This document shows, one piece after another, positions 1-64,000 of a DNA stretch of 64,000 nucleotides. Made by a program: the position numbers and the translations under genes. The stretch is from Thermobifida halotolerans (GTDB lineage: Bacteria > Actinomycetota > Actinomycetes > Streptosporangiales > Streptosporangiaceae), in NCBI RefSeq assembly GCF_003574835.2, contig NZ_CP063196.1, forward strand, positions 2,356,001 to 2,420,000, read 5' to 3'. The notes beneath the pieces are model-generated. The model made no database searches and had not been told where the DNA came from. It saw only the letters and a list, made by a program, of their open reading frames with translations. Within the stretch, counting starts at the first letter, position 1, and each line of letters starts with the position of its first letter.

Positions 1-233
1 CGGGTGGCTGTCCCTTGTAGGGGCGATGAGGAACCGAGACCTGCTTACTGCAGCCGCTCGCGCCCAACATATTGCTGCCCCTCGTAGGGGCGATGAGGAA
101 CCCCTGCGGCTCCCGCGGCTCCGGCGGCTCCGAGGCATTGCTGCTCCTCGTAGGGGCGATGAGGAACCCCTGCGGCTCCCGCGGCTCCGGCGGCTCCGAG
201 GCATTGCTGCTCCTCGTAGGGGCGATGAGGAAC
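1..233 (-). CRISPR. type I-B array, left arm (partial)
   Basis: Four repeats at 4-34, 71-101, 137-167 and 203-233 are the reverse complement of the 31-nt repeat in the large array at 8,468-9,561 (reads GTTCCTCATCGCCCC...GGGGCAGCAAC on the minus strand). Spacers are 35-36 nt. The array leaves the window at its left edge. Its leader-like sequence lies to the right (234-340), so transcription runs leftward, away from the cas genes. The two leader-proximal spacers (102-136 and 168-202) are identical and sit next to the same repeat variant, which indicates a tandem duplication of one repeat-spacer unit. Confidence 0.93.
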
Positions 234-340
234 CCGAGGGTAAAGCCGCCGGTCAGCCCCGGTGTCAGGGACTGGTTTCGGTGGTTTTTTCAGCGGACCT
301 CCGGTAGTGCATCAGACCCCGGCGTGTCGCTGAAAACAGG
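234..340 (-). promoter_or_regulatory. CRISPR leader, left copy
   Basis: This stretch follows the last left-array repeat. Read on the other strand it closely matches 8,361-8,467, the leader of the right array: shared blocks include AGGGTAAAGCCG, CAGCGG, CCTCCGGT and CGTGTCGCTGAAAA in the same order. It is therefore an inverted copy of the leader. Promoter elements were not resolved. Confidence 0.75.
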
Positions 341-657
341 GGTGGGAAGGCGTAGCAGCGGGACGGTGCTGGGAATGACCGCTGATCACGGTGGGATGAC
401 AGTTCTGGGAAAAGTGTTCTCCGTCCGTCACAGCCGACAACGATCGTTCCTCACCACTTGGGGAAGTGGGGGACTGGGGAGAGAATTTGAGTATGGCAGA
501 GCCAAGCTTTGCCGATCTTGCGATCTTCCATGGAAGACTGGGCAGGGACGAGGACCTCGTCCCAGACCGTGTGCTCTCTTGGAGGGCACACGTGGCCCTG
601 TGAGGGGTAGCAAAACTGTTGACGTGGTCTTGAAGCTGTCCTGAACCGCGTCATTGC

Positions 658-682
658 TCACTCTCATCGCCCCTGCGAGGGG
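658..682 (-). repeat. decayed type I-B repeat relic
   Basis: CTCATCGCCCCTGCGAGGGG matches the core of the I-B repeat with one substitution, but both flanks are degraded and no spacer-repeat unit follows. It lies 425 bp inside the left leader, so it is outside the functional array. It may be a remnant of an older array boundary. The rest of 341-657 shows no convincing gene. Confidence 0.45.
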
Positions 683-707
683 GAGGGCACCCTGACAGGG
701 TGCCCTC
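683..707 (-). terminator. hairpin terminator
   Basis: Perfect 11-bp inverted repeat (GAGGGCACCCT / AGGGTGCCCTC, 3-nt loop) immediately beyond the stop codon of the small leftward ORF at 716-925. No T-tract is evident. Confidence 0.5.
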
Positions 708-715
708 CAGTGCGG

Positions 716-925
716 CTATCGGCTTGTTCTCCGCTCTTCCCGGGTGGACTTCCGCTGCTGGAGGAGTCCCGGTTCCTGCAGGGTGATCGTGGCGCCTTGC
801 AGGGAGATCCCGGACCCGGTCCAGGAGAGTCCCTCCAAGCTCAGGGTGGCGCTCTTGGCGGTCACCTCTGCCGTGTCGTCACTGTCCTGTGTGGTAGAGG
901 CACTGCGGTGCTGGAGCCACATCAT
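716..925 (-). CDS. small hypothetical protein
   Basis: A 69-codon leftward ORF beginning with two consecutive ATG codons. It has GC-rich third positions and ends just before a strong hairpin (683-707), the main reason to accept it. The product is Ser/Thr-rich in the middle and charged at the C-terminus (KSTREERRTSR), with no signal peptide or membrane segment. I recognise no family. It diverges from cas6, and about 275 bp between them would hold the cas operon promoter. It could be spurious. Confidence 0.35.
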   Translation of the reverse strand: MMWLQHRSASTTQDSDDTAEVTAKSATLSLEGLSWTGSGISLQGATITLQEPGLLQQRKSTREERRTSR

Positions 926-1200
926 GGTCTCGCCCTTTCTTGCTCCGGAGGGAGAGGCTGGTTCGCCACGCCACAGCACGCTAGCGGAAGATTGTTCGAC
1001 TGTCGACGTCGTCTTAGAAGAGCTAAGCTTTCTCCTAGGGTTGTCCGTGGCCTGTGGGGCGCAGACGCCTGGCAGGGACAAGCCATCCGTGTCAGCAAAT
1101 TTTGTGATAACCAGCTGTTTTCCTGAGGTCTGCCGTAGGCCTCCTCTAGGTTGGCAAAGACCGCTGCAGTGGGCAGATCTCTGAGAAGGCGGGGTGTGGA

Positions 1201-1929
1201 ATGCGATTGCGGCTGGGGATACGCACGTCGGCTTCGTCGCTGCCGTGGGCGCAGGTTCTCAAGCCGGGACGAAGCCTGGTCTACGAACTCCTGGCGCGGG
1301 GTGCTCCCGAGGTGGGAGCGCGCCTGCACTCCGGAGGAGTACCGCCGCACGGAATGGTTCCTTTCGGACACAGCGCCCCGGTGTTTCCGTCGGCGCGACG
1401 CAAACGGGGAGCCTATGCCGCTGGTGGCCTCGGTTGGCTGGAGTTGGGCAGTCCGCTGCCCGAGGTGGTCGAAGGGCTGGCCAAAGGATTGGCGGGGCGC
1501 GAAGTCCTGGACTGGGGTGGAATCGCGCTCCGGTTGGAGTCGGTGACCGCAGTGGATCCCCCGGAATTCAGTACCGGGCGGGTGCGGTGGCGAACCGCGA
1601 CTCCGGTGGTGATGAAGGGCTCGGGACGCGACGACGACGGAGTGCGCACCAAACGCGAAGCCTGGGTGCTTCCGGGGGAACCCGAGTTCGCCGAGTACTT
1701 CGCACAGAATCTGCGCCGCAAGGCCGAGACGCTGGGACTCGACCCGGACGTGTCGCTGGAGGCGATCACGTGGGTGGGAGCCAAGAGGTCGTTCGCGGTC
1801 GGGGGCGGCCTCAAACCAGGGGCGCCGATCGAGGTCGAACTCCGCGGGACCGCTGAGACCCTGCAGGGCATCTGGAGTTGGGGGTTGGGCCAGGCCAACT
1901 CCGCGGGATTCGGGTGGGTCGCCGGATGA
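1201..1929 (+). CDS. cas6: Cas6 pre-crRNA endoribonuclease
   Basis: 242 residues, normal for Cas6. The RAMP family is known to cut the CRISPR transcript within each repeat to release crRNAs. The N-terminus (MRLRLGIRT) is a typical first ferredoxin-fold strand. The C-terminus carries the Gly-rich RAMP loop GIWSWGLGQANSAGFGW. An internal histidine near the loop is not obvious, so the catalytic residues are not assigned. It is the first gene of the cas operon and overlaps the next gene by 4 bp (ATGA). The repeat it would process can form a CCCC/GGGG hairpin, which fits a Cas6-processed system. The start was chosen at the ATG giving the canonical N-terminus. Confidence 0.9.
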   Translation: MRLRLGIRTSASSLPWAQVLKPGRSLVYELLARGAPEVGARLHSGGVPPHGMVPFGHSAPVFPSARRKRGAYAAGGLGWLELGSPLPEVVEGLAKGLAGREVLDWGGIALRLESVTAVDPPEFSTGRVRWRTATPVVMKGSGRDDDGVRTKREAWVLPGEPEFAEYFAQNLRRKAETLGLDPDVSLEAITWVGAKRSFAVGGGLKPGAPIEVELRGTAETLQGIWSWGLGQANSAGFGWVAG

Positions 1930-3356
1930 GCGTCACCACCTCTCGTGCAGAAGACGTGCTGTCGATACGGCTGACCGCTCACCCGATGCAGCGGGTGGGA
2001 GCGTTCGCCTTGGCTCTGCTGGCGGCTGACGGGCGGCGTCGCGCCATGAAGCACCCCGAGGAGCTGACACCGGAGGAGATCAGGTCCGCCAATGAGGTGA
2101 TGACCAAGGACCTGGAAGCCACCGTCGATGCCGCTGACTCCAAACAGCCGGGCGGGTTTTGGCTGGGCGCCAGTTACCTGTTCTGGCCGAACTGTGCCAT
2201 CAACACCACCAACCGCAAGAAGCGGAGCCGCGAGGAGCGGTGGGCCAAGCTCTATGAATGGCGTGACCTCCCCGAGACTGAGACGTTGCTGGAAGCCCCC
2301 TGCGTGCTGTGTGGACGCAGAGCCTGCGGCTGGTACGGCAAAGTCGATGTCCCGCTGGCGTCCAGTACCTCCTACCGCAACACCACGGTCCCCGGCCACG
2401 AAGGGCTGGCGCTGTGTCGGGGATGCCTGCTCAGCTTCTACGCGCTTCCATACGCGTGTGAGATCAGCGGTGGGCGCGCTGCCGTCGTACACAGTTGGGA
2501 TGACCGCTTCCTGGCCCGAGTGGCAGGGCGGCAGGCGAAACGGATGCTCGGCCGTGCCTTGCTGTCATCCGCTGCTGCCTCCTCCCCGGTCCCCTACGCA
2601 CGTCAACGCCGGGCTATCGCGGCACTGAGGGGATACGAAGAGGAGCTCACCGACGGTGTGGAGCTGCTGGTGTTCACCAACAGCAACAAAGAGCAGGAAC
2701 TCACCGTCCACTCCCTTGAACAACCTCTGGCCGAGTGGATCAGCGGGTCCGCGCAGGGCCCGCACACTGTGGGATGGGGCTATCTGTGCCGGGCCCACCA
2801 CACGGACAAAATCCCGGGAACCGCGTTGTTGGCCCGCAACCTCTTCGCCGAACCGCAGCGCGTGGTCTCCTCAGCCGCCTCGTATACGCGCCGCCTCCTC
2901 GAAGAAACCGAGCAGGTTCCGGGTGAGAGCCCGGTCCTGGCCGAGACCTGTTTCTCCTATTCCGCGAAGGTTCTGATGGTAACCGAGAACGAATCGCGTG
3001 AGATCCGCGAACTCGCGCACCGGATCGCCGCAACGGTGAGCGGCGAACTCACCGAACTGAAGAAGTACCTGCAGGCCCAGAGGACGGCCAAGACGCTGAA
3101 GGCGTGGCTGCGCCGTAAAGCCACCGACACCGCGCTGTTCTCGACAGCGCACGAGCCGTTCGTGACCGAACGCCAGTGGCTGCTGCTGTTCGACTCCGAA
3201 GAACGCAGCTATCTCCACCGCGACCTGCTGTTCCTCGGAGTGCTGGCGGAGCTGCACAAGCTGTCCCCCGGCTGGCGCGACGACCCCGAGGCGCGCAGCG
3301 TACTGGAGGAGGCCGCCGATCCCGACGACATCGACACCGACGACAGTGAGGACTGA
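1926..3356 (+). CDS. cas8b: Cas8b/Cst1 Cascade large subunit
   Basis: 476 residues from the ATG that overlaps the cas6 stop. An upstream in-frame start would lie inside cas6. The diagnostic feature is a paired zinc-binding motif, CVLCGRRACG near residue 123 and CRGC about 40 residues later. This is the CXXC-CXXC signature that names the Cst1 family. Known role: large subunit of type I-B Cascade, which contacts the PAM and stabilises the R-loop. The C-terminus is acidic (DPDDIDTDDSED). It lies between cas6 and cas7, the usual Cst order. Family assignment is firm; PAM recognition is inferred from the family. Confidence 0.85.
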   Translation: MSVTTSRAEDVLSIRLTAHPMQRVGAFALALLAADGRRRAMKHPEELTPEEIRSANEVMTKDLEATVDAADSKQPGGFWLGASYLFWPNCAINTTNRKKRSREERWAKLYEWRDLPETETLLEAPCVLCGRRACGWYGKVDVPLASSTSYRNTTVPGHEGLALCRGCLLSFYALPYACEISGGRAAVVHSWDDRFLARVAGRQAKRMLGRALLSSAAASSPVPYARQRRAIAALRGYEEELTDGVELLVFTNSNKEQELTVHSLEQPLAEWISGSAQGPHTVGWGYLCRAHHTDKIPGTALLARNLFAEPQRVVSSAASYTRRLLEETEQVPGESPVLAETCFSYSAKVLMVTENESREIRELAHRIAATVSGELTELKKYLQAQRTAKTLKAWLRRKATDTALFSTAHEPFVTERQWLLLFDSEERSYLHRDLLFLGVLAELHKLSPGWRDDPEARSVLEEAADPDDIDTDDSED

Positions 3357-3359
3357 GCA

Positions 3360-4385
3360 GTGACCTACCTGGTGGGCAAGATCGCTTTGGACGTCACCGC
3401 TGGCGCGCCCAACAACGGCCGTGGCGAGGACAACGTGGCCGTCACCAAGAAGCTGTACATCAACGGCAAGACCTACCCGTACATCTCGGCGCAGGCGTTC
3501 CGGCGGTGGCTGCGCGACTCGTTCCCCTCCTCAGAGGCACCCTCGCCGGTGGAGCGTTCCGGCACGGGCAAACGGCAGCAAGCTCACACCGCGGGACGCC
3601 CCGACCTATATCTGGACGACGACCTGTTCGGCTACATGGTCGCGGCGAAGAAGGAGAACTACCAACGCGACACCGTGCTGGCCACCGGAACCCTGGTCTC
3701 GGTCACCCCCGCCAAACCCAGAACGGACTTCGGGACGATGAGCCGCGGTTTCCCCGCCGGCGCCAACCCGGTCATCCACGAACACGAGCACTACACCGCC
3801 GAACTCGCCGGAGACGTGCTGCTGGACCTGCCTCGGGTGGGAGTGTTCGAACAGGAGGGCAGTGGACTGCGTCGCGCCCTGTCCCCGGCCGCTGAGGCCG
3901 AGGCCTTGGCCGCAGGCGCCGAAGAGGTGCAGTTCCGCGGAGTGAAGTCACTGCGGCTGGACATCGCCGAGCGGCGCCGCCGGGCCGCTGTGCTGCTGCG
4001 CACCCTGGCCGAGGTGCGGGGCGGCGCGAAGAAAGCGCTGCACTACGGCGACCGCGCCCCCGCCCTGGTGCTGCTGGCCCCGCTGAAAGGTGGCAACAAC
4101 CCGTTCACCCGAGTGCTGGCCGCCACGTCGCGCGGGGTCGCCTTCGACGTCGACACTTTCCGGGAGGAGAAAAGCGCCTGGGCCGACGAACTGGACGGGC
4201 CGATCCAGATCGGCTGGGCCCCGGGTTTCCTGGGAGACCAGCGGGAACAGGTCCGCCGGGAACTCGCCGCCGAGATCGAGGCGGGCGAGGTCGTCATCGA
4301 CCACCCCCGCCTGGTGCTGAAGGCGCTGGCCAAGAGCATCGAGGCCGGTGAATGCGACGCCTGGTTCGAGGACGCGCCCCGGTGA
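3360..4385 (+). CDS. cas7: Cas7/Cst2/DevR Cascade backbone
   Basis: 341 residues starting at GTG, 3 bp after the cas8b stop. The N-terminus (GKIALDVTAGAPNNGRGEDN, then YPYISAQAFRRWLRD) is characteristic of the DevR/Cst2 group of Cas7 RAMPs. In Cascade several copies line the crRNA and form the filament. A central MSRGFPAGANPVIHEHEHYT segment and the late GGNNPFTRVL segment also fit the family. Its stop overlaps the cas5 start by 4 bp (GTGA), so it is translationally coupled. DevR homologues were first described in Myxococcus development, but here the setting is plainly CRISPR. Confidence 0.9.
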   Translation: MTYLVGKIALDVTAGAPNNGRGEDNVAVTKKLYINGKTYPYISAQAFRRWLRDSFPSSEAPSPVERSGTGKRQQAHTAGRPDLYLDDDLFGYMVAAKKENYQRDTVLATGTLVSVTPAKPRTDFGTMSRGFPAGANPVIHEHEHYTAELAGDVLLDLPRVGVFEQEGSGLRRALSPAAEAEALAAGAEEVQFRGVKSLRLDIAERRRRAAVLLRTLAEVRGGAKKALHYGDRAPALVLLAPLKGGNNPFTRVLAATSRGVAFDVDTFREEKSAWADELDGPIQIGWAPGFLGDQREQVRRELAAEIEAGEVVIDHPRLVLKALAKSIEAGECDAWFEDAPR

Positions 4386-5035
4386 CCGAAGCTCTGGAGA
4401 TCACGGTCACCGCACCGATCGTGTCCTTCCGCAACCCTTTGTACGCCGCCGTGCAGGTCACGCTGCCCTGCCCGCCGCCCTCCACGGTGGCGGGCCTGCT
4501 GGCCTCCATGGTCGGCGGCTGGGATGCCATGCCCCGCGGCACCGCCTTCGCGATGGCGTTCACCGCCCAAGGCCAGGGAACCGACGTGGAGACCTTCCAC
4601 CCACTGGAAGCCAAAGGGGGCCGGATCTCGCCCACGCCCAAGGACCGGGAGTTCCTCGCCGACGCCACCCTGACCGTGTGGTTCACCGACCACCTGGACC
4701 TGTGGGAGGCGGCGGTACGCCGACCGGTGTGGCCGCTGCGGTTCGGCCGCAGCCAGGACCTGGCTTCGGCCCGTGTCCGCAGGACCGTCCTGCGACCGCA
4801 ACCAGGACGCCAGGGACACGCCCTCGTGCCCGACAGCGCTTCCAAAGCCGGAACCACACTGCGGCTTCCCACGGCGATCAGCCGCGACCGGGCCCGCACC
4901 ACCTGGGCCGGATACCGTTACGCCACCTCGGGCAGCAACTACATGCTCACCACCGGGCACTCCACCCCCGAAGGCCAGGCGGTGGTGCTGCTGGAGGGCG
5001 TTCATCCCGACCTCGTCGCGGAGAACGCCGCGTGA
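4382..5035 (+). CDS. cas5: Cas5 Cascade subunit (type I-B)
   Basis: 217 residues from the GTG that overlaps the cas7 stop. An upstream ATG at 4,352 is possible but lies inside cas7. The N-terminus EITVTAPIVSFRNPLYAAVQ followed by PPPSTVAGLLASMVG is the standard Cas5 pattern of first RAMP strand plus Pro-rich turn and helix. Known role: caps the 5' handle of the crRNA in Cascade. It overlaps the cas3 start by 4 bp. Length and sequence look intact. Confidence 0.88.
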   Translation: MTEALEITVTAPIVSFRNPLYAAVQVTLPCPPPSTVAGLLASMVGGWDAMPRGTAFAMAFTAQGQGTDVETFHPLEAKGGRISPTPKDREFLADATLTVWFTDHLDLWEAAVRRPVWPLRFGRSQDLASARVRRTVLRPQPGRQGHALVPDSASKAGTTLRLPTAISRDRARTTWAGYRYATSGSNYMLTTGHSTPEGQAVVLLEGVHPDLVAENAA

Positions 5036-7425
5036 ATCCGCTGAACCGGATCTGGGCCAAGAGCGCTTCCCCCGGGCAGTCCTGGGGGGAGTTGCTCACC
5101 GAACACCTCGACGCGACCCTCACCGCACTGGACCTGCTGCGCCACCGCGTGGGACGTATCGCCGCGGTCCCCGACCGCTTCTGGACCTGGGCTGCCCTGG
5201 CCTGCCTCTTCCACGACGCAGGAAAGATCCCCGAGGGCTTCCAACGCATGGTTGGCAACCCGCGTCCCGCCCAGGTGTGGGGCCTGCGCCACGAGATCTA
5301 CTCCCTCGGGTTCGTCGACCACGTCCTCGCCCACCTGGACGAGGACGAACGACAGTGGATCGCCCTGGGAGTACTCACCCACCACCGTCCTCTGAGCGGT
5401 GGTGCCCGGTCGATCCGGAAACAGAAAGGCTCCCTGCGCACCCCCCAAGCGGTGACCGATGCCTTCGGACCGGTGGACGAGCAGACAGCCAACGCCTTGA
5501 CGGCATGGCTCGCCCAACGCTGCTACGCCCCCGTCCCGAAACCGGTGACCGCGACCGACCTGGGCAAGGCAACCCACCGGCTCCTCACCACCGTCCTGGA
5601 CCACTGGGCCGAGGAGAGCCCCGACAACGAGGCGGGACTGCACGCGGTGCTGCTGCAGGGCGCGGTCACCCTCGCCGACCACGTGGCCTCCGCCCACACC
5701 ACACTGCTGACCGACCACCCGCTGGACGCCGAGTATCCCGAACGGCTGCGCAAACGCCTCACCAACCAGGGGGCGACCTTGTTCCCCCACCAAGAGGCAG
5801 CAGCCCGAGCCTCGGGACACCTGCTGCTGCGCGCCCCGACCGGCAAGGGCAAGACCGAAGCCTCCCTGCTGTGGGCGCTCACCCAGATCGACCAGGTGCG
5901 CGCCACCACTGGAGGACAGCCCCGCCTGTTCTACACGCTGCCCTACCTGGCCTCGATCAACGCCATGGCCGACCGGCTCGGCGAAGAGTTGGACGACCCC
6001 GAACGGCAGAGCATCGGCGTGACACATTCGAAGGCCGCCGACTACCACCTGCGCCGCGCCATCAACGACGACCACGACGAGACCGAACCGCTGGAACACG
6101 CCACCCGCGCGGTCGCCAAGGCCAACGCCAGCCGCCTGTTCCGCGAACTCGTGCGGGTCACCACCCCCTACCAGCTGATGCGCGCCGCCCTGGCCGGCCC
6201 CGCACACTCCTCCACACTCATCGACTCGGTCAACTCGGTGTTCGTCTTCGACGAACTCCACGCCTACGACACCCACCGCCTCGGCATCATCCTGGCCATG
6301 ACAGGCATGTGGGCACGCCTCGGCGGACGCATCGGCGTAGTCTCGGCGACCCTGCCCGACGCCCTCGCAGAGTTGATCGAGAAAACCCTGGGCGAGCCCT
6401 TGGCCGAGGTCGCCCCGGACAGCGGGCAGGCGTGGCCGCGCCGCCACCGACTGCACCTCGACGAAACCCACCTGACCAGTACAGAGAGCATCGCCGCCAT
6501 CACCGAACAACTCGTCCAGGGCAACAGTGTGCTGGTGGTGGCCAACAACGTCGCCGACGCCCAGAACATCTACGACACACTCGCACCAACCGCCCGCGAG
6601 TTGTACGGCGACGACGGCGCGATTCTGCTGCACGCGCGCTTCCGCGCGAAGGACCGCGGGGAAATCGAACGCCGGATCCTGGAACGCTACGGCACCAACC
6701 AAAAGCATCACCCCGGTCTGGTGGTGGCCACCCAGGTCGTCGAGGTCTCTCTCGACCTGGACTTCGACATCCTGCACACTTCGGCCGCTCCTCTGGAAGC
6801 ACTCATCCAGCGTTTCGGCCGCGTCAACCGCCTCAACGGACGGGACCAGTCCGCACCGGTGGTCGTGCACCGACCCGACTACGCCCCCCGTGCTCGGGGC
6901 GGAGGCGACGAGTACGCCGACAAGGTCTACGCGGCCGAACCCACCCGACTGGGATGGGACATCCTCATCCGCCACGACGGCGACCCACTCGACGAGCGCC
7001 TGTTCACCGACTGGCTCAACGAGGTCTACACCAGCCCTTGGGGACAGCGGTGGCGCAGCGACGTCGAGCGGGTGCGCACAGAGTTCACCCGGCGCTTCCT
7101 CACCTTCGACCCGCCCTTCGACGACCGCAGCGACCTCGCCGCCGCGTTCGACCAGATGTTCGACGGTGCCGAGGGGATTCTGGCCGAAGACCTCGAGGCC
7201 TACCGGGAGGCGCTCGATCAGGGCAGAGACCCGCAAACCCGCAAAGCCGCACGCCTCCTGGCATCCGGCTACCTCATTTCACTCCCCGACCACGCCCGCC
7301 GCCTGGGGCGGTGGGACAAGGAATTCGGACTCATCGTGATCGACGCCGACTACACCGAAGAAAAAGGGCTCGGCGCCCTCAACCGGGACGACCGCACAAG
7401 CTACGTGATGGGCGAAGTGCTGTGA
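5032..7425 (+). CDS. cas3: Cas3 nuclease-helicase
   Basis: 797 residues beginning at the GTG overlapping the cas5 stop. The order is HD nuclease then helicase. In the HD domain, HDAGK at about residue 62 and later THH supply metal ligands. The helicase has Walker A APTGKGKTEA (~residue 266), DEAD-box variant DELH (~406), SATL motif III, and the C-terminal VVATQVVEVSLDLDFD and QRFGRVNR motifs V and VI. Known role: recruited by Cascade to nick and unwind target DNA 3' to 5'. All visible catalytic motifs are intact, so interference could still work although adaptation appears lost. Confidence 0.93.
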   Translation: MNPLNRIWAKSASPGQSWGELLTEHLDATLTALDLLRHRVGRIAAVPDRFWTWAALACLFHDAGKIPEGFQRMVGNPRPAQVWGLRHEIYSLGFVDHVLAHLDEDERQWIALGVLTHHRPLSGGARSIRKQKGSLRTPQAVTDAFGPVDEQTANALTAWLAQRCYAPVPKPVTATDLGKATHRLLTTVLDHWAEESPDNEAGLHAVLLQGAVTLADHVASAHTTLLTDHPLDAEYPERLRKRLTNQGATLFPHQEAAARASGHLLLRAPTGKGKTEASLLWALTQIDQVRATTGGQPRLFYTLPYLASINAMADRLGEELDDPERQSIGVTHSKAADYHLRRAINDDHDETEPLEHATRAVAKANASRLFRELVRVTTPYQLMRAALAGPAHSSTLIDSVNSVFVFDELHAYDTHRLGIILAMTGMWARLGGRIGVVSATLPDALAELIEKTLGEPLAEVAPDSGQAWPRRHRLHLDETHLTSTESIAAITEQLVQGNSVLVVANNVADAQNIYDTLAPTARELYGDDGAILLHARFRAKDRGEIERRILERYGTNQKHHPGLVVATQVVEVSLDLDFDILHTSAAPLEALIQRFGRVNRLNGRDQSAPVVVHRPDYAPRARGGGDEYADKVYAAEPTRLGWDILIRHDGDPLDERLFTDWLNEVYTSPWGQRWRSDVERVRTEFTRRFLTFDPPFDDRSDLAAAFDQMFDGAEGILAEDLEAYREALDQGRDPQTRKAARLLASGYLISLPDHARRLGRWDKEFGLIVIDADYTEEKGLGALNRDDRTSYVMGEVL

Positions 7426-7919
7426 TCAGCGCCGAAGACGTGGGCGGCGTCCACGTCAAATACCTGTACCACTGCCCGCGCCAACTGTGGCTGTACGTGC
7501 GGGGATTCCGCCCCGAAGCGCTCAGCGAAGCAGTGCAGATGGGCGAGGCCGTCCACGACACCTCCTACCGCCGAGCCACCCCCATCGACCTGGGCGCGGC
7601 CAAGCTGGACGACCTCGACGGCGACCTGTGGGTTCACGAAATCAAGTCCGCCTCCAAACCCTCGACCGCCGATGAGGCCCAGGCCATCCACTACTGCTAC
7701 CGGCTGCGCAAGGTCGGAGTGGAAGCCCAAGGCGCGGTCCTGCACTACCCCAAGACCCGCCGCACCCAGCGCATCACCTACACACCCGCCCACGAGGCCC
7801 GAGCAGAGGAGGACATCGTGAACGTCCTGGACACCGTGGCCTCTCCCACCTCCCCTCAACGCCTGGAACGCGCCGCCTGCCGAGGGTGCAGCTACCAGGA
7901 CTACTGCTGGAGCGACTGA
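7422..7919 (+). CDS. cas4: Cas4 exonuclease
   Basis: 165 residues from a GTG overlapping the cas3 stop (GTGA). Cas4 is a RecB-like PD-(D/E)XK nuclease with an iron-sulfur cluster that trims prespacers and helps select the PAM. Visible are the first cluster cysteine (YHCPRQLWLY), a VHEIKSA segment matching the catalytic E-x-K, and the C-terminal cysteine trio CRGCSYQDYC. It looks complete. Its partners cas1 and cas2, directly downstream, are broken, so its adaptation role is probably idle unless other Cas1-Cas2 proteins exist in the genome. Confidence 0.9.
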   Translation: MISAEDVGGVHVKYLYHCPRQLWLYVRGFRPEALSEAVQMGEAVHDTSYRRATPIDLGAAKLDDLDGDLWVHEIKSASKPSTADEAQAIHYCYRLRKVGVEAQGAVLHYPKTRRTQRITYTPAHEARAEEDIVNVLDTVASPTSPQRLERAACRGCSYQDYCWSD

Positions 7920-7921
7920 CG

Positions 7922-8080
7922 ATGCCCACCGCCGCCCGCACCTACTGGCTGACCTCCACCTGCCGCATCCGCCGCAAAGACCAGTCCCTGGTCATCGAGC
8001 GCGAGAGCGGTGACTCCGTGCACATCCCCATTACCGACGTTCGCGACCTCATCGCCTTTACGAGGCGTGGCAAGTGGTGA
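7922..8080 (+). pseudogene. cas1: cas1 fragment, N-terminal ~50 residues
   Basis: Starts 2 bp after cas4. The product reads like a Cas1 N-terminus: TYWLTSTCRIRRKDQSLVIE followed by IPITDVRDLIAF, matching the beta-sandwich start (RRKD.TL...PI.DV..). It then ends at a TGA after 52 codons, against about 330 for Cas1. The catalytic Glu/His/Asp residues, all in the missing C-terminal domain, are gone. The reading frame continues past the TGA into cas2-like sequence, so an internal deletion of roughly 0.85-0.9 kb joined the start of cas1 to the start of cas2. Confidence 0.82.
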
Positions 8081-8330
8081 ACGGGGACGCGCGTCATTGC
8101 CGTCTGCGGCACGGCCCAGGACCACAACCTGAAGATTCTGCGCACCTGCCGCCGCTGCCTGCACCATGTACAGCGCAGTGTTTTCGAAGGGCAACTCTCG
8201 CCAGCTCAACTCCGTCGTTTCCAGAGCGGTGTCAGCGACTTCATTGACCACGGGACGACCACGTCATCGTCTACAAGCTTCCTCTTGGTGCTGAGTTTCG
8301 CCACCACACCATCGGACTCGACCGACTAGC
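8081..8330 (+). pseudogene. cas2: cas2 remnant, frameshifted
   Basis: Translating from 8,093 gives VIAVCGTAQDHNLKIL then HHVQRSVFEGQLSPAQLRRF, unmistakably the Cas2 ferredoxin fold (VIVVYDTA..., YLHHVQNSVFEGELT...). No start codon precedes it in frame. Near 8,253 the frame shifts by one base, after which VIVYKLPLGAEF, the last Cas2 strand, appears in another frame. Both the start and the frame are therefore lost. Together with the cas1 fragment this shows the adaptation module is dead at this locus. Confidence 0.82.
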
Positions 8331-8360
8331 CCCAGCGATATCCTGTTACCCCGCCAGCCT

Positions 8361-8467
8361 CCGTTTTTCAGCGACACGCGGGGGTCTGATGCACGACCGG
8401 AGGCCCGCTGAACAAGCCGTCGAAACCGACCCCTGGGACCGGAAGCGACCAGCGGCTTTACCCTGGA
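8361..8467 (+). promoter_or_regulatory. CRISPR leader, right copy
   Basis: It lies between the cas2 remnant and the first (degenerate) repeat of the right array, reads toward the array, and is an inverted copy of 234-340. A leader drives pre-crRNA transcription and marks the integration end. Conservation of two copies suggests most of this block is functional leader rather than spacer debris. Confidence 0.75.
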
Positions 8468-9561
8468 ATCTCTCATCATCCCTACGAGGGGTAGCAACTC
8501 GTAGGCGACGGTGCGCTTGAGTTGGTGGTGGTTCCTCATCGCCCCTACGAGGGGCAGCAACAGGTGCTCAGCTCCGACGAGGAGGGCCGCCTCTACGCGT
8601 TCCTCATCGCCCCTACGAGGGGCAGCAACTGGGGTTGCTCCCATGCGCACAGTGGGCATTCCACATCGTGTTCCTCATCGCCCCTACGAGGGGCAGCAAC
8701 TGGGTTGGTGAGGAGGGCCCGGAACTGGTTCATGTGGGTTCCTCATCGCCCCTACGAGGGGCAGCAACGGGTGCTGGCGGATCGTGTTGATGTGGCCGGT
8801 GAGGTTCCTCATCGCCCCTACGAGGGGCAGCAACCCGACCCCGACCCCGACATCCCCACCCCGTCCCTGGTTCCTCATCGCCCCTACGAGGGGCAGCAAC
8901 CCGCAGCTCTTTGCGCAGCTCGGACGGGAACTTCCGTTCCTCATCGCCCCTACGAGGGGCAGCAACGGCACGACGCCGATGCCCTCGCGGTCGGGGTGCC
9001 AGTTCCTCATCGCCCCTACGAGGGGCAGCAACTAGGCGTCCGCGGCCTCCACGAGGAAGCGTTGCGGTTCCTCATCGCCCCTACGAGGGGCAGCAACTGG
9101 TTATTGAACAGCGGAACCACCGTGGCCCCACGTTCCTCATCGCCCCTACGAGGGGCAGCAACCGGTGTGACTACGCCGCCGCGGGCGCGACGCCTGGGTT
9201 CCTCATCGCCCCTACGAGGGGCAGCAACACTCCAGATTTCGGTCCATCAGGTGCGCCAGCAGGGTTCCTCATCGCCCCTACGAGGGGTAGCAACCCTGCC
9301 TGTTCACCCGCGACTACACCGACTCCTACGGGTTCCTCATCGCCCCTACGAGGGGCAGCAACCTCCAGTAGGGCGACCGCCTGGCGGATGGTCCACGTTC
9401 CTCATCGCCCCTACGAGGGGCAGCAACTAGGCGTCCGCGGCCTCCACGAGGAAGCGTTGCGGTTCCTCATCGCCCCTACGAGGGGCAGCAACTGGTAGCC
9501 GGGCCACCGCCCGGTCCTGGCAGATCACGGGTTCCTCATCGCCCCTACGAGAGGCAGCAAC
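8468..9561 (+). CRISPR. type I-B array, right arm, 17 repeats
   Basis: The first copy (8,468-8,498) is degenerate (TCATCATCCCTACG core). Full 31-nt repeats then start at 8531, 8599, 8670, 8738, 8804, 8870, 8936, 9002, 9067, 9132, 9198, 9264, 9332, 9397, 9462 and 9531. Spacers are 34-40 nt. The 9,264 repeat has one substitution (GGGGTAGC) and the last has GAGAGG, as expected at the trailer end. The spacer at 9,033-9,066 recurs exactly at 9,428-9,461. The leader is on the left and the direction is rightward. The degenerate first repeat beside the leader suggests no recent acquisition, agreeing with the loss of cas1 and cas2. Confidence 0.97.
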
Positions 9562-10154
9562 AAGTTCCATTCCAATGAAGGAAGTGTGGTGAGGTGAGAG
9601 ACGGGTTGTTCAGTTGTGCTCTGCGGTTTCGGTGCTTTTGATGATTTTTTCGCCCAGCGGCGGGATCTGCCGAATCTCTTCGCGAGTTTGCGTTCCGACA
9701 GTCGTTCTCCGGTTTCGATACTCTCCTTGTAGGCCGTCAGCGCCTGCTGGACCAGGTCTGGTCCGTGCTGGTCCCCGTGCTGCCGACTGGTGGAGCGCAC
9801 CAGCCCCATGAACATCTCGTAGCAGCCGACCAGGGCGATGGCGGGCCACGCGGCGACCACGGCTCCAACAGGGCCGTGGTGGAGGCCGTGGGCGATGTTG
9901 GCCGCGAGTGTGGCGGTGATGCCCAGCCACAGCAGTAACCAGGCCAGGACCGGGGCATGTCGGGTGTTGCGCGCGGCGTCGAGCAGGACCATGGAGGAGG
10001 CGTACACCAGCCCGTCGATGGTCAGGGGGATCATGAACGCGGTGATGCCGTCCTCGCCGTAGGCGCTGACCACCGCGTAGCCGTGGCGGTAGGAGACCAC
10101 GGCCGCGACAGCGGCAACTCCGCAGACCACGGCCTTGGTCATCTCACGGATCAC
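9525..10154 (-). CDS. DUF2637 protein, 3' end fused into CRISPR
   Basis: 209 codons from GTG (ATG alternative at 10,142). DUF2637 proteins are actinobacterial plasmid/ICE products of unclear function. The N-terminal half holds about four hydrophobic segments (AVVCGVAAVAAVVSYRHGY, LIDGLVYASSM-like, LAWLLLWLGITATLAAN, AWPAIALVGCYEMFMGL). A C-terminal helix-turn-helix-like stretch follows (SERKLAKRFGRSRRWAKK). The last ~15 residues (LLLPLVGAMRNP) are translated from the final CRISPR repeat, and the stop lies in a spacer. The native 3' end was therefore lost where the array abuts the gene. Confidence 0.75.
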   Translation of the reverse strand: MIREMTKAVVCGVAAVAAVVSYRHGYAVVSAYGEDGITAFMIPLTIDGLVYASSMVLLDAARNTRHAPVLAWLLLWLGITATLAANIAHGLHHGPVGAVVAAWPAIALVGCYEMFMGLVRSTSRQHGDQHGPDLVQQALTAYKESIETGERLSERKLAKRFGRSRRWAKKSSKAPKPQSTTEQPVSHLTTLPSLEWNLLLPLVGAMRNP

Positions 10155-10578
10155 CCGGTCGGCGCGGAGATCCTAGGGTTCCGGTTGGGTCGTCTGCCGC
10201 ATACCACTCCTTCCTTCCGTCGAAAGAGAAGAGCGGACGGGGGCAGTTCCGTGACAGTAAAGACCGGTGGCTGTCGACAGAGCGCGAGAGCCCGTCCCAG
10301 TTGTTCGGACGTTGAGCGGGTACGCCACCTGGTCGAGGCTTCCAACCGAGTCAGGTCCCGGCTGAAAGCCCCGACTGGTCCGAGGAGGAGGACCGCACTC
10401 CTGTGCTGATGGGGCCGCATCCGAGTCGACACAGACCCACGACCGGTTCTCCGAGCCGGACAGGAAGGCCGAGTGAAGGCCGCCGCGGCGCAGTCCTCAC
10501 GAGTCCTGCTTGACCTGAGTACATCCCCACGAGGCCCTTTTCAGGGGGTGTCCCGTGATCAACGGTCCGGGACAGCTC

Positions 10579-11631
10579 CTAGCTGATGGACCGCTGATCG
10601 GTGTACCTCCTAGCGCGTCCTCGGATGTTGGCGAGTGCGTCGAGTGCGGTGTCGTCGGCGTCGGGGAGCGTGTGCAGGTAGCGCTCGGTCGTGGTGATCG
10701 ATGCGTGGCCGAGGCGCTCCTTGACGACCATGAGGTCGGCTCCGCCGGCCAGGAGCCAGGATGCGTGGGCGTGGCGGAGTTTGTATGGCGTGATGTCCTT
10801 GGGCAGGTCGGCCTCCTCGCGGGCCGGGTGCCAGATGTTGGTGCGGAAACACTGGGCGGGGATGTGGCCGTCGGTGTTGACCTGGCGGCGCCTGCGGGGC
10901 TGGTCCTTGCCTTCGGCCCGGCGCAGAGCCCGGTAGCGGGCGAACGCCGTGCGGCAGTACTCGCAGCGGCACTTGCCGTTGGTGTAGGCCGCTGTGGTCC
11001 CGTGCCGGTAGCGGCGGCCCTTGTCGTTGGGCGGGGTCATCCCCAGGTCCACCCCGTCGGGGAGTTCGGGGATCGGAGCATCGTCGTGGTCGGGGAACTG
11101 GAACAGCAGGTCCTCGTCCCTGATGCCGTTGGCCAGGGCGAACGCTGCGATCCTGGTCACCAGCGGGCGGCGTGGCTTCAGGCGGCGGAACTTGCCGTCC
11201 TTGGGATAGTCCTTGGCGAGGAACCGGCCGCCGGTGGAGTGGAGGCGAGGCGCGATCTCGACCGCGGCGCGGCTGGCGGTGAGGATGCCGCTCGGCCGCT
11301 CCAGGTCTTTCATCCGCAGCTCGCTCAGCTCGCCCCAGCGCAGCCCGGGCTCGATCGCGACCTCGACCAGAAGCTGGAAGACCTCACCGTCGATGTGGGA
11401 GTAGAACTCGCCGAACTGCTCCGGGGTGATGGTCTTCAGGGGCTTGCGGCCGACCTTCGGCAGGACGACGCCTTCGCACGGGTGGATGAAGATGATCTGG
11501 TTCAACAGGGCTGTAGAGAATATCGCGCCGAGGACGGTGACGATCCGCTGGATCGTCGAAGCCGCAAGGCCGTCCTGCTGCCGCGCACGCACCCATTCCT
11601 GGACATGGCCTGGACGAATCTCGTTCATTCT
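10579..11631 (-). pseudogene. tyrosine recombinase, N-terminus lost
   Basis: The C-terminal catalytic domain of a phage-type integrase is clear: GLRWGELSELRMKDL (first Arg), LRHAHASWLLAGGAD (H-x-x-R region: KLRHAHAS), LGHASITTTERYLH (Tyr nucleophile). An unusual insert, CRCEYCRTAFARYRALRRAEG, between the conserved blocks may bind zinc. Part of the core-binding domain survives (VQEWVRARQQDGLAASTIQRI). Upstream the frame runs into the inverted repeat of an IS at 11,632, and no integrase N-terminal (arm-binding) sequence resumes on the far side of the IS. The first ~60-100 residues are therefore missing. Confidence 0.82.
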
Positions 11632-12612
11632 CACTGAGGTTTTCTCAACGAATTGGGTGTTCGTAGCGGTGGAGGACCAGGGCGGCCTGGACGATGCGGC
11701 CGACCACAGAGGGGCTGAGGCTGATGCGGCGCAGCGCGGTGTGGCGGCCCACCAGTACGGCCATGGCGCGTTCACCACCGCGCGCACGGCCCGCAGCAGT
11801 CGGTTGTCGGTCCGGTTGTCGGCGTGCATGCGCGCATACGACACCTCCCGGGAAGCCCGAATCGGCGTGTGGGCGCCTGGCTTCGGCGCCGTCGGTCAAC
11901 ACGACCAGGCCTTCGTGGGCGGCCGCATACCGCGGCAGCGGCAGGGCGTGGATGCGCGCGGCGGTGAGGCCGAACCGTGGATCCCGGCACGGCCTCAAAG
12001 GCCCACAGCGGATGGCCGGCGGCATCGGCGAGGAACCGCACGCCCGCACCATGGTGGTGCTTGTGCGCCGAATACCACACGTCTGTGCCGCGGTCGTTGG
12101 GTTCCGCACAGCCGGTGGTGGCGAAGACCTTGCCGTCCAGGACGACCGGGGACCTGCCCTGGTCACGGAGCTCGTCCAGGACCTGGCGTGGTTGCGGGAC
12201 CTGGGCGGCCAGCACGTGGGTGCCTTCGTGCGCCTACCGGTAGGCGGTGGCCCGGCTGACGGCGTGGTCGCGGGCCGGGGCGGTGACGAGGCTGCCGCCA
12301 CGGAACCAGCACAGCACCAGCAGTGCCTGACGAACCGGAGTCAGTGCCCGGGAGCGGCGGGGCGTGCCAAGAGCGCGGCGATGAGCGGCCAGCAGGCGAG
12401 CCAAGTAGGTGACCCCGGGACGGGGAACATCAAACACGGCAGAACAGGGAACCACCGTGAAGCCTCTGGTCCAGTGGACGCGGTCCTGTGGTGAGAACCG
12501 TCCTATCAGGGGCTTCACGCCTGTCAGGAGCCAGGGCCCCCTCTCACCATCCCGCCCTCGATCCCGCCCTCGCCCCACCGCCCAGCCCATATTCGTTGAG
12601 AAAACCTCAGTG
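11632..12612 (-). mobile_element. IS5-like insertion sequence, 981 bp
   Basis: Perfect 22-bp terminal inverted repeats at 11,632-11,653 and 12,591-12,612 (outer end CACTGAGGTTTTCTC) enclose a decayed DDE transposase. No target-site duplication is visible. The left flank is integrase and the right flank is the first base of a CRISPR-like repeat, so the outside sequences were probably brought together by recombination rather than by a simple insertion. A second decayed copy lies at 26,440-27,000. Confidence 0.8.
11645..12480 (-). pseudogene. IS5-family transposase, multiple frameshifts
   Basis: Three reading frames carry consecutive parts. The N-terminal HTH region (VTYLARLLAAHRR ... TPVRQALLVLCWFRGG) is near 12,250-12,440. 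The DDE core with VLDGKVFATTGCAEPNDRG and VWYSAHKHHHGAGVRFLAD is at about 12,010-12,215. The C-terminal RISLSPSVVGRIVQAALVLH ends at 11,645. At least three frameshifts separate them, so the element cannot move itself. Its identity as an HTH_Tnp_4/DDE_Tnp_4-type transposase is by sequence pattern. Confidence 0.8.
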
Positions 12613-12688
12613 TGCTCCCCGCGCGTGCGGGGATGGTCCCAGACACGGCGATGCTGGGATCTTCGTTACCGAATGCTCCCCGCGCATG
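12612..12688 (+). CRISPR. I-E-like relic: two repeats, one spacer
   Basis: GTGCTCCCCGCGC...GCGGGGATGGTCCC (29 nt, 12,612-12,640) is a classic type I-E repeat with a GCCCGC-type stem. After exactly 32 nt of unique sequence a second copy begins (12,673: ATGCTCCCCGCGCATG) but is cut off after 16 nt. The 29+32 spacing is diagnostic for I-E. The repeat differs from the 27-kb array (GTGAGCCCCACGC...), so it belongs to a different repeat variant. No cas genes are near. Confidence 0.7.
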
Positions 12689-12818
12689 AGTGAGTGTTTC
12701 CCCGTCAGACAAGACAGCAGGACGGTCAAACCACGCGGTCCGGGACTCGCCACTGCGTGGTTTCGTCTCCCTCGGAGAAGTTGAGCGAGAAAGATCCAGG
12801 CAGAGGCGTTCTTCTGGG

Positions 12819-14111
12819 TCACCGGGCGCCCCTTGCCGTATACGGGTTCACTGCCAGTGACTGTGGTTCCATCCATGGCCACCGGCCTCCCGCTTCCAGC
12901 ACCTGCGGCCATTCACGCTCGTCACGGTCGCCGCGCCACGGCTCCAACTCCACACGCCGGTGGTGGGCGCCGTCCGCCCCCAGGCGGGGTTCGGTCTTGC
13001 GCAGCCCGTAGCCGAACTCCGGCCATCCCATCAGCGCCGAGGAGCCGCGCGGGCGCAGGTCCCGGGAGCCGCCCTGGCCGGTGGTGGCGTGTCCGGCGTG
13101 CGCTTCCAGCAGCACGCACGCCCCCCGGGCGCGGATCAGGTTCAGTGCGGCGAGGATCGGCGCTGCCTCGTCGTCGCTGTTGATGGCGCGGGGCACGAGC
13201 CGGTACAGCGGTCCGATGGTGACCACGTCCGGGCGGATCCGCGCGATCCGCTGCATCAGCCACGACACGTCCCGGTCCCGGGCCAGGTCCATGCCTTCGG
13301 GGCGGCATTCGATCCACAGGCCCGACGCGGGGATCGGGTATCCGATGCGGGCTGCTTGGTCGGTCAGGTCGCGCAGGCGGCGCCGTAGGTGCCGTTCGGA
13401 GTTCTCGCAGTCGATGATCAGTACCCGGCGCGGTGTGATGGGAGAGGCACCGAACGGGTGGCATCCCGCGGCGATGGTCAGGGCCAGTTGGCGGAAGAGG
13501 GTGGACTTGCCGGTGCCCTCCCCGCCGGTGAGGATGAGGCGGTCGCCGCGTTCCAGCAGGTGGGGGACGATCCAGTCGTATTCTTCGTCGTGGACGGCGA
13601 GGAATTCCTCGATGGTGGGGGTGGGGGTGTTGTCGTCCAGTTCGAAGTCGCGGACGGCTTCGAGGTCGCGTATGGCCGTGTCGGTGAGGCCGGCGACGGT
13701 GGCGATGGGGTCGTCGCCCATGGCGGCCTCGTAGCCGCGTTGGGCGATGTGGTGTCCGGCGGTGATGAGGCGGCGGGTCGCGGCGTATCCGCGTACCCGG
13801 TGGGCGTGGTAGGGGCCGCTCATGGGTGCTGCGACGGTGGCGACGAGGGTGTGCAGGTAGGGGGCTCCGCCGCACCGTTCGAGGTCGCCGTCGGCGCGCA
13901 GGATTTCTGCGGTGGCGACGGGGTCGGGGCCGCCGAGGTCGGTGCGGACCCGGTTGACGGCGGTGAAGATCAGTTGGTGGGCGGGCCGGTAGAAGTCGCC
14001 TGCGGTGAGGATCTCGCAGATCTGCAGGGCGGCGTATTCGGAGATGAGCATCGCGCCGAGGGTGGCCTGTTCGGCATCGATGCTGTGCGGGGGAAGGTCC
14101 GGGTCAGTCAC
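12819..14111 (-). CDS. DnaB-N / RecA-like replicative ATPase
   Basis: 430 residues from GTG. Residues ~5-105 match the DnaB helicase N-terminal domain (HSIDAEQATLGAMLISEYAA). The rest is a RecA/RepA-like ATPase with Walker A GGEGTGKSTLFRQ (~residue 193) and Walker B-like RRVLIIDCENSE, then ARGACVLLEAHAGH. Such proteins load or drive replication of actinobacterial plasmids, ICEs and phages. It overlaps the upstream HTH gene by 8 bp, so the two form one leftward replication operon. The C-terminus (NPYTARGAR) runs close to a repeat-rich junction and may be altered. Confidence 0.75.
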   Translation of the reverse strand: MTDPDLPPHSIDAEQATLGAMLISEYAALQICEILTAGDFYRPAHQLIFTAVNRVRTDLGGPDPVATAEILRADGDLERCGGAPYLHTLVATVAAPMSGPYHAHRVRGYAATRRLITAGHHIAQRGYEAAMGDDPIATVAGLTDTAIRDLEAVRDFELDDNTPTPTIEEFLAVHDEEYDWIVPHLLERGDRLILTGGEGTGKSTLFRQLALTIAAGCHPFGASPITPRRVLIIDCENSERHLRRRLRDLTDQAARIGYPIPASGLWIECRPEGMDLARDRDVSWLMQRIARIRPDVVTIGPLYRLVPRAINSDDEAAPILAALNLIRARGACVLLEAHAGHATTGQGGSRDLRPRGSSALMGWPEFGYGLRKTEPRLGADGAHHRRVELEPWRGDRDEREWPQVLEAGGRWPWMEPQSLAVNPYTARGAR

Positions 14112-14925
14112 GGTAGAGCCACCTGTCGCGGACCGGGATCCGGGTGAGGTCGGCAGGTCGGGGTTGGTTCGTCTCCCAGCGGATCGTCTCGAGGGCGTCG
14201 GTGAGGGTGTCGTTGGCGGCCATGGTGGTGAGGTAGCCGCGCATGGTGGTGGGGTTGTAGGTGCGGCGGATCAGGTCGACGACGGCGCGGGCTTCGGTTG
14301 CGGTTGCGTCGGTGTGGGCCATGACGATGTCGACGGGGTTCGTGCGGGCGGTGTGGCGTGCGGGGTGGGGATCATCACCACCCTGGTTTGGGGGGTGTGC
14401 GTGTCCGGGCGGACGTCCGTGTCCTGCCGTGTGGGGGGTGGTGACCTGCGGGGATTCCGGTGGGGTGGAGGTTGGGGTCGGGGTGGTGTCTGTGTCCGGG
14501 CTGGCGGGGGCGTCATGGTGGGTGTTTCTGGTGGGGGGTTGGTGGGGCGAGTTGCGGTTCTTTTTCGTGCCGTTTCCGGATGTCGGGGTTCGGGGGGAGG
14601 CGGGCGTCAGGTCGGCCCCGTCTCGTTCTCGGGGGGCGGTCTGTTCGATCGCCAGGTCGTAGACCTCTGGGCGTCGGTCGGCGGGGATGTGGGAAGCGAG
14701 GGTGGGGTCGCCGGGACGGATCAGCGTCAATTCCTTGAGTTCGCGCAGGTCCCGGCGGACCGTCCGGTGTGTTTTGCGTACGCGGGCCGCGATGGTGGGC
14801 ACTGAGGGGTAGGAGCCGCGGCCGTTGCTGTCGGCGTGCCAGGCCAGCACCGTCAGCACGGCGAACAGGTGGGGTGGAAACGGCGGGGCCGACTCGATGA
14901 CCCATCGGAGGGCTTCCTGGCTCAC
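14104..14925 (-). CDS. HTH replication/regulatory protein
   Basis: 273 residues from a GTG preceded by GGGGGAA at 6-7 nt. A longer ORF reaches 15,123 but lacks a good start. The N-terminal part (LRWVIESAPPFPPHLFAVLTVLA ... YPSVPTIAARVRKTHRTVRRDLRELKEL) is a winged helix-turn-helix of the kind found in replication initiators and Rep-associated regulators. A long Pro/Thr/His linker follows, then a C-terminal helical domain. It sits directly upstream of and overlapping the DnaB-like gene. Role inferred: replication initiation or control of the integrated element. Confidence 0.6.
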   Translation of the reverse strand: MSQEALRWVIESAPPFPPHLFAVLTVLAWHADSNGRGSYPSVPTIAARVRKTHRTVRRDLRELKELTLIRPGDPTLASHIPADRRPEVYDLAIEQTAPRERDGADLTPASPRTPTSGNGTKKNRNSPHQPPTRNTHHDAPASPDTDTTPTPTSTPPESPQVTTPHTAGHGRPPGHAHPPNQGGDDPHPARHTARTNPVDIVMAHTDATATEARAVVDLIRRTYNPTTMRGYLTTMAANDTLTDALETIRWETNQPRPADLTRIPVRDRWLYRD

Positions 14926-15079
14926 GGCGGTTCCCCCTTGTGGTTGCTGGTTCTGCGGGGCGGTGTCGGCGGGGCCGGTTTCCTGCGGCGGGCGGCCTCG
15001 GTGGTGCGGGCCGGTGACGCGGGCAGGGGTGTTGCCGCGCGTCCGGTCGCGCCGGGACAGGGCGGTGGGACAGTAGCCG

Positions 15080-15175
15080 TCACGGCGGGCGGGCAGGGGC
15101 GGATACCGTCCTGGCCGCCTCACGGGTAGCCCGAGGGGGCTGCTCTGGGTCGATCGTCCCGTTTCCGCGTGGCAT
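15080..15175 (-). CDS. short ORF, 31 aa
   Basis: ATG preceded by a strong GAGAGGAG at 6 nt spacing, in line with and just upstream of the replication genes. The product is short and basic/Pro-rich (MPRGNGTIDPEQPPRATREA...). No family recognised. It is supported by the ribosome site and operon position only, and may be a leader peptide or spurious. Confidence 0.35.
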   Translation of the reverse strand: MPRGNGTIDPEQPPRATREAARTVSAPARPP

Positions 15176-15890
15176 GCTGACTCCTCTCACCGAGAAGGCA
15201 AGAGGGCGCGCGGCTGATCCTGTGACCGCCGGGGCCCGTGTCAGCGGCCACCAGGAATTCCGCGAGTACGGCCGGTTGTCGCTCCCCGTGGGCGGCCACT
15301 TGTGGTCCCCACTGGCGGCCATCACGACATTGGGTGACGACAACGGGCCGTCGAGAACGCATCGCACTGACGGCGGCCTCAGAACGCGCCAGGACAACTC
15401 CCGCGTCGGCGCTCTCGCTTACCCCCGCGGACCTGTGTCGTCGCCTTCCAGGGGCCGATCGCTGTGCGTCGGACCGCCCTCGCCACCACCACACGAATCA
15501 GTCCGACCTGCTCCACACGCTTGGCTACCCGATGTGGTGTCGGATGGCCAGATAGCTCCCCAGCAACTGGCCGCCTCCGGGGAATCTCAACTGGCCACTA
15601 ACAGGCCCGGGCGGCATCAGGAAAAGACATATGGTGGCTGCTGTTTGTCGTGAAGCGCGCGGAGGCGCCGGTTCGAGATGCCCTGGGGCTGTGCTACGGG
15701 TCTTCCCGTGCCATCGGGTGCGGGCTCGGCGGCAGCGGCTTGCCGGCACCTTCCGCGACACCGCGGAGCCCGGTGGAACCGGGGCGTCGGGCTCCAACGT
15801 GCTCCGGGCGGGGGCGCTGATGCGGTGGGCACGCCGCGGGGCGGCGGTCCCGGCGGTCTTTTCCGGGAGATGACAGTGGACAGTAGATAC
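15176..15890 (+). other. no recognisable gene
   Basis: About 700 bp between the replication operon and the ISL3-like element. Open frames exist on both strands but none has a convincing start, ribosome site or family resemblance. It probably contains the promoter region of the leftward operon and decayed element DNA. Confidence 0.5.
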
Positions 15891-17559
15891 GGCTCTGATC
15901 CAATCTGTGTGGAGCCGCCATGCAGGGTGACCATCGCTGCCAGGATGTCGGTTCGTGTGACCACGACCCCCTACGCACGCTCCTGCCCCATCTGCGTGAC
16001 GTCCGTGTGGACGCCGTGACCGCCAGTGGCGGCGAGCTGCTCATCGAGGCCGCAACGACCACCCGCCAGGCCCCGTGCCCCGACTGCGGAACCGTCTCCA
16101 CCCACGTCCACGGCCACTACCAGCGCCGACTCCAGGACACCCCCCATCGGTGGCCAGCCCACCGCCATCCACCTGCGCGTCCACCGGTTCCGCTGCGCCA
16201 GCACTGCGTGCGAACGCCGCACCTTCGCCGAACAGGTCGACGGACTCACCCGCCCCCACACCCCACCACCACCAGACTCTGGAGGCCGTCGCGCTCTGGC
16301 TGGTCGGACGCCCCGGAGCCCGCCTGGCCCGCACGCTCTGCGCCCCCACCAGCCCGAACTCCCTGATCAGGATCCTGCACGCCCTGCCCGACGAGCCGCC
16401 GACCAGCGTTTCCCGCCTCCTGGGGGCGGATGACTTCGCCCTCAAACGCGGCCACGTCCACGCCACGATCCTGCTGGACATGGAGACCGGCCGCCGCATC
16501 GACGTCCTTCCCGACCGCACGGCCGACCCCTTCGCCGCCTGGCTGCGCGACCACCCAGGCGTGGAGATCGTGTGCCGGGACCGGGCCAGCGCCTACGCCG
16601 AGGCCGCCCATTCCGCCGTACCCGGCGCGGTGCAGGTCGCGGACCGCTTCCACCTGTGGAAAAACCTGTGCGAGGCGGTCGACAAGTGCGTGGCCGCCCA
16701 CCGCGGCTGCCTCGCCGAACCAGCCTCCGAACCCGCGCAGACCGACACGGAGCCAACGCCGACCCCGGCAGCGATAGAGGGTTCGGGCTGCTCACAGGCG
16801 GAAACGACATGCTGCGGTCCACGCCCTGCCGGACAAGGGGACCGGGTATCTCGGCGATCGCCGATGCCCTGGGTTTCGACCGCAGGACCGTCCGCCGCTA
16901 CGCGCACGCCCCGACCCCGGAGGACCTGCCCGCCGGCGACGGACGCCGGGCCACCCTCCTCCACCCCTACCCGGCCTACCCGCACCAGTGGTGGAACGAG
17001 GGATACACGGACGCGGTCCGGCTGTGCGCGGAGATCCGCGAGCGGGGCTACCAGGGCAGCGAACACACCCGGCGACCTCGAGCCGCTCCGGACCAGCGGG
17101 CGGCCCGCACCCCCGGTGCCCGAGGCGCTGACCGTCCGCCAGGCCACCGGACCGATCACCAGCCCGCCCAGCCGGTTGAAACCCGAGGAGGAGGTGCGGT
17201 TGAAGGAGCTGCTGAGCCGGTGTCCGCAGCTGGAGCAGGTTGCTAAGTGCGTGCGCTCCTTCGCCACGATGATGCGGGAGAAAGAAGAGGCAGGACCTGA
17301 AGACGTGGCTGGCCAGCGCCGAGGCGACCGAGAGGCAGCCGATGCAGAGCCTCACCCGCGGGCTGCGCCAGGACTTCGACGCGGTGACCACCGGACTCAC
17401 CCCGGAATGGAACTCCGACCGTGTGGAAGGCAACGTGTGCCGGATCAAGGCGCTCAAAAAGGGCCGGGGACGGCCGTGCCGGACTCGAGCTGCCGCGCCG
17501 CCGCATCCTCTACACACCGTGACAGAACGCGGCGGCCTCACACAGACTGGATCAGAGCC
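15891..17559 (+). mobile_element. ISL3-like insertion sequence
   Basis: Imperfect terminal inverted repeats of ~28 bp (left 15,891: GGCTCTGATCCAATCTGTG; right 17,532-17,559, reverse complement GGCTCTGATCCAGTCTGTG) bound a 1.67-kb element with a decayed ISL3 transposase. No 8-bp target duplication is visible at the ends. Confidence 0.82.
15920..17500 (+). pseudogene. ISL3-family transposase, frameshifted
   Basis: The N-terminal zinc ribbon (CPDCGTVSTHVHGHYQRRL plus FRCASTACERRTF) is in two frames. The DDE core is in a third (LGADDFALKRGHVHATIL, DRASAYAEAAHSAVPGAVQV, ADRFHLWKNL). The C-terminal HTH and end (ISAIADALGFDRRTVRRYA, then WNSDRVEGNVCRIKALKK) are in further frames. At least four frameshifts make it non-functional. 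The domain order matches ISL3 transposases of about 500 residues. Confidence 0.82.
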
Positions 17560-18076
17560 ATTCCTGGTGGCCGCTGACAATCTACTCACCCAACCAGCTC
17601 CTTTCTGAAGCAAGGGCTACGCCAGGCCCGTTGCAAGACCACACCTCCACAGTGGACGGCCCCTGCTTTGGTGAACGCCTGGCGACCGAGTACCCGTCCC
17701 CTCGGGCAAATCCCGTCGGCATGGGAGGAATGTGCATGTGGTCACCTCCCCGGACGGGGAGTTGCTGCGAGCCTTCGAGGCACTGCTGGGAGCAGTGCAG
17801 CCTCCGGGCTGCCCGCATCCGGCGATTCGCCGAGTGGATCCAGACTGCGGGACTGCTCACCCTGGCCGGCAAGAGCCCGTGTCGGCCAGTCTCCGGGGGC
17901 GGTTTTGTACTCGTTCAGAAGAACTGGCATCCCTCCACCGGGTGCGGTACTGCCCGTATCGCACCCGGTGAACTCGTCAGAGCAGTGCTGGTCTTTCAAC
18001 TCTGCGAAGCAGGATGAAAAATTCACTTATCCACCACTGAACAGAACTTGAAATTCACCCCCAAACCAAAGGAGAT
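17560..18076 (+). other. no recognisable gene
   Basis: About 500 bp between the ISL3-like element and a low-GC patch. Overlapping open frames on both strands give no credible product. GC content falls toward 18,000, marking the edge of a distinct insert. Confidence 0.45.
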
Positions 18077-18286
18077 TTATTTTTCTTTCTCTCGCCTAAA
18101 AGCGGCTATATTGTAGAGCAAGCCAGCCATTGCAATAGAAGCCAGAAGAGTTGAAACCAGAAAGGCAAGAAACTTTGTAGCCACACCACTAAAATATTCA
18201 TCAAGCAGCGGTTCAGAAATATCCCGAGAATAGTAGAAAGAGAAACAGAAAAACAAAAACCACAGCACTATGAGTAATTTTCTCAT
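18077..18286 (-). CDS. small two-TM protein, immunity-like
   Basis: 69 residues from an ATG with GGAG 5-6 nt upstream. Two membrane segments: LLIVLWFLFFCFSFYY and FLAFLVSTLLASIAMAGLLYNIAAF, ending in RREKEK. The gene is AT-rich compared with its surroundings. Its ATG overlaps the stop of the decayed frame upstream (ATGA), which follows a polymorphic-toxin-like tail. Small two-helix membrane proteins directly downstream of toxin tails are commonly immunity proteins, so that role is inferred from position. A longer in-frame ORF to 18,484 exists but is probably readthrough of the upstream gene. Confidence 0.5.
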   Translation of the reverse strand: MRKLLIVLWFLFFCFSFYYSRDISEPLLDEYFSGVATKFLAFLVSTLLASIAMAGLLYNIAAFRREKEK

Positions 18287-18925
18287 TTTTCTCCAGCCTG
18301 GGGTGTCGACTTCCAGGCAAGCCGACACCCCCTCTTTGCACATGAAAGGGACGTCTCGCCACGCGTGCCTCCCACCAAATCCCCAATGGTGGATGACATT
18401 GGACCGGCGATGCGCTCCAGGCCTATACCTAAATGGAAGATGCAAAGCCTCCCCGAAGGCAATATTGGGACCCACCTTTCCCAAAAGGGACGCAATCCAT
18501 CTTCCGGCCCCCCTAAAATCATTGCCGACGCACCGGCCGTAGCAGCTTCTACAGCGTAGCTACCAAAAGTTTTCTCCCCTGGAGAGATAGTGGTTCACTG
18601 CATTCACCCCTGCACCGATCGCTCCCACGACAATCAAGCCACCCAGGCCAGCACATATTCCGGCAGTAGCAGCGAGGCACGCTGTAATCGCAATTCCAGA
18701 AACGATACCGACTCCGATTTTCGCCCAATCTTTCCAGGTCATTCCAGAGACGTGGTCGGTTACCGAGTTCCAAGAATCTCTTACCGAGTTCCCTGCGGAC
18801 TGCCACCAACTCTGCCCACTTCTTGCGTTGCTGACCGCTTCTTCTCCGGGGTTCCTAGAGGGACCGGAGTAGGGGTTCCTCTGCTGTACCGCGGCATAAC
18901 TGCTTCCCTTGGCCGAAACAGACAT
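18283..18925 (-). pseudogene. polymorphic-toxin-like C-terminal remnant
   Basis: An ORF from 18,925 to 18,560 gives WNSVTDHVSGMTWKDWAKIG then a Gly/Ala-rich hydrophobic segment (IAITACLAATAGICAGLGG), a pattern seen before C-terminal toxin domains of secreted polymorphic toxins. A one-base shift at about 18,565 would continue it (GSYAVEAATAGASAMILGG) to 18,283. No secretion domain precedes it, and its 5' side abuts the zeta-toxin frame. It is therefore a displaced 3' fragment, AT-richer than its neighbours. The toxin activity is not identifiable. Confidence 0.5.
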
Positions 18926-19725
18926 GGAGGGCGCACCGTAGTACCGGCCACGTAGGCCTCCAGCCAGGTGCAGGCGGTATCCGGTGTCAAGGGGGCGTCG
19001 CGTTCGCGTTTGGCGGCGGCCGCGGCCGCTCCCGGTGTCGGATCGGTCCACCCCCCGGTGGGGGTGCGAGTGTTGGTGAACAACACCTCCCCCGCCCGGT
19101 TGGTGATGTCCAGGCGTTGTATGTGGGGACTGTCCTCCAGGGCCTGAAGCGTGGCCGGGACCATCCGATAGGAGATCTCGTGCGCCTCTGCCGGGGTCCA
19201 GCGGGCCGCTGTTTCCGGGGCCTTCAAGAAACGGTCCACGGTGGACAGCAGGCTTGTGCGCTCGGGGACGGCCAGTCCGATCGCCTCCACCCGGTAGCCC
19301 GCCTCCTTGAACCTTTGCGCGGTCTGCACGATCATGAGCGGATTGCGGAAGGTTCCTTCCAGCAGGACGCTGTAGCGCTCCTGGAGGGCGTACTCCAGTG
19401 ACCGTTTCACCCACTCCCCGGAGGCTTGGGCGGTGGCGTCGGGCATGGCCAGGATGTCCGTGCGCACGATCTCGCGATAGCGGGGGTGGAAGGGCCTCAG
19501 GTCGTCGCCGATGATCGGGACGAGACGATCGGGGTGGCGTTCCTTGACACTCTCGACGGCGCGGCTCTTGCCCGCCCCGGGTTGTCCTCCAAGAAGCACC
19601 AGCACCGGATCGTCCGGGGTGGCGGAGTACTCTCCGAAGACGAAGTCGCGGACACTGCGTCTGGGCCGTTCGAAGAAGTAGTCGAGTCGTTCGTGGCTGA
19701 GGGCGTATTCTTCGGGCACCGTCAA
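18781..19725 (-). CDS. zeta-toxin family kinase
   Basis: 314 codons from a TTG overlapping the upstream gene's stop (TTGA); a GTG two codons later is also possible. Walker A is GGQPGAGKSRAVES (~residue 45), followed by DDLRPFHPRY with the substrate-site acid and LLEGTFRNPLMI, as in zeta/PezT kinases. Known family activity: phosphorylation of UDP-N-acetylglucosamine, which blocks cell-wall synthesis. The C-terminal ~55 residues overlap another protein-like frame in the same strand and look like readthrough past a rearrangement junction near 18,950. The kinase core of ~255 residues seems complete. Confidence 0.8.
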   Translation of the reverse strand: MTVPEEYALSHERLDYFFERPRRSVRDFVFGEYSATPDDPVLVLLGGQPGAGKSRAVESVKERHPDRLVPIIGDDLRPFHPRYREIVRTDILAMPDATAQASGEWVKRSLEYALQERYSVLLEGTFRNPLMIVQTAQRFKEAGYRVEAIGLAVPERTSLLSTVDRFLKAPETAARWTPAEAHEISYRMVPATLQALEDSPHIQRLDITNRAGEVLFTNTRTPTGGWTDPTPGAAAAAAKRERDAPLTPDTACTWLEAYVAGTTVRPPCLFRPREAVMPRYSRGTPTPVPLGTPEKKRSATQEVGRVGGSPQGTR

Positions 19726-19958
19726 CGTTCCAGTTCTTCCAGTTCGCGGACCCAGCGGCGGGTGTGTTCGCGGATGGCCTCACGGTCGTTGTGATCAACG
19801 CTGCGGCGTTCATTGCGCAGGGCCATGATCCTGCTGCTCCAGTACTCCTCTTCCTCGGGGGTCTTGGCGGCCCTGCCCAACTCGATGTAGCGGCCGGTGA
19901 GCGCGGTCGCGGTGTCGCAGAGGACGTCGTACAGAACGTTGATGTCGTCGGTGCTCAA
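19722..19958 (-). CDS. putative zeta antitoxin
   Basis: 78 residues from a TTG preceded by GGAGG at 5 nt. The longer ATG form at 20,048 lacks such a site. The product is almost wholly charged and helical (LYDVLCDTATALTGRYIELGRAAKTPEEEEYWSS... split across two helices) and ends in RRWVRELEELER. It overlaps the zeta gene by 4 bp, the usual arrangement for a labile antitoxin made first. It is not clearly homologous to epsilon. Assignment rests on operon position, size and helical character. Confidence 0.65.
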   Translation of the reverse strand: MSTDDINVLYDVLCDTATALTGRYIELGRAAKTPEEEEYWSSRIMALRNERRSVDHNDREAIREHTRRWVRELEELER

Positions 19959-20100
19959 CGGAACCTCCGAAGGGGTCGTGTTCGTGTTCTGGTCGGCTTC
20001 ACGGCGTTGACCGACCGTTACTGCTGCTCCTCGTCTCGGTGATCTCACCTCGTGTCGTCTCGGGGGTCAAGGGCGGGGCTGAGAATGGTTTCGTCGACGA

Positions 20101-20724
20101 TCAGTCGACCACGCGCCGGGTGCCCCAGTAGCGGGCTCCTCCGCCCATGTAGTAGCCGCCCCGGTCGGCCTTCAAATCGATGATCTCGATGTCGCGTCGC
20201 GAGTTGGGGGCGTGGATCATCTGCCGGTTGCCCAGGTACATGCCGACGTGGGTCGGGGGAGCGCCGGGGGCGCCTTCGGAGGCGAAGTAGATGAGGTCTC
20301 CTGGTTGCAGGGCGGCCAGGTCCTGGTCGGTCAGTGCGGAGCCGCGGCCGTTGACCGGTTCGATGGCCAGCAGGTCGTCCTGCGCGAACTGCGTCGTGGT
20401 GGTGCGCGTCAGGGACACCCCGGCGGCGGCGTAGGCCTGCTGGACCAGGGAGGAGCAGTCGCAGTTGTGGTACCTGTCCTTCGCGGTGGGGTCGCCGCGC
20501 GGGCCCTCGATGGTTTTCAGGGGGTCCATGCACTGGCCGCCCCACACGTACGGCGATCCCACGTGCTGGGTGGCCCAGGCGATCGCCGTAGCGGCGGCTC
20601 CTGAGGCGCCCGCGCCGTAGCCTCCAGCCGTCGCCACGGGAATGGCGTCGTACTTACAGTGTCGACTGACCGTAATGTGAGAACGGCAGGATGCGATCCA
20701 TGACCGAGAACTCGTCCTCTTCAC
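20101..20724 (-). CDS. NlpC/P60 peptidase, 5' truncated
   Basis: The C40 peptidase domain is evident: AWATQHVGSPYVWGG, catalytic Cys in NCDCSSLVQQAYAAAG, LQPGDLIYF, catalytic His in PTHVGMYLG, then MIHAPN. These cell-wall endopeptidases, often fused behind a lytic transglycosylase, open peptidoglycan for conjugation machines. Homology begins only near 20,655. The first ~25 codons (MKRTSSRSW...) are probably not native, so the N-terminal membrane or glycosylase domain has been lost. It diverges from the transfer-like genes at 20,700-22,665. Confidence 0.72.
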   Translation of the reverse strand: MKRTSSRSWIASCRSHITVSRHCKYDAIPVATAGGYGAGASGAAATAIAWATQHVGSPYVWGGQCMDPLKTIEGPRGDPTAKDRYHNCDCSSLVQQAYAAAGVSLTRTTTTQFAQDDLLAIEPVNGRGSALTDQDLAALQPGDLIYFASEGAPGAPPTHVGMYLGNRQMIHAPNSRRDIEIIDLKADRGGYYMGGGARYWGTRRVVD

Positions 20725-21317
20725 TGTGGGACGTGGGGCGGTCGCAGGACTCCTTCAGAAGTCAGAGAAGGGCCTCCCACGATGCCGTGCTGATTCCTGC
20801 CGCCCCCGAACACCTCGGCCATGCGCTTCTCGTCCGGGACCTGCTGCAGGCGGTGGGAGAGGACATCCCCCTGACGCTGTACGTCGCCCAGGCACGCAGA
20901 TTGGACGACGATCCCCACGTCCAGCAGGTGGTGGTGGCCCCCTCGACCGTGCGTGGACTGGTCGACGCCTCCGCGGTGATCTCCCGGTGGCCGCACACGC
21001 TGGCGCGTCCGGTGCTGCTGGTGGTGCGCGACGCCCCGCTGCCCCCACCGCCGACCGTGGTGCGGCACACCCACGCCCTGGCCGAGCGGGTGGAATGGAC
21101 GCTGGAGGTTCCCTACCTGCCCGGCCTGCGCATGGTCTATGAGCCCGCCGAGGCACTGCGGGGCAGGGGCCGAAACGTCGCTCGGGCGCGCCGGACGCTG
21201 ACCCGGATCCGCCAGATCCTGTGCACCGCGACGTACCTCGCCGCGCACTCCCCCCGCCCGGAGTCGGTGCCCTCTCTGGTTCTGGACACCTCCTCCTCCC
21301 CGCTCACCAGCGCGTGA
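20700..21317 (+). CDS. hypothetical mobile-element protein
   Basis: 205 residues from the ATG at 20,700 (AGGA about 9 nt upstream); an ATG at 20,691 is also possible. I do not recognise a family. The middle is mixed alpha/beta with no membrane segment; the C-terminal part is basic (RGRGRNVARARRTLTRIRQIL). It is the first of four closely spaced rightward genes that include pilin-like and anchored proteins, so a role in element transfer is plausible. Confidence 0.5.
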   Translation: MTENSSSSLWDVGRSQDSFRSQRRASHDAVLIPAAPEHLGHALLVRDLLQAVGEDIPLTLYVAQARRLDDDPHVQQVVVAPSTVRGLVDASAVISRWPHTLARPVLLVVRDAPLPPPPTVVRHTHALAERVEWTLEVPYLPGLRMVYEPAEALRGRGRNVARARRTLTRIRQILCTATYLAAHSPRPESVPSLVLDTSSSPLTSA

Positions 21318-21338
21318 GCCGACACGGAAGACCCCACC

Positions 21339-21677
21339 ATGGAACCGCTCTTGCTGCTGACGGACGCTGCCCTGTTCCTGGCGGACACGACCGAGTCCCC
21401 GGCCCCGGGAGGCAACTATCCGGACTGGGACTCCCCGGCGGTCGCGCCGCCCGGCCTGGACGAGTACGCCACCACCTGGATCGGATGGGCCTACTGGATC
21501 GCCGCGCTCGTGGCGTTCTTCGGACTGGTCGCCTCGGGGATCATGCTGATGGTCGGCAAGTTGGCGTCCCGGTCGGCGACATCCGCTGACGGCCTGCGCC
21601 ACGCGGTCTCGGTGATCTTCGGCGCCTGCCTGGTGGTCATGGCCACCTCCATCGTCGCCGGACTGTTCGCGACCTGA
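21339..21677 (+). CDS. VirB2/TrbC-like membrane protein
   Basis: 112 residues with a short acidic periplasmic-type N-terminal part and two membrane helices, WAYWIAALVAFFGLVASGIMLMVG and AVSVIFGACLVVMATSIVAGLFA. This is the layout of pilin-like subunits in actinobacterial conjugative elements. Its stop overlaps the next ATG (TGATG). The assignment is by topology and context, not by a specific motif. Confidence 0.5.
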   Translation: MEPLLLLTDAALFLADTTESPAPGGNYPDWDSPAVAPPGLDEYATTWIGWAYWIAALVAFFGLVASGIMLMVGKLASRSATSADGLRHAVSVIFGACLVVMATSIVAGLFAT

Positions 21678-22444
21678 TGTCCACACCCGCACAGATCGCC
21701 GCCCGGGCCGCACGCACCCGCCGCCGTCTTCTCCTGGCCGCCGCCGCGTTCCTGGTCGTGCTGGCCCTGGTCGTCGGCTGGCTGCTGGGCCGGGCCGGCA
21801 CCGCGCAGACTCCGACGGCGTCTTCGAGCCCGCAGGCCAGCCCGGCCCCCTCCGCCACAGCGGACACCTTCGTGCCCCTGGCCGGAGAGAACCTGGCTCT
21901 GGGCCAGTACCAGGTGAACTATCCCCGCACCCCCGAAGGCGCCGTCTCGGCGGCCATCGCCGCCGTCCAGGCACTCTCGACCAATGACGCCCAGGCCCTG
22001 GCGGAGGCCATCGGCGTCTACCACGGCGGTGAGATCACCACCGAGGAGGTCAAGCAGTACATCCTGCCCCTTCGTGCCCATGAGATCGACTGGAACCGGC
22101 CCGACGGAACCACCTTCGATGAGGAATCCTTTCCCGCGGCGGGCTCCTATTTCTACATCACTCCCATCGGAGTGTGGTGGGAAGAGACCGACTCCTCCAC
22201 GGTACGCGTGCAGATTCTGGCCACCGAGGAGATCAGCGACGGCAAGGGACTGGTGTTCAAGCGGCGCTACATCCACGGCCGCCTGATGCGCTGGAACCCC
22301 ACGCTCCGCTCCGGCGACTGGGTGGTCGAGGAGAACCAGGACCCCTCCTCGGAGGACTTCTACGTGTACGAAGAGGAGAACTACACTCTGGACAACCCCG
22401 CATGGACGCCGATCTCCTTCCCTGAATGGGACGACAGCGAATGA
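21677..22444 (+). CDS. membrane-anchored protein, transfer-associated
   Basis: 255 residues. One N-terminal membrane anchor (RRLLLAAAAFLVVLALVVGWLLG) is followed by an Ala/Pro/Ser linker, then an extracellular domain with GAVSAAIAAVQALSTNDAQ and several acidic strands. Single-pass proteins like this, placed after a pilin-like gene, resemble VirB8/TcpC-type assembly factors, but no signature is visible. It is translationally coupled to both neighbours (TGATG and ATGA overlaps). Function unknown. Confidence 0.55.
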   Translation: MSTPAQIAARAARTRRRLLLAAAAFLVVLALVVGWLLGRAGTAQTPTASSSPQASPAPSATADTFVPLAGENLALGQYQVNYPRTPEGAVSAAIAAVQALSTNDAQALAEAIGVYHGGEITTEEVKQYILPLRAHEIDWNRPDGTTFDEESFPAAGSYFYITPIGVWWEETDSSTVRVQILATEEISDGKGLVFKRRYIHGRLMRWNPTLRSGDWVVEENQDPSSEDFYVYEEENYTLDNPAWTPISFPEWDDSE

Positions 22445-22665
22445 AGCGCGCCTGGATCGTTGTTGTCTGCACGGTTCTCGCGGTGCTGATGACCGCGTCG
22501 TCGGCCGCCGCCGACGCCTTCGACCCGCACTCGCCAGAAGAACTGCGCGACCACGGATGGGCTGAACACACCGCAGATCTAGAGAACAGGCTCGGGTGGG
22601 AGACCGGTGAGCAGGCCACCATCTTCTGCAAGACAAAGACAGAAGTGACCGAGGACGACAACTGA
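22441..22665 (+). CDS. small secreted protein
   Basis: 74 residues from an ATG overlapping the previous stop. A signal peptide is clear (MKRAWIVVVCTVLAVLMTAS-SAAADA). The mature part is short and acidic. Transcription runs straight into an IS630 fragment 17 bp later, so this may be the surviving start of a longer protein or of a longer operon. Confidence 0.5.
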   Translation: MKRAWIVVVCTVLAVLMTASSAAADAFDPHSPEELRDHGWAEHTADLENRLGWETGEQATIFCKTKTEVTEDDN

Positions 22666-22681
22666 GGTTAAATTTGTGGGG

Positions 22682-23302
22682 TTACGGCTCAAGGGTGAGT
22701 CCGGCTCCGGCGAGGAATCCATCAATCAGGGCGGGCCGGCACCGCACCGGTGCGAGCCGACGGGCGACCAGTTCGGCAAGCTCGTCGATGTGGGCAACCG
22801 CCAGGTTGCCCAGACCGCGTTTGAGGACCGCCCCCACACCCTCGACCGGGTTGAGTCCGGGTGAGTGAGCGGGCAGACGCACCACGCTGAGCCGGTCCCG
22901 ACCACACAGGCGGCGGCGCATCGCCGCGCTGGTGTGCCGGTTGAGGTTGTCCCAGACCAGCACGACCGAGCCGCCCAACCGTCGATGCGCGGCATCGAGC
23001 AGTGCGATGGAGTCGGCCTCGGTGAAGGAGGCGTTCTCCCCGGACTTCTGGTGTTCCACGCGGGTGCGGGAGAACAGCCGGGACACACAGCCGCCGCGGT
23101 GGCAGGCCGGGGCGGCGGTGACCCGCCCCTGCTGTGCCGGCGCAGCACTCACCGGAGTGTGTCCGCGTCTGCTCCACGTCCGTGCCCCGGGCGGCCCTGA
23201 GCCCCTTGCCCGGACTCGTCCTCGACGACGATCCAGGCGCCCAGGTCGCCCGCAGTCTTTTGACCACCGGCCAGTCCCGGCACCCCCAGTCGGTGATCGC
23301 AC
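22682..23302 (-). pseudogene. IS630-family transposase remnant
   Basis: The DDE_3 C-terminal part is intact in one frame: VVLVWDNLNRHTSAAMRRRL, the LPAHSPGLNPVEGVGAVLKR block with the last acidic residue, and LAELVARRLAP. Upstream parts (RGRTWSRRGHTPV, VSRLFSRTRVEHQKSG) are in shifted frames and the N-terminal HTH is missing. The fragment separates the transfer-like operon from a toxin tail that probably belonged to another gene. Confidence 0.8.
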
Positions 23303-23340
23303 TCTCGTCGCGCTGAACCGCCCGCGCCCGGTGCCCGGGC

Positions 23341-23646
23341 CCCAACAGCGTCGACCAGCAAATCAGAGAGGGGTTTAAAAAGTTCGACAGCATTAGAGGG
23401 GATTATTACGAGGAAGGAAATATTGCAGTCGACGCCAGGGGGAGTATATCGAAAGATGTCGCCATCCAAGGACTGGAGGGGCGAGTCGGTCGATACATCA
23501 AGGCGAACGATGAAAGGATTGGGTTTATTGGACAGATAGACATCTACACCCAGGATGGATCAAAGATAACCTACAAGAATAAAGAGATATACGAAAACGG
23601 AAACATTGTTCGATACTGGGATGGAGAAAGATGGCAAACTCCGTAA
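23341..23646 (+). pseudogene. toxin-like C-terminal tail, no start
   Basis: An open frame without a start codon, opening at the edge of the IS630 remnant. It encodes about 100 residues: SVDQQIREGFKKFDSIRGDY, then RVGRYIKANDERIGFIGQID and IVRYWDGERWQTP. The segment is AT-rich and protein-like, and overlaps the start of the next gene by 16 bp. A C-terminal domain overlapping a following unrelated ORF is the classic polymorphic toxin/immunity arrangement. The 5' part of the parent gene was removed by the IS. Toxin activity cannot be named. Confidence 0.5.
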
Positions 23647-24602
23647 AGGTCTACACCCGAACTGGTCAGGGGATCGGGCGCGTCTCCTATCTGTTGGCGA
23701 CGGTTCTGGGATCCAGACTCTGCAGTGTTTCCACCAAGTCTGCGTTCTTTAGATCGAATCTCGAATCGCTGACCGGGATCCCCGGGGATCTTGACGTGCT
23801 TCTGGGGCCGACAGATCTTCTGGAATTCGGAGATCCGGGCACACTGGAGGAGACGGCACTGGAAAGATTCGAGTACGAGATTTCCCTGGAGTTCAGGGGG
23901 GTGATCGAAGAGAGAACTGAGGAGTTTCTGAGGAGCCTCGGGAGTCTTGTATTTCCGAAGATGACCGAAACGAACCTCGCCATGGTCTATGCCGGAGACG
24001 GCGACACTGTGTACGATCTTTTCGTTCCCGGACGGGGCATACGCAGCATCTCTCCCCCCGCTGATATCTACGACGAGGCTTTTCGTCAGAAAATCACCTC
24101 GGTGTTGACTGAGTATCAAGAAGACCTGGGCAAACCGACTGGAACTCTCGACGGAAACTGTCGAATCTACGCTGCAGGGAGAAGAGTGGTCCTCGAACCC
24201 GTCACTCGAGGAGGAACCGAATCCACAGGGTCACCTCTGGTTGGCTTTATGGCAGAACACGTTGACGAGGCCATCGTCGGCCAGTTGGCCACCGCTATCC
24301 TCGAACGATCTGCAGTCGTCCAAGCCCCCGCGTCTATTCCTTTCGAGGACGTCATCCTGTCTTTTCTGCAGGTAACCAGGGAACAGTTTGTGGACAGAGT
24401 CTCCTGTTTCTTGATCCAGGCGACCGACCAGGAAATGAAAATCACTTCACAAATACTTCGTCTCGGCGAGGAGGGATTGTTCGCTCCGAAATCCGGATCT
24501 CCCCATAAACTGCTCTATCGGAGCCCGACTCCCGACACCGAGACAGAACTCGGGGAAGTGGTTCGGAAGATCCTTCTCCGGCAGGCTCCGAAGACACCCT
24601 GA
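23631..24602 (+). CDS. hypothetical, possible immunity protein
   Basis: 323 residues, soluble, with lower GC than the surrounding chromosome. I recognise no family. The sequence is mixed alpha/beta (RVSYLLATVLGSRLCSVSTK, FEYEISLEFRGVIEERTEE) with no signal peptide. It begins inside the end of the toxin-like tail (16-bp overlap) and its stop overlaps the next small ORF (TGATG). Position suggests an immunity or partner protein. At 323 residues it is long for an immunity protein, so this is tentative. Confidence 0.55.
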   Translation: MANSVKVYTRTGQGIGRVSYLLATVLGSRLCSVSTKSAFFRSNLESLTGIPGDLDVLLGPTDLLEFGDPGTLEETALERFEYEISLEFRGVIEERTEEFLRSLGSLVFPKMTETNLAMVYAGDGDTVYDLFVPGRGIRSISPPADIYDEAFRQKITSVLTEYQEDLGKPTGTLDGNCRIYAAGRRVVLEPVTRGGTESTGSPLVGFMAEHVDEAIVGQLATAILERSAVVQAPASIPFEDVILSFLQVTREQFVDRVSCFLIQATDQEMKITSQILRLGEEGLFAPKSGSPHKLLYRSPTPDTETELGEVVRKILLRQAPKTP

Positions 24603-24751
24603 TGGACTTCACGCGGACGAACATTTCCATCCCAGAGGAGAGGAACTTGCTGCTCGGCCTGCTTCATCCTGGATCACCCAGTTTCCAGCAATTTTTCTAC
24701 GACTACGACAACGAGGCAGAATCCGCTTTCTCCCCGATTGGCACCAGATAG
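24602..24751 (+). CDS. small ORF coupled to upstream gene
   Basis: 49 codons starting in a TGATG overlap with the upstream 323-residue gene. The product, MDFTRTNISIPEERNLLLGL..., is soluble and mixed, with no family recognised. It may be the start of a longer protein cut by the adjacent IS5 remnant (IS-like end at about 24,820). Confidence 0.4.
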   Translation: MDFTRTNISIPEERNLLLGLLHPGSPSFQQFFYDYDNEAESAFSPIGTR

Positions 24752-24819
24752 GTCTAGGACATGAAGCACTTTCCGCACGGAGAGGAATACATCCCGGACT
24801 GGCTGTGTAAGAAATTCTG

Positions 24820-25129
24820 AGAGGGTGTCTAAAAAGGGTTACTTTGGTAGCTGGCTCAGGCGGCGTAGCAGAGTGGGGCTCATCGCGAGGTAGAGAACGT
24901 TCTCCGAAACCGAGGCCAGATACTCGTAGTCCTTGGCCGTGCGGCGGTAGCGGTCCAGCCACGCGAAGGTCCGTTCCACCACCCAGCGGCGGGGCACCAC
25001 CGCGGCGGAAGCAGCCGCCGGGCACCTCCTGCGCCCACCCGACAGGCCAGCACGTTGCTGATCTCGCGGCGGCCACGAAACCGCGGGGCGCCCCCAGGTC
25101 TTGACCCGGGAAACCGGTACAGCGATCAC
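24820..25129 (-). pseudogene. IS5-family transposase 3' remnant
   Basis: The leftward frame ends with [17 protein letters not shown] and [21 protein letters not shown], the well-known C-terminal signature (with the last DDE Glu) of IS112-like IS5 transposases. Only about 60 residues are recognisable. An IS end-like sequence, GAGGGTGTCTAAAAAGGGTT, precedes it at 24,820. This element differs from the IS at 11,632. Confidence 0.75.
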
Positions 25130-25227
25130 CCTTCCGCGTCCAGCGGAGCGGCGGGACTAGCACGTCGTCGGGCCGTCACGGCTCCGCCACCCACCCCAGG
25201 ACATTCCAGCCACCCTTTCAGAGCGGC

Positions 25228-25481
25228 CGGACTGGAGGAGAAGGAGCGGACGGCCCGCGAACTGCGGCACAGTTTTTGTCAGCCTGCTGTCGGACCGCGG
25301 CGTTCCGATCGAGGCGATCAGTCTGCTGGCCGACCACGACGGCACCACACCACCGAGCGGGTCACCGGCATCGGTCGCGGCCGGTGCGCCGCTCAGCGGT
25401 GCAGGCGATGGATCAGATCCTGGGAAAGAGGATGACGAGAGACACATCCGAAGGGGTGGAGTGGCGCTGAACGCCGCGACT
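25228..25481 (+). pseudogene. tyrosine recombinase 3' fragment
   Basis: EEKERTARELRHSF, then after a frameshift VSLLSDRGVPIEAISLLADHDG, matches the catalytic end of actinobacterial integrases (ARELRHSFVSLLS...GVPIEEISLLAGH). After another shift TTTERV and KEDDERHI fit the region around and after the nucleophile. It points at the tRNA-Pro gene 56 bp away, the normal position of an integrase next to its attachment site. Confidence 0.7.
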
Positions 25482-25536
25482 CCACCAGACGCACAGAACG
25501 GGCTTCCCGAAGCTGGGAAACCCGTTCTGACCTGCG

Positions 25537-25610
25537 TCGGGACGGCGGGATTTGAACCCACGACCCCTTGACCCCCAGTCAAGTGCGCTGCCAAACTGCG
25601 CTACGTCCCG
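25537..25610 (-). tRNA. tRNA-Pro (GGG)
   Basis: On the minus strand: acceptor CGGGACG pairs with CGTCCCG, D-arm AGCGCAGTTTGGCAGCGC, anticodon loop CTGGGGGTCAAG with anticodon GGG, T-arm GTGGGTTCAAATCCCGC, discriminator A. No CCA is encoded. The 3' end faces the accessory region on its left, and an integrase fragment sits beside it, so it is probably the attachment site of an integrative element. I did not find the matching direct repeat at the far end. Confidence 0.93.
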
Positions 25611-25865
25611 GTGCCAGCGGCCCTTGCGCCCGCCAACGGGTTCAACCTTAGCGCATCACACGGCATGGTCGTGACAGTTTTCGCGCCCCTGAAGGGGGCA
25701 CGCACTCGGGACGTCGGAAGCGGTGCGGGAGGGCAACGACGGGACGCCCGGGCGGAACGCGGATGACCACGCCAGCCCTGCACACGTCCCGCAGAACCGC
25801 GGACCTATGTGTTCCGTGGAGTCGGATTCCTGGACTCTGGTACCACCTGACCAGAGGAGGGCATC

Positions 25866-26070
25866 GTGGGACGCCGCGGATACCCGACCGAGCTCCGGCG
25901 CAAGGTCCTGGACCTGGTCGAGACTGGTCGCGGACGTGGCACGCGATCTGGACATCAGCACCGAAACCGTCGACACCCGGCGCCGCCAGGACCGCATCGG
26001 CTGCGGCCTGACGCCCGGAGAAGCCACGCGGGCCGAACCGGAGCGCCGCCGCTGGCGGGCCGGGCGGTTG
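25866..26070 (+). pseudogene. IS3-type OrfA relic
   Basis: MGRRGYPTELRRKVLDLVE, then after a frameshift VADVARDLDISTETVDTRRRQ, is the N-terminal HTH of an IS3-family OrfA (usual form: VADVARDLGISEQTIYTWRRQ). Nothing of OrfB is recognisable. The following ~360 bp to 26,430 show no gene. Confidence 0.6.
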
Positions 26071-26439
26071 TGGCCGGGACTGCTTCTCCGGACCGGTCGG
26101 AACTCCGTTGACCGTGCTGCGCCAGTACATCGAGGACCGTCAGCGCCCGCTCCGGCAGCCGGGCGGGATATTCACAACTTGATTCACCTCCGGCCCGAAG
26201 GCCGGAGCATCCTCGGACGCCACCGGTGGGGACCGACCACGCCCGGAGCCGGGCCCTCTGGCCTCGAGCGCACCAGATCCCGTGGAGACCTGCCGGTCGC
26301 GTTCCACGAGACGGCTGCCGGATGCCCGTATCCGCTGCCCGCGCACCATGCTGGGACGGATTTCGGTCACTCAAAACCGCGCGATGGGATCTGACCGATC
26401 GTAGGAATCCGTCGACGTATATCCGGGAGGTCAGGCGGA

Positions 26440-27000
26440 GTGCGCCCTGCGGGATGCGGGTCTTAGGTCCGGCCACAGTTGCTGCGGTCTCATCCGGTCC
26501 TCGCGCAGATGTCGGAGGTTGATGCGGCGTCGGCGTCGAAGGCCCGCACCGTGACGGTGCCTGTGCGCCGAGTGCCCGTCCGCGCCGCGCTCACTCTGTT
26601 CCGCACACCGGGTGGGGGCAAAGACCCTGCCGTCCACAACGACCAGGAACTCGCCCAGCTCGCGCAGCTCATCCAGGGCCTGGTGCGAGTCGGGACCTGG
26701 GCGGCGAGCACGTGGATGCCTTCGCGCACATAGCGACAGGCGGTGGCCGGATTGGCGGCGTGGCCGCGGGCCGAAGTGTGGATGCGGCTGCCGTCGTGGA
26801 AGTGGCGCAGGACCAAGACCGCCTGGCGGAACGAAGTCAGTGCCTGGGAACAGCGCGGAGTACCGATGGTGCGGCGGTGGGCGGCCAACAGGCGGGCCAG
26901 GTGGCCGAGCACGGCAGAACAGGGAACCACCGTGAAGCCTCTGGCGCAGTGGACGCGGTCTTGTGGTGAGAACAGTCCTACCAGGAGTTCCACGGCTGTT
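26440..27000 (-). pseudogene. second IS5-like transposase copy, decayed
   Basis: The N-terminal segment (LARLLAAHRRTIGTPRCSQAL, then RYVREGIHVLAAQVP) is strongly similar to the transposase at 11,645-12,480. The flanking nucleotide text (GTGAAGCCTCTGG...GTGGACGCGGTC) is shared too. The core and C-terminus are frameshifted or absent and no inverted repeats were found. Its upstream end stops about 30 bp before the terminal repeat of the large I-E array. Confidence 0.75.
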
Positions 27001-27177
27001 GACAGCCAGGGACTCCCGGGGCTCGAGGGACCATCCCCACGTGCGTGGGGCTCATGGGGCACCCGCCTCCCCTGCGCAGCTCTGAATCGGTCCATCCCCA
27101 CGTGCGTGGGGCTCACCTCCTCCCGGAGGACCCGGAGGCGGTGAACAACGGTCCATCCCCACGTGCGTGGGGCTCAC

Positions 27178-27860
27178 CTTGCTGATGAAGTGGTTGTGGA
27201 TGCTGAGGCCTTCACGGTTGTACTCCGGATCGTAGATCCGGTAGTTGCCGAAGGGCACGTTGCCCACGGCCGCGTCGAACTCCCCTTCGGGGATGAAGGT
27301 GTCTCCGAAGGACTCGTGCAGCACCTGGGCGTCGGGGTACAGGTAGAAGGCGATGGCCTCGGTGGTGGCGTCCAGCTCCACCCCCACCATGTGCACCGAC
27401 ACCGGGGTGTCTTGCGGAGCAAACCCGATGAAGTTGCCCGATCCGCAGCCCGGCTCCAAGACGTTGCCGCCCGCGAAGCCGAGTTCGCGCAGGCCCTGCC
27501 ACATCGCCTGCACCAGTGAGGCGTCGGTGTAGTGGGCGTTGAGGGTGGTGCGGCGCGCAGCCGCGTAGTCGGCCACGCTCAGCAGGGAACGCAGCTCGGC
27601 GCGTTCGGCCACGAACTCCTCGTTGCGGGGGTCGAAGACCTGGGGGACTGCTCCCCAGCCCGACCAGCGGGCCAAGACCCGCTGTTCGTCCGCGGTGGGC
27701 GGGGTCTGCCGGGACTGCAGGACGCGCAGCAGACCCAGCGCGTCTAGGTTGGCACGCACCCGCTCCTTGGCCCCCTCGGGGGCCAAGGCGTGCTGTCCGG
27801 TGGGGCGAAACCGCGGCCTACTCAGGCTCTGGGACCCATCCCCAACTCCCGGGCCAGCCA
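27178..27860 (-). pseudogene. N-6 DNA methylase (large ICE protein) fragment
   Basis: Encodes LSRPRFRPTGQHALAPEGAK, then LARWSGWGAVPQVFD, a linker with LNAHYTDASLVQAMWQGL, and the SAM motif VLEPGCGSGNFIGFAP. The NPPY-type region reads AVGNVPFGNYRIYD. This is the methyltransferase module of the very large methylase/helicase proteins on actinobacterial plasmids and ICEs, thought to protect the element from restriction. The sequence stops at HNHFISK where the CRISPR repeat begins, so well over a thousand residues are missing. No clear start codon was found; it overlaps the end of the small ORF upstream. Confidence 0.78.
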
Positions 27861-28217
27861 GTCGCGGCTGTCCTCCATCTGGCTGCTGCTCGGTGCTGTC
27901 AGCTTCTCCTCGGCCTCCGGTTCGTCCTCCTCGCTCTCCCAGTCCTCTTCCACTGCCGAGCCGAACAGTTCCTCCAGCTTCTCCCTCACCACCTGGGAGG
28001 CTGCCTGCTGGCGTGCCCAGTTCAGCCGCGCCACCTTCTCCAGATGCGTCTCCTGCTCCGGATCCGGGCCCGCCAGCCTGGGCCACCGTTCGGTGATCTC
28101 CTCCTCGACATCCTCCCCCAATCGGGTCAGGTAGGCCTCCGGGTCGGACATCTGCTCGATCTCGCCCGGCCGTACCCTGCGCCAGGTCTCCTCGATGATC
28201 CGGGCGTACTCGTTCAT
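27822..28217 (-). CDS. small acidic helical protein, ICE-type
   Basis: 131 residues from an ATG with GAGGAGGAG about 7 nt upstream. It is highly charged and helical throughout (MNEYARIIEETWRRVRPGE, EKVARLNWARQQAASQVV, then an EEDEPEAEEK stretch). No membrane segment. The family was not identified. It precedes the methylase fragment and overlaps its 5' end, so both were taken from one operon. It is the only intact gene in the insert. Confidence 0.6.
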   Translation of the reverse strand: MNEYARIIEETWRRVRPGEIEQMSDPEAYLTRLGEDVEEEITERWPRLAGPDPEQETHLEKVARLNWARQQAASQVVREKLEELFGSAVEEDWESEEDEPEAEEKLTAPSSSQMEDSRDWLARELGMGPRA

Positions 28218-29456
28218 CAGCGGTCTCCTCCTCGAAGGCGTCGAAATCCAGGCTGGTCTGCTCTGCCTCGGTCCATCCCCATGTGCGTGGGGCTCACGAC
28301 GGCCAGCTCGTGCGCACCTGGCTGCCGGACGGTCCATCCCCACGTGCGTGGGGCTCACGGACCGCTGACGATCGGTGTGGACGTGGCGCGCGGTCCATCC
28401 CCACGTGCGTGGGGCTCACCGGTCGCGGGCTTGTGGGAGGTGTCCGCGGTTCGGTCCATCCCCACGTGCGTGGGGCTCACAGGTACACAGTGCAACCCAC
28501 AGTTTGGCACAGCGGTCCATCCCCACGTGCGTGGGGCTCACGACCAGTCTTTGAACGCGAAACCGTCGTCAAACGGTCCATCCCCACGTGCGTGGGGCTC
28601 ACAGTTGGCGCTCGGTGGTCACATGGTCGCCGGGCGGTCCATCCCCACGTGCGTGGGGCTCACCGCGCGCCACCACAAGCGGCACAACCTGAAGGCGGTC
28701 CATCCCCACGTGCGTGGGGCTCACTCCGCCAGCATGGCCGCCCGCGCCCTAGCCCCCGGTCCATCCCCACGTGCGTGGGGCTCACCTCTACGACAAGGAC
28801 TCCATGTGGGGCGGGTTCGGTCCATCCCCACGTGCGTGGGGCTCACGCGGCGGGTCACGTCCCCGGAAGGCGAGCCGCCGGTCCATCCCCACGTGCGTGG
28901 GGCTCACAGCTCCAGCGCGATCACAGGGAACTGCTTCGTCGGTCCATCCCCACGTGCGTGGGGCTCACCGACCCGCCACCCTGGCGGCGACCCGTCACCC
29001 CGGTCCATCCCCACGTGCGTGGGGCTCACCACCGAGCCGCATCAACCGAGTGATCCGCCACCGGTCCATCCCCACGTGCGTGGGGCTCACCTCGCCTGGT
29101 ACGTCACCATGACCGGCGCCGACGGTCCATCCCCACGTGCGTGGGGCTCACCACCCTGCTGGGACGGATGTCCACAACAATTCCGGTCCATCCCCACGTG
29201 CGTGGGGCTCACAGGCAGGGGCGAGAGTCCACAGAGTCGGAGATCGGTCCATCCCCACGTGCGTGGGGCTCACCTCGCCTCCGGGGTCCGCTACGTATGG
29301 CAGGCAGGTCCATCCCCACGTGCGTGGGGCTCACACGATAAAAGCCGTCTGCTTGCTGCTAGCTGGCGGTCCATCCCCACGTGCGTGGGGCTCACCCAAG
29401 GGGCAGCATGCGCCGGGTGACCTGGTGTGGTCCATCCCCACGTGCGTGGGGCTCAC

Positions 29457-29600
29457 AGAAGCTGACCTGCGGTTTTGCGGGGCGTTATCTCCGCGTTATC
29501 CGCCCCGCGAGCAAACTCCAACCGCAGGAGCATTCTAGACCAATTCCACGCAAGCACCCCGTGCGTACCAGAGCGACGGCCGTGACCGATCGAGGAAGCG
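29457..29600 (-). promoter_or_regulatory. putative leader of the I-E-like array
   Basis: It abuts the non-degenerate end of the array and contains AT-richer runs than the surroundings. Placement rests on repeat orientation and on degeneracy at the opposite end. The sequence 29,601-29,793 contains no convincing gene. Confidence 0.5.
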
Positions 29601-29793
29601 AACGCGAACCCCTGACCACTCCCCACCTCACGACACATCCCCACCCCGGAGCATGCACCGAAAGCGGTCAGACCCACACCGGTCACACGGCCGGGACAAC
29701 CACGACCCAGCAAACCTCCCGGGACCCGCCACAGCGACCACGATCACCCCGACCGCCACACCGACACGGACCCGACCACTTCGACACCAACCC

Positions 29794-30036
29794 CTAGGGC
29801 AGCGACTCGACCAACTCCGCCACGCTCTTGCGCCTACCGGTGTAGAACGGAACCTCCAGACGGGTGTGACAACGGGCCTCCGCACCACGCAACTCACGCA
29901 TCAGGTCGACGATACGGTGCAATTGCTCGGCCTCGAAGGCGAGCAGCCACTCGTAGTCGCTCAGAGCGAACGTGGACACCGTGTTGGCGCGCACGTCCGG
30001 GAAAGGAGCCGCCATCCGGCCGTGCTCAGCGAGCAT
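29794..30036 (-). pseudogene. hemQ: hemQ (coproheme decarboxylase) 3' fragment
   Basis: 80 codons matching the C-terminal third of HemQ/chlorite-dismutase-family proteins: [40 protein letters not shown] and [12 protein letters not shown]. HemQ (about 235 residues) makes haem from coprohaem in actinobacteria. The first two thirds are absent: upstream sequence to 30,105 does not continue the protein. An intact copy should exist elsewhere if haem synthesis is to work. The break lies on the leader side of the CRISPR array. Confidence 0.8.
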
Positions 30037-30138
30037 CTGGCGGTCCTCTCCGCGCGGTCCCCGGGCACTGCCTCGGTGGCCCGGCGGCGTGCTTGCGAGC
30101 CGTGATCACCGCCGCGGTCGGCGCACTAGGATCGACCC

Positions 30139-30894
30139 GTGCTTGCAGAGATCACCCTCACCCGCTACGTCACTCCCCTGCGTGAGGGCGGTTCGCTTCC
30201 GGCCGTGGTCGAGGCGGACGACCTGGGGACCTACGTCATCAAGTTCGTGGGAGCGGGCCAGGGCCGCAAGTCCCTCGTCGCCGAGGTCGTCTCCGGCGAA
30301 CTGGCCCGACGCCTGGACCTGCCCGTCCCCGACCTCGCGCTCATCCACCTCGACCCCCTCGTCGCCCGCGCCGAGCCCGACCCCGAGATCCAGGAACTGC
30401 TGCGCGCCAGCGCCGGGCTCAACCTCGCCATGGACTACCTGCCCGGCTCCATCGGCTACGACCCGGCCGTCCACTCCCTCGCCCCGGAACTGGCCGGGCG
30501 CGTCCTGTGGTTCGACGCCTTCACCACCAACGTCGACCGCACCTGGCGCAACCCCAACCTGCTGCTGTGGCACGGCCGCCCCTACCTCATCGACCACGGG
30601 GCCAGCCTGATCTTCCACCACAACTGGCCGGGGGCGGGCAGCGCCGCCGCCCGCCCCTACAGCGCCGCCGACCACGTCCTGGCCACCGCGCACCCCGACC
30701 TGGTCGCCGCCGACGCCGCGCTCGCCCCCCGCATCACCCGCGAGCTCCTCACCGAGGTCACCGCGCTCGTTCCCGACCGGTGGCTCGCCGACGAGCCCGG
30801 GTTCGACTCCCCCGACGAGGTGCGCGCCGCCTACGTCCGCCACCTGCTGGCCCGTGCCGCCGACCGTTCCTGGCTTCCGGAGACCACCCGATGA
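30139..30894 (+). CDS. HipA-like kinase
   Basis: 251 residues from GTG. HipA-fold motifs: YVIKFVGAGQGRKSLVAEVVSGELARRL (P-loop and ATP-site region, here shown in part), then LWFDAFTTNVDRTWRNPNLL with the catalytic D-x-x-x-N-x-D pattern (AFTTNVDRT) and YLIDHGASLIF as the metal-binding DHG. The family phosphorylates protein targets in persistence systems. Actinobacterial short HipA-like proteins paired with DUF3037 are common, and the role of the pair is not settled. It is coupled to the next gene by a 4-bp overlap. Confidence 0.8.
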   Translation: MLAEITLTRYVTPLREGGSLPAVVEADDLGTYVIKFVGAGQGRKSLVAEVVSGELARRLDLPVPDLALIHLDPLVARAEPDPEIQELLRASAGLNLAMDYLPGSIGYDPAVHSLAPELAGRVLWFDAFTTNVDRTWRNPNLLLWHGRPYLIDHGASLIFHHNWPGAGSAAARPYSAADHVLATAHPDLVAADAALAPRITRELLTEVTALVPDRWLADEPGFDSPDEVRAAYVRHLLARAADRSWLPETTR

Positions 30895-31271
30895 CCCGCG
30901 TCCCCTACGAGTACGCCCTGCTGCGCGTCGTTCCCGACCTGCGACGCGGCGAGACCATGAACGCGGGAGTCGTCCTGTACTGCCAGTCCCGCCGTTTCCT
31001 GGCCGCGCGTGTCCACCTCGATTCCCGCCGCCTGCGCGCGCTGGCGGCCGACGCCGACACCGACGCCGTGCGCGCCGCGCTGCGCGCCGTCGAGGCCGTC
31101 TGCGCCGCCGCGCCCGGGGCCGGGCCGGCCGGGGCCGAGGACGCGGGCCGCCGGTTCCGCTGGCTGACCGCTCCCCGCAGCACCGTCGTGCAGCCCGGCC
31201 CCGTGCACACCGGTCTCACCCTCGACCCGGAAGCCGAGACCGACCGCCTGCTGGACCTGCTGGTGCGCTGA
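30891..31271 (+). CDS. DUF3037 protein
   Basis: 126 residues starting at the ATG that overlaps the HipA-like stop. The N-terminus YEYALLRVVPDLRRGETMNA followed by GVVLYCQSRRFLAARV is characteristic of DUF3037. The family has no proven function but is regularly encoded with HipA-like kinases, suggesting a regulatory partner or antitoxin. Confidence 0.82.
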   Translation: MTRVPYEYALLRVVPDLRRGETMNAGVVLYCQSRRFLAARVHLDSRRLRALAADADTDAVRAALRAVEAVCAAAPGAGPAGAEDAGRRFRWLTAPRSTVVQPGPVHTGLTLDPEAETDRLLDLLVR

Positions 31272-31286
31272 GCCGCCGCGCGGCCG

Positions 31287-32573
31287 TCAGTCGCAGGGAC
31301 AGCAGCAGCAGTCGGCGTCGCACGAGCAGCAGCGGTCGCCGCAGTGCAGGCAGGTCCGGCAGCTCTCGCACCCCGGCGAGCAGGCGTCGCACGCGTCGCA
31401 CACCGCCGAGCAGCACGACTGGCGGGGGCCGCCCTGCCACGGTCCGGGGAAGGGGTTTCGGCAGCACACCTGTCCGGTGCACAGCATGAACACCGCCACC
31501 CCGCAGCCCGCGAGGAGGCCGCGGCGCCGCGGCGGGTACTCGGTCTCGGGGGTGGTGCAGCACCAGGTGCCCTGGTCGGCGTGGCGTCCCCCGTCGTGTC
31601 CGGTCCCCTCGTGCGGGTCGTCGCCGTGCTCGCCGGGGCGGGTGTGCGGGTGGGGGCCGCCGGGGTGGTGGGCCGCGCAGCGCGCGTGCTCTGTTTCGTG
31701 TCCCGCCGCCGCGAACACCCGCCGCACCGATCTGCGCAGTTCGTGCACCAGCAGGGCGTGGACCAGGCGGCTGTCGGTGAACTCGGCCTCCGCCAGGGCC
31801 AGTCGCACTCCCAGCACCGCGTCGTCGCACAGCCCGCGTACCCGGGTGATGTCCGTTCCCGTGGCGGAGATGGGGTTCCACGCCCCCGACTCCCGGTCGG
31901 CTTCCAGGTCCTCCACCGCGTCCAGCAGGTGCGCCACCCGGCCGAACAGCCGTCCCGCCTCGCGCAGCGGGGCCTCGTTGCCGGGGCGTGCGGCCAGCAG
32001 CGCGGTGTGGGCGAACGCCTCGGCCGTCGCCTCCTCGGTCGGCGCGGTGACGGCCAGCAGGTCCGCGCCGGGTCCGGTCCGGGCCTCCACCTCGGCCTGC
32101 CGTTCCACCACCGCCATGAGCGCACCCGCGTCGAATCCCAGTCGCCGCCCGGTGTCCTGGGCGCCCGCCGCCCAGCGTGCGGCGACCCGCCGCGCCACGC
32201 CGCGCACCGGCCGCCGCCCGTACATGCCGTCGCCGTCCGCGAGGTGGTCGCTGACCTTGGCGGAGGCCAGCAGCAGCGACACCGACGCCGCCAGCCGGGC
32301 CCCCGCGCCCTCGGCGACCTCGGCCCGGCGCATTCCCCGCAGCGGGCACGGCCCCGCGATCCGGGTGCCTCCTTCCGTCCTGGTCTGGGCGGCCACCAGG
32401 ACCGAGATCACCAGTCCGTCGTAGTTGGTGGCCACCCGCGCCGCCTGGCCGTGCTCGTCGCGCAGTGCCAGGCACAGGCCGCACAGGTGGGACAGCCACT
32501 GGGCGGCCAGGTCGCCGGGCAGGGAGTGCCGACACGGCCGCAGGATTCCGAACACCCGATCCGTCGCTTTCAT
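31287..32573 (-). CDS. DUF5685 protein with Cys-rich tail
   Basis: 428 residues from MKATDRVFGILRPC; an ATG at 32,594 is an alternative and neither has a strong ribosome site. The N-terminal ~300 residues are helical with family-typical WLSHLCGLCLALRDEHG and GPCPLRGM. A His/Gly/Asp-rich linker (HHPGGPHPHTRPGEHG) and a short hydrophobic segment (GLLAGCGVAVFMLCTG) follow. The last ~60 residues hold about 25 cysteines in CC and CxxC pairs. Such a tail suggests metal binding, but the function is unknown. It diverges from the GbsR-like regulator across a palindrome. Confidence 0.75.
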   Translation of the reverse strand: MKATDRVFGILRPCRHSLPGDLAAQWLSHLCGLCLALRDEHGQAARVATNYDGLVISVLVAAQTRTEGGTRIAGPCPLRGMRRAEVAEGAGARLAASVSLLLASAKVSDHLADGDGMYGRRPVRGVARRVAARWAAGAQDTGRRLGFDAGALMAVVERQAEVEARTGPGADLLAVTAPTEEATAEAFAHTALLAARPGNEAPLREAGRLFGRVAHLLDAVEDLEADRESGAWNPISATGTDITRVRGLCDDAVLGVRLALAEAEFTDSRLVHALLVHELRRSVRRVFAAAGHETEHARCAAHHPGGPHPHTRPGEHGDDPHEGTGHDGGRHADQGTWCCTTPETEYPPRRRGLLAGCGVAVFMLCTGQVCCRNPFPGPWQGGPRQSCCSAVCDACDACSPGCESCRTCLHCGDRCCSCDADCCCCPCD

Positions 32574-32686
32574 CAGGAGAAATGTGATGAGCATTATGAT
32601 GCCGGGCTCCCCGCCGCGGTTCCCGAGGTGAGCCCCCGACCGACCGGCGACCGTCCGTTCCCCGCCGCCCCCTTTACAGGACGGTT

Positions 32687-32706
32687 GTTTCATAAGATGC
32701 TGAAAC
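32687..32706. promoter_or_regulatory. operator-like palindrome
   Basis: GTTTCA-N8-TGAAAC lies 28 bp upstream of the GbsR-like gene and between it and the divergent DUF5685 gene. Regulators of this type usually bind such dyads in their own promoter, so autoregulation and control of both directions are plausible. Confidence 0.5.
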
Positions 32707-32733
32707 TACTAGCCACGACAGAAAGCATCGGCC

Positions 32734-33210
32734 ATGGCGGTCTCCGACTCCCCCGACCGAGCCGAGGTGCTGGAGTGGGTCGAACGGGTCTCGGCGTTCC
32801 TCGCGCCGGACGGCGTTCCGCCGATCGCGGGCCGCGTCCTGGGCTGGCTGATGGTCTGCGACCCACCGGAGCAGTCCGCCGCGCAGATCGGCGAGGCGAT
32901 CGGCGCGAGCCGGGCCTCGCTGACCACGAACCTGCGGATGCTGATGACCATGGGGTTCGTGACCCGGCGCACCCGCCCCGGGCAGCGCACCGCCCACTAC
33001 CGCCTCGACCCCGGCGCCTGGCACACGGTCGTCCAGCGGCAGGTCGCCTCGATCCGCTCCTACCTGGAGGTCACCGAGGACGGCCTGAACCTCGTCGGCC
33101 CCGACAGCGAACGCGCCGCGCGCATCCGCGAGGCCCACGAGGTCTTCTCCTGGATGGCGCGGGTGTTCGCCGACGCACCCCCGCCCCCACCCCCCGGAAG
33201 GAAGCGTTGA
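32734..33210 (+). CDS. GbsR/MarR-type transcriptional regulator
   Basis: 158 residues. The winged HTH is clear: QSAAQIGEAIGASRASLTTN (recognition region), then LMTMGFVTRRTRPGQRTAHY for the wing. A C-terminal helix follows and the tail is Pro-rich. GbsR-like proteins are small dimeric repressors. The gene lies 2 bp ahead of a methyltransferase and diverges from DUF5685, so both are candidate targets. Ligand unknown. Confidence 0.78.
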   Translation: MAVSDSPDRAEVLEWVERVSAFLAPDGVPPIAGRVLGWLMVCDPPEQSAAQIGEAIGASRASLTTNLRMLMTMGFVTRRTRPGQRTAHYRLDPGAWHTVVQRQVASIRSYLEVTEDGLNLVGPDSERAARIREAHEVFSWMARVFADAPPPPPPGRKR

Positions 33211-33212
33211 GC

Positions 33213-34082
33213 ATGGCGCACGGAGCCGACCGGACCGCTCTGGGACCGATGGTCATCGCAGCGGTCGACCAGCACGAACCGCGCCCCCTGGTCCACGACG
33301 GCCTGGCCGCCCGGTTCCTGCCGCCGGGGGTCAGGGCGCTGGTGGCGGCCGCCCGGTGGGGGCGCGTCCGCCGGACGCTGGTCGCCGCCACCGAACGCAA
33401 GGTCCCCGGCCTGTGGGCGAGCGTGCTGTGCCGCAAACGCTACGCCGACGACCAGCTGCTCGCCGCCGTGGAGCGCGGGGCCGACTCCGTGGTGGTCCTG
33501 GGGGCGGGCCTGGACACCAGGGCCTACCGGCTCCCCGCCGGGGCGCGGGTCGCCGTCTGGGAGGTCGACCTGCCCGCCAACATCGACCGCAAGCGGGCCG
33601 CGCTGCGCAGGGTGTACGGGCGGGTGCCCGACCACGTCACCCTGGTGCCGGCCGACTTCGAGACCCGGGGCCTGGGCGACGTGCTCGCCGCCCACGGCCA
33701 CCGCGTCGAGGAGCACCGCACCTGCTTCGTGTGGGAGGCGGTCACCCAGTACCTGACCGAGGAGGGGGTCCGCGCGACCCTGGACGTCCTCTCCGCGGCG
33801 CGCCCCGGCAGCCGACTGGTGTTCACCTACGTCCGCGAGGACTTCCTCACCGGGCGCGACCTCCACGGGGGCGGGGCCGCCCACGAGGAGTACGTCGTCG
33901 AACGCCGGCTGTGGCGCTTCGGCGCGGCCCCCGAGCGGGTCGCCTCCCTGCTCGCCGAGCACGGCTGGCGCGAGGTCGAGCAGATGGGGGCGCGGGAGTT
34001 CACCGACCGCTACCTCGCCCCCGCGGGCCGCGACCTGCCGGTCTCCGAGATCGAACGGTCCGTCTTCGCCGAGAGGGGCTGA
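33213..34082 (+). CDS. SAM methyltransferase, TIGR00027 type
   Basis: 289 residues from an ATG with GGAAGGAAG about 9 nt upstream. SAM motifs: SVVVLGAGLDTRAYRL (motif I) and WEVDLPANIDRKRA (acidic loop), then VWEAVTQYLTEEGV (motif near post-II). This is the leucine-carboxyl-methyltransferase-like family abundant in actinobacteria, with mostly unknown substrates. The N-terminus (MVIAAVDQHEPRPLVHDGLA) is also family-typical. It is probably co-transcribed with the regulator upstream. Confidence 0.85.
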   Translation: MAHGADRTALGPMVIAAVDQHEPRPLVHDGLAARFLPPGVRALVAAARWGRVRRTLVAATERKVPGLWASVLCRKRYADDQLLAAVERGADSVVVLGAGLDTRAYRLPAGARVAVWEVDLPANIDRKRAALRRVYGRVPDHVTLVPADFETRGLGDVLAAHGHRVEEHRTCFVWEAVTQYLTEEGVRATLDVLSAARPGSRLVFTYVREDFLTGRDLHGGGAAHEEYVVERRLWRFGAAPERVASLLAEHGWREVEQMGAREFTDRYLAPAGRDLPVSEIERSVFAERG

Positions 34083-34163
34083 GCCGAGGCCGGGGGCGGA
34101 CAGCCCGCCCCGGCTCGCCATACTGGGTGCCGCACGCGAACGACGAGGGACGGGGGGCGGGCC

Positions 34164-37127
34164 GTGCTGGTGGTGCACGCGGTCTGGGCCGACGACGCGC
34201 TCACCCTGTGGGCCGAGGACTCCACCGGCTGCGCCGTCACCGCCTCGCGCGCCGCCGCGGCGGCGCACCCCTACGCGGCCGACGCCGAGACCCTGCGCGC
34301 CGCCCTGGCCGCGGCGGCCGGGGAGGATCCCGTCGCCAAGGCCGAGTCCGGGGAACTGGAGGTGTGCCTGCCCAGCACCGCACGGCACCCGCTGCCCTCC
34401 CCCGCGCTGCCGCCCCCTCCCGGCACGGTCGCCGCGCGCCCCCGCGCGCTGCGGCGCTGGCGGGTGGACGCCCTGGTCGTCCGCGCGGGCGCCTGCGCCC
34501 TGCTGGCCGCGCTGCGCGGGACCGCCTCTGCCGACCTGGCGCTCGGCGCGGACCTGGCCCACCTGACCGCGGTGCACGCCTTCGCCGAGCACCTGGTCGC
34601 CCACGCCCGCCTGGCCCCGCTCGTCGTCGGCGAGGAGCCGTGCGCCCGCTGGCGGCCCCTGCTGACCGGCGCCGACGCCGCGCACTTCGCCGACCTGGCC
34701 GCCGCCCTGCCCCCGGCCGCCTACGCCCACCTCGACCCCGCCGCGCCCCCCGACGCCGCCGCCCTGGTCCACGCCGTACTGGCCGCGCTGGTCGACGAGA
34801 CCGCGCGCACCGCGCTCGCCGCCGACCCGCCGGCGGACGCGGCCCCGTGGACGGCCGCGCTCGTCGGCGACGAGGCGCGCGCCCGCCACCTCGACCCCGC
34901 GCTCGCCGACCGGCTGCGCGAGTCGTTCGACGCCGCCCACCGCACCACCCGCCCCCGGCTGCTGCTGCGCCTGGCCGAACCCGATCCGGAGGAGGCCGAG
35001 GACGCCTGGCGCCTGGAGTTGTGGGTGCAGTCGGCCGTCGACCCCAGCCTGCGGCTGCCGCTGCGCGACCTGTGGCGCGGCGAGGGCGGCGCCTGGCTCG
35101 GACCCGACGCCGAGACGGCGGCGCTGCGCGCACTCGACCGCGCCGCCCGCGTCTTCCCCCCGCTCACCCGCGCCCTGGAGATGCTGGCCCCCGACACGGT
35201 CCCCCTCACCCTGCGCGAGGCCCACGCCTTCGTCCGCGCCGCCGCGCCCCGCCTGGACGCGGCGGGCGTCACCGTGCTGCTGCCCGCCTGGAGCGAGCGG
35301 GCGGCACTCGGTCTGAGGCTGACCGTCCGCGACCGCCCCCCGGCGGGCCGCGGCGGCGTGGGCGCCGACGACCTGGTCGACTTCTCCCTGGAGGCCGCGC
35401 TCGGCGGCCAGCGGGTCGACCTCGACGCCCTCGCCGAACTGGCCCGCCTCAAGCAGCCCCTGGTGCGGCTGCGCGGCCGGTGGACGATGGTCGACCCGGC
35501 CGCGCTGCGCCAGACCCTGGAGTTCCTGCGCCGCCGGGGCCGCGGCCGGATGCGCCGCTCCCAGGCACTGGCGCTGGCGCTGTCCCCCGCGCCCGAGACT
35601 CCCGCCCCGATCGAGTCGGCCGACGCCGACGGCGCGCTGGGCGCGCTGCTCAGGGGCGACTCCGAGCACCGCCTCACCCCGCTCGCCACCCCGCCCGGCT
35701 TCCACGGCGAACTGCGCCCCTACCAGCGCAGGGGCGCGGCCTGGCTGCGTTTCCTCGGCGACCTCGGGCTCGGCGCGATCCTCGCCGACGACATGGGACT
35801 GGGCAAGACCGTGCAACTGCTGGCGCTGCTCGCCGACGAGCGCGCCCGCGGAACCGCCGGGCCGACCCTGATGGTCTGCCCCGTCTCCCTCACCGGCAAC
35901 TGGCTGCGCGAGGCCGCCCGGTTCACCCCCGGTTTGCGGGTGCGCCTGCACCACGGCCCCGACCGCCCCCACGGCAACGACCTGGCCCGGCTGCTCGGGC
36001 GGACCGACCTGCTGGTGACCACCTACGGGGTGGTCTCCCGCGACGCCGACGAACTGGCCGCCATCCCGTGGCGGCGGGTGGTCTGCGACGAGGCGCAGGC
36101 GATCAAGAACAGCGGAACCCGCCAGGCCCGCGCGGTCCGCGGTCTGCGGGCCGAGACCCGGATCGCGCTGACCGGCACCCCGGTCGAGAACAACCTGGGC
36201 GAACTGTGGTCGATCATGGAGTTCGCCAACCCCGGCCTGCTGGGCCCGGCCGCGCGGTTCGACCGCGCCGCCGGGGCGGGCGACGACGGCGGGCGGGCCG
36301 CCGCCCTGCTGCGCCGCCGCACCGGCCCGTTCGTCCTGCGCCGCCTCAAGACCGACCGCGCGATCATCTCCGACCTGCCCGACAAGCAGGAGATGCGCAC
36401 CTGGTGCACGCTCACCCCCGAACAGGCGTCGCTGTACCGGGCGGCGGTGGACGAGATGACCGAACGGCTCGACGACACCGACGGCATCCAGCGCAGGGGC
36501 CTGGTGCTGGCGACGCTGTCCCGGCTCAAGCAGATCTGCAACCACCCGGCGCAGTTCCTCGGCGACGGCTCGCCGCTGGCGGGGCGCTCCGGCAAACTGG
36601 AGCGGCTGGAACACCTGCTGGCCGAGGCGCTCGCCGCGGGCGACAAGGCGCTGTGCTTCACCCAGTACACCGCGTTCGGGGACCGGCTCGCCCCCCATCT
36701 CGCCGAGGTGCTGGGACGCGAGGTGCTGTGGCTGCACGGCGGCACGCCGCGGCCCCGCCGCGAGGAGATGATGCGCCGTTTCCAGGAGTCGCCGGAGCCG
36801 ATGGTGTTCCTGCTGTCGCTGAAGGCCGCGGGCACCGGGCTGAATCTCACCGCCGCCAACCACGTGGTCCACGTGGACCGGTGGTGGAACCCGGCGGTGG
36901 AGAACCAGGCCACCGACCGCGCGTTTCGCATCGGGCAGCGGCGCGACGTGCAGGTGCGCAAGCTGGTGTGCGTGGGAACGGTGGAGGAGCGGGTGGACGA
37001 GCTGATCGAACGCAAAAAGGCGCTCGCCGAGAGCGCGGTGGGCGCCGGGGAGGAGTGGCTGACCGAACTGTCGGTGGCCGAACTGCGCGAGGTGGTGCGC
37101 CTGGCCCCCGAGGCGGTGGCCGGGTGA
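34164..37127 (+). CDS. SNF2-family helicase
   Basis: 987 residues from GTG. The first ~500 residues form the poorly conserved bacterial SNF2-associated region. The ATPase follows: Walker A DDMGLGKTVQLL (~residue 541), TTYGVV, DEAQAIKN as the DEAx box (~641), LTGTPVENN, and the C-lobe motifs VHVDRWWNPAVENQATDRAF and RIGQRR. Such proteins (HepA/RapA-like) remodel protein-DNA or RNA polymerase complexes. The stop overlaps the SWIM gene (GTGA), a frequent actinobacterial pairing. Confidence 0.93.
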   Translation: MLVVHAVWADDALTLWAEDSTGCAVTASRAAAAAHPYAADAETLRAALAAAAGEDPVAKAESGELEVCLPSTARHPLPSPALPPPPGTVAARPRALRRWRVDALVVRAGACALLAALRGTASADLALGADLAHLTAVHAFAEHLVAHARLAPLVVGEEPCARWRPLLTGADAAHFADLAAALPPAAYAHLDPAAPPDAAALVHAVLAALVDETARTALAADPPADAAPWTAALVGDEARARHLDPALADRLRESFDAAHRTTRPRLLLRLAEPDPEEAEDAWRLELWVQSAVDPSLRLPLRDLWRGEGGAWLGPDAETAALRALDRAARVFPPLTRALEMLAPDTVPLTLREAHAFVRAAAPRLDAAGVTVLLPAWSERAALGLRLTVRDRPPAGRGGVGADDLVDFSLEAALGGQRVDLDALAELARLKQPLVRLRGRWTMVDPAALRQTLEFLRRRGRGRMRRSQALALALSPAPETPAPIESADADGALGALLRGDSEHRLTPLATPPGFHGELRPYQRRGAAWLRFLGDLGLGAILADDMGLGKTVQLLALLADERARGTAGPTLMVCPVSLTGNWLREAARFTPGLRVRLHHGPDRPHGNDLARLLGRTDLLVTTYGVVSRDADELAAIPWRRVVCDEAQAIKNSGTRQARAVRGLRAETRIALTGTPVENNLGELWSIMEFANPGLLGPAARFDRAAGAGDDGGRAAALLRRRTGPFVLRRLKTDRAIISDLPDKQEMRTWCTLTPEQASLYRAAVDEMTERLDDTDGIQRRGLVLATLSRLKQICNHPAQFLGDGSPLAGRSGKLERLEHLLAEALAAGDKALCFTQYTAFGDRLAPHLAEVLGREVLWLHGGTPRPRREEMMRRFQESPEPMVFLLSLKAAGTGLNLTAANHVVHVDRWWNPAVENQATDRAFRIGQRRDVQVRKLVCVGTVEERVDELIERKKALAESAVGAGEEWLTELSVAELREVVRLAPEAVAG

Positions 37128-37816
37128 GCGGGCGGTACTGGTCGCACCTGCTGCGCGCGGCGCTGGACGCGAACGCCTGCGGCGGGGCGCCGCCCGCCGC
37201 GGGCACGGTGGTGGACCTGCGGGTCGCTTCCGGGGAGGTGCTGGCCCGTGTCGCGGTCGGGGGCCGGGTGCACCGGGTGAGTCTGATCCTTTCCGTCCTG
37301 GAGCCGCCGCAGTGGGACACGGTGGCGGCGGCGCTCGGCGGCCAGCCGCTGTTTCGCGCCCGGCTGCTCGCCGGCCGCCTGCCCGCCGAGGTGGCGCGGG
37401 TCTTCGACGTGCTGGGGCTGCCGCTGCTGCCGCGCGGACCCGCGGAACCGGTGGTGACCTGCTCGTGTCCGGAGTGGGGCGGGGTGTGCGGGCACGCGGC
37501 GGCGGTGCTGGACGCCCTGGCCGGGCGGGTGGACGCCGACCCGTTCCTGCTGACGGCGTGGCGGGGGTGCGACCGCGGCGCGCTGCTGGCGGCGGTGCGC
37601 GCGCACGCCCGCGCCGGGCGGGAGGCGGTCGGCGACGCCGACGCCGCGCCGCCGGTGCGGGTGGCGGCCCGCCCCCTGCCCGAGGACCCCGACGAGTTCT
37701 GGCGCGCCCCCGCGCTGCCCGCACCGCCCGCCCGCGCCGAACCGCCCCCGCCGCTGCCCGCCGACGGCCCCCTGGCGGCGCTGGCCCCGCTGTACGAGCG
37801 CCTGCGCCGCGGATGA
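37124..37816 (+). CDS. SWIM zinc-finger protein
   Basis: 230 residues from a GTG overlapping the SNF2 stop. The SWIM motif CxCxnCxH is seen as CSCPEWGGVCGHAAAVLDAL (~residue 109). The N-terminal part has HRVSLILSVLEPPQWDTVAA, as in SWIM proteins encoded with SNF2 helicases. The tail is Pro-rich. It is likely a partner that targets the helicase to DNA or protein. Confidence 0.88.
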   Translation: MSGRYWSHLLRAALDANACGGAPPAAGTVVDLRVASGEVLARVAVGGRVHRVSLILSVLEPPQWDTVAAALGGQPLFRARLLAGRLPAEVARVFDVLGLPLLPRGPAEPVVTCSCPEWGGVCGHAAAVLDALAGRVDADPFLLTAWRGCDRGALLAAVRAHARAGREAVGDADAAPPVRVAARPLPEDPDEFWRAPALPAPPARAEPPPPLPADGPLAALAPLYERLRRG

Positions 37817-38014
37817 CCCCCGCACCCCGGGGCCGGTGCCGCACCCGGGTCGGGGCCGCTCGAAGCCCCGGCGCCGGTCGCGCCGCGCGGGTGCCGCCGG
37901 CGTCGGGGTATCCTCCACGGCGGCGCCGTGCGCGTGTGCCGGGCCCACCCGCCGACGGCACGGAGGGAGGGCGGCGTCCCGACAAGTCCGCCACGACCGA
38001 GGGGAACGCCATCC

Positions 38015-39238
38015 ATGAACCCGTGGACCACCCGGACCGCGCACCGGGCCTGGCTGGACGCCGAGGCCCGGCGCCTGCTGGGCTTCGTCTCCGCCGCCAC
38101 CCACCCCGAGCACGGCTTCGCCTGGCTGGACGCCGACGGCACGCCGGTGCCCGAGCAGGGCACGCAGACCTGGATCACCTGCCGCGTCACCCACGTGGCC
38201 GCGCTGGCGCACCTGGAGGGCGTCCCCGGCGCGGGAGCGCTCGCCGACCACGGGGTGCGGGCGCTGTCGGGCCCCGCGCGCGACCGCGACCACGACGGCT
38301 GGTTCGCCGCACTGGACGCCGACGGCACGCCCTCCTCACCGCGCAAGGAGGCCTACCAGCACGCGTTCGTGCTGCTGGCCGCCTCCAGCGCGGCGCTCGC
38401 CGGACGCCCGGGGGCGCGGGAACTGCTCGACGCGGCGGTCGACGTCGTCGAACGGCGCTTCTGGGACGAGGCGGCGGGCCGCTGCCGGGAGAGCTGGGAG
38501 CGGGACTGGAGCGCCGACGAGCCCTACCGGGGCGCCAACAGCAACATGCACCTGGTGGAGGCGTTCCTCGCCGTCGGCGACGCCACCGGTGAGCGGGTGT
38601 GGGCCGACCGGGCGCTGCGCATGGCCCGCTTCTTCGTCCACGAGGTGGCCGCCGCACGCGACTGGCGGCTGCCCGAGCACTTCACCGCCGACTGGCGGGT
38701 GGTGGCCGACTACAACACCGGCGACCGCGCCCACCCGTTCCGCCCCTACGGGGTGACGGTGGGCCACGTCCTGGAGTGGGCCCGCCTGCTGGTGCACCTG
38801 GAGGCGGCGCTGCCGGACGCCCCGGGGTGGCTGCTGGCCGACGCCGAGGCGATGTTCGCCGCCGCGGTGGAGCGCGGCTGGTCGGTGGACGGCTCCGAGG
38901 GCTTCGTCTACACCCTGGACTTCGACGACGCCCCCGTGGTGCGCGCCCGCATGCACTGGGTGGCGGCCGAGGCGGTCTCCGCGGCGGCCGTGCTGGGCCG
39001 GCGCACCGGCGACGAACGCTACGAGCACTGGTACCGGGTGTGGTGGGACCACGCCGCCGCGCACTTCGTGGACACCGCGCGCGGCAGTTGGCACCACGAA
39101 CTGGACCCGTCGCTGCGGCCCCCGGCGGGCGGCACCTGGAGCGGCAAACCGGACGTGTACCACGCCTACCAGGCGACCCGCCTGCCGCTGCTGCCGCTCG
39201 CCCCCAGCCTGGCCGGGGCACTGGCCGCAGACGGCTGA
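38015..39238 (+). CDS. AGE-family epimerase/isomerase
   Basis: 407 residues from the ATG at 38,015 (AGGGG about 10 nt upstream). Alpha/alpha-barrel sugar isomerase: TQTWITCRVTHVAALA near the N-terminus, KEAYQHAFVLLAAS, GANSNMHLVEAFLA, YGVTVGHVLEWARLL and KPDVYHAYQATRLPLLPLAP. Histidines in these blocks serve as acid/base residues in the family (N-acylglucosamine 2-epimerase, YihS-like aldose-ketose isomerases). The exact sugar cannot be told. It stands alone, followed by a strong terminator. Confidence 0.88.
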   Translation: MNPWTTRTAHRAWLDAEARRLLGFVSAATHPEHGFAWLDADGTPVPEQGTQTWITCRVTHVAALAHLEGVPGAGALADHGVRALSGPARDRDHDGWFAALDADGTPSSPRKEAYQHAFVLLAASSAALAGRPGARELLDAAVDVVERRFWDEAAGRCRESWERDWSADEPYRGANSNMHLVEAFLAVGDATGERVWADRALRMARFFVHEVAAARDWRLPEHFTADWRVVADYNTGDRAHPFRPYGVTVGHVLEWARLLVHLEAALPDAPGWLLADAEAMFAAAVERGWSVDGSEGFVYTLDFDDAPVVRARMHWVAAEAVSAAAVLGRRTGDERYEHWYRVWWDHAAAHFVDTARGSWHHELDPSLRPPAGGTWSGKPDVYHAYQATRLPLLPLAPSLAGALAADG

Positions 39239-39248
39239 GAACGCGGAC

Positions 39249-39277
39249 GGGGCCGCCCGGTCGTACCGGGCGGCCCC
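39249..39277. terminator. bidirectional hairpin terminator
   Basis: 12-bp perfect stem (GGGGCCGCCCGG / CCGGGCGGCCCC) with 5-nt loop between the converging epimerase and cold-shock genes. No T-run, as is common in high-GC actinobacteria. Confidence 0.8.
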
Positions 39278-39297
39278 GCCGAAGCCGAAGGCAGGCG

Positions 39298-39501
39298 CTA
39301 GAGAGCGCGGACGTTCTCGGCCTGCGGGCCCTTGGGGCCCTGGGTGACGTTGAACTCGACGCGCTGGTTGTCCTCGAGGTTGCGGAAACCGGCGCTGTCG
39401 ATGTTGCTGTAGTGCACGAAGACGTCAGGCCCACCGGCGTCCTGGCTGATGAATCCGAAGCCCTTTTCGCCGTTGAACCACTTGACGGTCCCCTGGATCA
39501 T
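39298..39501 (-). CDS. cspA: cold-shock protein CspA family
   Basis: 67 residues from an ATG with GGAAGA 4 nt upstream. The full cold-shock fold is present: [18 protein letters not shown] with RNP1 (KGFGFI) and DVFVHYSNI (RNP2), ending [11 protein letters not shown]. It is an RNA chaperone. The ~320 bp before the start toward the FdhF gene probably holds a long 5' leader, as usual for csp genes. Confidence 0.95.
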
Positions 39502-39821
39502 GCGATCTTCCATTCTGTGATGCTGGGTCCAGACCCACACCCTGCGGGTCTGCGGGTGCTGCGAACCTTCTTCGGAAGAAAAACGCCCGCCGGTCAACAA
39601 CTCCGCGGGCGATCGCGAACGATCAGGAGAAATCAACGACTGCAACCCGCTTGTCACGCTACCACACCGGTGCCGCCGTGGCACGGACCGTGCCGGATCC
39701 GCACTCTTAATCCTTGGCCCCCGTTCTTCTCCGAGGCCGCCCCACCGGGGACAATGGGAAACGCGGCCCGGCACCGCCCCGGACCGCGGGTGGACGACCA
39801 GCAACGGAAAAGAGCTCGACC

Positions 39822-42140
<2,319 letters not shown>

Positions 42141-42358
42141 GCGCCCCGCGCGGGGCCTTTCGGGCTGTTGGCCGCGGCTGAGCGGTTGGAGGGGCGGCGG
42201 TCCGGGTAGCCGCGTGGGCGGGTGTCGCCGCGCCCGGGGCGGCGCCGGTGGCCGGATGCGGCCACCGCGCGTCCGCGGACGCGGTCGCCCGCGTCACACG
42301 CAGGAGAGGCCGCCGATGAGGCACCCGCCACGGCCACCCCGCCCGGAAAGGACCGGCG

Positions 42359-42778
42359 ATGTCCACAACCGTCCCGCACCCGTCCCGTCTCGACGCCTTC
42401 ACGGTGGGAATCATCGCGCTGGTCGGCGACGCCAACGCCGCCGACCGCCGGGGCCGCGGCATGGCCCTGGCCGTCGCCCCGCACGACCACCACGTGGTGT
42501 CCGTCCAGCCCGCCGACGCGCCGCTGTGGACGCCGCTGATCAGCCGCGAGGAGGCGCTGGCCGCACTGCCGGGACGCGACGCCTCCGCCGCCGAGGTCCT
42601 GACCGCCGTGGAGGCGCTGGCCGAGCGGATCGCCCCGCCCGGCCGGTCGGTGGACGTGGGGGCGCGCGGCGTGTTCGTCGCCGCCGGGACGGCTCCCGCA
42701 GCCGCTCCCCCGGTGGTCGTCGCCCCGCGGAGCGGATGGAGCACGGCGCGGACCGCCGTGTCCGCCCGGGCGGCCTGA
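42359..42778 (+). CDS. hypothetical protein
   Basis: 139 residues with GGAAAGGA upstream. Ala/Pro-rich soluble protein (LDAFTVGIIALVGDANAADR near the N-terminus). No family recognised. It stands between FdhF and the phosphatase gene with about 100-220 bp on either side, so it is probably its own unit. Confidence 0.6.
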   Translation: MSTTVPHPSRLDAFTVGIIALVGDANAADRRGRGMALAVAPHDHHVVSVQPADAPLWTPLISREEALAALPGRDASAAEVLTAVEALAERIAPPGRSVDVGARGVFVAAGTAPAAAPPVVVAPRSGWSTARTAVSARAA

Positions 42779-42883
42779 AATCCGCACCTGGTGCCGCGCT
42801 TTTCGCACCACATCCGATGATTCCGGCTCGAACTGGGAAGTTCCTTCATGGAAAGCGCGCGCCCGGCATCAACGAGGTGAGGC

Positions 42884-45355
42884 ATGGACAGCGACACCGA
42901 CGTCTTCGGAGGGATCTCCGGCGGTCCCGTCCCAGGGGGGAACATGCCCTCGGCCACGGTCGACGCGCACGGCACCGTCGTGGCCTGGAGCCACGGCGCC
43001 CAGTGGCTGTTCGGCCCCTCTCCCCCCGAGGCCGTGGGACGTCCGGTGGCCGACCTGCTGTCCGTGGACGCCTCGGAACTGGTCGACTTCGCCGACTATC
43101 CGGCGGCGTGGCTCGGCGAGGTCTCCGCCCGCGACCGCGACGACGCCCATCTGCGGCTGCGCCTGCACGCCCAGCCCCTCGTCGACGCCCGCGGCACCCT
43201 CCAGTGGCACCTGACCGTCCTCGGCAGGGTCTCCGAGCCCGCCCGGGCGACCTCCGTGGGCGACGTCGACGTGGAACAGTTGCGGGAGTGGACCCTGGCG
43301 CAGTCGCCGCTGCCCGTGACGATCTTCGACCACAAGGGGCGGGTCGTGGAGGCCAACGCGTCCATGGTCCGCCTGATGGGGGTCTCCGCCGAGCAGGCGG
43401 TCGGGCTGCGGCTGCGCGAACTCGCCCCCCTGCCCAGCTTCGCCGAGTTCGACCAACTGCTGGACCAGGCGCTGAGCAGCGGGAAACTGATCCGCCACGA
43501 GGTGTTCGGCCGTCTGGGCGAGGGGACCCGAGAGCGCTCCTGGACGATATTCTTCGCCCCGGTCAAGGACGGCACGGGGCAGGTGCACGGCGTCGCCTGC
43601 ACGGTGTTCGACACCTCCGCGCAGCACTGGGCCCGCCGCCGCCTGTCCGTCCTGGACGAGGCGGGCACCCGCATCGGCACCACCCTGGACATGACCCGCA
43701 CCGCCGAGGAGGCGGCGGAGGTGCTGGTGCCCCGGTTCGCCGACTCCGTCTTCGTGTCTCTCCTGGAGTCGGTCCACCTGGGCGGGGAGCCGACGACCGA
43801 GCCGTTCCGCGGCCCGGCCACGCTCCGCTGCGTCGCCCACCGCTCGGTCCTGGGCAGGGAACTGGAGGGCACTCCCACACCGGGCGACCTGGAGCACTAC
43901 CCGGAGGACTCACCGATAGTCCTCTCCCTGACCGAGCGCCGCCATCTGGTACACCGGATCGGCGACCCCTACCTCATGCGGTGGCTGGCGCGGGTCCCGC
44001 ACCACGCCGCCGCCATACGCGCGCACGGAATCCACTCGCTGATGCTGATCCCGCTGCTGGTCGGCGACGCGCCCATCGGCCTGGTCGGGCTCCTGCGGCA
44101 CCGGCGCACCGACCCCTTCGGCGACGACGACATCACACTGGCCCGGGACATCGCCGCCAAGGCCGCGGTGCGCATCGACAACGCCCGCCGCTACACCCGG
44201 GAGCGCACCGCCGCCCTGACCCTGCAGCGCAGTCTGCTGCCGCAGCGGATGCCGCCCAACTCCGCGGTGGAGGTCGCCACCCGCTACCTGCCCGCCGGAA
44301 CCGAGTTCGGCATCGGCGGCGACTGGTACGACGTCATCCCGCTGTCGGGCGCCCGCGTCGCCCTGGTCGTCGGCGACGTCACCGGCCACGGACTGCACGC
44401 CTCGGCCACGATGGGGCGGCTGCGCACCGCCGTACGCACCCTGTCCGACGTGGACCTGTCCCCGGAGGAGCTGCTCACCTACCTCGACGACCTGGTCCTG
44501 CACCTCAACACCGAGGAGGAGACCCACCACACCGCCGAGGAGGAGGCCCGGCTCGACCTGCACTCCGAGATCGGCGCCACCTGCCTGTACGCGATCTACG
44601 ACCCGGTGTCGCGCCGCTGCTCCATGGCGGGGGCCGGACATCCGCCGCCCGCGGTCGTCTACCCCGACGGAACGGTCGACTTCGTCGACCTGCCGGTCAG
44701 CCCCCTTCTGGGGGTGGGCGGCATGCCGTTCGAGTCGGTGGAGTTCGAGCTGCCCGCGGGCAGCCTGCTGGTGTTCTACACCAACGGCCTCGTGGACTCC
44801 CGGGAGCACGGTCTGGAGCAGGGACTGGACCGGTTGCGCGACCTGCTGGCCGAACCGGCGGAGTCGCTGGAGGCCACCTGCGACTCCCTGGTGCACACCC
44901 TGCTTCCCGAGGGCACCTTCGACGACGCCGCCCTGCTGGTGGCCCGCACCCGCGCCCTCGACGCGCACAAGGTGGCCACGTGGGACCTGCCCTCCGACCC
45001 CTCGGTCGTCGGCGCGGTCCGGTCCTGGGCCACCGAGCAGCTCGCCGCCTGGGGGCTGGAGGAGTTGTCGTTCACCACCGAACTGGTCGTCAGCGAACTC
45101 GTCACCAACGCCATCCGCTACGCCAGCGCGCCCATCCAGGTGCGGCTGATCCAGAACGGCTCCCTCATCTGCGAGGTCTCCGACGCCAGCAACACCGCCC
45201 CGCACCTGCGCCGGGCGCGCACCTTCGATGAGGGGGGCCGCGGCCTGTTCCTGGTCGCCCAGCTCAGTCGGCGGTGGGGCACCCGGCACCGCAACAACGG
45301 CAAGACCATCTGGGCGGAGCAGCCCCTGCCCGACCGGGAGCCCGTTCCCGTGTGA
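42884..45355 (+). CDS. PAS-PAS-GAF-SpoIIE-HATPase phosphatase
   Basis: 823 residues. Two PAS domains lie at ~20-105 and ~125-240 (second: PLPVTIFDHKGRVVEANASM) and a GAF at ~250-430. The SpoIIE/PP2C phosphatase at ~440-690 has ERTAALTLQRSLLPQ, GGDWYDVIPL and VGDVTGHGLHAS with metal-binding Asp/Gly. A C-terminal HATPase of RsbW type at ~695-815 has SELVTNAIRYA and GRGLFLVAQLS. Architecture implies an anti-anti-sigma phosphatase fused to its own anti-sigma-like kinase, tuned by small-molecule or redox sensing. No sigma factor is adjacent. Confidence 0.9.
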   Translation: MDSDTDVFGGISGGPVPGGNMPSATVDAHGTVVAWSHGAQWLFGPSPPEAVGRPVADLLSVDASELVDFADYPAAWLGEVSARDRDDAHLRLRLHAQPLVDARGTLQWHLTVLGRVSEPARATSVGDVDVEQLREWTLAQSPLPVTIFDHKGRVVEANASMVRLMGVSAEQAVGLRLRELAPLPSFAEFDQLLDQALSSGKLIRHEVFGRLGEGTRERSWTIFFAPVKDGTGQVHGVACTVFDTSAQHWARRRLSVLDEAGTRIGTTLDMTRTAEEAAEVLVPRFADSVFVSLLESVHLGGEPTTEPFRGPATLRCVAHRSVLGRELEGTPTPGDLEHYPEDSPIVLSLTERRHLVHRIGDPYLMRWLARVPHHAAAIRAHGIHSLMLIPLLVGDAPIGLVGLLRHRRTDPFGDDDITLARDIAAKAAVRIDNARRYTRERTAALTLQRSLLPQRMPPNSAVEVATRYLPAGTEFGIGGDWYDVIPLSGARVALVVGDVTGHGLHASATMGRLRTAVRTLSDVDLSPEELLTYLDDLVLHLNTEEETHHTAEEEARLDLHSEIGATCLYAIYDPVSRRCSMAGAGHPPPAVVYPDGTVDFVDLPVSPLLGVGGMPFESVEFELPAGSLLVFYTNGLVDSREHGLEQGLDRLRDLLAEPAESLEATCDSLVHTLLPEGTFDDAALLVARTRALDAHKVATWDLPSDPSVVGAVRSWATEQLAAWGLEELSFTTELVVSELVTNAIRYASAPIQVRLIQNGSLICEVSDASNTAPHLRRARTFDEGGRGLFLVAQLSRRWGTRHRNNGKTIWAEQPLPDREPVPV

Positions 45356-45368
45356 GCCGCGGTGCGGC

Positions 45369-46274
45369 TCACACCCGGATGGCGCGGGCCGCGGCGCGCA
45401 GGGTGGCGACCATCGCGGGCACCGGGTCGCGTGGGCGCGGCCGGTGCACCAGGAAGATCCGCCGGGCCAGGCCGGTGCCGCGCAGGCGGCGCGCCCGCCA
45501 CCCGCCCTCGGCGTGGGAGCGCAGGATCGTGGAGGGGACCAGGCCGATGCCCACGCCCGCGCGGATCAGGGCGAGGGCGACCTCGTAGTCGCGGGTCTCG
45601 TAGGCGACGTTCACGCTCGTGCCCGCCTCGGCCGCGGCGGTCTCCAACGCGATCCGGTTGTGGATTCCGGGCGCACCGCAGATCCACTCCTCCTCGGCGA
45701 GGTCGGCCAGCGCGACGCGGGGCCGTTTGACGGCGGGATGCCCGTCGGGCAGCACCAGCAGCAGCGGGTCGGTGAGCAGCGGTTCGCGGCGCAGGCCGGA
45801 GGCGGGCGGCAGCGCGACCCCGGGGTAGCGGTGCGTGATGAGCAGGTCGAGGTCGCCGGAGGTGACCAGGCCGTAGCCGTCGGGCGGTTCCACGTCGCTC
45901 AACGCCAGGCGCACGTGCGGGTGGGCGCGGCGGAAGTCCGCGAGGGCGCCGGGCAGCAGGGTCCTGCCCGCGCTGGCGAACGCGCCCAGGGTCAGAGTCG
46001 GCGGGTGCTGTTCGAGGGTGGCGCGCACGGCCCGCTCGGCGTCGCGCAACTCCCCGAGCACGCGTTCGCCGTGCTCCAGCAGCACCCGTCCGGCCTCGGT
46101 GAGGCGGACGCCGCTGCGGCCGCGTTCGACCAGCACACAGCCCAGTTCCCGTTCCAGTTTGGCCAACTGCTGGGAGACCGCGGGCGGGGTGAGGGACAGG
46201 CGTTCGGCCGCCGCGGTGACGGAGCCCGCGCGCGCCACCTCGACCAGGACGCGCAGCCGGTTGGCGTCCAGCAC
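45369..46274 (-). CDS. LysR-family regulator
   Basis: 301 residues from a GTG preceded by GGAGGGG. N-terminal wHTH: RLRVLVEVARAGSVTAAAER and LTPPAVSQQLAKLERELG. The effector domain follows (GAFASAGRTLLPGALADFRR). It diverges from the threonine-dehydratase-like gene 84 bp away; in this family the divergent neighbour is commonly the target. The intergenic region has an AT-rich patch (AATAAGAAACGCTTAATCG) suitable for a LysR site. Confidence 0.9.
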   Translation of the reverse strand: MLDANRLRVLVEVARAGSVTAAAERLSLTPPAVSQQLAKLERELGCVLVERGRSGVRLTEAGRVLLEHGERVLGELRDAERAVRATLEQHPPTLTLGAFASAGRTLLPGALADFRRAHPHVRLALSDVEPPDGYGLVTSGDLDLLITHRYPGVALPPASGLRREPLLTDPLLLVLPDGHPAVKRPRVALADLAEEEWICGAPGIHNRIALETAAAEAGTSVNVAYETRDYEVALALIRAGVGIGLVPSTILRSHAEGGWRARRLRGTGLARRIFLVHRPRPRDPVPAMVATLRAAARAIRV

Positions 46275-46358
46275 GGTCCCCTCCGGGAATAAGAAACGCT
46301 TAATCGTCTTTAGAAAACCCAACTTTAACTTAACGGCCGCGGTGGGCAGAGTGGGATC

Positions 46359-47291
46359 ATGACTTCGAGCATCACCGTTCCGCGTCCGGTTCCCACGGCC
46401 CTCGACGTGCGCCTGGCCGCCGAACGCACCGCGCCGCACCTGCGCCGCACCCCGCTGCTCCGGGCCGAACTGCGGGGGCGTCCGCTACTGCTGAAACTGG
46501 AGCACCTGCAGACCACCGGCGCGTTCAAGCTGCGCGGCGCGCTCAACGCGCTGCTCGCCCGGGACTCGGGCGGGCGGGTCGTCACCGCCTCGGGCGGCAA
46601 CCACGGCCTGGGGGTGGCCACCGCGGCCCGGATGCTGGGGGCGCGCGCCACCGTGTACGTGCCCGAGACCGTCCCCGAGGTCAAGGAGCGGCGGCTGCGG
46701 GAGGCCGGGGCCGAGATCGTGCGCGCCGGAGCCGACTACGCGACGGCCGCCGCGGCGGCCCGGGAGTACGCCGAGGCCGAGGGCGTGCGCTACCTGCACG
46801 CCTACGACGACCCGGACGTGGTGGCGGGCCAGGGCACTCTCGGTTACGAGATCGCCGCGGACGCGCCGGACTGCGACGCGGTGGCGGTGGCCGTAGGCGG
46901 GGGCGGACTGGTCGCCGGGGTGAGCCTGGGCATCGGCGAGGAGCGCACCGCGGTGGCGGTGGAGCCGCACGGCTGCGCCAGCCTGCACGCCGCGCTCGCC
47001 GCGGGCGGACCGGTGGACGCCCCCGTGGACTCGGTGGCGTCCTCGGCGCTGGGCGCGTCCCGGGTCGGCGACGTCCCGTTCGCGGTGCTGCGCGGCCGCC
47101 GCCTGGCCACGGCGCTGGTGTCCGACACCGAGATCCTGGCAGCGCGCGACCTGCTGTGGGAGGAGTTCCGCATCGCCGCCGAACCCGCCGCCGCCGCGCC
47201 GATGGCCGCCTGGCTGGCCGGGCGGGTCCCCGGGGAACTGCCGTGCGTGGTGGTCTGCGGCGCCAACGCCGACTGGCGGCCCGTCGACTGA
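46359..47291 (+). CDS. threonine/serine dehydratase-like PLP enzyme
   Basis: 310 residues. Fold-type II PLP enzyme: PLP lysine in TTGAFKLRGALNALL (~residue 55), phosphate/substrate loop ASGGNHGLGVA, and VGGGGLVAGVSLGI. No regulatory ACT domain, so it resembles the catabolic type. It deaminates Thr or Ser to a keto acid. Controlled in all likelihood by the divergent LysR gene. Confidence 0.88.
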   Translation: MTSSITVPRPVPTALDVRLAAERTAPHLRRTPLLRAELRGRPLLLKLEHLQTTGAFKLRGALNALLARDSGGRVVTASGGNHGLGVATAARMLGARATVYVPETVPEVKERRLREAGAEIVRAGADYATAAAAAREYAEAEGVRYLHAYDDPDVVAGQGTLGYEIAADAPDCDAVAVAVGGGGLVAGVSLGIGEERTAVAVEPHGCASLHAALAAGGPVDAPVDSVASSALGASRVGDVPFAVLRGRRLATALVSDTEILAARDLLWEEFRIAAEPAAAAPMAAWLAGRVPGELPCVVVCGANADWRPVD

Positions 47292-47378
47292 CCCCTCTGA
47301 AAGACGCTCCGGGACGGGCCGGGGTGGCGGAGGAGTGACGCGCTCCCCGTGCCCCCGCCTCCCCGCACCACGGGGTCT

Positions 47379-47415
47379 CCGGGTGGTCCTGCCCCTGGGG
47401 GGTAGGACCACCCGG
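47379..47415. terminator. bidirectional hairpin terminator
   Basis: CCGGGTGGTCCT pairs with AGGACCACCCGG across a 13-nt loop, between the convergent dehydratase and glycosyltransferase genes. Confidence 0.75.
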
Positions 47416-47460
47416 ACCTTCCCCGGGGCCGAGGTGGTCTGGACCTCCTTGCGGCACCGG

Positions 47461-48300
47461 TCAGGGGATGGGCCGTGCCTCCTCGGAGCGGGAGAACAGT
47501 TTGCGCAGCGACAGCGTGCCCTCGTACGGGGTGTAGGCGCGCAGCATCAGCGACACCGACGGGAACAGGAAGACCAGCCCGGCGAACTTGAACGCCCGCG
47601 CGCCCACCGCCGCCCGCCGCTCGCCGTGCAGCGCGTAGGTGTGGTGCCAGGTCCGCAGGTAGCGGTGGAGGTCCCGCAGCGAACCGCCGATGCGGCGTGC
47701 CGAGACCGGGGCGCGCATCCGGTCGGTGTAGCACACCTTGCGGCCCAGGCGGTGCAGGTGGATGGCCAGGTCCAGGTCCTCGAAGATGTCGGGGCCGGGG
47801 CAGGCGTGCTCGCGCAGTTCCCGCCAGCACTCCTTGGTCAGCGCCATGTTGGAGCCCCACAGCATCGGGTGCCCCGACAGCATGCGGTTGACCCGGTGGC
47901 AGAACAGGCGCTGGGCGACCAGCCCGGTGCGGTGCAGCGGCGCGTCGTAGAACCAGGACGGGCCGGTGGCCGCCGAGACCGTCGGGTCGGCGAACGCCTC
48001 GGCGAGCCGCTGCGACCAGTCCGGCTCGACCAGGGTGTCGGCGTCGATACGCCCCAGGATGTCACCGGTGGCCTCGTCGAAGCCGCGGTTGCGCGCCGGA
48101 ACCAGTCCCTGGGTCGTCTCGCGAATCACCCGGACCCCGTGATCGCGGTACTTCTCGGCGATCTCACCGGTCCGGTCGCTGGAGTTGTTGTCGACGACCA
48201 GGATCTCGTCGACCGGCACGATCTGGCTCACCAACGCGTCCAGGCAGCGCCCGATCACCGCCTCCTCGTTGTAGGCGGGCACCACCACCGAGATCTTCAT
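47461..48300 (-). CDS. family 2 glycosyltransferase
   Basis: 279 residues, GT-A fold: ISVVVPAYNEEAVIGRCLDA, VDNNSSDRTGEIA, DADTLVEPDW (DxD), then DIFEDLDLAIHLHRLG with the ED acid and a C-terminal hydrophobic stretch (FAGLVFLFPSVSLMLRA) that may tether it to the membrane. Acceptor and sugar unknown. It is monocistronic; the 311 bp upstream to 48,611 show no gene. Confidence 0.88.
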   Translation of the reverse strand: MKISVVVPAYNEEAVIGRCLDALVSQIVPVDEILVVDNNSSDRTGEIAEKYRDHGVRVIRETTQGLVPARNRGFDEATGDILGRIDADTLVEPDWSQRLAEAFADPTVSAATGPSWFYDAPLHRTGLVAQRLFCHRVNRMLSGHPMLWGSNMALTKECWRELREHACPGPDIFEDLDLAIHLHRLGRKVCYTDRMRAPVSARRIGGSLRDLHRYLRTWHHTYALHGERRAAVGARAFKFAGLVFLFPSVSLMLRAYTPYEGTLSLRKLFSRSEEARPIP

Positions 48301-48611
48301 CTTCTCCCCATCGTCCAGTGTGTCGGATACCGCGGCCCGGTCGACGGTGGCCCGAGGCCGCGCCCGCCGTCAAGGCCGACACCCCACGGGCCGTCCCACC
48401 GCGCCCGCACGGTCGGATCCGCTGCGATCGCCTCCGGTTCCCACCGCAGGCAGGAGAGATACCTATCGCACGGATCCGAACACTGCTTGGATCGCGGGTG
48501 AAGTCTTCGCCCGCCGAGGTCAAAGTATCCCGAACCGGGCGCGACCACGAGACCCCGGGAGCGGAAGTTCGCCACACCCGGCCGCGGGACCGCGGACGAC
48601 GGGCGCCGTGG

Positions 48612-48977
48612 TCAGTCGCGGGGCACCAGTGCGGTGTAATCTCCCCGCTCGTCGCGCTCCAGGTCGCACAGCGCCACCACGGCGGAGCGGTCGATCGGCC
48701 CGTAGACGTGCCGGAACACCACTCCCTCGTCGAATCCCGGCGGGGTGGGGACCGCCTCCTCGTCCCGCACCTCCACCTCCTTTCCGAGTCCCGCCTCGTC
48801 GATCACCAGCGCCACCACGGGGCTGGGCGGATTACGGAAGAACGCGTTGGCCACCCGCAGGGTCATCTCCTCGTCGGCCACGCCGTGTACGAAACCGTCC
48901 CGCTGCAGCGAGGCGGGCGCATAGGGGCGGTCGGGTTCGGACCGCCATCTCTCGATCGGTGCCACGTGATAGATCAC
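48612..48977 (-). CDS. DUF952 protein
   Basis: 121 residues beginning MIYHVAPIERWR, then YAPASLQRDGFVHGVADEEM and FDEGVVFRHVYGPIDRSAVV. This is the complete DUF952 pattern. The family (often linked to glutathione-S-transferase-like or ART-like folds) has no established role. Monocistronic. Confidence 0.85.
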   Translation of the reverse strand: MIYHVAPIERWRSEPDRPYAPASLQRDGFVHGVADEEMTLRVANAFFRNPPSPVVALVIDEAGLGKEVEVRDEEAVPTPPGFDEGVVFRHVYGPIDRSAVVALCDLERDERGDYTALVPRD

Positions 48978-49238
48978 CGGATATTTCTATCGCGATTTCG
49001 TCCCTCTTCGGCACATTCTGACGTGAGTCACCGTCTCTTCGCCAAGAAATCACTGGACAGACCGGGTGAGAGGTTTGTTGTCCAGTGGGCGGTACCGGAT
49101 TTTCCGACACGCGTTTTCGCGATTCCAGACATGTCCGCATTTTGTCCGCGCCGTCCGGTGCGTTGGTGGAGATCCGACCGGAACGCGTCCGCGCCCCGGC
49201 GCGCGGACGCCGGGGCGCGGACAGGGCGGGTGACGGGG

Positions 49239-50762
49239 TCAGGAGCGGGGCAGCAGGTCCGCCAGCCACGCCTCGACGTCGGCGGAGGTACGCGGCAGCG
49301 CGGCGGACAGGTTGCGGTTGCCGTCGGGGGTGACGAGGATGTCGTCCTCGATGCGCACCCCGATGCCGCGCAGCTCCTCGGGCACGGTCAGGTCGTCGGG
49401 CTGGAAGTACAGGCCCGGCTCCACCGTCATGACCATGCCGGGCTCCAGGACGCCGTCCACATAGGCCTCGGTGCGCGCCACCGCGCAGTCGTGCACGTCC
49501 AGGCCGAGCATGTGGCCGGTGCCGTGCAGGGTGTAGCGGCGCTGCAGCCCCAGTTCGACGACGCGCTCGGCCGGCCCCTCCAGCAGCCCCCACTCCACCA
49601 GGCCCTCGGCGAGCACCCGCTGGGCGGCGTCGTGGTAGGCCCGGAACGGGCGCCCGGGCCGCACCTCGGCGATGCCCGCCTCCTGGGCGGCGTACACCAG
49701 GTCGTAGACGCGGCGCTGCACGTCGGTGAAGCGCCCGCTGACCGGGAGGGTGCGGGTGACGTCGGCGGTGTAGAGGGTGGTGGTCTCCACGCCCGCGTCG
49801 AGCAGCAGCAGCTCGCCGGGGCGCACCGGACCGTCGTTGCGCATCCAGTGCAGGGTGGTGGCGTTGGGGCCGGAGGCGGCGATGGTGCCGTAGCCGACGT
49901 CGTTGCCCTCCACGCGGGCGCGCAGGAAGAACGTGCCCTCGATGTAGCGCTCGGAGGTGGCCTGGGCCTGCGGCAGCACGCGGACCACGTCCTCGAAGCC
50001 GCGCACGGTGGAGTCGACGGCCCGCTGCAACTGGCCGACCTCCCACTCGTCCTTGACCAGGCGCGCGTCGTGCAGGAAGACCGCCAGTTCGGCGTCGCGG
50101 CGGGCGGCCTCCTCGGCGGCCTCGGGCTCCCCCGTCGAGCGGCGCAGGGTGAGCACGCCCTCCAGGGCGGCGTCGTGGCCGCGCACGATGCGGGTGGGCG
50201 CATCGGGCGCGTCGCGCAGCACGTCGGGCAGGGTGCGCACGTCACGGGTGGGCAGCCCGTACAGCGCGGCGGACTCGGCGAGGCTGTTGCGCCGCCCAGT
50301 CCACAGCTCGCCGTGCCCGTCCAGCCAGAACTCGCCGTTGTCGCGCTCGGAGCGCGGCAGCAGGTACAGCGCGGCGTCGTGGCCGCCGTCGGTGCGCGGC
50401 TCCAGGACCAGGCAGCCGTCCTCGGACTGGTCGCCGGTCAGGTAGACGTAGTCGCTGGCGGCGCGGAACGGGTACTCGGTGTCGTTGGAGCGGGTCTTGA
50501 GGTTGCCCGCGGGGATCACCAGCCGCTCGCCGGGGAAGCGGGCGCTGAGCGCGGCGCGCCGCTTGGCGGTGTAGGGGGCCTGCTCGACCGGGTCCAGGTC
50601 CCGCCGCTCGGTGTCGGCCCACCCGGTGCGCATCCACCGCTCCAGTTCGGGTGAGACGTCCCGGTAGGGGCCGTTCTTGCGGCCTCGGAACCGGGGTGCG
50701 GCCTTCTGCCGCTCCTGCTCCTCGCCGACCGGCTGTCCCTCGGAGTACTGCTGCTCACTCAC
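49239..50762 (-). CDS. pepP: aminopeptidase P family protein
   Basis: 507 residues: AMP_N domain (~80-230; ERLVIPAGNLKTRSNDTEYP) then the pita-bread M24 domain. The five metal ligands are visible as LLLDAGVETTTLYTADVTRT (two Asp), GTGHMLGLDVHD (His), MTVEPGLYF (Glu) and GVRIEDDILV (Glu). It removes N-terminal residues preceding proline. Length is normal for the actinobacterial form, whose N-terminal ~60 residues (PYRDVSPELERWMRTGW) are typical. Confidence 0.93.
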   Translation of the reverse strand: MSEQQYSEGQPVGEEQERQKAAPRFRGRKNGPYRDVSPELERWMRTGWADTERRDLDPVEQAPYTAKRRAALSARFPGERLVIPAGNLKTRSNDTEYPFRAASDYVYLTGDQSEDGCLVLEPRTDGGHDAALYLLPRSERDNGEFWLDGHGELWTGRRNSLAESAALYGLPTRDVRTLPDVLRDAPDAPTRIVRGHDAALEGVLTLRRSTGEPEAAEEAARRDAELAVFLHDARLVKDEWEVGQLQRAVDSTVRGFEDVVRVLPQAQATSERYIEGTFFLRARVEGNDVGYGTIAASGPNATTLHWMRNDGPVRPGELLLLDAGVETTTLYTADVTRTLPVSGRFTDVQRRVYDLVYAAQEAGIAEVRPGRPFRAYHDAAQRVLAEGLVEWGLLEGPAERVVELGLQRRYTLHGTGHMLGLDVHDCAVARTEAYVDGVLEPGMVMTVEPGLYFQPDDLTVPEELRGIGVRIEDDILVTPDGNRNLSAALPRTSADVEAWLADLLPRS

Positions 50763-50852
50763 GGCTGCCCTCCCTGTGCCTTCGCGTGCCTCACCTGGTG
50801 CCTACCCGGGCGGGTGCGGCCCTGCTTCCCATGCTAGGAGCAGGGCGCGACC

Positions 50853-50922
50853 CCGCGATGATCTTGACCCCCGGGGGGCTTCTCCGCGAAACACCGCCTC
50901 CTGTTGTCGAGACCATCGCGGT
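50853..50922. repeat. palindromic repeat, degenerate copy
   Basis: Arms CCGCGATGATCTTGACC and GTCGAGACCATCGCGG enclose the same core (CGCGAAACACCGCC) found at 51,174-51,242. Pairing is imperfect. It is followed by GGTTCAGAG, as is the second copy. Confidence 0.7.
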
Positions 50923-51173
50923 TCAGAGGCGGGGAGACGAGGAGACGAGGCATTCCACCCCACCCCCCGCAACGGCCCCCACGGGTTGGCAGCGCCTGGA
51001 CTCGGCGCCGGGGCGCCTCGACCGGCCACCGGCAACCCGTGGCAACCCACCGCAGGGGCCGGACTGGACACCGTACCCTCCCCCGCATGCGGAAGAGGCC
51101 CCCGGAGGAAAAGGAAACACCCGAACGGCCGGGTCCGCTTCGGCCGGGAGGCGCGGCAGCCTTGAGGCAGCCC

Positions 51174-51242
51174 CCGCGATGATCTCGACCCCAGTGGGCC
51201 TTTTTCGCGAAACACCGCCCACTGGGGTCAAGATCATCGCGG
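51174..51242. repeat. palindromic repeat, near-perfect copy
   Basis: 26-nt arms (starting CCGCGATGATCTCGACCCCA) match in 25 of 26 positions across a 17-nt loop holding TTTTTCGCGAAACACC. It lies at the 3' end of the DUF397 gene, 250 bp from the first copy. It could be a REP/MITE-type element or a terminator. Two copies close together suggest a dispersed genomic family. Confidence 0.75.
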
Positions 51243-51243
51243 T

Positions 51244-51498
51244 TCAGAGCACGTCGCGACGCGCGGCGGCAAGGAACGCCCCCCACGCGGCGGAAGGGAA
51301 GGCCAAGTGGCCGAGGGAAGGGTGCTTGGAGTCCCGGAGGGCGGCCCCGGGGGTAGGGAGGGGGGCGACTTCGAGGCAGTTCTGATCTTGGCCGCTGTGG
51401 CTGCTCTTGCGGAAGTCGGTGGAGATGGGGGCCACCTCGACACAGTTAACCCCTTGGCCGCTGTAACTACTCTTGCGGAACACCAGTTCGTGGCTCAT
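51244..51498 (-). CDS. DUF397 protein
   Basis: 84 residues with two tandem DUF397 motifs (FRKSSYSGQGVNCVEVAP and FRKSSHSGQDQNCLEVAP), then an unusual tail (HLAFPSAAWGAFLAAARRD) resembling the family's WxxFL ending. DUF397 proteins are the small partners of Scr1-type XRE regulators in actinobacteria. The start overlaps the stop of the upstream regulator. Confidence 0.88.
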   Translation of the reverse strand: MSHELVFRKSSYSGQGVNCVEVAPISTDFRKSSHSGQDQNCLEVAPLPTPGAALRDSKHPSLGHLAFPSAAWGAFLAAARRDVL

Positions 51499-52358
51499 TC
51501 ACTGCTCTCTAGAGTTTTAAGGGCTTTGGAGACGATCGTGGCAGATTGTGCCGCACTGACCGCCGATCCCTGTATATCCCCGAAAGCAGCGATATACGGC
51601 TGCACGTCCTCGGGCAACTCCAGGTAGAGCGCTTCGTTCAGTGTCTCCACGCACACGATGGTGGGGTCGAGCGGACTGGGGAACTCCAGGATGGTGAACG
51701 GGGCGGTCAGCGCGGCGTGTGCGCCTGCGGCCAAGGGCAGGATCTGCACGTCGATGTGCGGCATCTTCGCCATGTGCAGTAGGTGACGGAGTTGACCGGC
51801 CATCACCTCTCGCCCACCGATCAGACGCAGCAGGGCTGATTCGTCGATGACCGCGCGCAGATGGACTGGGTCGAAGCGGGTGAGGATTTCCCGCCGCGTC
51901 ATGCGGGCCTCCACCCGGCGTCGGATCACTCCGTGGTCGGTGTACCTGCCGCCCCGGAAGATGGCTTCGGCGTACTCGGGAGTCTGCAACAGCCCGGGAA
52001 TGACCTGAGATTCGAATGCTCGGACGGTGGATGCCTCGGCCTCGAAGTCCGGAAGCGCCTCGTTGCCGAACACGTCGCGATACTTCATCCACCAGCCCCG
52101 CTCCTTGGCGTCGCGGGCGAGCTGGTGTAGGGCCTCACGCTTCTCAACTTCCTCAACCTTGTAGAGGTTCAGCAGTTTGTCGAGGTCAGCGGCCTTGATC
52201 GTCTGCGTCTCGGAATTCTCGATCTTGCTGAGCTTACCCACAGCCCACTTGAGTTCCTGGGCGACCTGCTTGGTGGTCAAACTCTGCTGGTGACGGGCTT
52301 GACGAAGTTCAGCAGACAGACGACGGCGACGGATGGACGGGCTGTGCGGCTGACGCAT
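51495..52358 (-). CDS. Scr1-like XRE regulator (DUF5753)
   Basis: 287 residues from MRQPHSPSIRRR; a GTG two codons earlier with GAGGTGAA is also possible. The N-terminal HTH is LRQARHQQSLTTKQVAQELK with ENSETQTIKAADL. The DUF5753 domain follows (VRAFESQVIPGLLQTPEYAE, then REILTRFDPVHLRAVIDESA). This is the usual partner of DUF397, described as a toxin-antitoxin-like regulatory pair. It diverges from a HATPase gene, the third usual member of such loci. Confidence 0.9.
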   Translation of the reverse strand: MRQPHSPSIRRRRLSAELRQARHQQSLTTKQVAQELKWAVGKLSKIENSETQTIKAADLDKLLNLYKVEEVEKREALHQLARDAKERGWWMKYRDVFGNEALPDFEAEASTVRAFESQVIPGLLQTPEYAEAIFRGGRYTDHGVIRRRVEARMTRREILTRFDPVHLRAVIDESALLRLIGGREVMAGQLRHLLHMAKMPHIDVQILPLAAGAHAALTAPFTILEFPSPLDPTIVCVETLNEALYLELPEDVQPYIAAFGDIQGSAVSAAQSATIVSKALKTLESSE

Positions 52359-52390
52359 GGACACGGCTTCACCTCTACTCTCAAAGGAAA

Positions 52391-52441
52391 TTTCACTATC
52401 CAACGTTGACTCTAGTGAAATTCACTTTTACTGTAAAAGTG
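52391..52441. promoter_or_regulatory. two operator palindromes
   Basis: TTTCACTA-N14-TAGTGAAA (52,391-52,420) and the perfect 19-bp CACTTTTACTGTAAAAGTG (52,423-52,441) lie in the AT-rich gap between the divergent Scr1-like and HATPase genes. These are likely binding sites for the XRE regulator. Confidence 0.65.
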
Positions 52442-52573
52442 TAGCCAGCGACCACCGCACCACAGACAGTCTTCCTGGTCAGGCTATGCCCCGTCCGCCC
52501 GCCGTGTCCGAGGAACCGGACTGTTTCGCGGACGCCCCTTACCGCACAGTCACAACCACTCCGAGGAGTCTGC

Positions 52574-53119
52574 ATGCCGCTACTCGCACCACCCCCGCTA
52601 CCCTCCGTCACTGTCCCGTTGGGACTGGTGATCCCGCCCGGCAAGGAGCACTACTTCGACACCACCGCCAAACCCGTGCACTACCGGTGCCGCTCCTTCG
52701 AGTTCCGAGGCGAGACGGCCTTCCTGCCCCTGGTCCACGCCTTCCTCACCACCTGCGCGGCCGGACGTGACCCCGACTACGCCTACCTCTTCCGCCTGCT
52801 CGGCGTGGAACTGGCCACCAACGCCATTCAGCACACCAACTCCGGCCAACCGGGCGGCACCTTCACCCTGCACGTGGTGCGCACCCCCACCCACATGAAG
52901 CTGACCTGCTCCGACTCCGGCGACGGCCGCATCCGTCCCATCCGCGACCCCGAGTACCTGGCCCCGCTGCCGATCGACCCCGACCGCGAGGGCGGCCACG
53001 GCCTGGCCCTCCTCGACGCCCTGGCCACCACCTGGGGCGACGACGGCCGCCAAGCCTTCCGCCGCGTCTGGTTCACCCTCGACCACGACCTGGCAGGAAG
53101 CGCCTGGCCCACCCTCTGA
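52574..53119 (+). CDS. HATPase anti-sigma-like protein
   Basis: 181 residues with GAGGAG upstream. HATPase_c of RsbW type: N-box ELATNAIQHTNSG, then TCSDSGDGRIRP (G1) and GGHGLALLDALATTWGDDG (G2). Stand-alone HATPases next to DUF397/Scr1 modules are common in actinobacteria, with unresolved partners. Expressed divergently from the regulator pair. Confidence 0.85.
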   Translation: MPLLAPPPLPSVTVPLGLVIPPGKEHYFDTTAKPVHYRCRSFEFRGETAFLPLVHAFLTTCAAGRDPDYAYLFRLLGVELATNAIQHTNSGQPGGTFTLHVVRTPTHMKLTCSDSGDGRIRPIRDPEYLAPLPIDPDREGGHGLALLDALATTWGDDGRQAFRRVWFTLDHDLAGSAWPTL

Positions 53120-53249
53120 TCACCAGACTGGCATCGTGCCTTGCCCGCCAGGCGCGAGAAACTTCGGTTGTCAACAGAGTGAGCGACGGACGCTACCGCC
53201 CCGTCCCCCCGTGCCCCCGCATCAGCGACAGCGGCAGCACAAGCAGGTG

Positions 53250-53340
53250 GTGATCCCCGCACACGCGGGGATGGTCCGACGTTGAACCGCCACCACGGCA
53301 CCGCGTGGCCATGCTCCCCGTGTATGCGGGGATTGGGTCC
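53250..53340 (+). CRISPR. I-E-like relic: two repeats, one spacer
   Basis: GTGATCCCCGCACACGCGGG (53,250 onward, 29 nt ending GGATGGTCCG), exactly 32 nt of unique sequence (53,279-53,310), then ATGCTCCCCGTGTATGCGGG (53,311 onward, degenerate). The 29+32 geometry matches type I-E. It sits directly upstream of an hsdR tail, so it is part of a decayed defence region. Confidence 0.72.
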
Positions 53341-53408
53341 CGCCCCGCTGGGGCGGGACCACGACAGCGGCTGGCCAATCCGCTGGGCGACGCCGAGGTG
53401 AAGACCCG

Positions 53409-53777
53409 CCTCGTCGAGCGCGGGCGGCCTCGGCCGCCGAGGTCTGCACCGCAGAAGAGCTGCGGCGGGCACAGCGGGAGCACGGCGGCGGCCTCGGCCG
53501 TCTGGTGCGCGTCCTGCTCGGGCTGGACCGCGACGCGGTCGAGGCGGCCTTCGCCGCCTTCCGCCAGGGCCGCTCCCTCGGTGCCGCGCAGGCCCGGTTC
53601 GTCGAGACCATGATCGGCTACCTGGAGGGCAACGGGACGCTGGACGTGGGCGCGCTGTACGAGTCGCCGTTCACCTCGCTGGCCCCCAACGGCCCCGAGG
53701 ACCTGTTCGGCGAGGCCGACCTCGACGCGCTCGTCGCCGTCCTGGAGCGCATCGAGGCGACCGCCGTGCCCTCGTGA
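53409..53777 (+). pseudogene. hsdR: hsdR C-terminal fragment (type I RM)
   Basis: About 122 codons without a proper start: TAEELRRAQREHGGGLGRL, LVRVLLGLDRDAVEAAFAAF, RFVETMIGYLEGNGTLDVG and ALYESPFTSLAPNGPEDLF. This is the C-terminal helical domain of type I restriction endonuclease R subunits (normally ~1,000 residues). The helicase and nuclease domains are absent. The break point lies next to the CRISPR-like relic. Confidence 0.82.
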
Positions 53778-53854
53778 GGACACGGCGGTCGCCGAACAGG
53801 CACGGCCTCGCCCCGGCCGGGTCACCTCCCGCAGGAGGCCCGCCGGTGTCGAGG

Positions 53855-54115
53855 TCACCGCCGTCGGCGCACGTTCGGGCCGAACCTGGCCTCGCGTTCC
53901 CTCGGGTCGTCGGGGTCGGGGGAGTTGGCGATGAACACCGCCACCGGCGGGATGACCGCCGCGACCACGCACAGCGCGATGGCCCACTCCACGCCCGCGA
54001 GCATCCCCACCGGGACGGCCAGCGCGAACAGGAGCAGGCACACCGCCATCAGCACGACGTAGCGCCGTCTGCGGCGCGGCGCGTTGCGCCAGCGGTCGCG
54101 GACCACGGTTCTCAT
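53855..54115 (-). CDS. DUF3099 membrane protein
   Basis: 86 residues with two membrane helices (YVVLMAVCLLLFALAVPVGM and WAIALCVVAAVIPPVAVFIA) and the conserved tail NSPDPDDPREREARFGPNVR. Function unknown. The gene lies 14 bp beyond the stop of the phosphoribosyltransferase-hydrolase gene, with which it is probably co-transcribed. Confidence 0.82.
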   Translation of the reverse strand: MRTVVRDRWRNAPRRRRRYVVLMAVCLLLFALAVPVGMLAGVEWAIALCVVAAVIPPVAVFIANSPDPDDPREREARFGPNVRRRR

Positions 54116-54129
54116 CTCCTCCGCGTCGT

Positions 54130-55455
54130 TCAGCCCCGCACCGGGCGCGGGGCCCGGGCCAGGTGGCCGGTGAACCAGTCGCGAGCCAGCTCCGCCACGG
54201 TGGTCAGCGCGCCCGGCTCCTCGAACAGGTGGGTGGCCCCGGGAATCACGGTGAGCCGGTGCTCGCAGCGCAGCCGCGCCTGGGCCTGCCGGTTGAGGTC
54301 GAGCACGTGCGGGTCGTCGCCGCCGACGATGAGCAGGGTGGCGGCGCGCACCGACTCCAGGGCCTCCCCCGCCAGGTCGGGGCGTCCGCCCCGGGACACC
54401 ACGGCCTGGACGTCGCTGCGCGGTTCGGCCGCCGCCGCCAGCGCCGCCGCGGCCCCGGTGCTCGCGCCGAAGTAGCCGACCGGCAGCTTCGCCGTCTCGG
54501 GGCGTTCGCGCACCCACTCGGCCGCCACGGCGAGCCGTCCGGCCAGCAGGCCGATGTCGAACACGTTGTCCCGGTTCTCGGCCTCGGCCTCGCTGAGCAG
54601 GTCGAACAGCAGGGTGCCGAGTCCGCCCCGGTTCAGCGCCTCGGCGACCTCGCGGTTGCGCGGCGAGTGCCGTCCGCTGCCGCTGCCGTGCGCGAACACC
54701 ACGACCCCCACGGCCTGCTCCGGCACGGTCAGGTGCCCCGGCAGCCGGATGGGACCGGCCTGGATCTCGACCTCCTCGTCCACCCCGCCGCTCGGCGGCG
54801 CGTGCTCGGTGCGGGGGCGCACCGCGGCGCGCGCCAGCAGTTCGGTGACCTCCAGGTCGGAGGTCTGGGTGAAGTCGGTGTACCACTGGCCGATGGAGGA
54901 GAAGTCGTCCGGTGTCTGCGGGCAGATCACCTCGTCGGCCTCCTGTTCCAGCCGTTCGACCGCGTCGGGCGCGCCCACCGGGGTGGCCACCACCACCCGG
55001 CGCGCTCCCAGGTGGCGGGCGACCTGGCAGGCGGCGCGCGCCGTGGAGCCGGTGGCGATCCCGTCGTCGACGACCACGGCGGTGCGGCCGCGCAGCGGCA
55101 TCCGCGGCCGGTCTCCCCGGAACTGGCGTACCCGGCGCTCCAGTTCCTGCCGTTCGCGCTCCTCCACGGCGGCGAAGTCGCGTTCGTCGGCCCCGGCCAT
55201 GGACATGACGCGCGCGTCGACGACGCGGGCGCGGTCCTCCCCGATCGCGCCCATCGCCAGCTCCGGTTGGAACGGCACGCCGATCTTGCGGACCACGATC
55301 ACGTCCAGCGGCGCGGCGAGCGCGGTGGCGAGTTCGTAGGCCACGGGAACGCCGCCGCGCGGCAGGCCGAGGACGACGACGTCGTCGCCGTCCAGCCGCT
55401 GTGCCGCCTCCGTGGCGAGCCGCCGTCCCGCGTCCGTCCGGTTGGTGTACGTCAT
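54130..55455 (-). CDS. phosphoribosyltransferase-hydrolase fusion
   Basis: 441 residues from MTYTNRTDAGRRLATE. The N-terminal ~215 residues are a type I phosphoribosyltransferase: VVVLGLPRGGVPVAYELA and the PRPP loop VVVDDGIATGSTARAAC (~residue 122). The C-terminal ~220 residues are a dienelactone-hydrolase-like alpha/beta hydrolase: VVFAHGSGSGRHSPRN, nucleophile GYFGASTGAAAAL, DDPHVLDLN (Asp) and GATHLFEEP (His). This fusion recurs in actinobacteria and some proteobacteria; substrates are unknown. Confidence 0.88.
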   Translation of the reverse strand: MTYTNRTDAGRRLATEAAQRLDGDDVVVLGLPRGGVPVAYELATALAAPLDVIVVRKIGVPFQPELAMGAIGEDRARVVDARVMSMAGADERDFAAVEERERQELERRVRQFRGDRPRMPLRGRTAVVVDDGIATGSTARAACQVARHLGARRVVVATPVGAPDAVERLEQEADEVICPQTPDDFSSIGQWYTDFTQTSDLEVTELLARAAVRPRTEHAPPSGGVDEEVEIQAGPIRLPGHLTVPEQAVGVVVFAHGSGSGRHSPRNREVAEALNRGGLGTLLFDLLSEAEAENRDNVFDIGLLAGRLAVAAEWVRERPETAKLPVGYFGASTGAAAALAAAAEPRSDVQAVVSRGGRPDLAGEALESVRAATLLIVGGDDPHVLDLNRQAQARLRCEHRLTVIPGATHLFEEPGALTTVAELARDWFTGHLARAPRPVRG

Positions 55456-55554
55456 CTCCGCCCTCCCCGGCGAGACTTCCCATGGGGCGGGCACTACCCG
55501 AGCGGTCCGTGCTGATTCGGCTTCCCGGGCACGTATTCGTCGAGGAAGCGGGGG

Positions 55555-56559
55555 TCAGGAGGCGGGGTCGGCGCTCCAGGCGGCGCGGATCTCGGCCGGT
55601 GGCCAGGACGCGGGGTCGCGCAGTCCGGGCAGGCCGCGGCTGACGTCGTATCCGGCCGCGGCGAGGCGGCGGTCGGCGGCCTCGGCGCGGCGCACGGTGA
55701 CCTCGTCGAACAGCAGGTTGTACAGCGGGGTCGGCACGGCGTGCAGCGCGGCGCGCAGCGCGCCCAGGGCCGCGGTGACGGCCACCTGTGTTCCCGGGGG
55801 TTCGGGCAGCAGGCGGTAGTCGCGGCGGGCCCAGTCGGGCAGCGTGTGGTAGGCGAGCGCGCCCACGGGCAGCCACAGCGGCTTGAGCGGCCGCAGCCAG
55901 GCGAGCCGGTCGGGCAGGGCGGGCCACATCAGGTAGCGCGCCGCCGCCACGGCCTCGGGCCCGGCCCGCAGCGCGGGCCGGGCGGCGGCGAGGTAGCGGC
56001 GCATCTGGTCGACCGAGGCGGGCACGTCGGCGGGGTCGAGTCCGACGTGGGCGGCGGTGCGGGCCTGCTCGGCGAGGTAGCGGTCGGCCTCGGCGCGGCT
56101 GAGCCGCAGCCCCGCGCGGGTCACCACCTCCAGGTAGGAGGTGACCTCGGCGCAGTGCACCCACAGCAGCAGGTCGGCCTCGTCGACGCGGTGCCGCCGT
56201 CCGGTGGCCGGGTCGGTGAAGGACAGCCTCGCGTGCACCCGGCGCACCCGGGCGGCGACCTGTTCGACCTCGGCGGGGCTGCCGTAGGTGGTGACGGCGA
56301 CGTAGTCGGCGGTGCGCAGCAGGCGGCCGGTGGGGTCGGTCCGGAAGTCGGAGCGCTGCCACACGCCCTGCATGGCCACCGGGTGCAGCGCCTGGAGCAT
56401 GAGGGCGCGCACCCCCGCCACCCACATGGCGCGGTCGAGGTGCACCCGCCAGGTGACGTCCTCGGGCAGGGCGGCGGTCGGCCGCGTCGACGCCGCGTCC
56501 GTCCGCTCCTGCCGCTCCTCACCGGCCCTCACACGCACGATGCTACCGCCCCGAAACAT
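55555..56559 (-). CDS. MpaB/DUF2236 oxygenase-like protein
   Basis: 334 residues from ATG (a GTG at 56,541 is an alternative; no strong ribosome site). DUF2236 features: VAGVRALMLQALHPVAMQGV, RSDFRTDPTGRLLRT, and LLLWVHCAEVTSYLEVVTRA with the putative haem/metal histidine. Related to latex-clearing protein and mycophenolic-acid MpaB. Reaction unknown. About 420 bp upstream (56,560-56,981) show no gene. Confidence 0.8.
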   Translation of the reverse strand: MFRGGSIVRVRAGEERQERTDAASTRPTAALPEDVTWRVHLDRAMWVAGVRALMLQALHPVAMQGVWQRSDFRTDPTGRLLRTADYVAVTTYGSPAEVEQVAARVRRVHARLSFTDPATGRRHRVDEADLLLWVHCAEVTSYLEVVTRAGLRLSRAEADRYLAEQARTAAHVGLDPADVPASVDQMRRYLAAARPALRAGPEAVAAARYLMWPALPDRLAWLRPLKPLWLPVGALAYHTLPDWARRDYRLLPEPPGTQVAVTAALGALRAALHAVPTPLYNLLFDEVTVRRAEAADRRLAAAGYDVSRGLPGLRDPASWPPAEIRAAWSADPAS

Positions 56560-56981
56560 CCCATCATGGGGATACCCCTCGTGAGCAGGGCGGATGCGCG
56601 GTACGGCCCACGTTCTCGGCGTGGACGCGGTCCGCTTCCCTGCCCGCCCGAACCGGGCCGCCACCCCTCGGGGGATCCGTGCTCCGGAGCCGCCGCACCG
56701 CCTCCCGGTCCCCGCGCACGGGGAACCGGGCGCCGCCCTGCCGGACGGCCCGGTCGCCTCCGAGTCCGAGTCCGCCTGCCCGCTGTCGGCGCGGGGATCG
56801 GCGAGCTGTCCGGGACCGCCGACACGCGCGCGGCGGAGCCGAGCCGCGCGACGCACTGCGGCCGCCGCTCACCGCCGGTTCCGAGACGACGTCCTCGGTC
56901 CCGGCCGGCGGCGGCCGAGGTGCCGCGCCGGTCCGGCGGCGTGGCCGCGCCGCCGTTCCCGGACTCGGCGCGAAGGCGCCC
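56560..56981. other. no recognisable gene
   Basis: Gap between MpaB-like and MFS genes, both leftward. Open frames exist but are shadows of high GC. It probably contains the MpaB promoter; no hairpin, riboswitch fold or repeat was recognised. Confidence 0.45.
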
Positions 56982-58238
56982 TCACTCCCGGCCGCCCTGG
57001 GCGGGTGGCCTGCGGGAGAAGTGCCGGGCCCCGGGGGCGAGCGCGGCGGCCGCGGGCGCCAGGAAGCACACGAGGGCGCAGACGCCCAGAACGGTCGGCG
57101 CGCCCAGGGCGTCGGCGGCGGGGGCGATGAGGGCGAGTCCCACCGGGGCGAGCCCGTAGGACAGCAGGAAGTCCAGCGAGGAGACCCGGGCGAGGCGGCT
57201 CGGGTCGACCTCGCGCTGCGCGGCGGTGAACCACGGGACGTTGAACAGTTCGACCCCCACCCCCGCCACGACGTAGGCGGCGACCACCACCGCGGGATGC
57301 GCGGGGGCCAGCAGGCTCAGCGGCGCGAACCCGTAGCAGGCGAGTCCGGCCAGCGCGGCCCACCCCTGGGCGCGGGGCCTCCAGCGCGCCATGAGCAGCG
57401 CCCCCGCGAGCGCCCCGGCGGTGTAGCCGGTCAGCGCCGCGGCCAGCACCGCCTCCGTTCCGTAGTGCTCCCTGCTGGCCTCGGGGAGCAGGACCCCGGT
57501 CGCCGAGTAGCCGGTGGCGATGACGGCGGTGAGCGCGCCCAGTCCCGCGAGGAACCAGGGGTGGCGGCGCGCCTCCCGCAGGCCGTCGAGGAACTCGGTG
57601 TGGAAGGGGTCCCGTCGCGGCGGCGCCGTCGGCGCGGCGGCGCCCCGGGGTGGGAGCGCCGCCGCGGCCAGCCAGAGCAGGCCGGTGCCGACCAGCAGGG
57701 GCACGGTCCCGGTGACGGTGGCGAGCAGCGCGGTCAGGCCCGGCCCCAGCAGGGTGGTGACCCGCACGGCCAGCGTCATGGCGGCGTTGGCCTGCTGGCG
57801 GCGCGGTTCGTCGACGACCTCGCGGGTGAGGGCCTGGAAGGCGGGGCGGCAGGCGCCCTGCCCGACGCCGACCACGGCCGCGGCGGCGGCCATGACGGCG
57901 ACGGACCCGTCCAGGCCGAGCGCGATGGCCGGGGAGGCCAGCGCCGATGCCGCTCCCGCCCAGCCCACGACCCGCCGGCGGGAGTAGCGGTCGGCCAGGA
58001 CCCCGGCGACGGGGACCGCGGCGAGGAATCCGGCGGTGCGGACGGCGAGCACCAGGCCGAGGCCCGCGGCGGTGAGGGAGCCGTCGAGCACGGCGAGGCC
58101 GAGGACGAACGGCAGCGCCCAGGTGGCCAGTCCGGACGCGACGGTGCCCGCCCACAGGCGCAGGAAGGCGGTGTCGCGCAGCAGACCCGTCCGCTCCGCG
58201 GCGGGGGCGGCCAGGGCGGTGGGCGGTGGGGAGGGCAC
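56982..58238 (-). CDS. MFS exporter, metallophore-type
   Basis: 418 residues from GTG, about 12 membrane segments. The first half includes FLRLWAGTVASGLATWALPF and GVLADRYSRRRVV (MFS loop 2-3 motif). Overall it resembles EntS-type siderophore exporters. It diverges from the biosynthetic operon at 58,486 and shares a promoter region with two Fur/Zur-like boxes. Inferred role: export of the cluster's product. Confidence 0.82.
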   Translation of the reverse strand: MPSPPPTALAAPAAERTGLLRDTAFLRLWAGTVASGLATWALPFVLGLAVLDGSLTAAGLGLVLAVRTAGFLAAVPVAGVLADRYSRRRVVGWAGAASALASPAIALGLDGSVAVMAAAAAVVGVGQGACRPAFQALTREVVDEPRRQQANAAMTLAVRVTTLLGPGLTALLATVTGTVPLLVGTGLLWLAAAALPPRGAAAPTAPPRRDPFHTEFLDGLREARRHPWFLAGLGALTAVIATGYSATGVLLPEASREHYGTEAVLAAALTGYTAGALAGALLMARWRPRAQGWAALAGLACYGFAPLSLLAPAHPAVVVAAYVVAGVGVELFNVPWFTAAQREVDPSRLARVSSLDFLLSYGLAPVGLALIAPAADALGAPTVLGVCALVCFLAPAAAALAPGARHFSRRPPAQGGRE

Positions 58239-58287
58239 GGATCATCATCTCCTCGGACACGGGAGTGGGAACGGCCACCCACTGTAA

Positions 58288-58302
58288 TGAAAACGATTAT
58301 CA
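58288..58302. promoter_or_regulatory. Fur/Zur-like box, exporter side
   Basis: TGAAAACGATTATCA is a 7-1-7 dyad (TGAaAAc/gaTtATCA), 50 bp upstream of the MFS start. The form fits actinobacterial Zur or Fur boxes rather than the IdeR/DmdR box (TTAGGTTAGGCTAACC). Confidence 0.7.
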
Positions 58303-58353
58303 ATCGCATACTGAACCCTCGCCCCGGAAAACTCCACCGCCGGGGCTAGGGAC

Positions 58354-58366
58354 GAAAATGGTTTTC
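58354..58366. promoter_or_regulatory. Fur/Zur-like box, biosynthesis side
   Basis: GAAAATGGTTTTC (dyad GAAAAt/gTTTTC) followed by ATTTATAGTGTG, which resembles a -10 region, 120 bp upstream of the methyltransferase. It would let the same regulator control the biosynthetic operon. Confidence 0.65.
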
Positions 58367-58485
58367 ATTTATAGTGTGACCGCCTCCGGCCGAACCCGGG
58401 CAGAAGGCGCATACGGCATCCCGTGGACAATCCGGGAAGAGCACCGCCCCGGCCCCATCCGCGAACCACACACGAGAGGATCCGC

Positions 58486-59208
58486 GTGGACCACCCCCTG
58501 GTCGCCCAGCTCCCCCCTCCCCTGCCCGCCGACCGCGTCATCGCCGTCAACCAGCCCAGGACCGACCTGGCCTCCCACCGCTCCTACACCTGGAACGGCT
58601 GGACCCTCGACGTGCCGCCCGGCGTCTTCCTGCCCGGCGCCACCAGCCGGATGATCCACCAGCGCGTCCTCGACGGCGGGATCGACGTCCGCGGCCGACG
58701 CTACGCCGCCATGGGCGTCGGCCTGGGCGTCGAGGCGGTGGCCGCCGGACTGCGCGGAGCCCGGGAGATCTACGCCATCGACGTGCACGCCGACAGCGTC
58801 GCCACGACCGCGCGCCACTACGCCCGCCTCGTCGGCGACCGCCCCGCCACCAGGTTCGTCCCCGTCGTCGGGAACGTCTTCGACGGCCTCCCCGACGGAG
58901 TGCGACTCGACGTCGTCACCTTCAACCCGCCCGCCGTCAGCCAGCCCGTCAGCGACGACCCCGACGTCGTGCGCAACGTGTGCGTGGGCGCGTCGCTGCT
59001 GGAGACGTTCTTCGCCCAACTCGCCGGACGGGACCTGCTGGCCCCCGGCGGCGAGGTGTTCGTCATCGTCTCCAACACCGCCGACCTGCGCCGCATCGTC
59101 GGCGCCGCCCTCGACCACGGCCTCGCCCCCGAGATCGGCCACCGGCACGACTGGGGCGACGGCGTGGTGACCCTGCTGTTCCGCTTCACCCGCGGGGAGG
59201 GCGCGTGA
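58486..59208 (+). CDS. SAM-dependent methyltransferase
   Basis: 240 residues from GTG with GAGAGGA 5 nt upstream. Class I fold: RRYAAMGVGLGVEAVAAGL (SAM loop), AREIYAIDVHADSV (acidic), and VVTFNPPAVSQPV, the NPP motif of N-methyltransferases acting on amines. First gene of the four-gene operon under the metal box; GTGA overlap with the next gene. Likely modifies the cluster's small molecule; the substrate is inferred only. Confidence 0.8.
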   Translation: MDHPLVAQLPPPLPADRVIAVNQPRTDLASHRSYTWNGWTLDVPPGVFLPGATSRMIHQRVLDGGIDVRGRRYAAMGVGLGVEAVAAGLRGAREIYAIDVHADSVATTARHYARLVGDRPATRFVPVVGNVFDGLPDGVRLDVVTFNPPAVSQPVSDDPDVVRNVCVGASLLETFFAQLAGRDLLAPGGEVFVIVSNTADLRRIVGAALDHGLAPEIGHRHDWGDGVVTLLFRFTRGEGA

Positions 59209-60017
59209 ACACCGTCGCCGCCCTGACCGACCGCGTGCTCGCCGGCCTGTCCGGCCTGTCCGGTCCGGCCGCGCCCACCGCCACCAGCGTGTTCTGGCTG
59301 CACCACGGCACCCGGCTGGCCGACGGGGACACCACCTACCTCAACCACTACGTCCTGGTCCGGGCGGGCCGCGCGTTCGGCGCGTGCGCCTTCGAACCCG
59401 GCGAGGTGGACGCCGCCGTCTGCGCCGAGGCGTCCGGCCGCCCCCTCGCCGACCTGCTGCGCGCGGGCCCGCTCCCGCTGCGCCTGGCCGCCCTCGACGC
59501 CTGCCTGGCCCGCTCCCTCCCCCACCGCGACGATCCCCGCGCCGAGGCGGTGCCCCTGCCCGCGGGCACCCCCCAGGAGCGGGCCCTGGCCCGCGACGCC
59601 GCCGTCGCCGGGCTCCTCGACATCCCGCCGGGCGCGAAGGTGGCCCTGATCGGCGTCGTCAACCCGCTGGTCGCGGCGATCCGCGAGCGCGGCGGCGAGT
59701 GCCTGCCCTGCGACCTCAACCTGCGCACCACCCGGTGGGGCGACCCCGTCACCGCCGACATGGACGAGGTCCTCGACGCCGCCGACGCCGTCGTCGCCAC
59801 CGGCATGACCCTGGGCAACGGCACCTTCGACGAGATCCTGCGCCGCTGCCGCCTGCGCGGGACGCCGCTGGTGGTCTACGCCCAGAGCGGCAGCGCCGTG
59901 GCGCGCGCCTTCCTCGGCTCCGGCGTCACCGCCCTGTCCGCCGAGCCCTTCCCCTTCTCCCAGTTCAGCGCGGAGACCACGACGCTCTACCGCTACCGCG
60001 CGGAGCACGAGGCATGA
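59205..60017 (+). CDS. DUF364/DUF4213-like metal-chelation protein
   Basis: 270 residues from a GTG overlapping the previous stop. The N-terminal ~90 residues (TSVFWLHHGTRLADGDTTYL) and the C-terminal Rossmann-like half (KVALIGVVNPLVAAIRERGG, DAADAVVATGMTLGNGTFDE, TPLVVYAQSGS) match the two-domain family proposed from structure to act in heavy-metal chelation. Biochemical activity of the family is not established. Here it lies between a methyltransferase and a kinase. The match is by pattern, so moderate confidence. Confidence 0.65.
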   Translation: MNTVAALTDRVLAGLSGLSGPAAPTATSVFWLHHGTRLADGDTTYLNHYVLVRAGRAFGACAFEPGEVDAAVCAEASGRPLADLLRAGPLPLRLAALDACLARSLPHRDDPRAEAVPLPAGTPQERALARDAAVAGLLDIPPGAKVALIGVVNPLVAAIRERGGECLPCDLNLRTTRWGDPVTADMDEVLDAADAVVATGMTLGNGTFDEILRRCRLRGTPLVVYAQSGSAVARAFLGSGVTALSAEPFPFSQFSAETTTLYRYRAEHEA

Positions 60018-61015
60018 CCCCCGGGACCGGCCTGGCCCCCTGCCACCACGGCGAGATCCTCCAGGGGGTCTTCGCCGACGGGCGGAAGGAGCCGTGCCGG
60101 GGACTGGTCACCCTCCCCCTGGCCGCCCCCCTCACCCGCGCCGTGTTCGTCCCGCTGCCCGGCACGCCCGCCCGCCGGATCGCGGTCGCCCCCTCGGGGC
60201 GCGCCAAGGCCGCCCGGGCCGCGGCGCTGGCGGCCGCGGAGTGCGCCCGCCGCTCGGGGCTGCCCGCGTGCGGCGGACGGCTGCGGCTGAGCGGCGGCGT
60301 CCCCGTCGGTCTGGGCATGGGCTCCTCCACCAGCGACGTCATCGCCGCCGTCCGCGCGGTCGCGGCGGCCTTCGCCGTGGAGCTGTCGCCGGAGGAGGTG
60401 GCGCGGATCGCGGTGCGCGCCGAGACCGCCGCCGACCCGACCATGCTGGACGCGCGGCCGGTGCTGTTCGCCCAGCGCGAGGGACGCGTCCTGGAGGACC
60501 TCGGCCCCGCCCTGCCCCCCGGCGTCGTCGTGGGCTGCCTGACCGGCGGCGGACGCCCGGTCGACACGCTCACCCTGCCCCCGGACCCCTACGGTGCGGC
60601 TGACCTGGCCGCCTACGAGCACCTGCGCGCGCTGCTGCGGCGGGCGGTCGCCGACGCCGACCCGCTGCTGCTGGGCCGCGTCAGCACCGAGAGCGCCCGC
60701 CGCAACCAGCGCATCGCCCCCAAACCCGAGCTCGACCTGCTGGAGAGGGCCGCCCGGCACAGCGGCGGCACCGGGGTGCAGGTCGCCCACAGCGGCAACG
60801 TCGCCGGTGTGCTCTTCGACGCCGCGGCCCCCGACCTGACCGAACGCGTGCGCGAGTGCGTGTGCTTCCTGCGGGACAGCGACGTCCCCGTGACCCGGAT
60901 CTTCCGATTCCCCTCTGGTGTGACGGAGCGTGAGCATGGACGACCACATCTGCGAAGCGATCGGCCGACCGGACCTGGTGAACCTCGACGGAGGACTCGT
61001 CTGCCTGCGGTTTGA
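60014..61015 (+). CDS. GHMP kinase, PduX-like
   Basis: 333 residues from an ATG overlapping the previous stop (ATGA). Starts CHHGEILQGVF as in PduX-type L-threonine kinases. GHMP motif 2 is GVPVGLGMGSSTSDVIA (~residue 100), and the third motif is GTGVQVAHSGNVAGVLFD. The family makes O-phospho-amino acids or alcohols. The last ~27 codons overlap the next gene by 80 bp, which is long for this operon. A frameshift or a shorter native C-terminus is possible. Confidence 0.82.
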   Translation: MTPGTGLAPCHHGEILQGVFADGRKEPCRGLVTLPLAAPLTRAVFVPLPGTPARRIAVAPSGRAKAARAAALAAAECARRSGLPACGGRLRLSGGVPVGLGMGSSTSDVIAAVRAVAAAFAVELSPEEVARIAVRAETAADPTMLDARPVLFAQREGRVLEDLGPALPPGVVVGCLTGGGRPVDTLTLPPDPYGAADLAAYEHLRALLRRAVADADPLLLGRVSTESARRNQRIAPKPELDLLERAARHSGGTGVQVAHSGNVAGVLFDAAAPDLTERVRECVCFLRDSDVPVTRIFRFPSGVTEREHGRPHLRSDRPTGPGEPRRRTRLPAV

Positions 61016-61985
61016 GACGATGAAGGCGCTGTCGGCCCTGGCCGCGGTGCGCCACCTGCTCGACACGGGCACGGTACGGCCCGGCGACACCCTGATCGAC
61101 AGCTCCAGCGGCATCTACGCCTACGCCCTCGCGCTGGCCTGCCACCGGTTCGGGCTGCGCTGCCACATCGTCGGCTCCACGACCGTCGACCATACGCTCC
61201 GCGTCCAACTGGAGGTCCTCGGGGCGCGCCTGGAGCAGATGGAGCCGTCCTCGGACCTGAAGCTCGACCAGAGCCGCCGGGTCCGCAGGATCAGGGAGAT
61301 CCTGCGCGACCACCCCGACTACCACTGGATGCGCCAGTACCACGACCGCGTCCACTACCTGGGCTACCGCACCGTCGCCGACACCGTCGCCGAGCGGGTC
61401 GGCGGCGGCCCGCTGACCGTGGTCGGCGGCGTCGGCTCGGGGGCGTCCACCGGGGCGCTGGCCCGCTACCTGCGGGAGCGCTCCCGCGACACGGTCCTGG
61501 TCGGCGTGCAGCCGTTCGGCAGCGTCACCTTCGGCTGCGAGCACCTCACCGACCCCGAGATCATCATCGCCGGGATCGGCAGCTCGATCCCCTTCGGCAA
61601 CGTCGACCACGCCCTCTACGACACCCTGCACTGGGTCGGGTTCCGGGCCGCCCTGGCCGGAAGCGTGGACCTGCTGCGGCGGCACGCGGTCTTCGCCGGA
61701 CTGTCCGCGGGGGCCGCCTACCTCGCCGCGCGCTGGGAGCTGCGGCGCGCTCCGGAACGGACCGTGGTGTTCGTCGCCGCCGACACCGGCCACCGGTACG
61801 TGGACTCGGTGTTCGCCCGGCACCGCGAGGCCCCCGACATCGACTCCCTCGCGCCCCGCGAGACGGCCGATCCGTCCCGTCTCGCGCTGCCGTGGTCGCG
61901 GATGGACTGGGGCCGCGCCCCGGCTCCCGAGTCGGCCCGGTGGCCCGGCGACACCACCCCGTCCGGCACGGTCCCGGTCGCCTGA
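60936..61985 (+). CDS. CysK/SbnA-like PLP enzyme
   Basis: 349 residues from the ATG with GGAG 7 nt upstream (GTG 6 nt earlier possible). Fold-type II PLP pattern, divergent: LRFETMKALSALAAVRHLL supplies the expected lysine, DSSSGIYAYALALACHRFG the substrate loop, and VGGVGSGASTGALARYL the phosphate loop. Related enzymes replace an O-acyl or O-phospho group on serine (CysM, SbnA). Preceded by a kinase, it likely uses an O-phospho-amino acid and an amine or thiol to build a chelating backbone. The product is unknown. Confidence 0.78.
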   Translation: MDDHICEAIGRPDLVNLDGGLVCLRFETMKALSALAAVRHLLDTGTVRPGDTLIDSSSGIYAYALALACHRFGLRCHIVGSTTVDHTLRVQLEVLGARLEQMEPSSDLKLDQSRRVRRIREILRDHPDYHWMRQYHDRVHYLGYRTVADTVAERVGGGPLTVVGGVGSGASTGALARYLRERSRDTVLVGVQPFGSVTFGCEHLTDPEIIIAGIGSSIPFGNVDHALYDTLHWVGFRAALAGSVDLLRRHAVFAGLSAGAAYLAARWELRRAPERTVVFVAADTGHRYVDSVFARHREAPDIDSLAPRETADPSRLALPWSRMDWGRAPAPESARWPGDTTPSGTVPVA

Positions 61986-61993
61986 CCGGCGCG

Positions 61994-62020
61994 CCGGGGC
62001 GGCCCCGTCGGCCGCCCCGG
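61994..62020. terminator. bidirectional hairpin terminator
   Basis: 11-bp perfect stem CCGGGGCGGCC / GGCCGCCCCGG with 5-nt loop between the converging biosynthetic operon and the ABC-importer operon. Confidence 0.8.
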
Positions 62021-62031
62021 CTCCGGCCGCG

Positions 62032-63048
62032 CTACTCCTCGCGGTCCTGGTGGAACTCGCGCAGGTAGTCGGCGAACTTCTCCAGGCCGTCGACGTTGCG
62101 CGGCCCGCTGATGCCCTCGTTGTAGTCGAGGACGAAGAAGGCGTCGTTGACCACCGCGGGCAGGTCGGCGGTGATCGGCGAGGACTTCAGGAAGTCGATC
62201 TTGTCCTGGGCGGGCTGGTCCCCGTAGTCGAGGATGACGATGACCTCGGGACGCGCCTCGACGACCGCCTCCCAGCCCGCCTGGAACCAGCGTTCGTCGA
62301 CGTCGCCGAAGATGTTCTCGCCGCCCGCGAAGCGGATGATGTCGTTGGGGGGCACCTGCCTTCCGGCGGTGAAGGGCTGGTCGGTGCCCGAGTCGTAGAG
62401 GAACACCGGGACCGGGTCGCCCTCGGGTGCCCGCTCGCGCACCGCCGCGACCCGTTCGCGGAAGTCGGCGACGACCCCGGCCGCCCGGTCCTGCACGCCG
62501 AAGATCGCCCCCAGGCGCTCCAGGTCGGTGTAGAGGGCCTCGAACGGCTCGACCCGCTCGGGGAAGCCCGGGTAGTTGTAGCAGGACTCGGTGTGCATGA
62601 AGCTCTGGATGCCGAGCCCGTCGAGGATCTCGGGGGTGATGCCGCGCTGGTCGCTGAAGCCCGAGTTCCAGCCGGCCACGACGAAGTCGGCCTCGACGTC
62701 GACGACCAGCTCCCGGTTGAGCAGGTCGTCGCTGAGAAACTCCACCTCGGCGTACTCGGCCGCCCACGGCGACTCCTCGACCGGCGGGTTGGCCGGGGGC
62801 ATGACGTAGCCGAGCACGTGGTCGGTCAGGCCCAGGACGAACATCTTGTCGGCGCTGCCGCCCTCGTAGACGACCGCGCGCCGCGGCGTGGTGTACTCGA
62901 CCTCCTCCCCGCACCGGCGCACGGTGACGGTGCGGGCCTCGCCGGCGGCCTCGATCTGGGCGCCGCACCCGGTGAGCAGGAGGGCTCCGGCGGCGGCGAG
63001 CAGCACCGGGCGCGGCAGGTCCGCACCCGTCCTCGGCCTGGTGGTCAA
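62032..63048 (-). CDS. metal-chelate ABC substrate-binding lipoprotein
   Basis: 338 residues from a TTG overlapping the ATPase stop (TTGA). Lipoprotein signal with lipobox LLTGCGA. FecB/BtuF-type fold: RRAVVYEGGSADKMFVLGLT, DFVVAGWNSGF, EVIVILDYGD and the long-helix C-terminal lobe with FADYLREF. It binds an iron- or metal-chelate outside the membrane. Last gene of a leftward permease-ATPase-receptor operon, convergent with the biosynthetic genes. Confidence 0.88.
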   Translation of the reverse strand: MTTRPRTGADLPRPVLLAAAGALLLTGCGAQIEAAGEARTVTVRRCGEEVEYTTPRRAVVYEGGSADKMFVLGLTDHVLGYVMPPANPPVEESPWAAEYAEVEFLSDDLLNRELVVDVEADFVVAGWNSGFSDQRGITPEILDGLGIQSFMHTESCYNYPGFPERVEPFEALYTDLERLGAIFGVQDRAAGVVADFRERVAAVRERAPEGDPVPVFLYDSGTDQPFTAGRQVPPNDIIRFAGGENIFGDVDERWFQAGWEAVVEARPEVIVILDYGDQPAQDKIDFLKSSPITADLPAVVNDAFFVLDYNEGISGPRNVDGLEKFADYLREFHQDREE

Positions 63049-63836
63049 GGGTTCCCCTTCTCTGTGGTGTCGGAGGTGAGCGTGTAGAGCAGTTGCGGGG
63101 CGCCGGTCAGCGGGTGGGGGACCACCTCCGCGTCGACCCCGAAGACCTCACGGACCAGCGGCGGCGTCAGGACCTCCCGCGGCGTGCCCGAGGCGACCAG
63201 GCGCCCTTCGGAGAGCACCCCGACGCGGTCGCAGGCCGCCGCGGCCAGGTTGAGGTCGTGCAGCACCACGAGGACGGTGGTCCGGGTGCGGCGCAGCAGC
63301 GACAGCAGGTCGATCTGGTGGCGCACGTCGAGGTGGTTGGTGGGCTCGTCCAGGACGAGCACCCGGGGCTCCTGGGCGAGGGCGCGGGCCAGCAGCACCC
63401 GCTGGCGCTCTCCCCCGGACAGCTCCAGGACTCCGCGGCGGGCCAGGTGGGCGACGTCCATGCGCTCCATCGCCCACCGGCACAGCCGCCGTTCGCGCAC
63501 GTCGAGCGGCCGGTTGCCGCGCAGGTGGGGGGTGCGGCCGAGCGCGACGACCTCCTCGACGGTGAAGTCGAGGTCGGTGCCGTTCTCCTGGGTCAGCGCG
63601 GCCACCGCCCGGGCGCTCTGCCGCAGGGCCAGGTCGGCCAGGTCGGTCCCGCCCAGCAGCACCGCTCCCCCGCTGGGCCGCAGCGCCCGGTAGACGCAGC
63701 GCAGGACCGTCGACTTGCCCGAGCCGTTGGGTCCCACCAGGCCGACGAGTTGGCCCTCGGGCACGTCCAGCGACAGGTCGTGGACGATCCGGCTACCGTC
63801 GACGTCCACGGACAACCGGTCGATGCGCAGTTCCAC
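63045..63836 (-). CDS. FecE-type ABC ATPase
   Basis: 263 residues from a GTG overlapping the permease stop. Walker A GPNGSGKSTVLR, Q-loop TQENG, signature LSGGERQRVLLARAL, Walker B VLVLDEPTNHLD and H-loop VLVVLHDLN are all intact. The C-terminal FGVDAEVVPHPLTG is typical of siderophore/cobalamin importers. Energises the importer with the partial permease upstream. Confidence 0.93.
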   Translation of the reverse strand: MELRIDRLSVDVDGSRIVHDLSLDVPEGQLVGLVGPNGSGKSTVLRCVYRALRPSGGAVLLGGTDLADLALRQSARAVAALTQENGTDLDFTVEEVVALGRTPHLRGNRPLDVRERRLCRWAMERMDVAHLARRGVLELSGGERQRVLLARALAQEPRVLVLDEPTNHLDVRHQIDLLSLLRRTRTTVLVVLHDLNLAAAACDRVGVLSEGRLVASGTPREVLTPPLVREVFGVDAEVVPHPLTGAPQLLYTLTSDTTEKGNP

Positions 63837-64000
63837 TACCGGCCTCCGAACAGGTAGGCCCTGCGGCGCATGAGCGTGATGAACACCGGGACGCCGACCA
63901 GCGCGGTGATGACGCCGACGGGCAGTTCCCGGGGCGCGGCGAGCACGCGGGAGACCAGGTCCACCCAGACCATGAAGACCGCGCCGACCAGGGGGGCGAG
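63836..64000 (-). CDS. FecCD-type permease, C-terminal part
   Basis: The window ends inside this gene. The visible 54 residues read VGAVFMVWVDLVSRVLAAPR, ELPVGVITALVGVPVFITLM and end RRAYLFGGR, the conserved end of BtuC/FecCD permeases. Its stop overlaps the ATPase start by one base (TAGTG). Confidence 0.88.
   Translation of the reverse strand, partial: LAPLVGAVFMVWVDLVSRVLAAPRELPVGVITALVGVPVFITLMRRRAYLFGGR

Follow-up and report, generated by a model that had tools for sequence, protein, structure and literature searches.

The locus at positions 56982–64000 of the window (the whole 64-kb stretch of DNA that was analysed) very probably holds genes for the synthesis, export, and re-import of a small molecule predicted to chelate zinc, and the comparison of related sequences indicates that such loci are common to many actinobacteria. 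Metallophore clusters are usually recognized by their NRPS and NIS enzymes, both of which are missing from these genes. No published description of this cluster was found in the literature searched, the gene papers on EDDS and EDHA being outside the scope of that search.

Gene content and conservation

The exporter gene (56982–58238, minus strand; Pfam MFS_1, 4.3e-39) is divergent from a biosynthetic operon on the plus strand. The operon begins with a SAM-dependent methyltransferase-like protein (58486–59208) having an NPPAVS motif and an uncertain start codon, GTG 58423 being an alternative. It continues with a DUF364 protein (PF04016; 59205–60017; 5.8e-14), a GHMP-type small-molecule kinase (60014–61015; GHMP_kinases_N, 2e-13), and a CysK/SbnA-like PLP enzyme with a shortened N-terminus (60936–61985; PALP, 2.3e-34). 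The importer is encoded on the minus strand by a FecB-type substrate-binding lipoprotein (62032–63048; Peripla_BP_2, 2.5e-20), a FecE-type ATPase (63045–63836; ABC_tran, 1.7e-32), and the 3' end of a FecD-type permease (63836–64000), the class of which was assigned by eye from its sequence and neighbors. By Pfam matches or inspection of the open reading frames, all seven genes named in the original prediction were confirmed at the locus, and the reading of them as a metallophore-type set for export, synthesis, and uptake is supported. The set is not "closed," as had been claimed, in that it is incomplete within the window: most of the importer permease lies past the edge, with its remainder at L004:10836–11972. 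Of the first 10 related loci retrieved, 6 had all eight genes and 2 more were truncated by contig ends; since the full set recurs in this way, the arrangement is not due to chance.

A single scan gave 404 DUF364 relatives, of which the best 80 were examined. Among the 78 loci with a PLP gene in these best 80 of 404, homologues of the exporter were present (anywhere in the locus) in 71, of the importer in 69 (as two sequence types), of the kinase in 66 (none in 12), and of the methyltransferase in 46 (none found in 32). The most constant parts are therefore the DUF364 protein, which is the PLP enzyme's most constant partner, the PLP enzyme itself, the exporter, and the importer; the kinase and the methyltransferase are variable and appear to be optional in the family. 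Because no methyltransferase homologue was found in those 32 of 78 clusters, the earlier suggestion that methyl transfer completes the chelator is weakened as far as a core step is meant. This protein had no Pfam match at E ≤ 0.01, and its best NCBIfam match was a PRK14968-type methyltransferase at 31 bits, against a cutoff of 162. The DUF364 protein is above the PF04016 gathering cutoff (52.4 versus 23 bits) and has the same fold as 3L5O/3NPG; the Pfam wording for the family is "putative heavy-metal chelation."

Predicted zinc control

The two boxes in the window are predicted Zur (zinc) boxes and not IdeR boxes. Box 1, TGAAAACGATTATCA (58288–58302), on the exporter side, differs at 1 position from the Zur motif tGaNNatSatNNtCa published for S. 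coelicolor (PMC5472717). Box 2, CGAAAATGGTTTTCA (58353–58367), on the biosynthesis side, has 2 mismatches to the published motif and 1 to TGAAAANSNTTTTCA. At ≤1 mismatch, these are the only matches to TGAAAANSNTTTTCA in the 64 kb, and none appeared in 100 dinucleotide shuffles. In a genome of the same genus (G086), the site equivalent to box 2 is TGAAAATGATTTTCA, with 0 mismatches to the published motif. The importer operon has a Zur-like box of its own, TGGATATCGTTTTCA (2 mismatches), upstream of the permease and beyond the window (within L004:10836–12018), and Zur boxes precede the exporter, biosynthesis, and importer genes. A simple scan of 58200–58520 found no sigma-70-type promoter. Set against the metal motif genome-wide, the boxes match Zur, as it is found upstream of this genome's zinc genes: the motif also precedes znuCB-zur (an ABC ATPase, an ABC-3 permease, and a FUR-family gene), znuA, and the L33/L31–CobW/L28 genes.

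Both the gene set and the boxes recur in other genomes. After removal of repeats, the Zur motif was present at ≤2 mismatches in the cluster promoters of 80/90 loci in a first sample (control 1) and 32/37 in a second (control 0), and 10/90 and 5/37 had no such box in the scanned promoters. At ≤1 mismatch the motif was present in 50/90 and 21/37 loci (controls 0 and 0) and was not found in the scanned promoters of 40/90 and 16/37.

The kinase and residue 168 of the PLP enzyme

The presence of the kinase is mirrored in one residue of the PLP enzyme, position 168, which is Ser in the window. In the first set of unique sequences this residue was Ser in 77/77 with the kinase and Thr in 15/15 without it; the new sequences gave Ser in 24/24 and Thr in 13/13. 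Combined, Ser was found in 101/101 kinase-containing and Thr in 28/28 kinase-less unique sequences, these being counts of sequences, many closely related, with about 4–5 independent events. It is the only alignment column perfectly associated with kinase presence. Identical or near-identical repeats were removed from the residue counts, the column test, and the Zur promoter counts. Four loci were dropped before residues were counted: L080 and L121, whose contigs had no PLP gene, and L064 and L132, in which the gene was incomplete. The first count (77 + 15) is also without the type B loci described below, and alignment A4 is without L057 and L129 (stop codon in the chosen range). On a 133-row tree, a quickly built one in which 41 forks stay open and long-branch warnings were raised, kinase presence took 5 label changes, at least 4 of them forced, and 0 of 500 shuffles gave a number as low. 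By alignment, residue 168 adjoins Ser185 of SbnA, in what we take to be the cofactor-phosphate-binding loop.

Plasmid matches to the kinase came to 94 records, and 13 neighborhoods were opened, among 25 matches listed. A CysK-like gene lies directly downstream in all 13; these partners have Ser at position 168 in 11/13 and Thr in 2/13, both from Mesorhizobium. Threonine synthase adjoins 4 of the 13 opened neighborhoods, and sets of kinase, CysK, ATP-grasp, and argH genes were seen in 3. The proposed coupling of kinase and PLP enzyme thus gains support from the covariation with residue 168 and from the plasmid pairs, and since kinase presence tracks this residue, the kinase would feed the PLP enzyme. 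The GHMP-type kinase is probably an amino-acid (threonine?) kinase, and its presence probably changes the substrate of the PLP enzyme (phospho-threonine versus a serine ester). No PduX-named model was among its NCBIfam matches at E ≤ 0.01, and its likeness to the threonine kinase PduX is presumably one of motif only. A kinase homologue (33–38%) is present elsewhere in the genome in 3 of 12 kinase-less genomes.

Comparison with known systems

SbnA is the best PDB relative of the PLP enzyme both by profile and by fold (model pLDDT 82), and the PLP enzyme is far below the NCBIfam cutoff for SbnA (TIGR03945; 139 versus 349.95 bits). The window enzyme differs from SbnA by its compressed N-terminus and an SSSGIY loop. 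In staphyloferrin B synthesis, SbnI is reported to make O-phosphoserine, which SbnA couples with glutamate (PMC12414870). The window and the SbnA/SbnI system would thus both use a phospho-amino acid, a CysK-fold PLP enzyme, and a dedicated kinase, whereas the boxes are Fur for staphyloferrin B and Zur here. The SbnA adduct in staphyloferrin B synthesis is an intermediate towards diaminopropionate. SbnB we take to be a member of PF02423 (ornithine cyclodeaminase/mu-crystallin); a search of the entire genome at E ≤ 0.001 gave no gene of this family, while the same search was positive in 8 of 14 control genomes.

Cassettes of kinase, CysK-like, ATP-grasp, and argH genes, for which "diaminobutyrate type" is a name that we assume, have kinases 40–48% identical to that of the window (13 opened). 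Neither ATP-grasp nor argH is among the cluster's seven window proteins, and the window cluster adds DUF364, the exporter, and the importer. Another Zur-boxed cluster, type B (L025, L147–L155, L162, and L163), shares the DUF364 gene beside a CysK/SbnA-like gene and, in the three members whose genes were read (L025, L162, and L163), has an MFS exporter and an importer. It differs in that an ATP-grasp ligase and a dipeptide-epimerase-like gene replace the kinase and in that the importer is NikA/Dpp-type. The type B PLP enzymes have Thr at position 168 in 12/12, and the Zur motif was found at ≤2 mismatches in 9/12 (control 0). Coelibactin of Streptomyces coelicolor is also a metallophore-type cluster under Zur (PMC5472717), but it is a predicted non-ribosomal peptide (PMC3430247) and the window has no NRPS gene.

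Proposed mechanism and alternatives

We consider it reasonably likely that the locus is for a Zur-repressed aminopolycarboxylate zincophore made in the style of SbnA without SbnB. The basis is the gene set, its conservation, the Zur boxes, the kinase–PLP covariation, the SbnA kinship, and the absence of the SbnB family. When zinc is scarce, Zur would leave the boxes, and the exporter, biosynthetic, and importer operons would be expressed. The kinase would act on a beta-hydroxy amino acid, L-threonine being the likeliest, and phosphorylate its hydroxyl group. The PLP enzyme would then eliminate the phosphate and join the remainder to another amino acid (aspartate or glutamate, by analogy) through the latter's amino group, to give an N-linked diamino-polycarboxylate. 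Since an SbnB-type enzyme is absent from the genome, this adduct or a derivative of it would probably be the end product. The DUF364 protein may perform or assist a conserved further step, and the methyltransferase, where present, may decorate the product. Export of the chelator would fall to the MFS protein, and return of its putative zinc complex to the FecBDE-type ABC system.

Could the locus be an orthologue or close variant of the known zinc-repressed cluster of Amycolatopsis for EDDS (aes) or EDHA? In A. japonicum, [S,S]-EDDS synthesis is reported to be Zur-repressed, with a structure that pointed to a non-NRPS, non-NIS route (PMC9252823, PMC4993170). The window would resemble it in Zur control and in a small chelator made without NRPS or NIS. 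Cluster loci are present in 5 Amycolatopsis species among the best 80 of 404 relatives; however, the chemistry of EDDS offers no obvious role for a kinase or a methyltransferase, and we regard this identity as unlikely. It is quite unlikely that the locus yields, under Zur, an antimetabolite or signal of the diaminobutyrate type and no metal carrier, with the importer coincidental or for resistance. Such a product would fit the 2 of 13 plasmid kinase–CysK pairs that lie beside NRPS/adenylation genes with ATP-grasp and argH, but not so well the importer homologues in 69/78 loci (best 80 of 404), of two sequence types, or the exporter, biosynthesis, and importer genes all standing behind Zur boxes.

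The FecBDE-class importer, as used for ferric siderophores, would suit an iron siderophore locus under Fur/IdeR. The original prediction had spoken of Fur/Zur-like boxes, and by motif match its Zur part holds. IdeR-type iron control is not supported: a 19-bp IdeR-type box was found at ≤4 mismatches in the promoters of 1/93 cluster loci (control 0), and 83 of these 93 had Zur-like boxes, type B loci being left out of both counts. The two IdeR-like sites of this genome are both elsewhere than the cluster, and an iron siderophore is very improbable. Salvage of cobalamin or another corrinoid, with a PduX-like kinase and a BtuFCD-like importer, is hardly credible. The kinase is PduX-like by motif only and the ATPase scores 251 bits with a corrinoid ABC model (cutoff 537), yet the score of the binding protein against BtuF is 44 bits (cutoff 234), cobalamin genes are not among the cluster's proteins, and the Zur boxes are present.

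To return to the zincophore, a tentative extension, which we hold to be possible, is that the locus represents an undescribed and widespread class in actinobacteria. Its core would consist of just two enzymes, the DUF364 protein and the SbnA-like PLP enzyme, and the orphan family DUF364 would acquire a new function, that of a true chelator-forming enzyme. Gain or loss of the kinase, together with one Ser/Thr substitution in the PLP enzyme, would decide whether the backbone derives from threonine or from serine, with importers swapped to match. If true, many strains of Streptomyces, Nocardiopsis, Lentzea, Saccharothrix, and Amycolatopsis would have an NRPS-free route to scavenge zinc. Small biodegradable zinc chelators are of practical interest as substitutes for EDTA, as described for EDDS (PMC9252823). 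The orphan family DUF364 would gain a concrete, testable setting, and residue 168 would serve as a one-residue marker predicting kinase-using clusters.

Organization and distribution of the gene cluster

The exporter, the four biosynthetic genes and the importer parts named in the original prediction were all found in the window sequence (G000:C1:2356001-2420000 of Thermobifida halotolerans, genome size 5.5 Mb). The MFS exporter gene (56982-58238, minus strand) is divergent from the biosynthetic genes, which share the opposite direction and encode a methyltransferase-like protein (58486-59208), a DUF364 protein (59205-60017), a GHMP kinase (60014-61015) and a CysK/SbnA-like PLP enzyme (60936-61985), overlapping successively by 4, 4 and 80 bases. 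The importer genes point towards them from the minus strand: that of the FecB-type binding protein lies at 62032-63048 and that of the FecE-type ATPase at 63045-63836, and the FecD-type permease gene runs beyond the window edge (10836-11972 of L004, the extended source-genome locus). Neighboring ORFs on the exporter side (53193-56856) were named by eye as phosphoribosyltransferase/hydrolase-like and DUF2236-like; a homologue of the latter was seen near the cluster only in L016, from the same genus (among 10 loci), and in L113 (among 80 loci).

The same gene set was sought in other genomes and recovered. Among 78 named loci with the PLP gene, a homologue, counted wherever tblastn scored above 80 bits within the fetched locus (contig ends explain some of the misses), was found for the exporter in 71, the importer in 69, the kinase in 66 and the methyltransferase in 46; 37 have both kinase and methyltransferase, 29 the kinase only, nine the methyltransferase only and three neither. 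Two sequence types of importer occur, one with about 75% or 55% and the other with about 30% identity to the window binding protein. PhyH-type dioxygenase genes lie between the DUF364 and PLP genes in two loci (L145, 9896-10708; L205, 8480-9226), and a TauD-type dioxygenase family occurs near the exporter in 12 of 80 loci (for example, L062:4471-5247), which suggests hydroxylated product variants. Because the kinase, methyltransferase and dioxygenases are present only in some loci, DUF364 and the PLP enzyme are the most constant biosynthetic pair, and the tailoring genes vary.

Within the family, 11 of 150 genomes carry a DUF364 gene of this kind; the corresponding numbers are 30 of 394 for the class, 6 of 396 for the phylum and 106 of 249 for a second family, judged to include Lentzea, Umezawaea and Amycolatopsis genomes. 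These counts cover either of the two cluster types described below, the samples overlap, and the first three include the source genome itself. A scan of named genomes gave 404 DUF364 relatives, and the best 80 of the 404, which were kept, include Nocardiopsis, Streptomyces, Amycolatopsis, Saccharothrix, Lentzea, Kibdelosporangium and Thermocrispum. DUF364 matches were also present on nine plasmid records, on three of which the eight-gene set was read, whole or mostly.

Zur boxes and the putative product

The two dyads in the divergent promoter (58288-58302 and 58353-58367) are the sole matches to TGAAAANSNTTTTCA with at most one mismatch within the 64 kb, and none occurred in 100 shuffles. With 1 and 2 mismatches, respectively, they fit tGaNNatSatNNtCa, the motif that PMC5472717 derives from 172 Streptomyces coelicolor Zur sites. 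At up to two mismatches, a scan of the whole genome yielded 22 sites for the query pattern and 11 for the reversed pattern. Eight of the 22 have at most one mismatch. Two of them are the boxes at the cluster; of the other six, one precedes the znuCB-zur operon (ABC ATPase, ABC-3 permease and FUR-family genes), one precedes znuA, one has the L33/L31 genes on one side and a CobW-type gene with L28 on the other, two are at separate points in a catechol siderophore cluster, and one is where nucS starts. Textbook Zur targets account for three of the six. Judged by their sequence, the cluster boxes are Zur boxes.

The boxes also recur upstream of the cluster in other genomes. In a first sample of 94 related loci (80 and 14 from two scans), 93 had a scannable promoter stretch, and the Zur motif was present at up to two mismatches in 83 and at up to one in 52 (reversed-pattern control, 1 and 0). 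Three of the 94 were repeats of the same genome; once these are left out, 80 and 50 of 90 loci have the motif at the two thresholds (control, 1 and 0). The corresponding counts in a second sample of 51 loci, 14 of them repeats, are 32 and 21 of the remaining 37 (control, 0 and 0). The scanned stretches had no box at up to two mismatches in 10 of the 90 and 5 of the 37 loci. Boxes with at most one mismatch precede the exporter (44/87), methyltransferase (23/52), binding protein (18/64) and permease (15/81) genes and are rare before the kinase (1/42), PLP (1/60) and DUF364 (1/56) genes. The iron-type control that had been proposed as an alternative to Zur was not borne out, an IdeR-type site at up to four mismatches being found in the promoters of 1 of 93 loci.

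We rate the cluster product as a putative small non-NRPS zincophore made by a new enzyme set, where new means that no description of it turned up in the searched open full text, which excludes the EDDS and EDHA gene papers. Metallophores under Zur control are already documented: coelibactin, EDDS and pseudopaline.

Other Zur-like boxes were noted in this genome. The catechol cluster (L042:4468-8404; G000:C1:1227968-1231917), with chorismate-binding and isochorismatase genes, has two boxes at up to one mismatch and one at two; this may be another metallophore cluster controlled by zinc, or one for a siderophore under shared control. The strong box TGAAAATGATTTTCG (L045:4116-4130; G000:C1:3339615) lies where the called reading frame of the nucS endonuclease begins, and TGACAACGATTATCA (L046:4036; G000:C1:199535) where a gene for a CbiA/MinD-type ATPase begins, whose product is possibly a metal-insertion protein.

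A second cluster type with DUF364

In 12 loci (L025, at 8068-18400, L147-L155, L162 and L163), here called type B, DUF364 adjoins a CysK/SbnA-like gene. Gene content, read in L025 by Pfam/NCBIfam and in L162 and L163 from annotation, includes genes for an ATP-grasp ligase and a dipeptide-epimerase-like protein, together with an MFS exporter and an importer of the peptide/nickel (NikA/Dpp) type. L162 and L163 each carry an annotated methyltransferase gene, whereas Pfam gave no hit for the corresponding ORF in L025. The Zur motif was found upstream at up to two mismatches in 9 of 12 (control, 0 of 12), and the type is also carried on Streptomyces and Rhodococcus plasmids. Since type B also has DUF364, transporters and the Zur motif, DUF364 marks two different Zur-boxed, transporter-equipped clusters, which ties this orphan family more strongly to metallophore synthesis.

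Kinase presence and residue 168 of the PLP enzyme

Kinase presence and residue 168 of the PLP enzyme (window numbering) move together. In the first comparison the residue was Ser in 65/65 sequences with the kinase and Thr in 11/11 without; with more loci, unique sequences gave 77/77 and 15/15. The second sample (51 of 52 places at E <= 1e-117, the remaining one being already included) added new sequences with Ser in 24/24 and Thr in 13/13, and its 14 repeats also fit; it came from a family already touched by the first, so its new sequences include close relatives of earlier ones. Among the 129 unique sequences pooled (101 Ser168 with kinase, 28 Thr168 without), this is the only perfectly associated column, the next best classifying 126. 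These numbers count sequences rather than independent events, of which there are about four or five, and it is these switches that carry the argument. In a careful 79-row tree there are four kinase-state changes, one being the type B row (L025); a quick 133-row tree, from which L025 was left out, has five, at least four of them forced by starred branches, and 0 of 500 shuffles were as low. One change is L125 (Streptomyces nanshensis), where a kinase-carrying enzyme with Ser168 is nested within kinase-less ones and the kinase is divergent (37% identical) and on the opposite strand.

Thr is found at this position in 12/12 type B clusters, which are without the kinase, and in the aligned PDB relatives (SbnA, M. 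tuberculosis CysK and a cystathionine beta-synthase); in SbnA the aligned position comes directly after Ser185. A kinase relative elsewhere in the genome was sought at E <= 1e-5 in 12 kinase-less named genomes; nine had none and three had relatives 33-38% identical. None was found at E <= 1e-3 in G102, a kinase-less genome.

Among 94 plasmid records matched by the kinase, 13 neighborhoods were opened, one being a DUF364 cluster (Tsukamurella, L160). A CysK-like gene is next downstream in all 13, with Ser168 in 11 and Thr in two, both from Mesorhizobium; four adjoin threonine synthase and three are in sets with ATP-grasp and argH. Such kinase and CysK-like pairs lie on plasmids of rhizobia and Paraburkholderia, root-nodule and soil bacteria (L159, L165-L171 and L173), the four beside threonine synthase among them. 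In the same-genus genome G086, two different-frame fragments of a second GHMP kinase copy (L016:16014-16659; G086:C1:1889968-1890664) lie about 5.4 kb downstream of the intact kinase and adjoin homology to a second MFS protein in three tblastn pieces.
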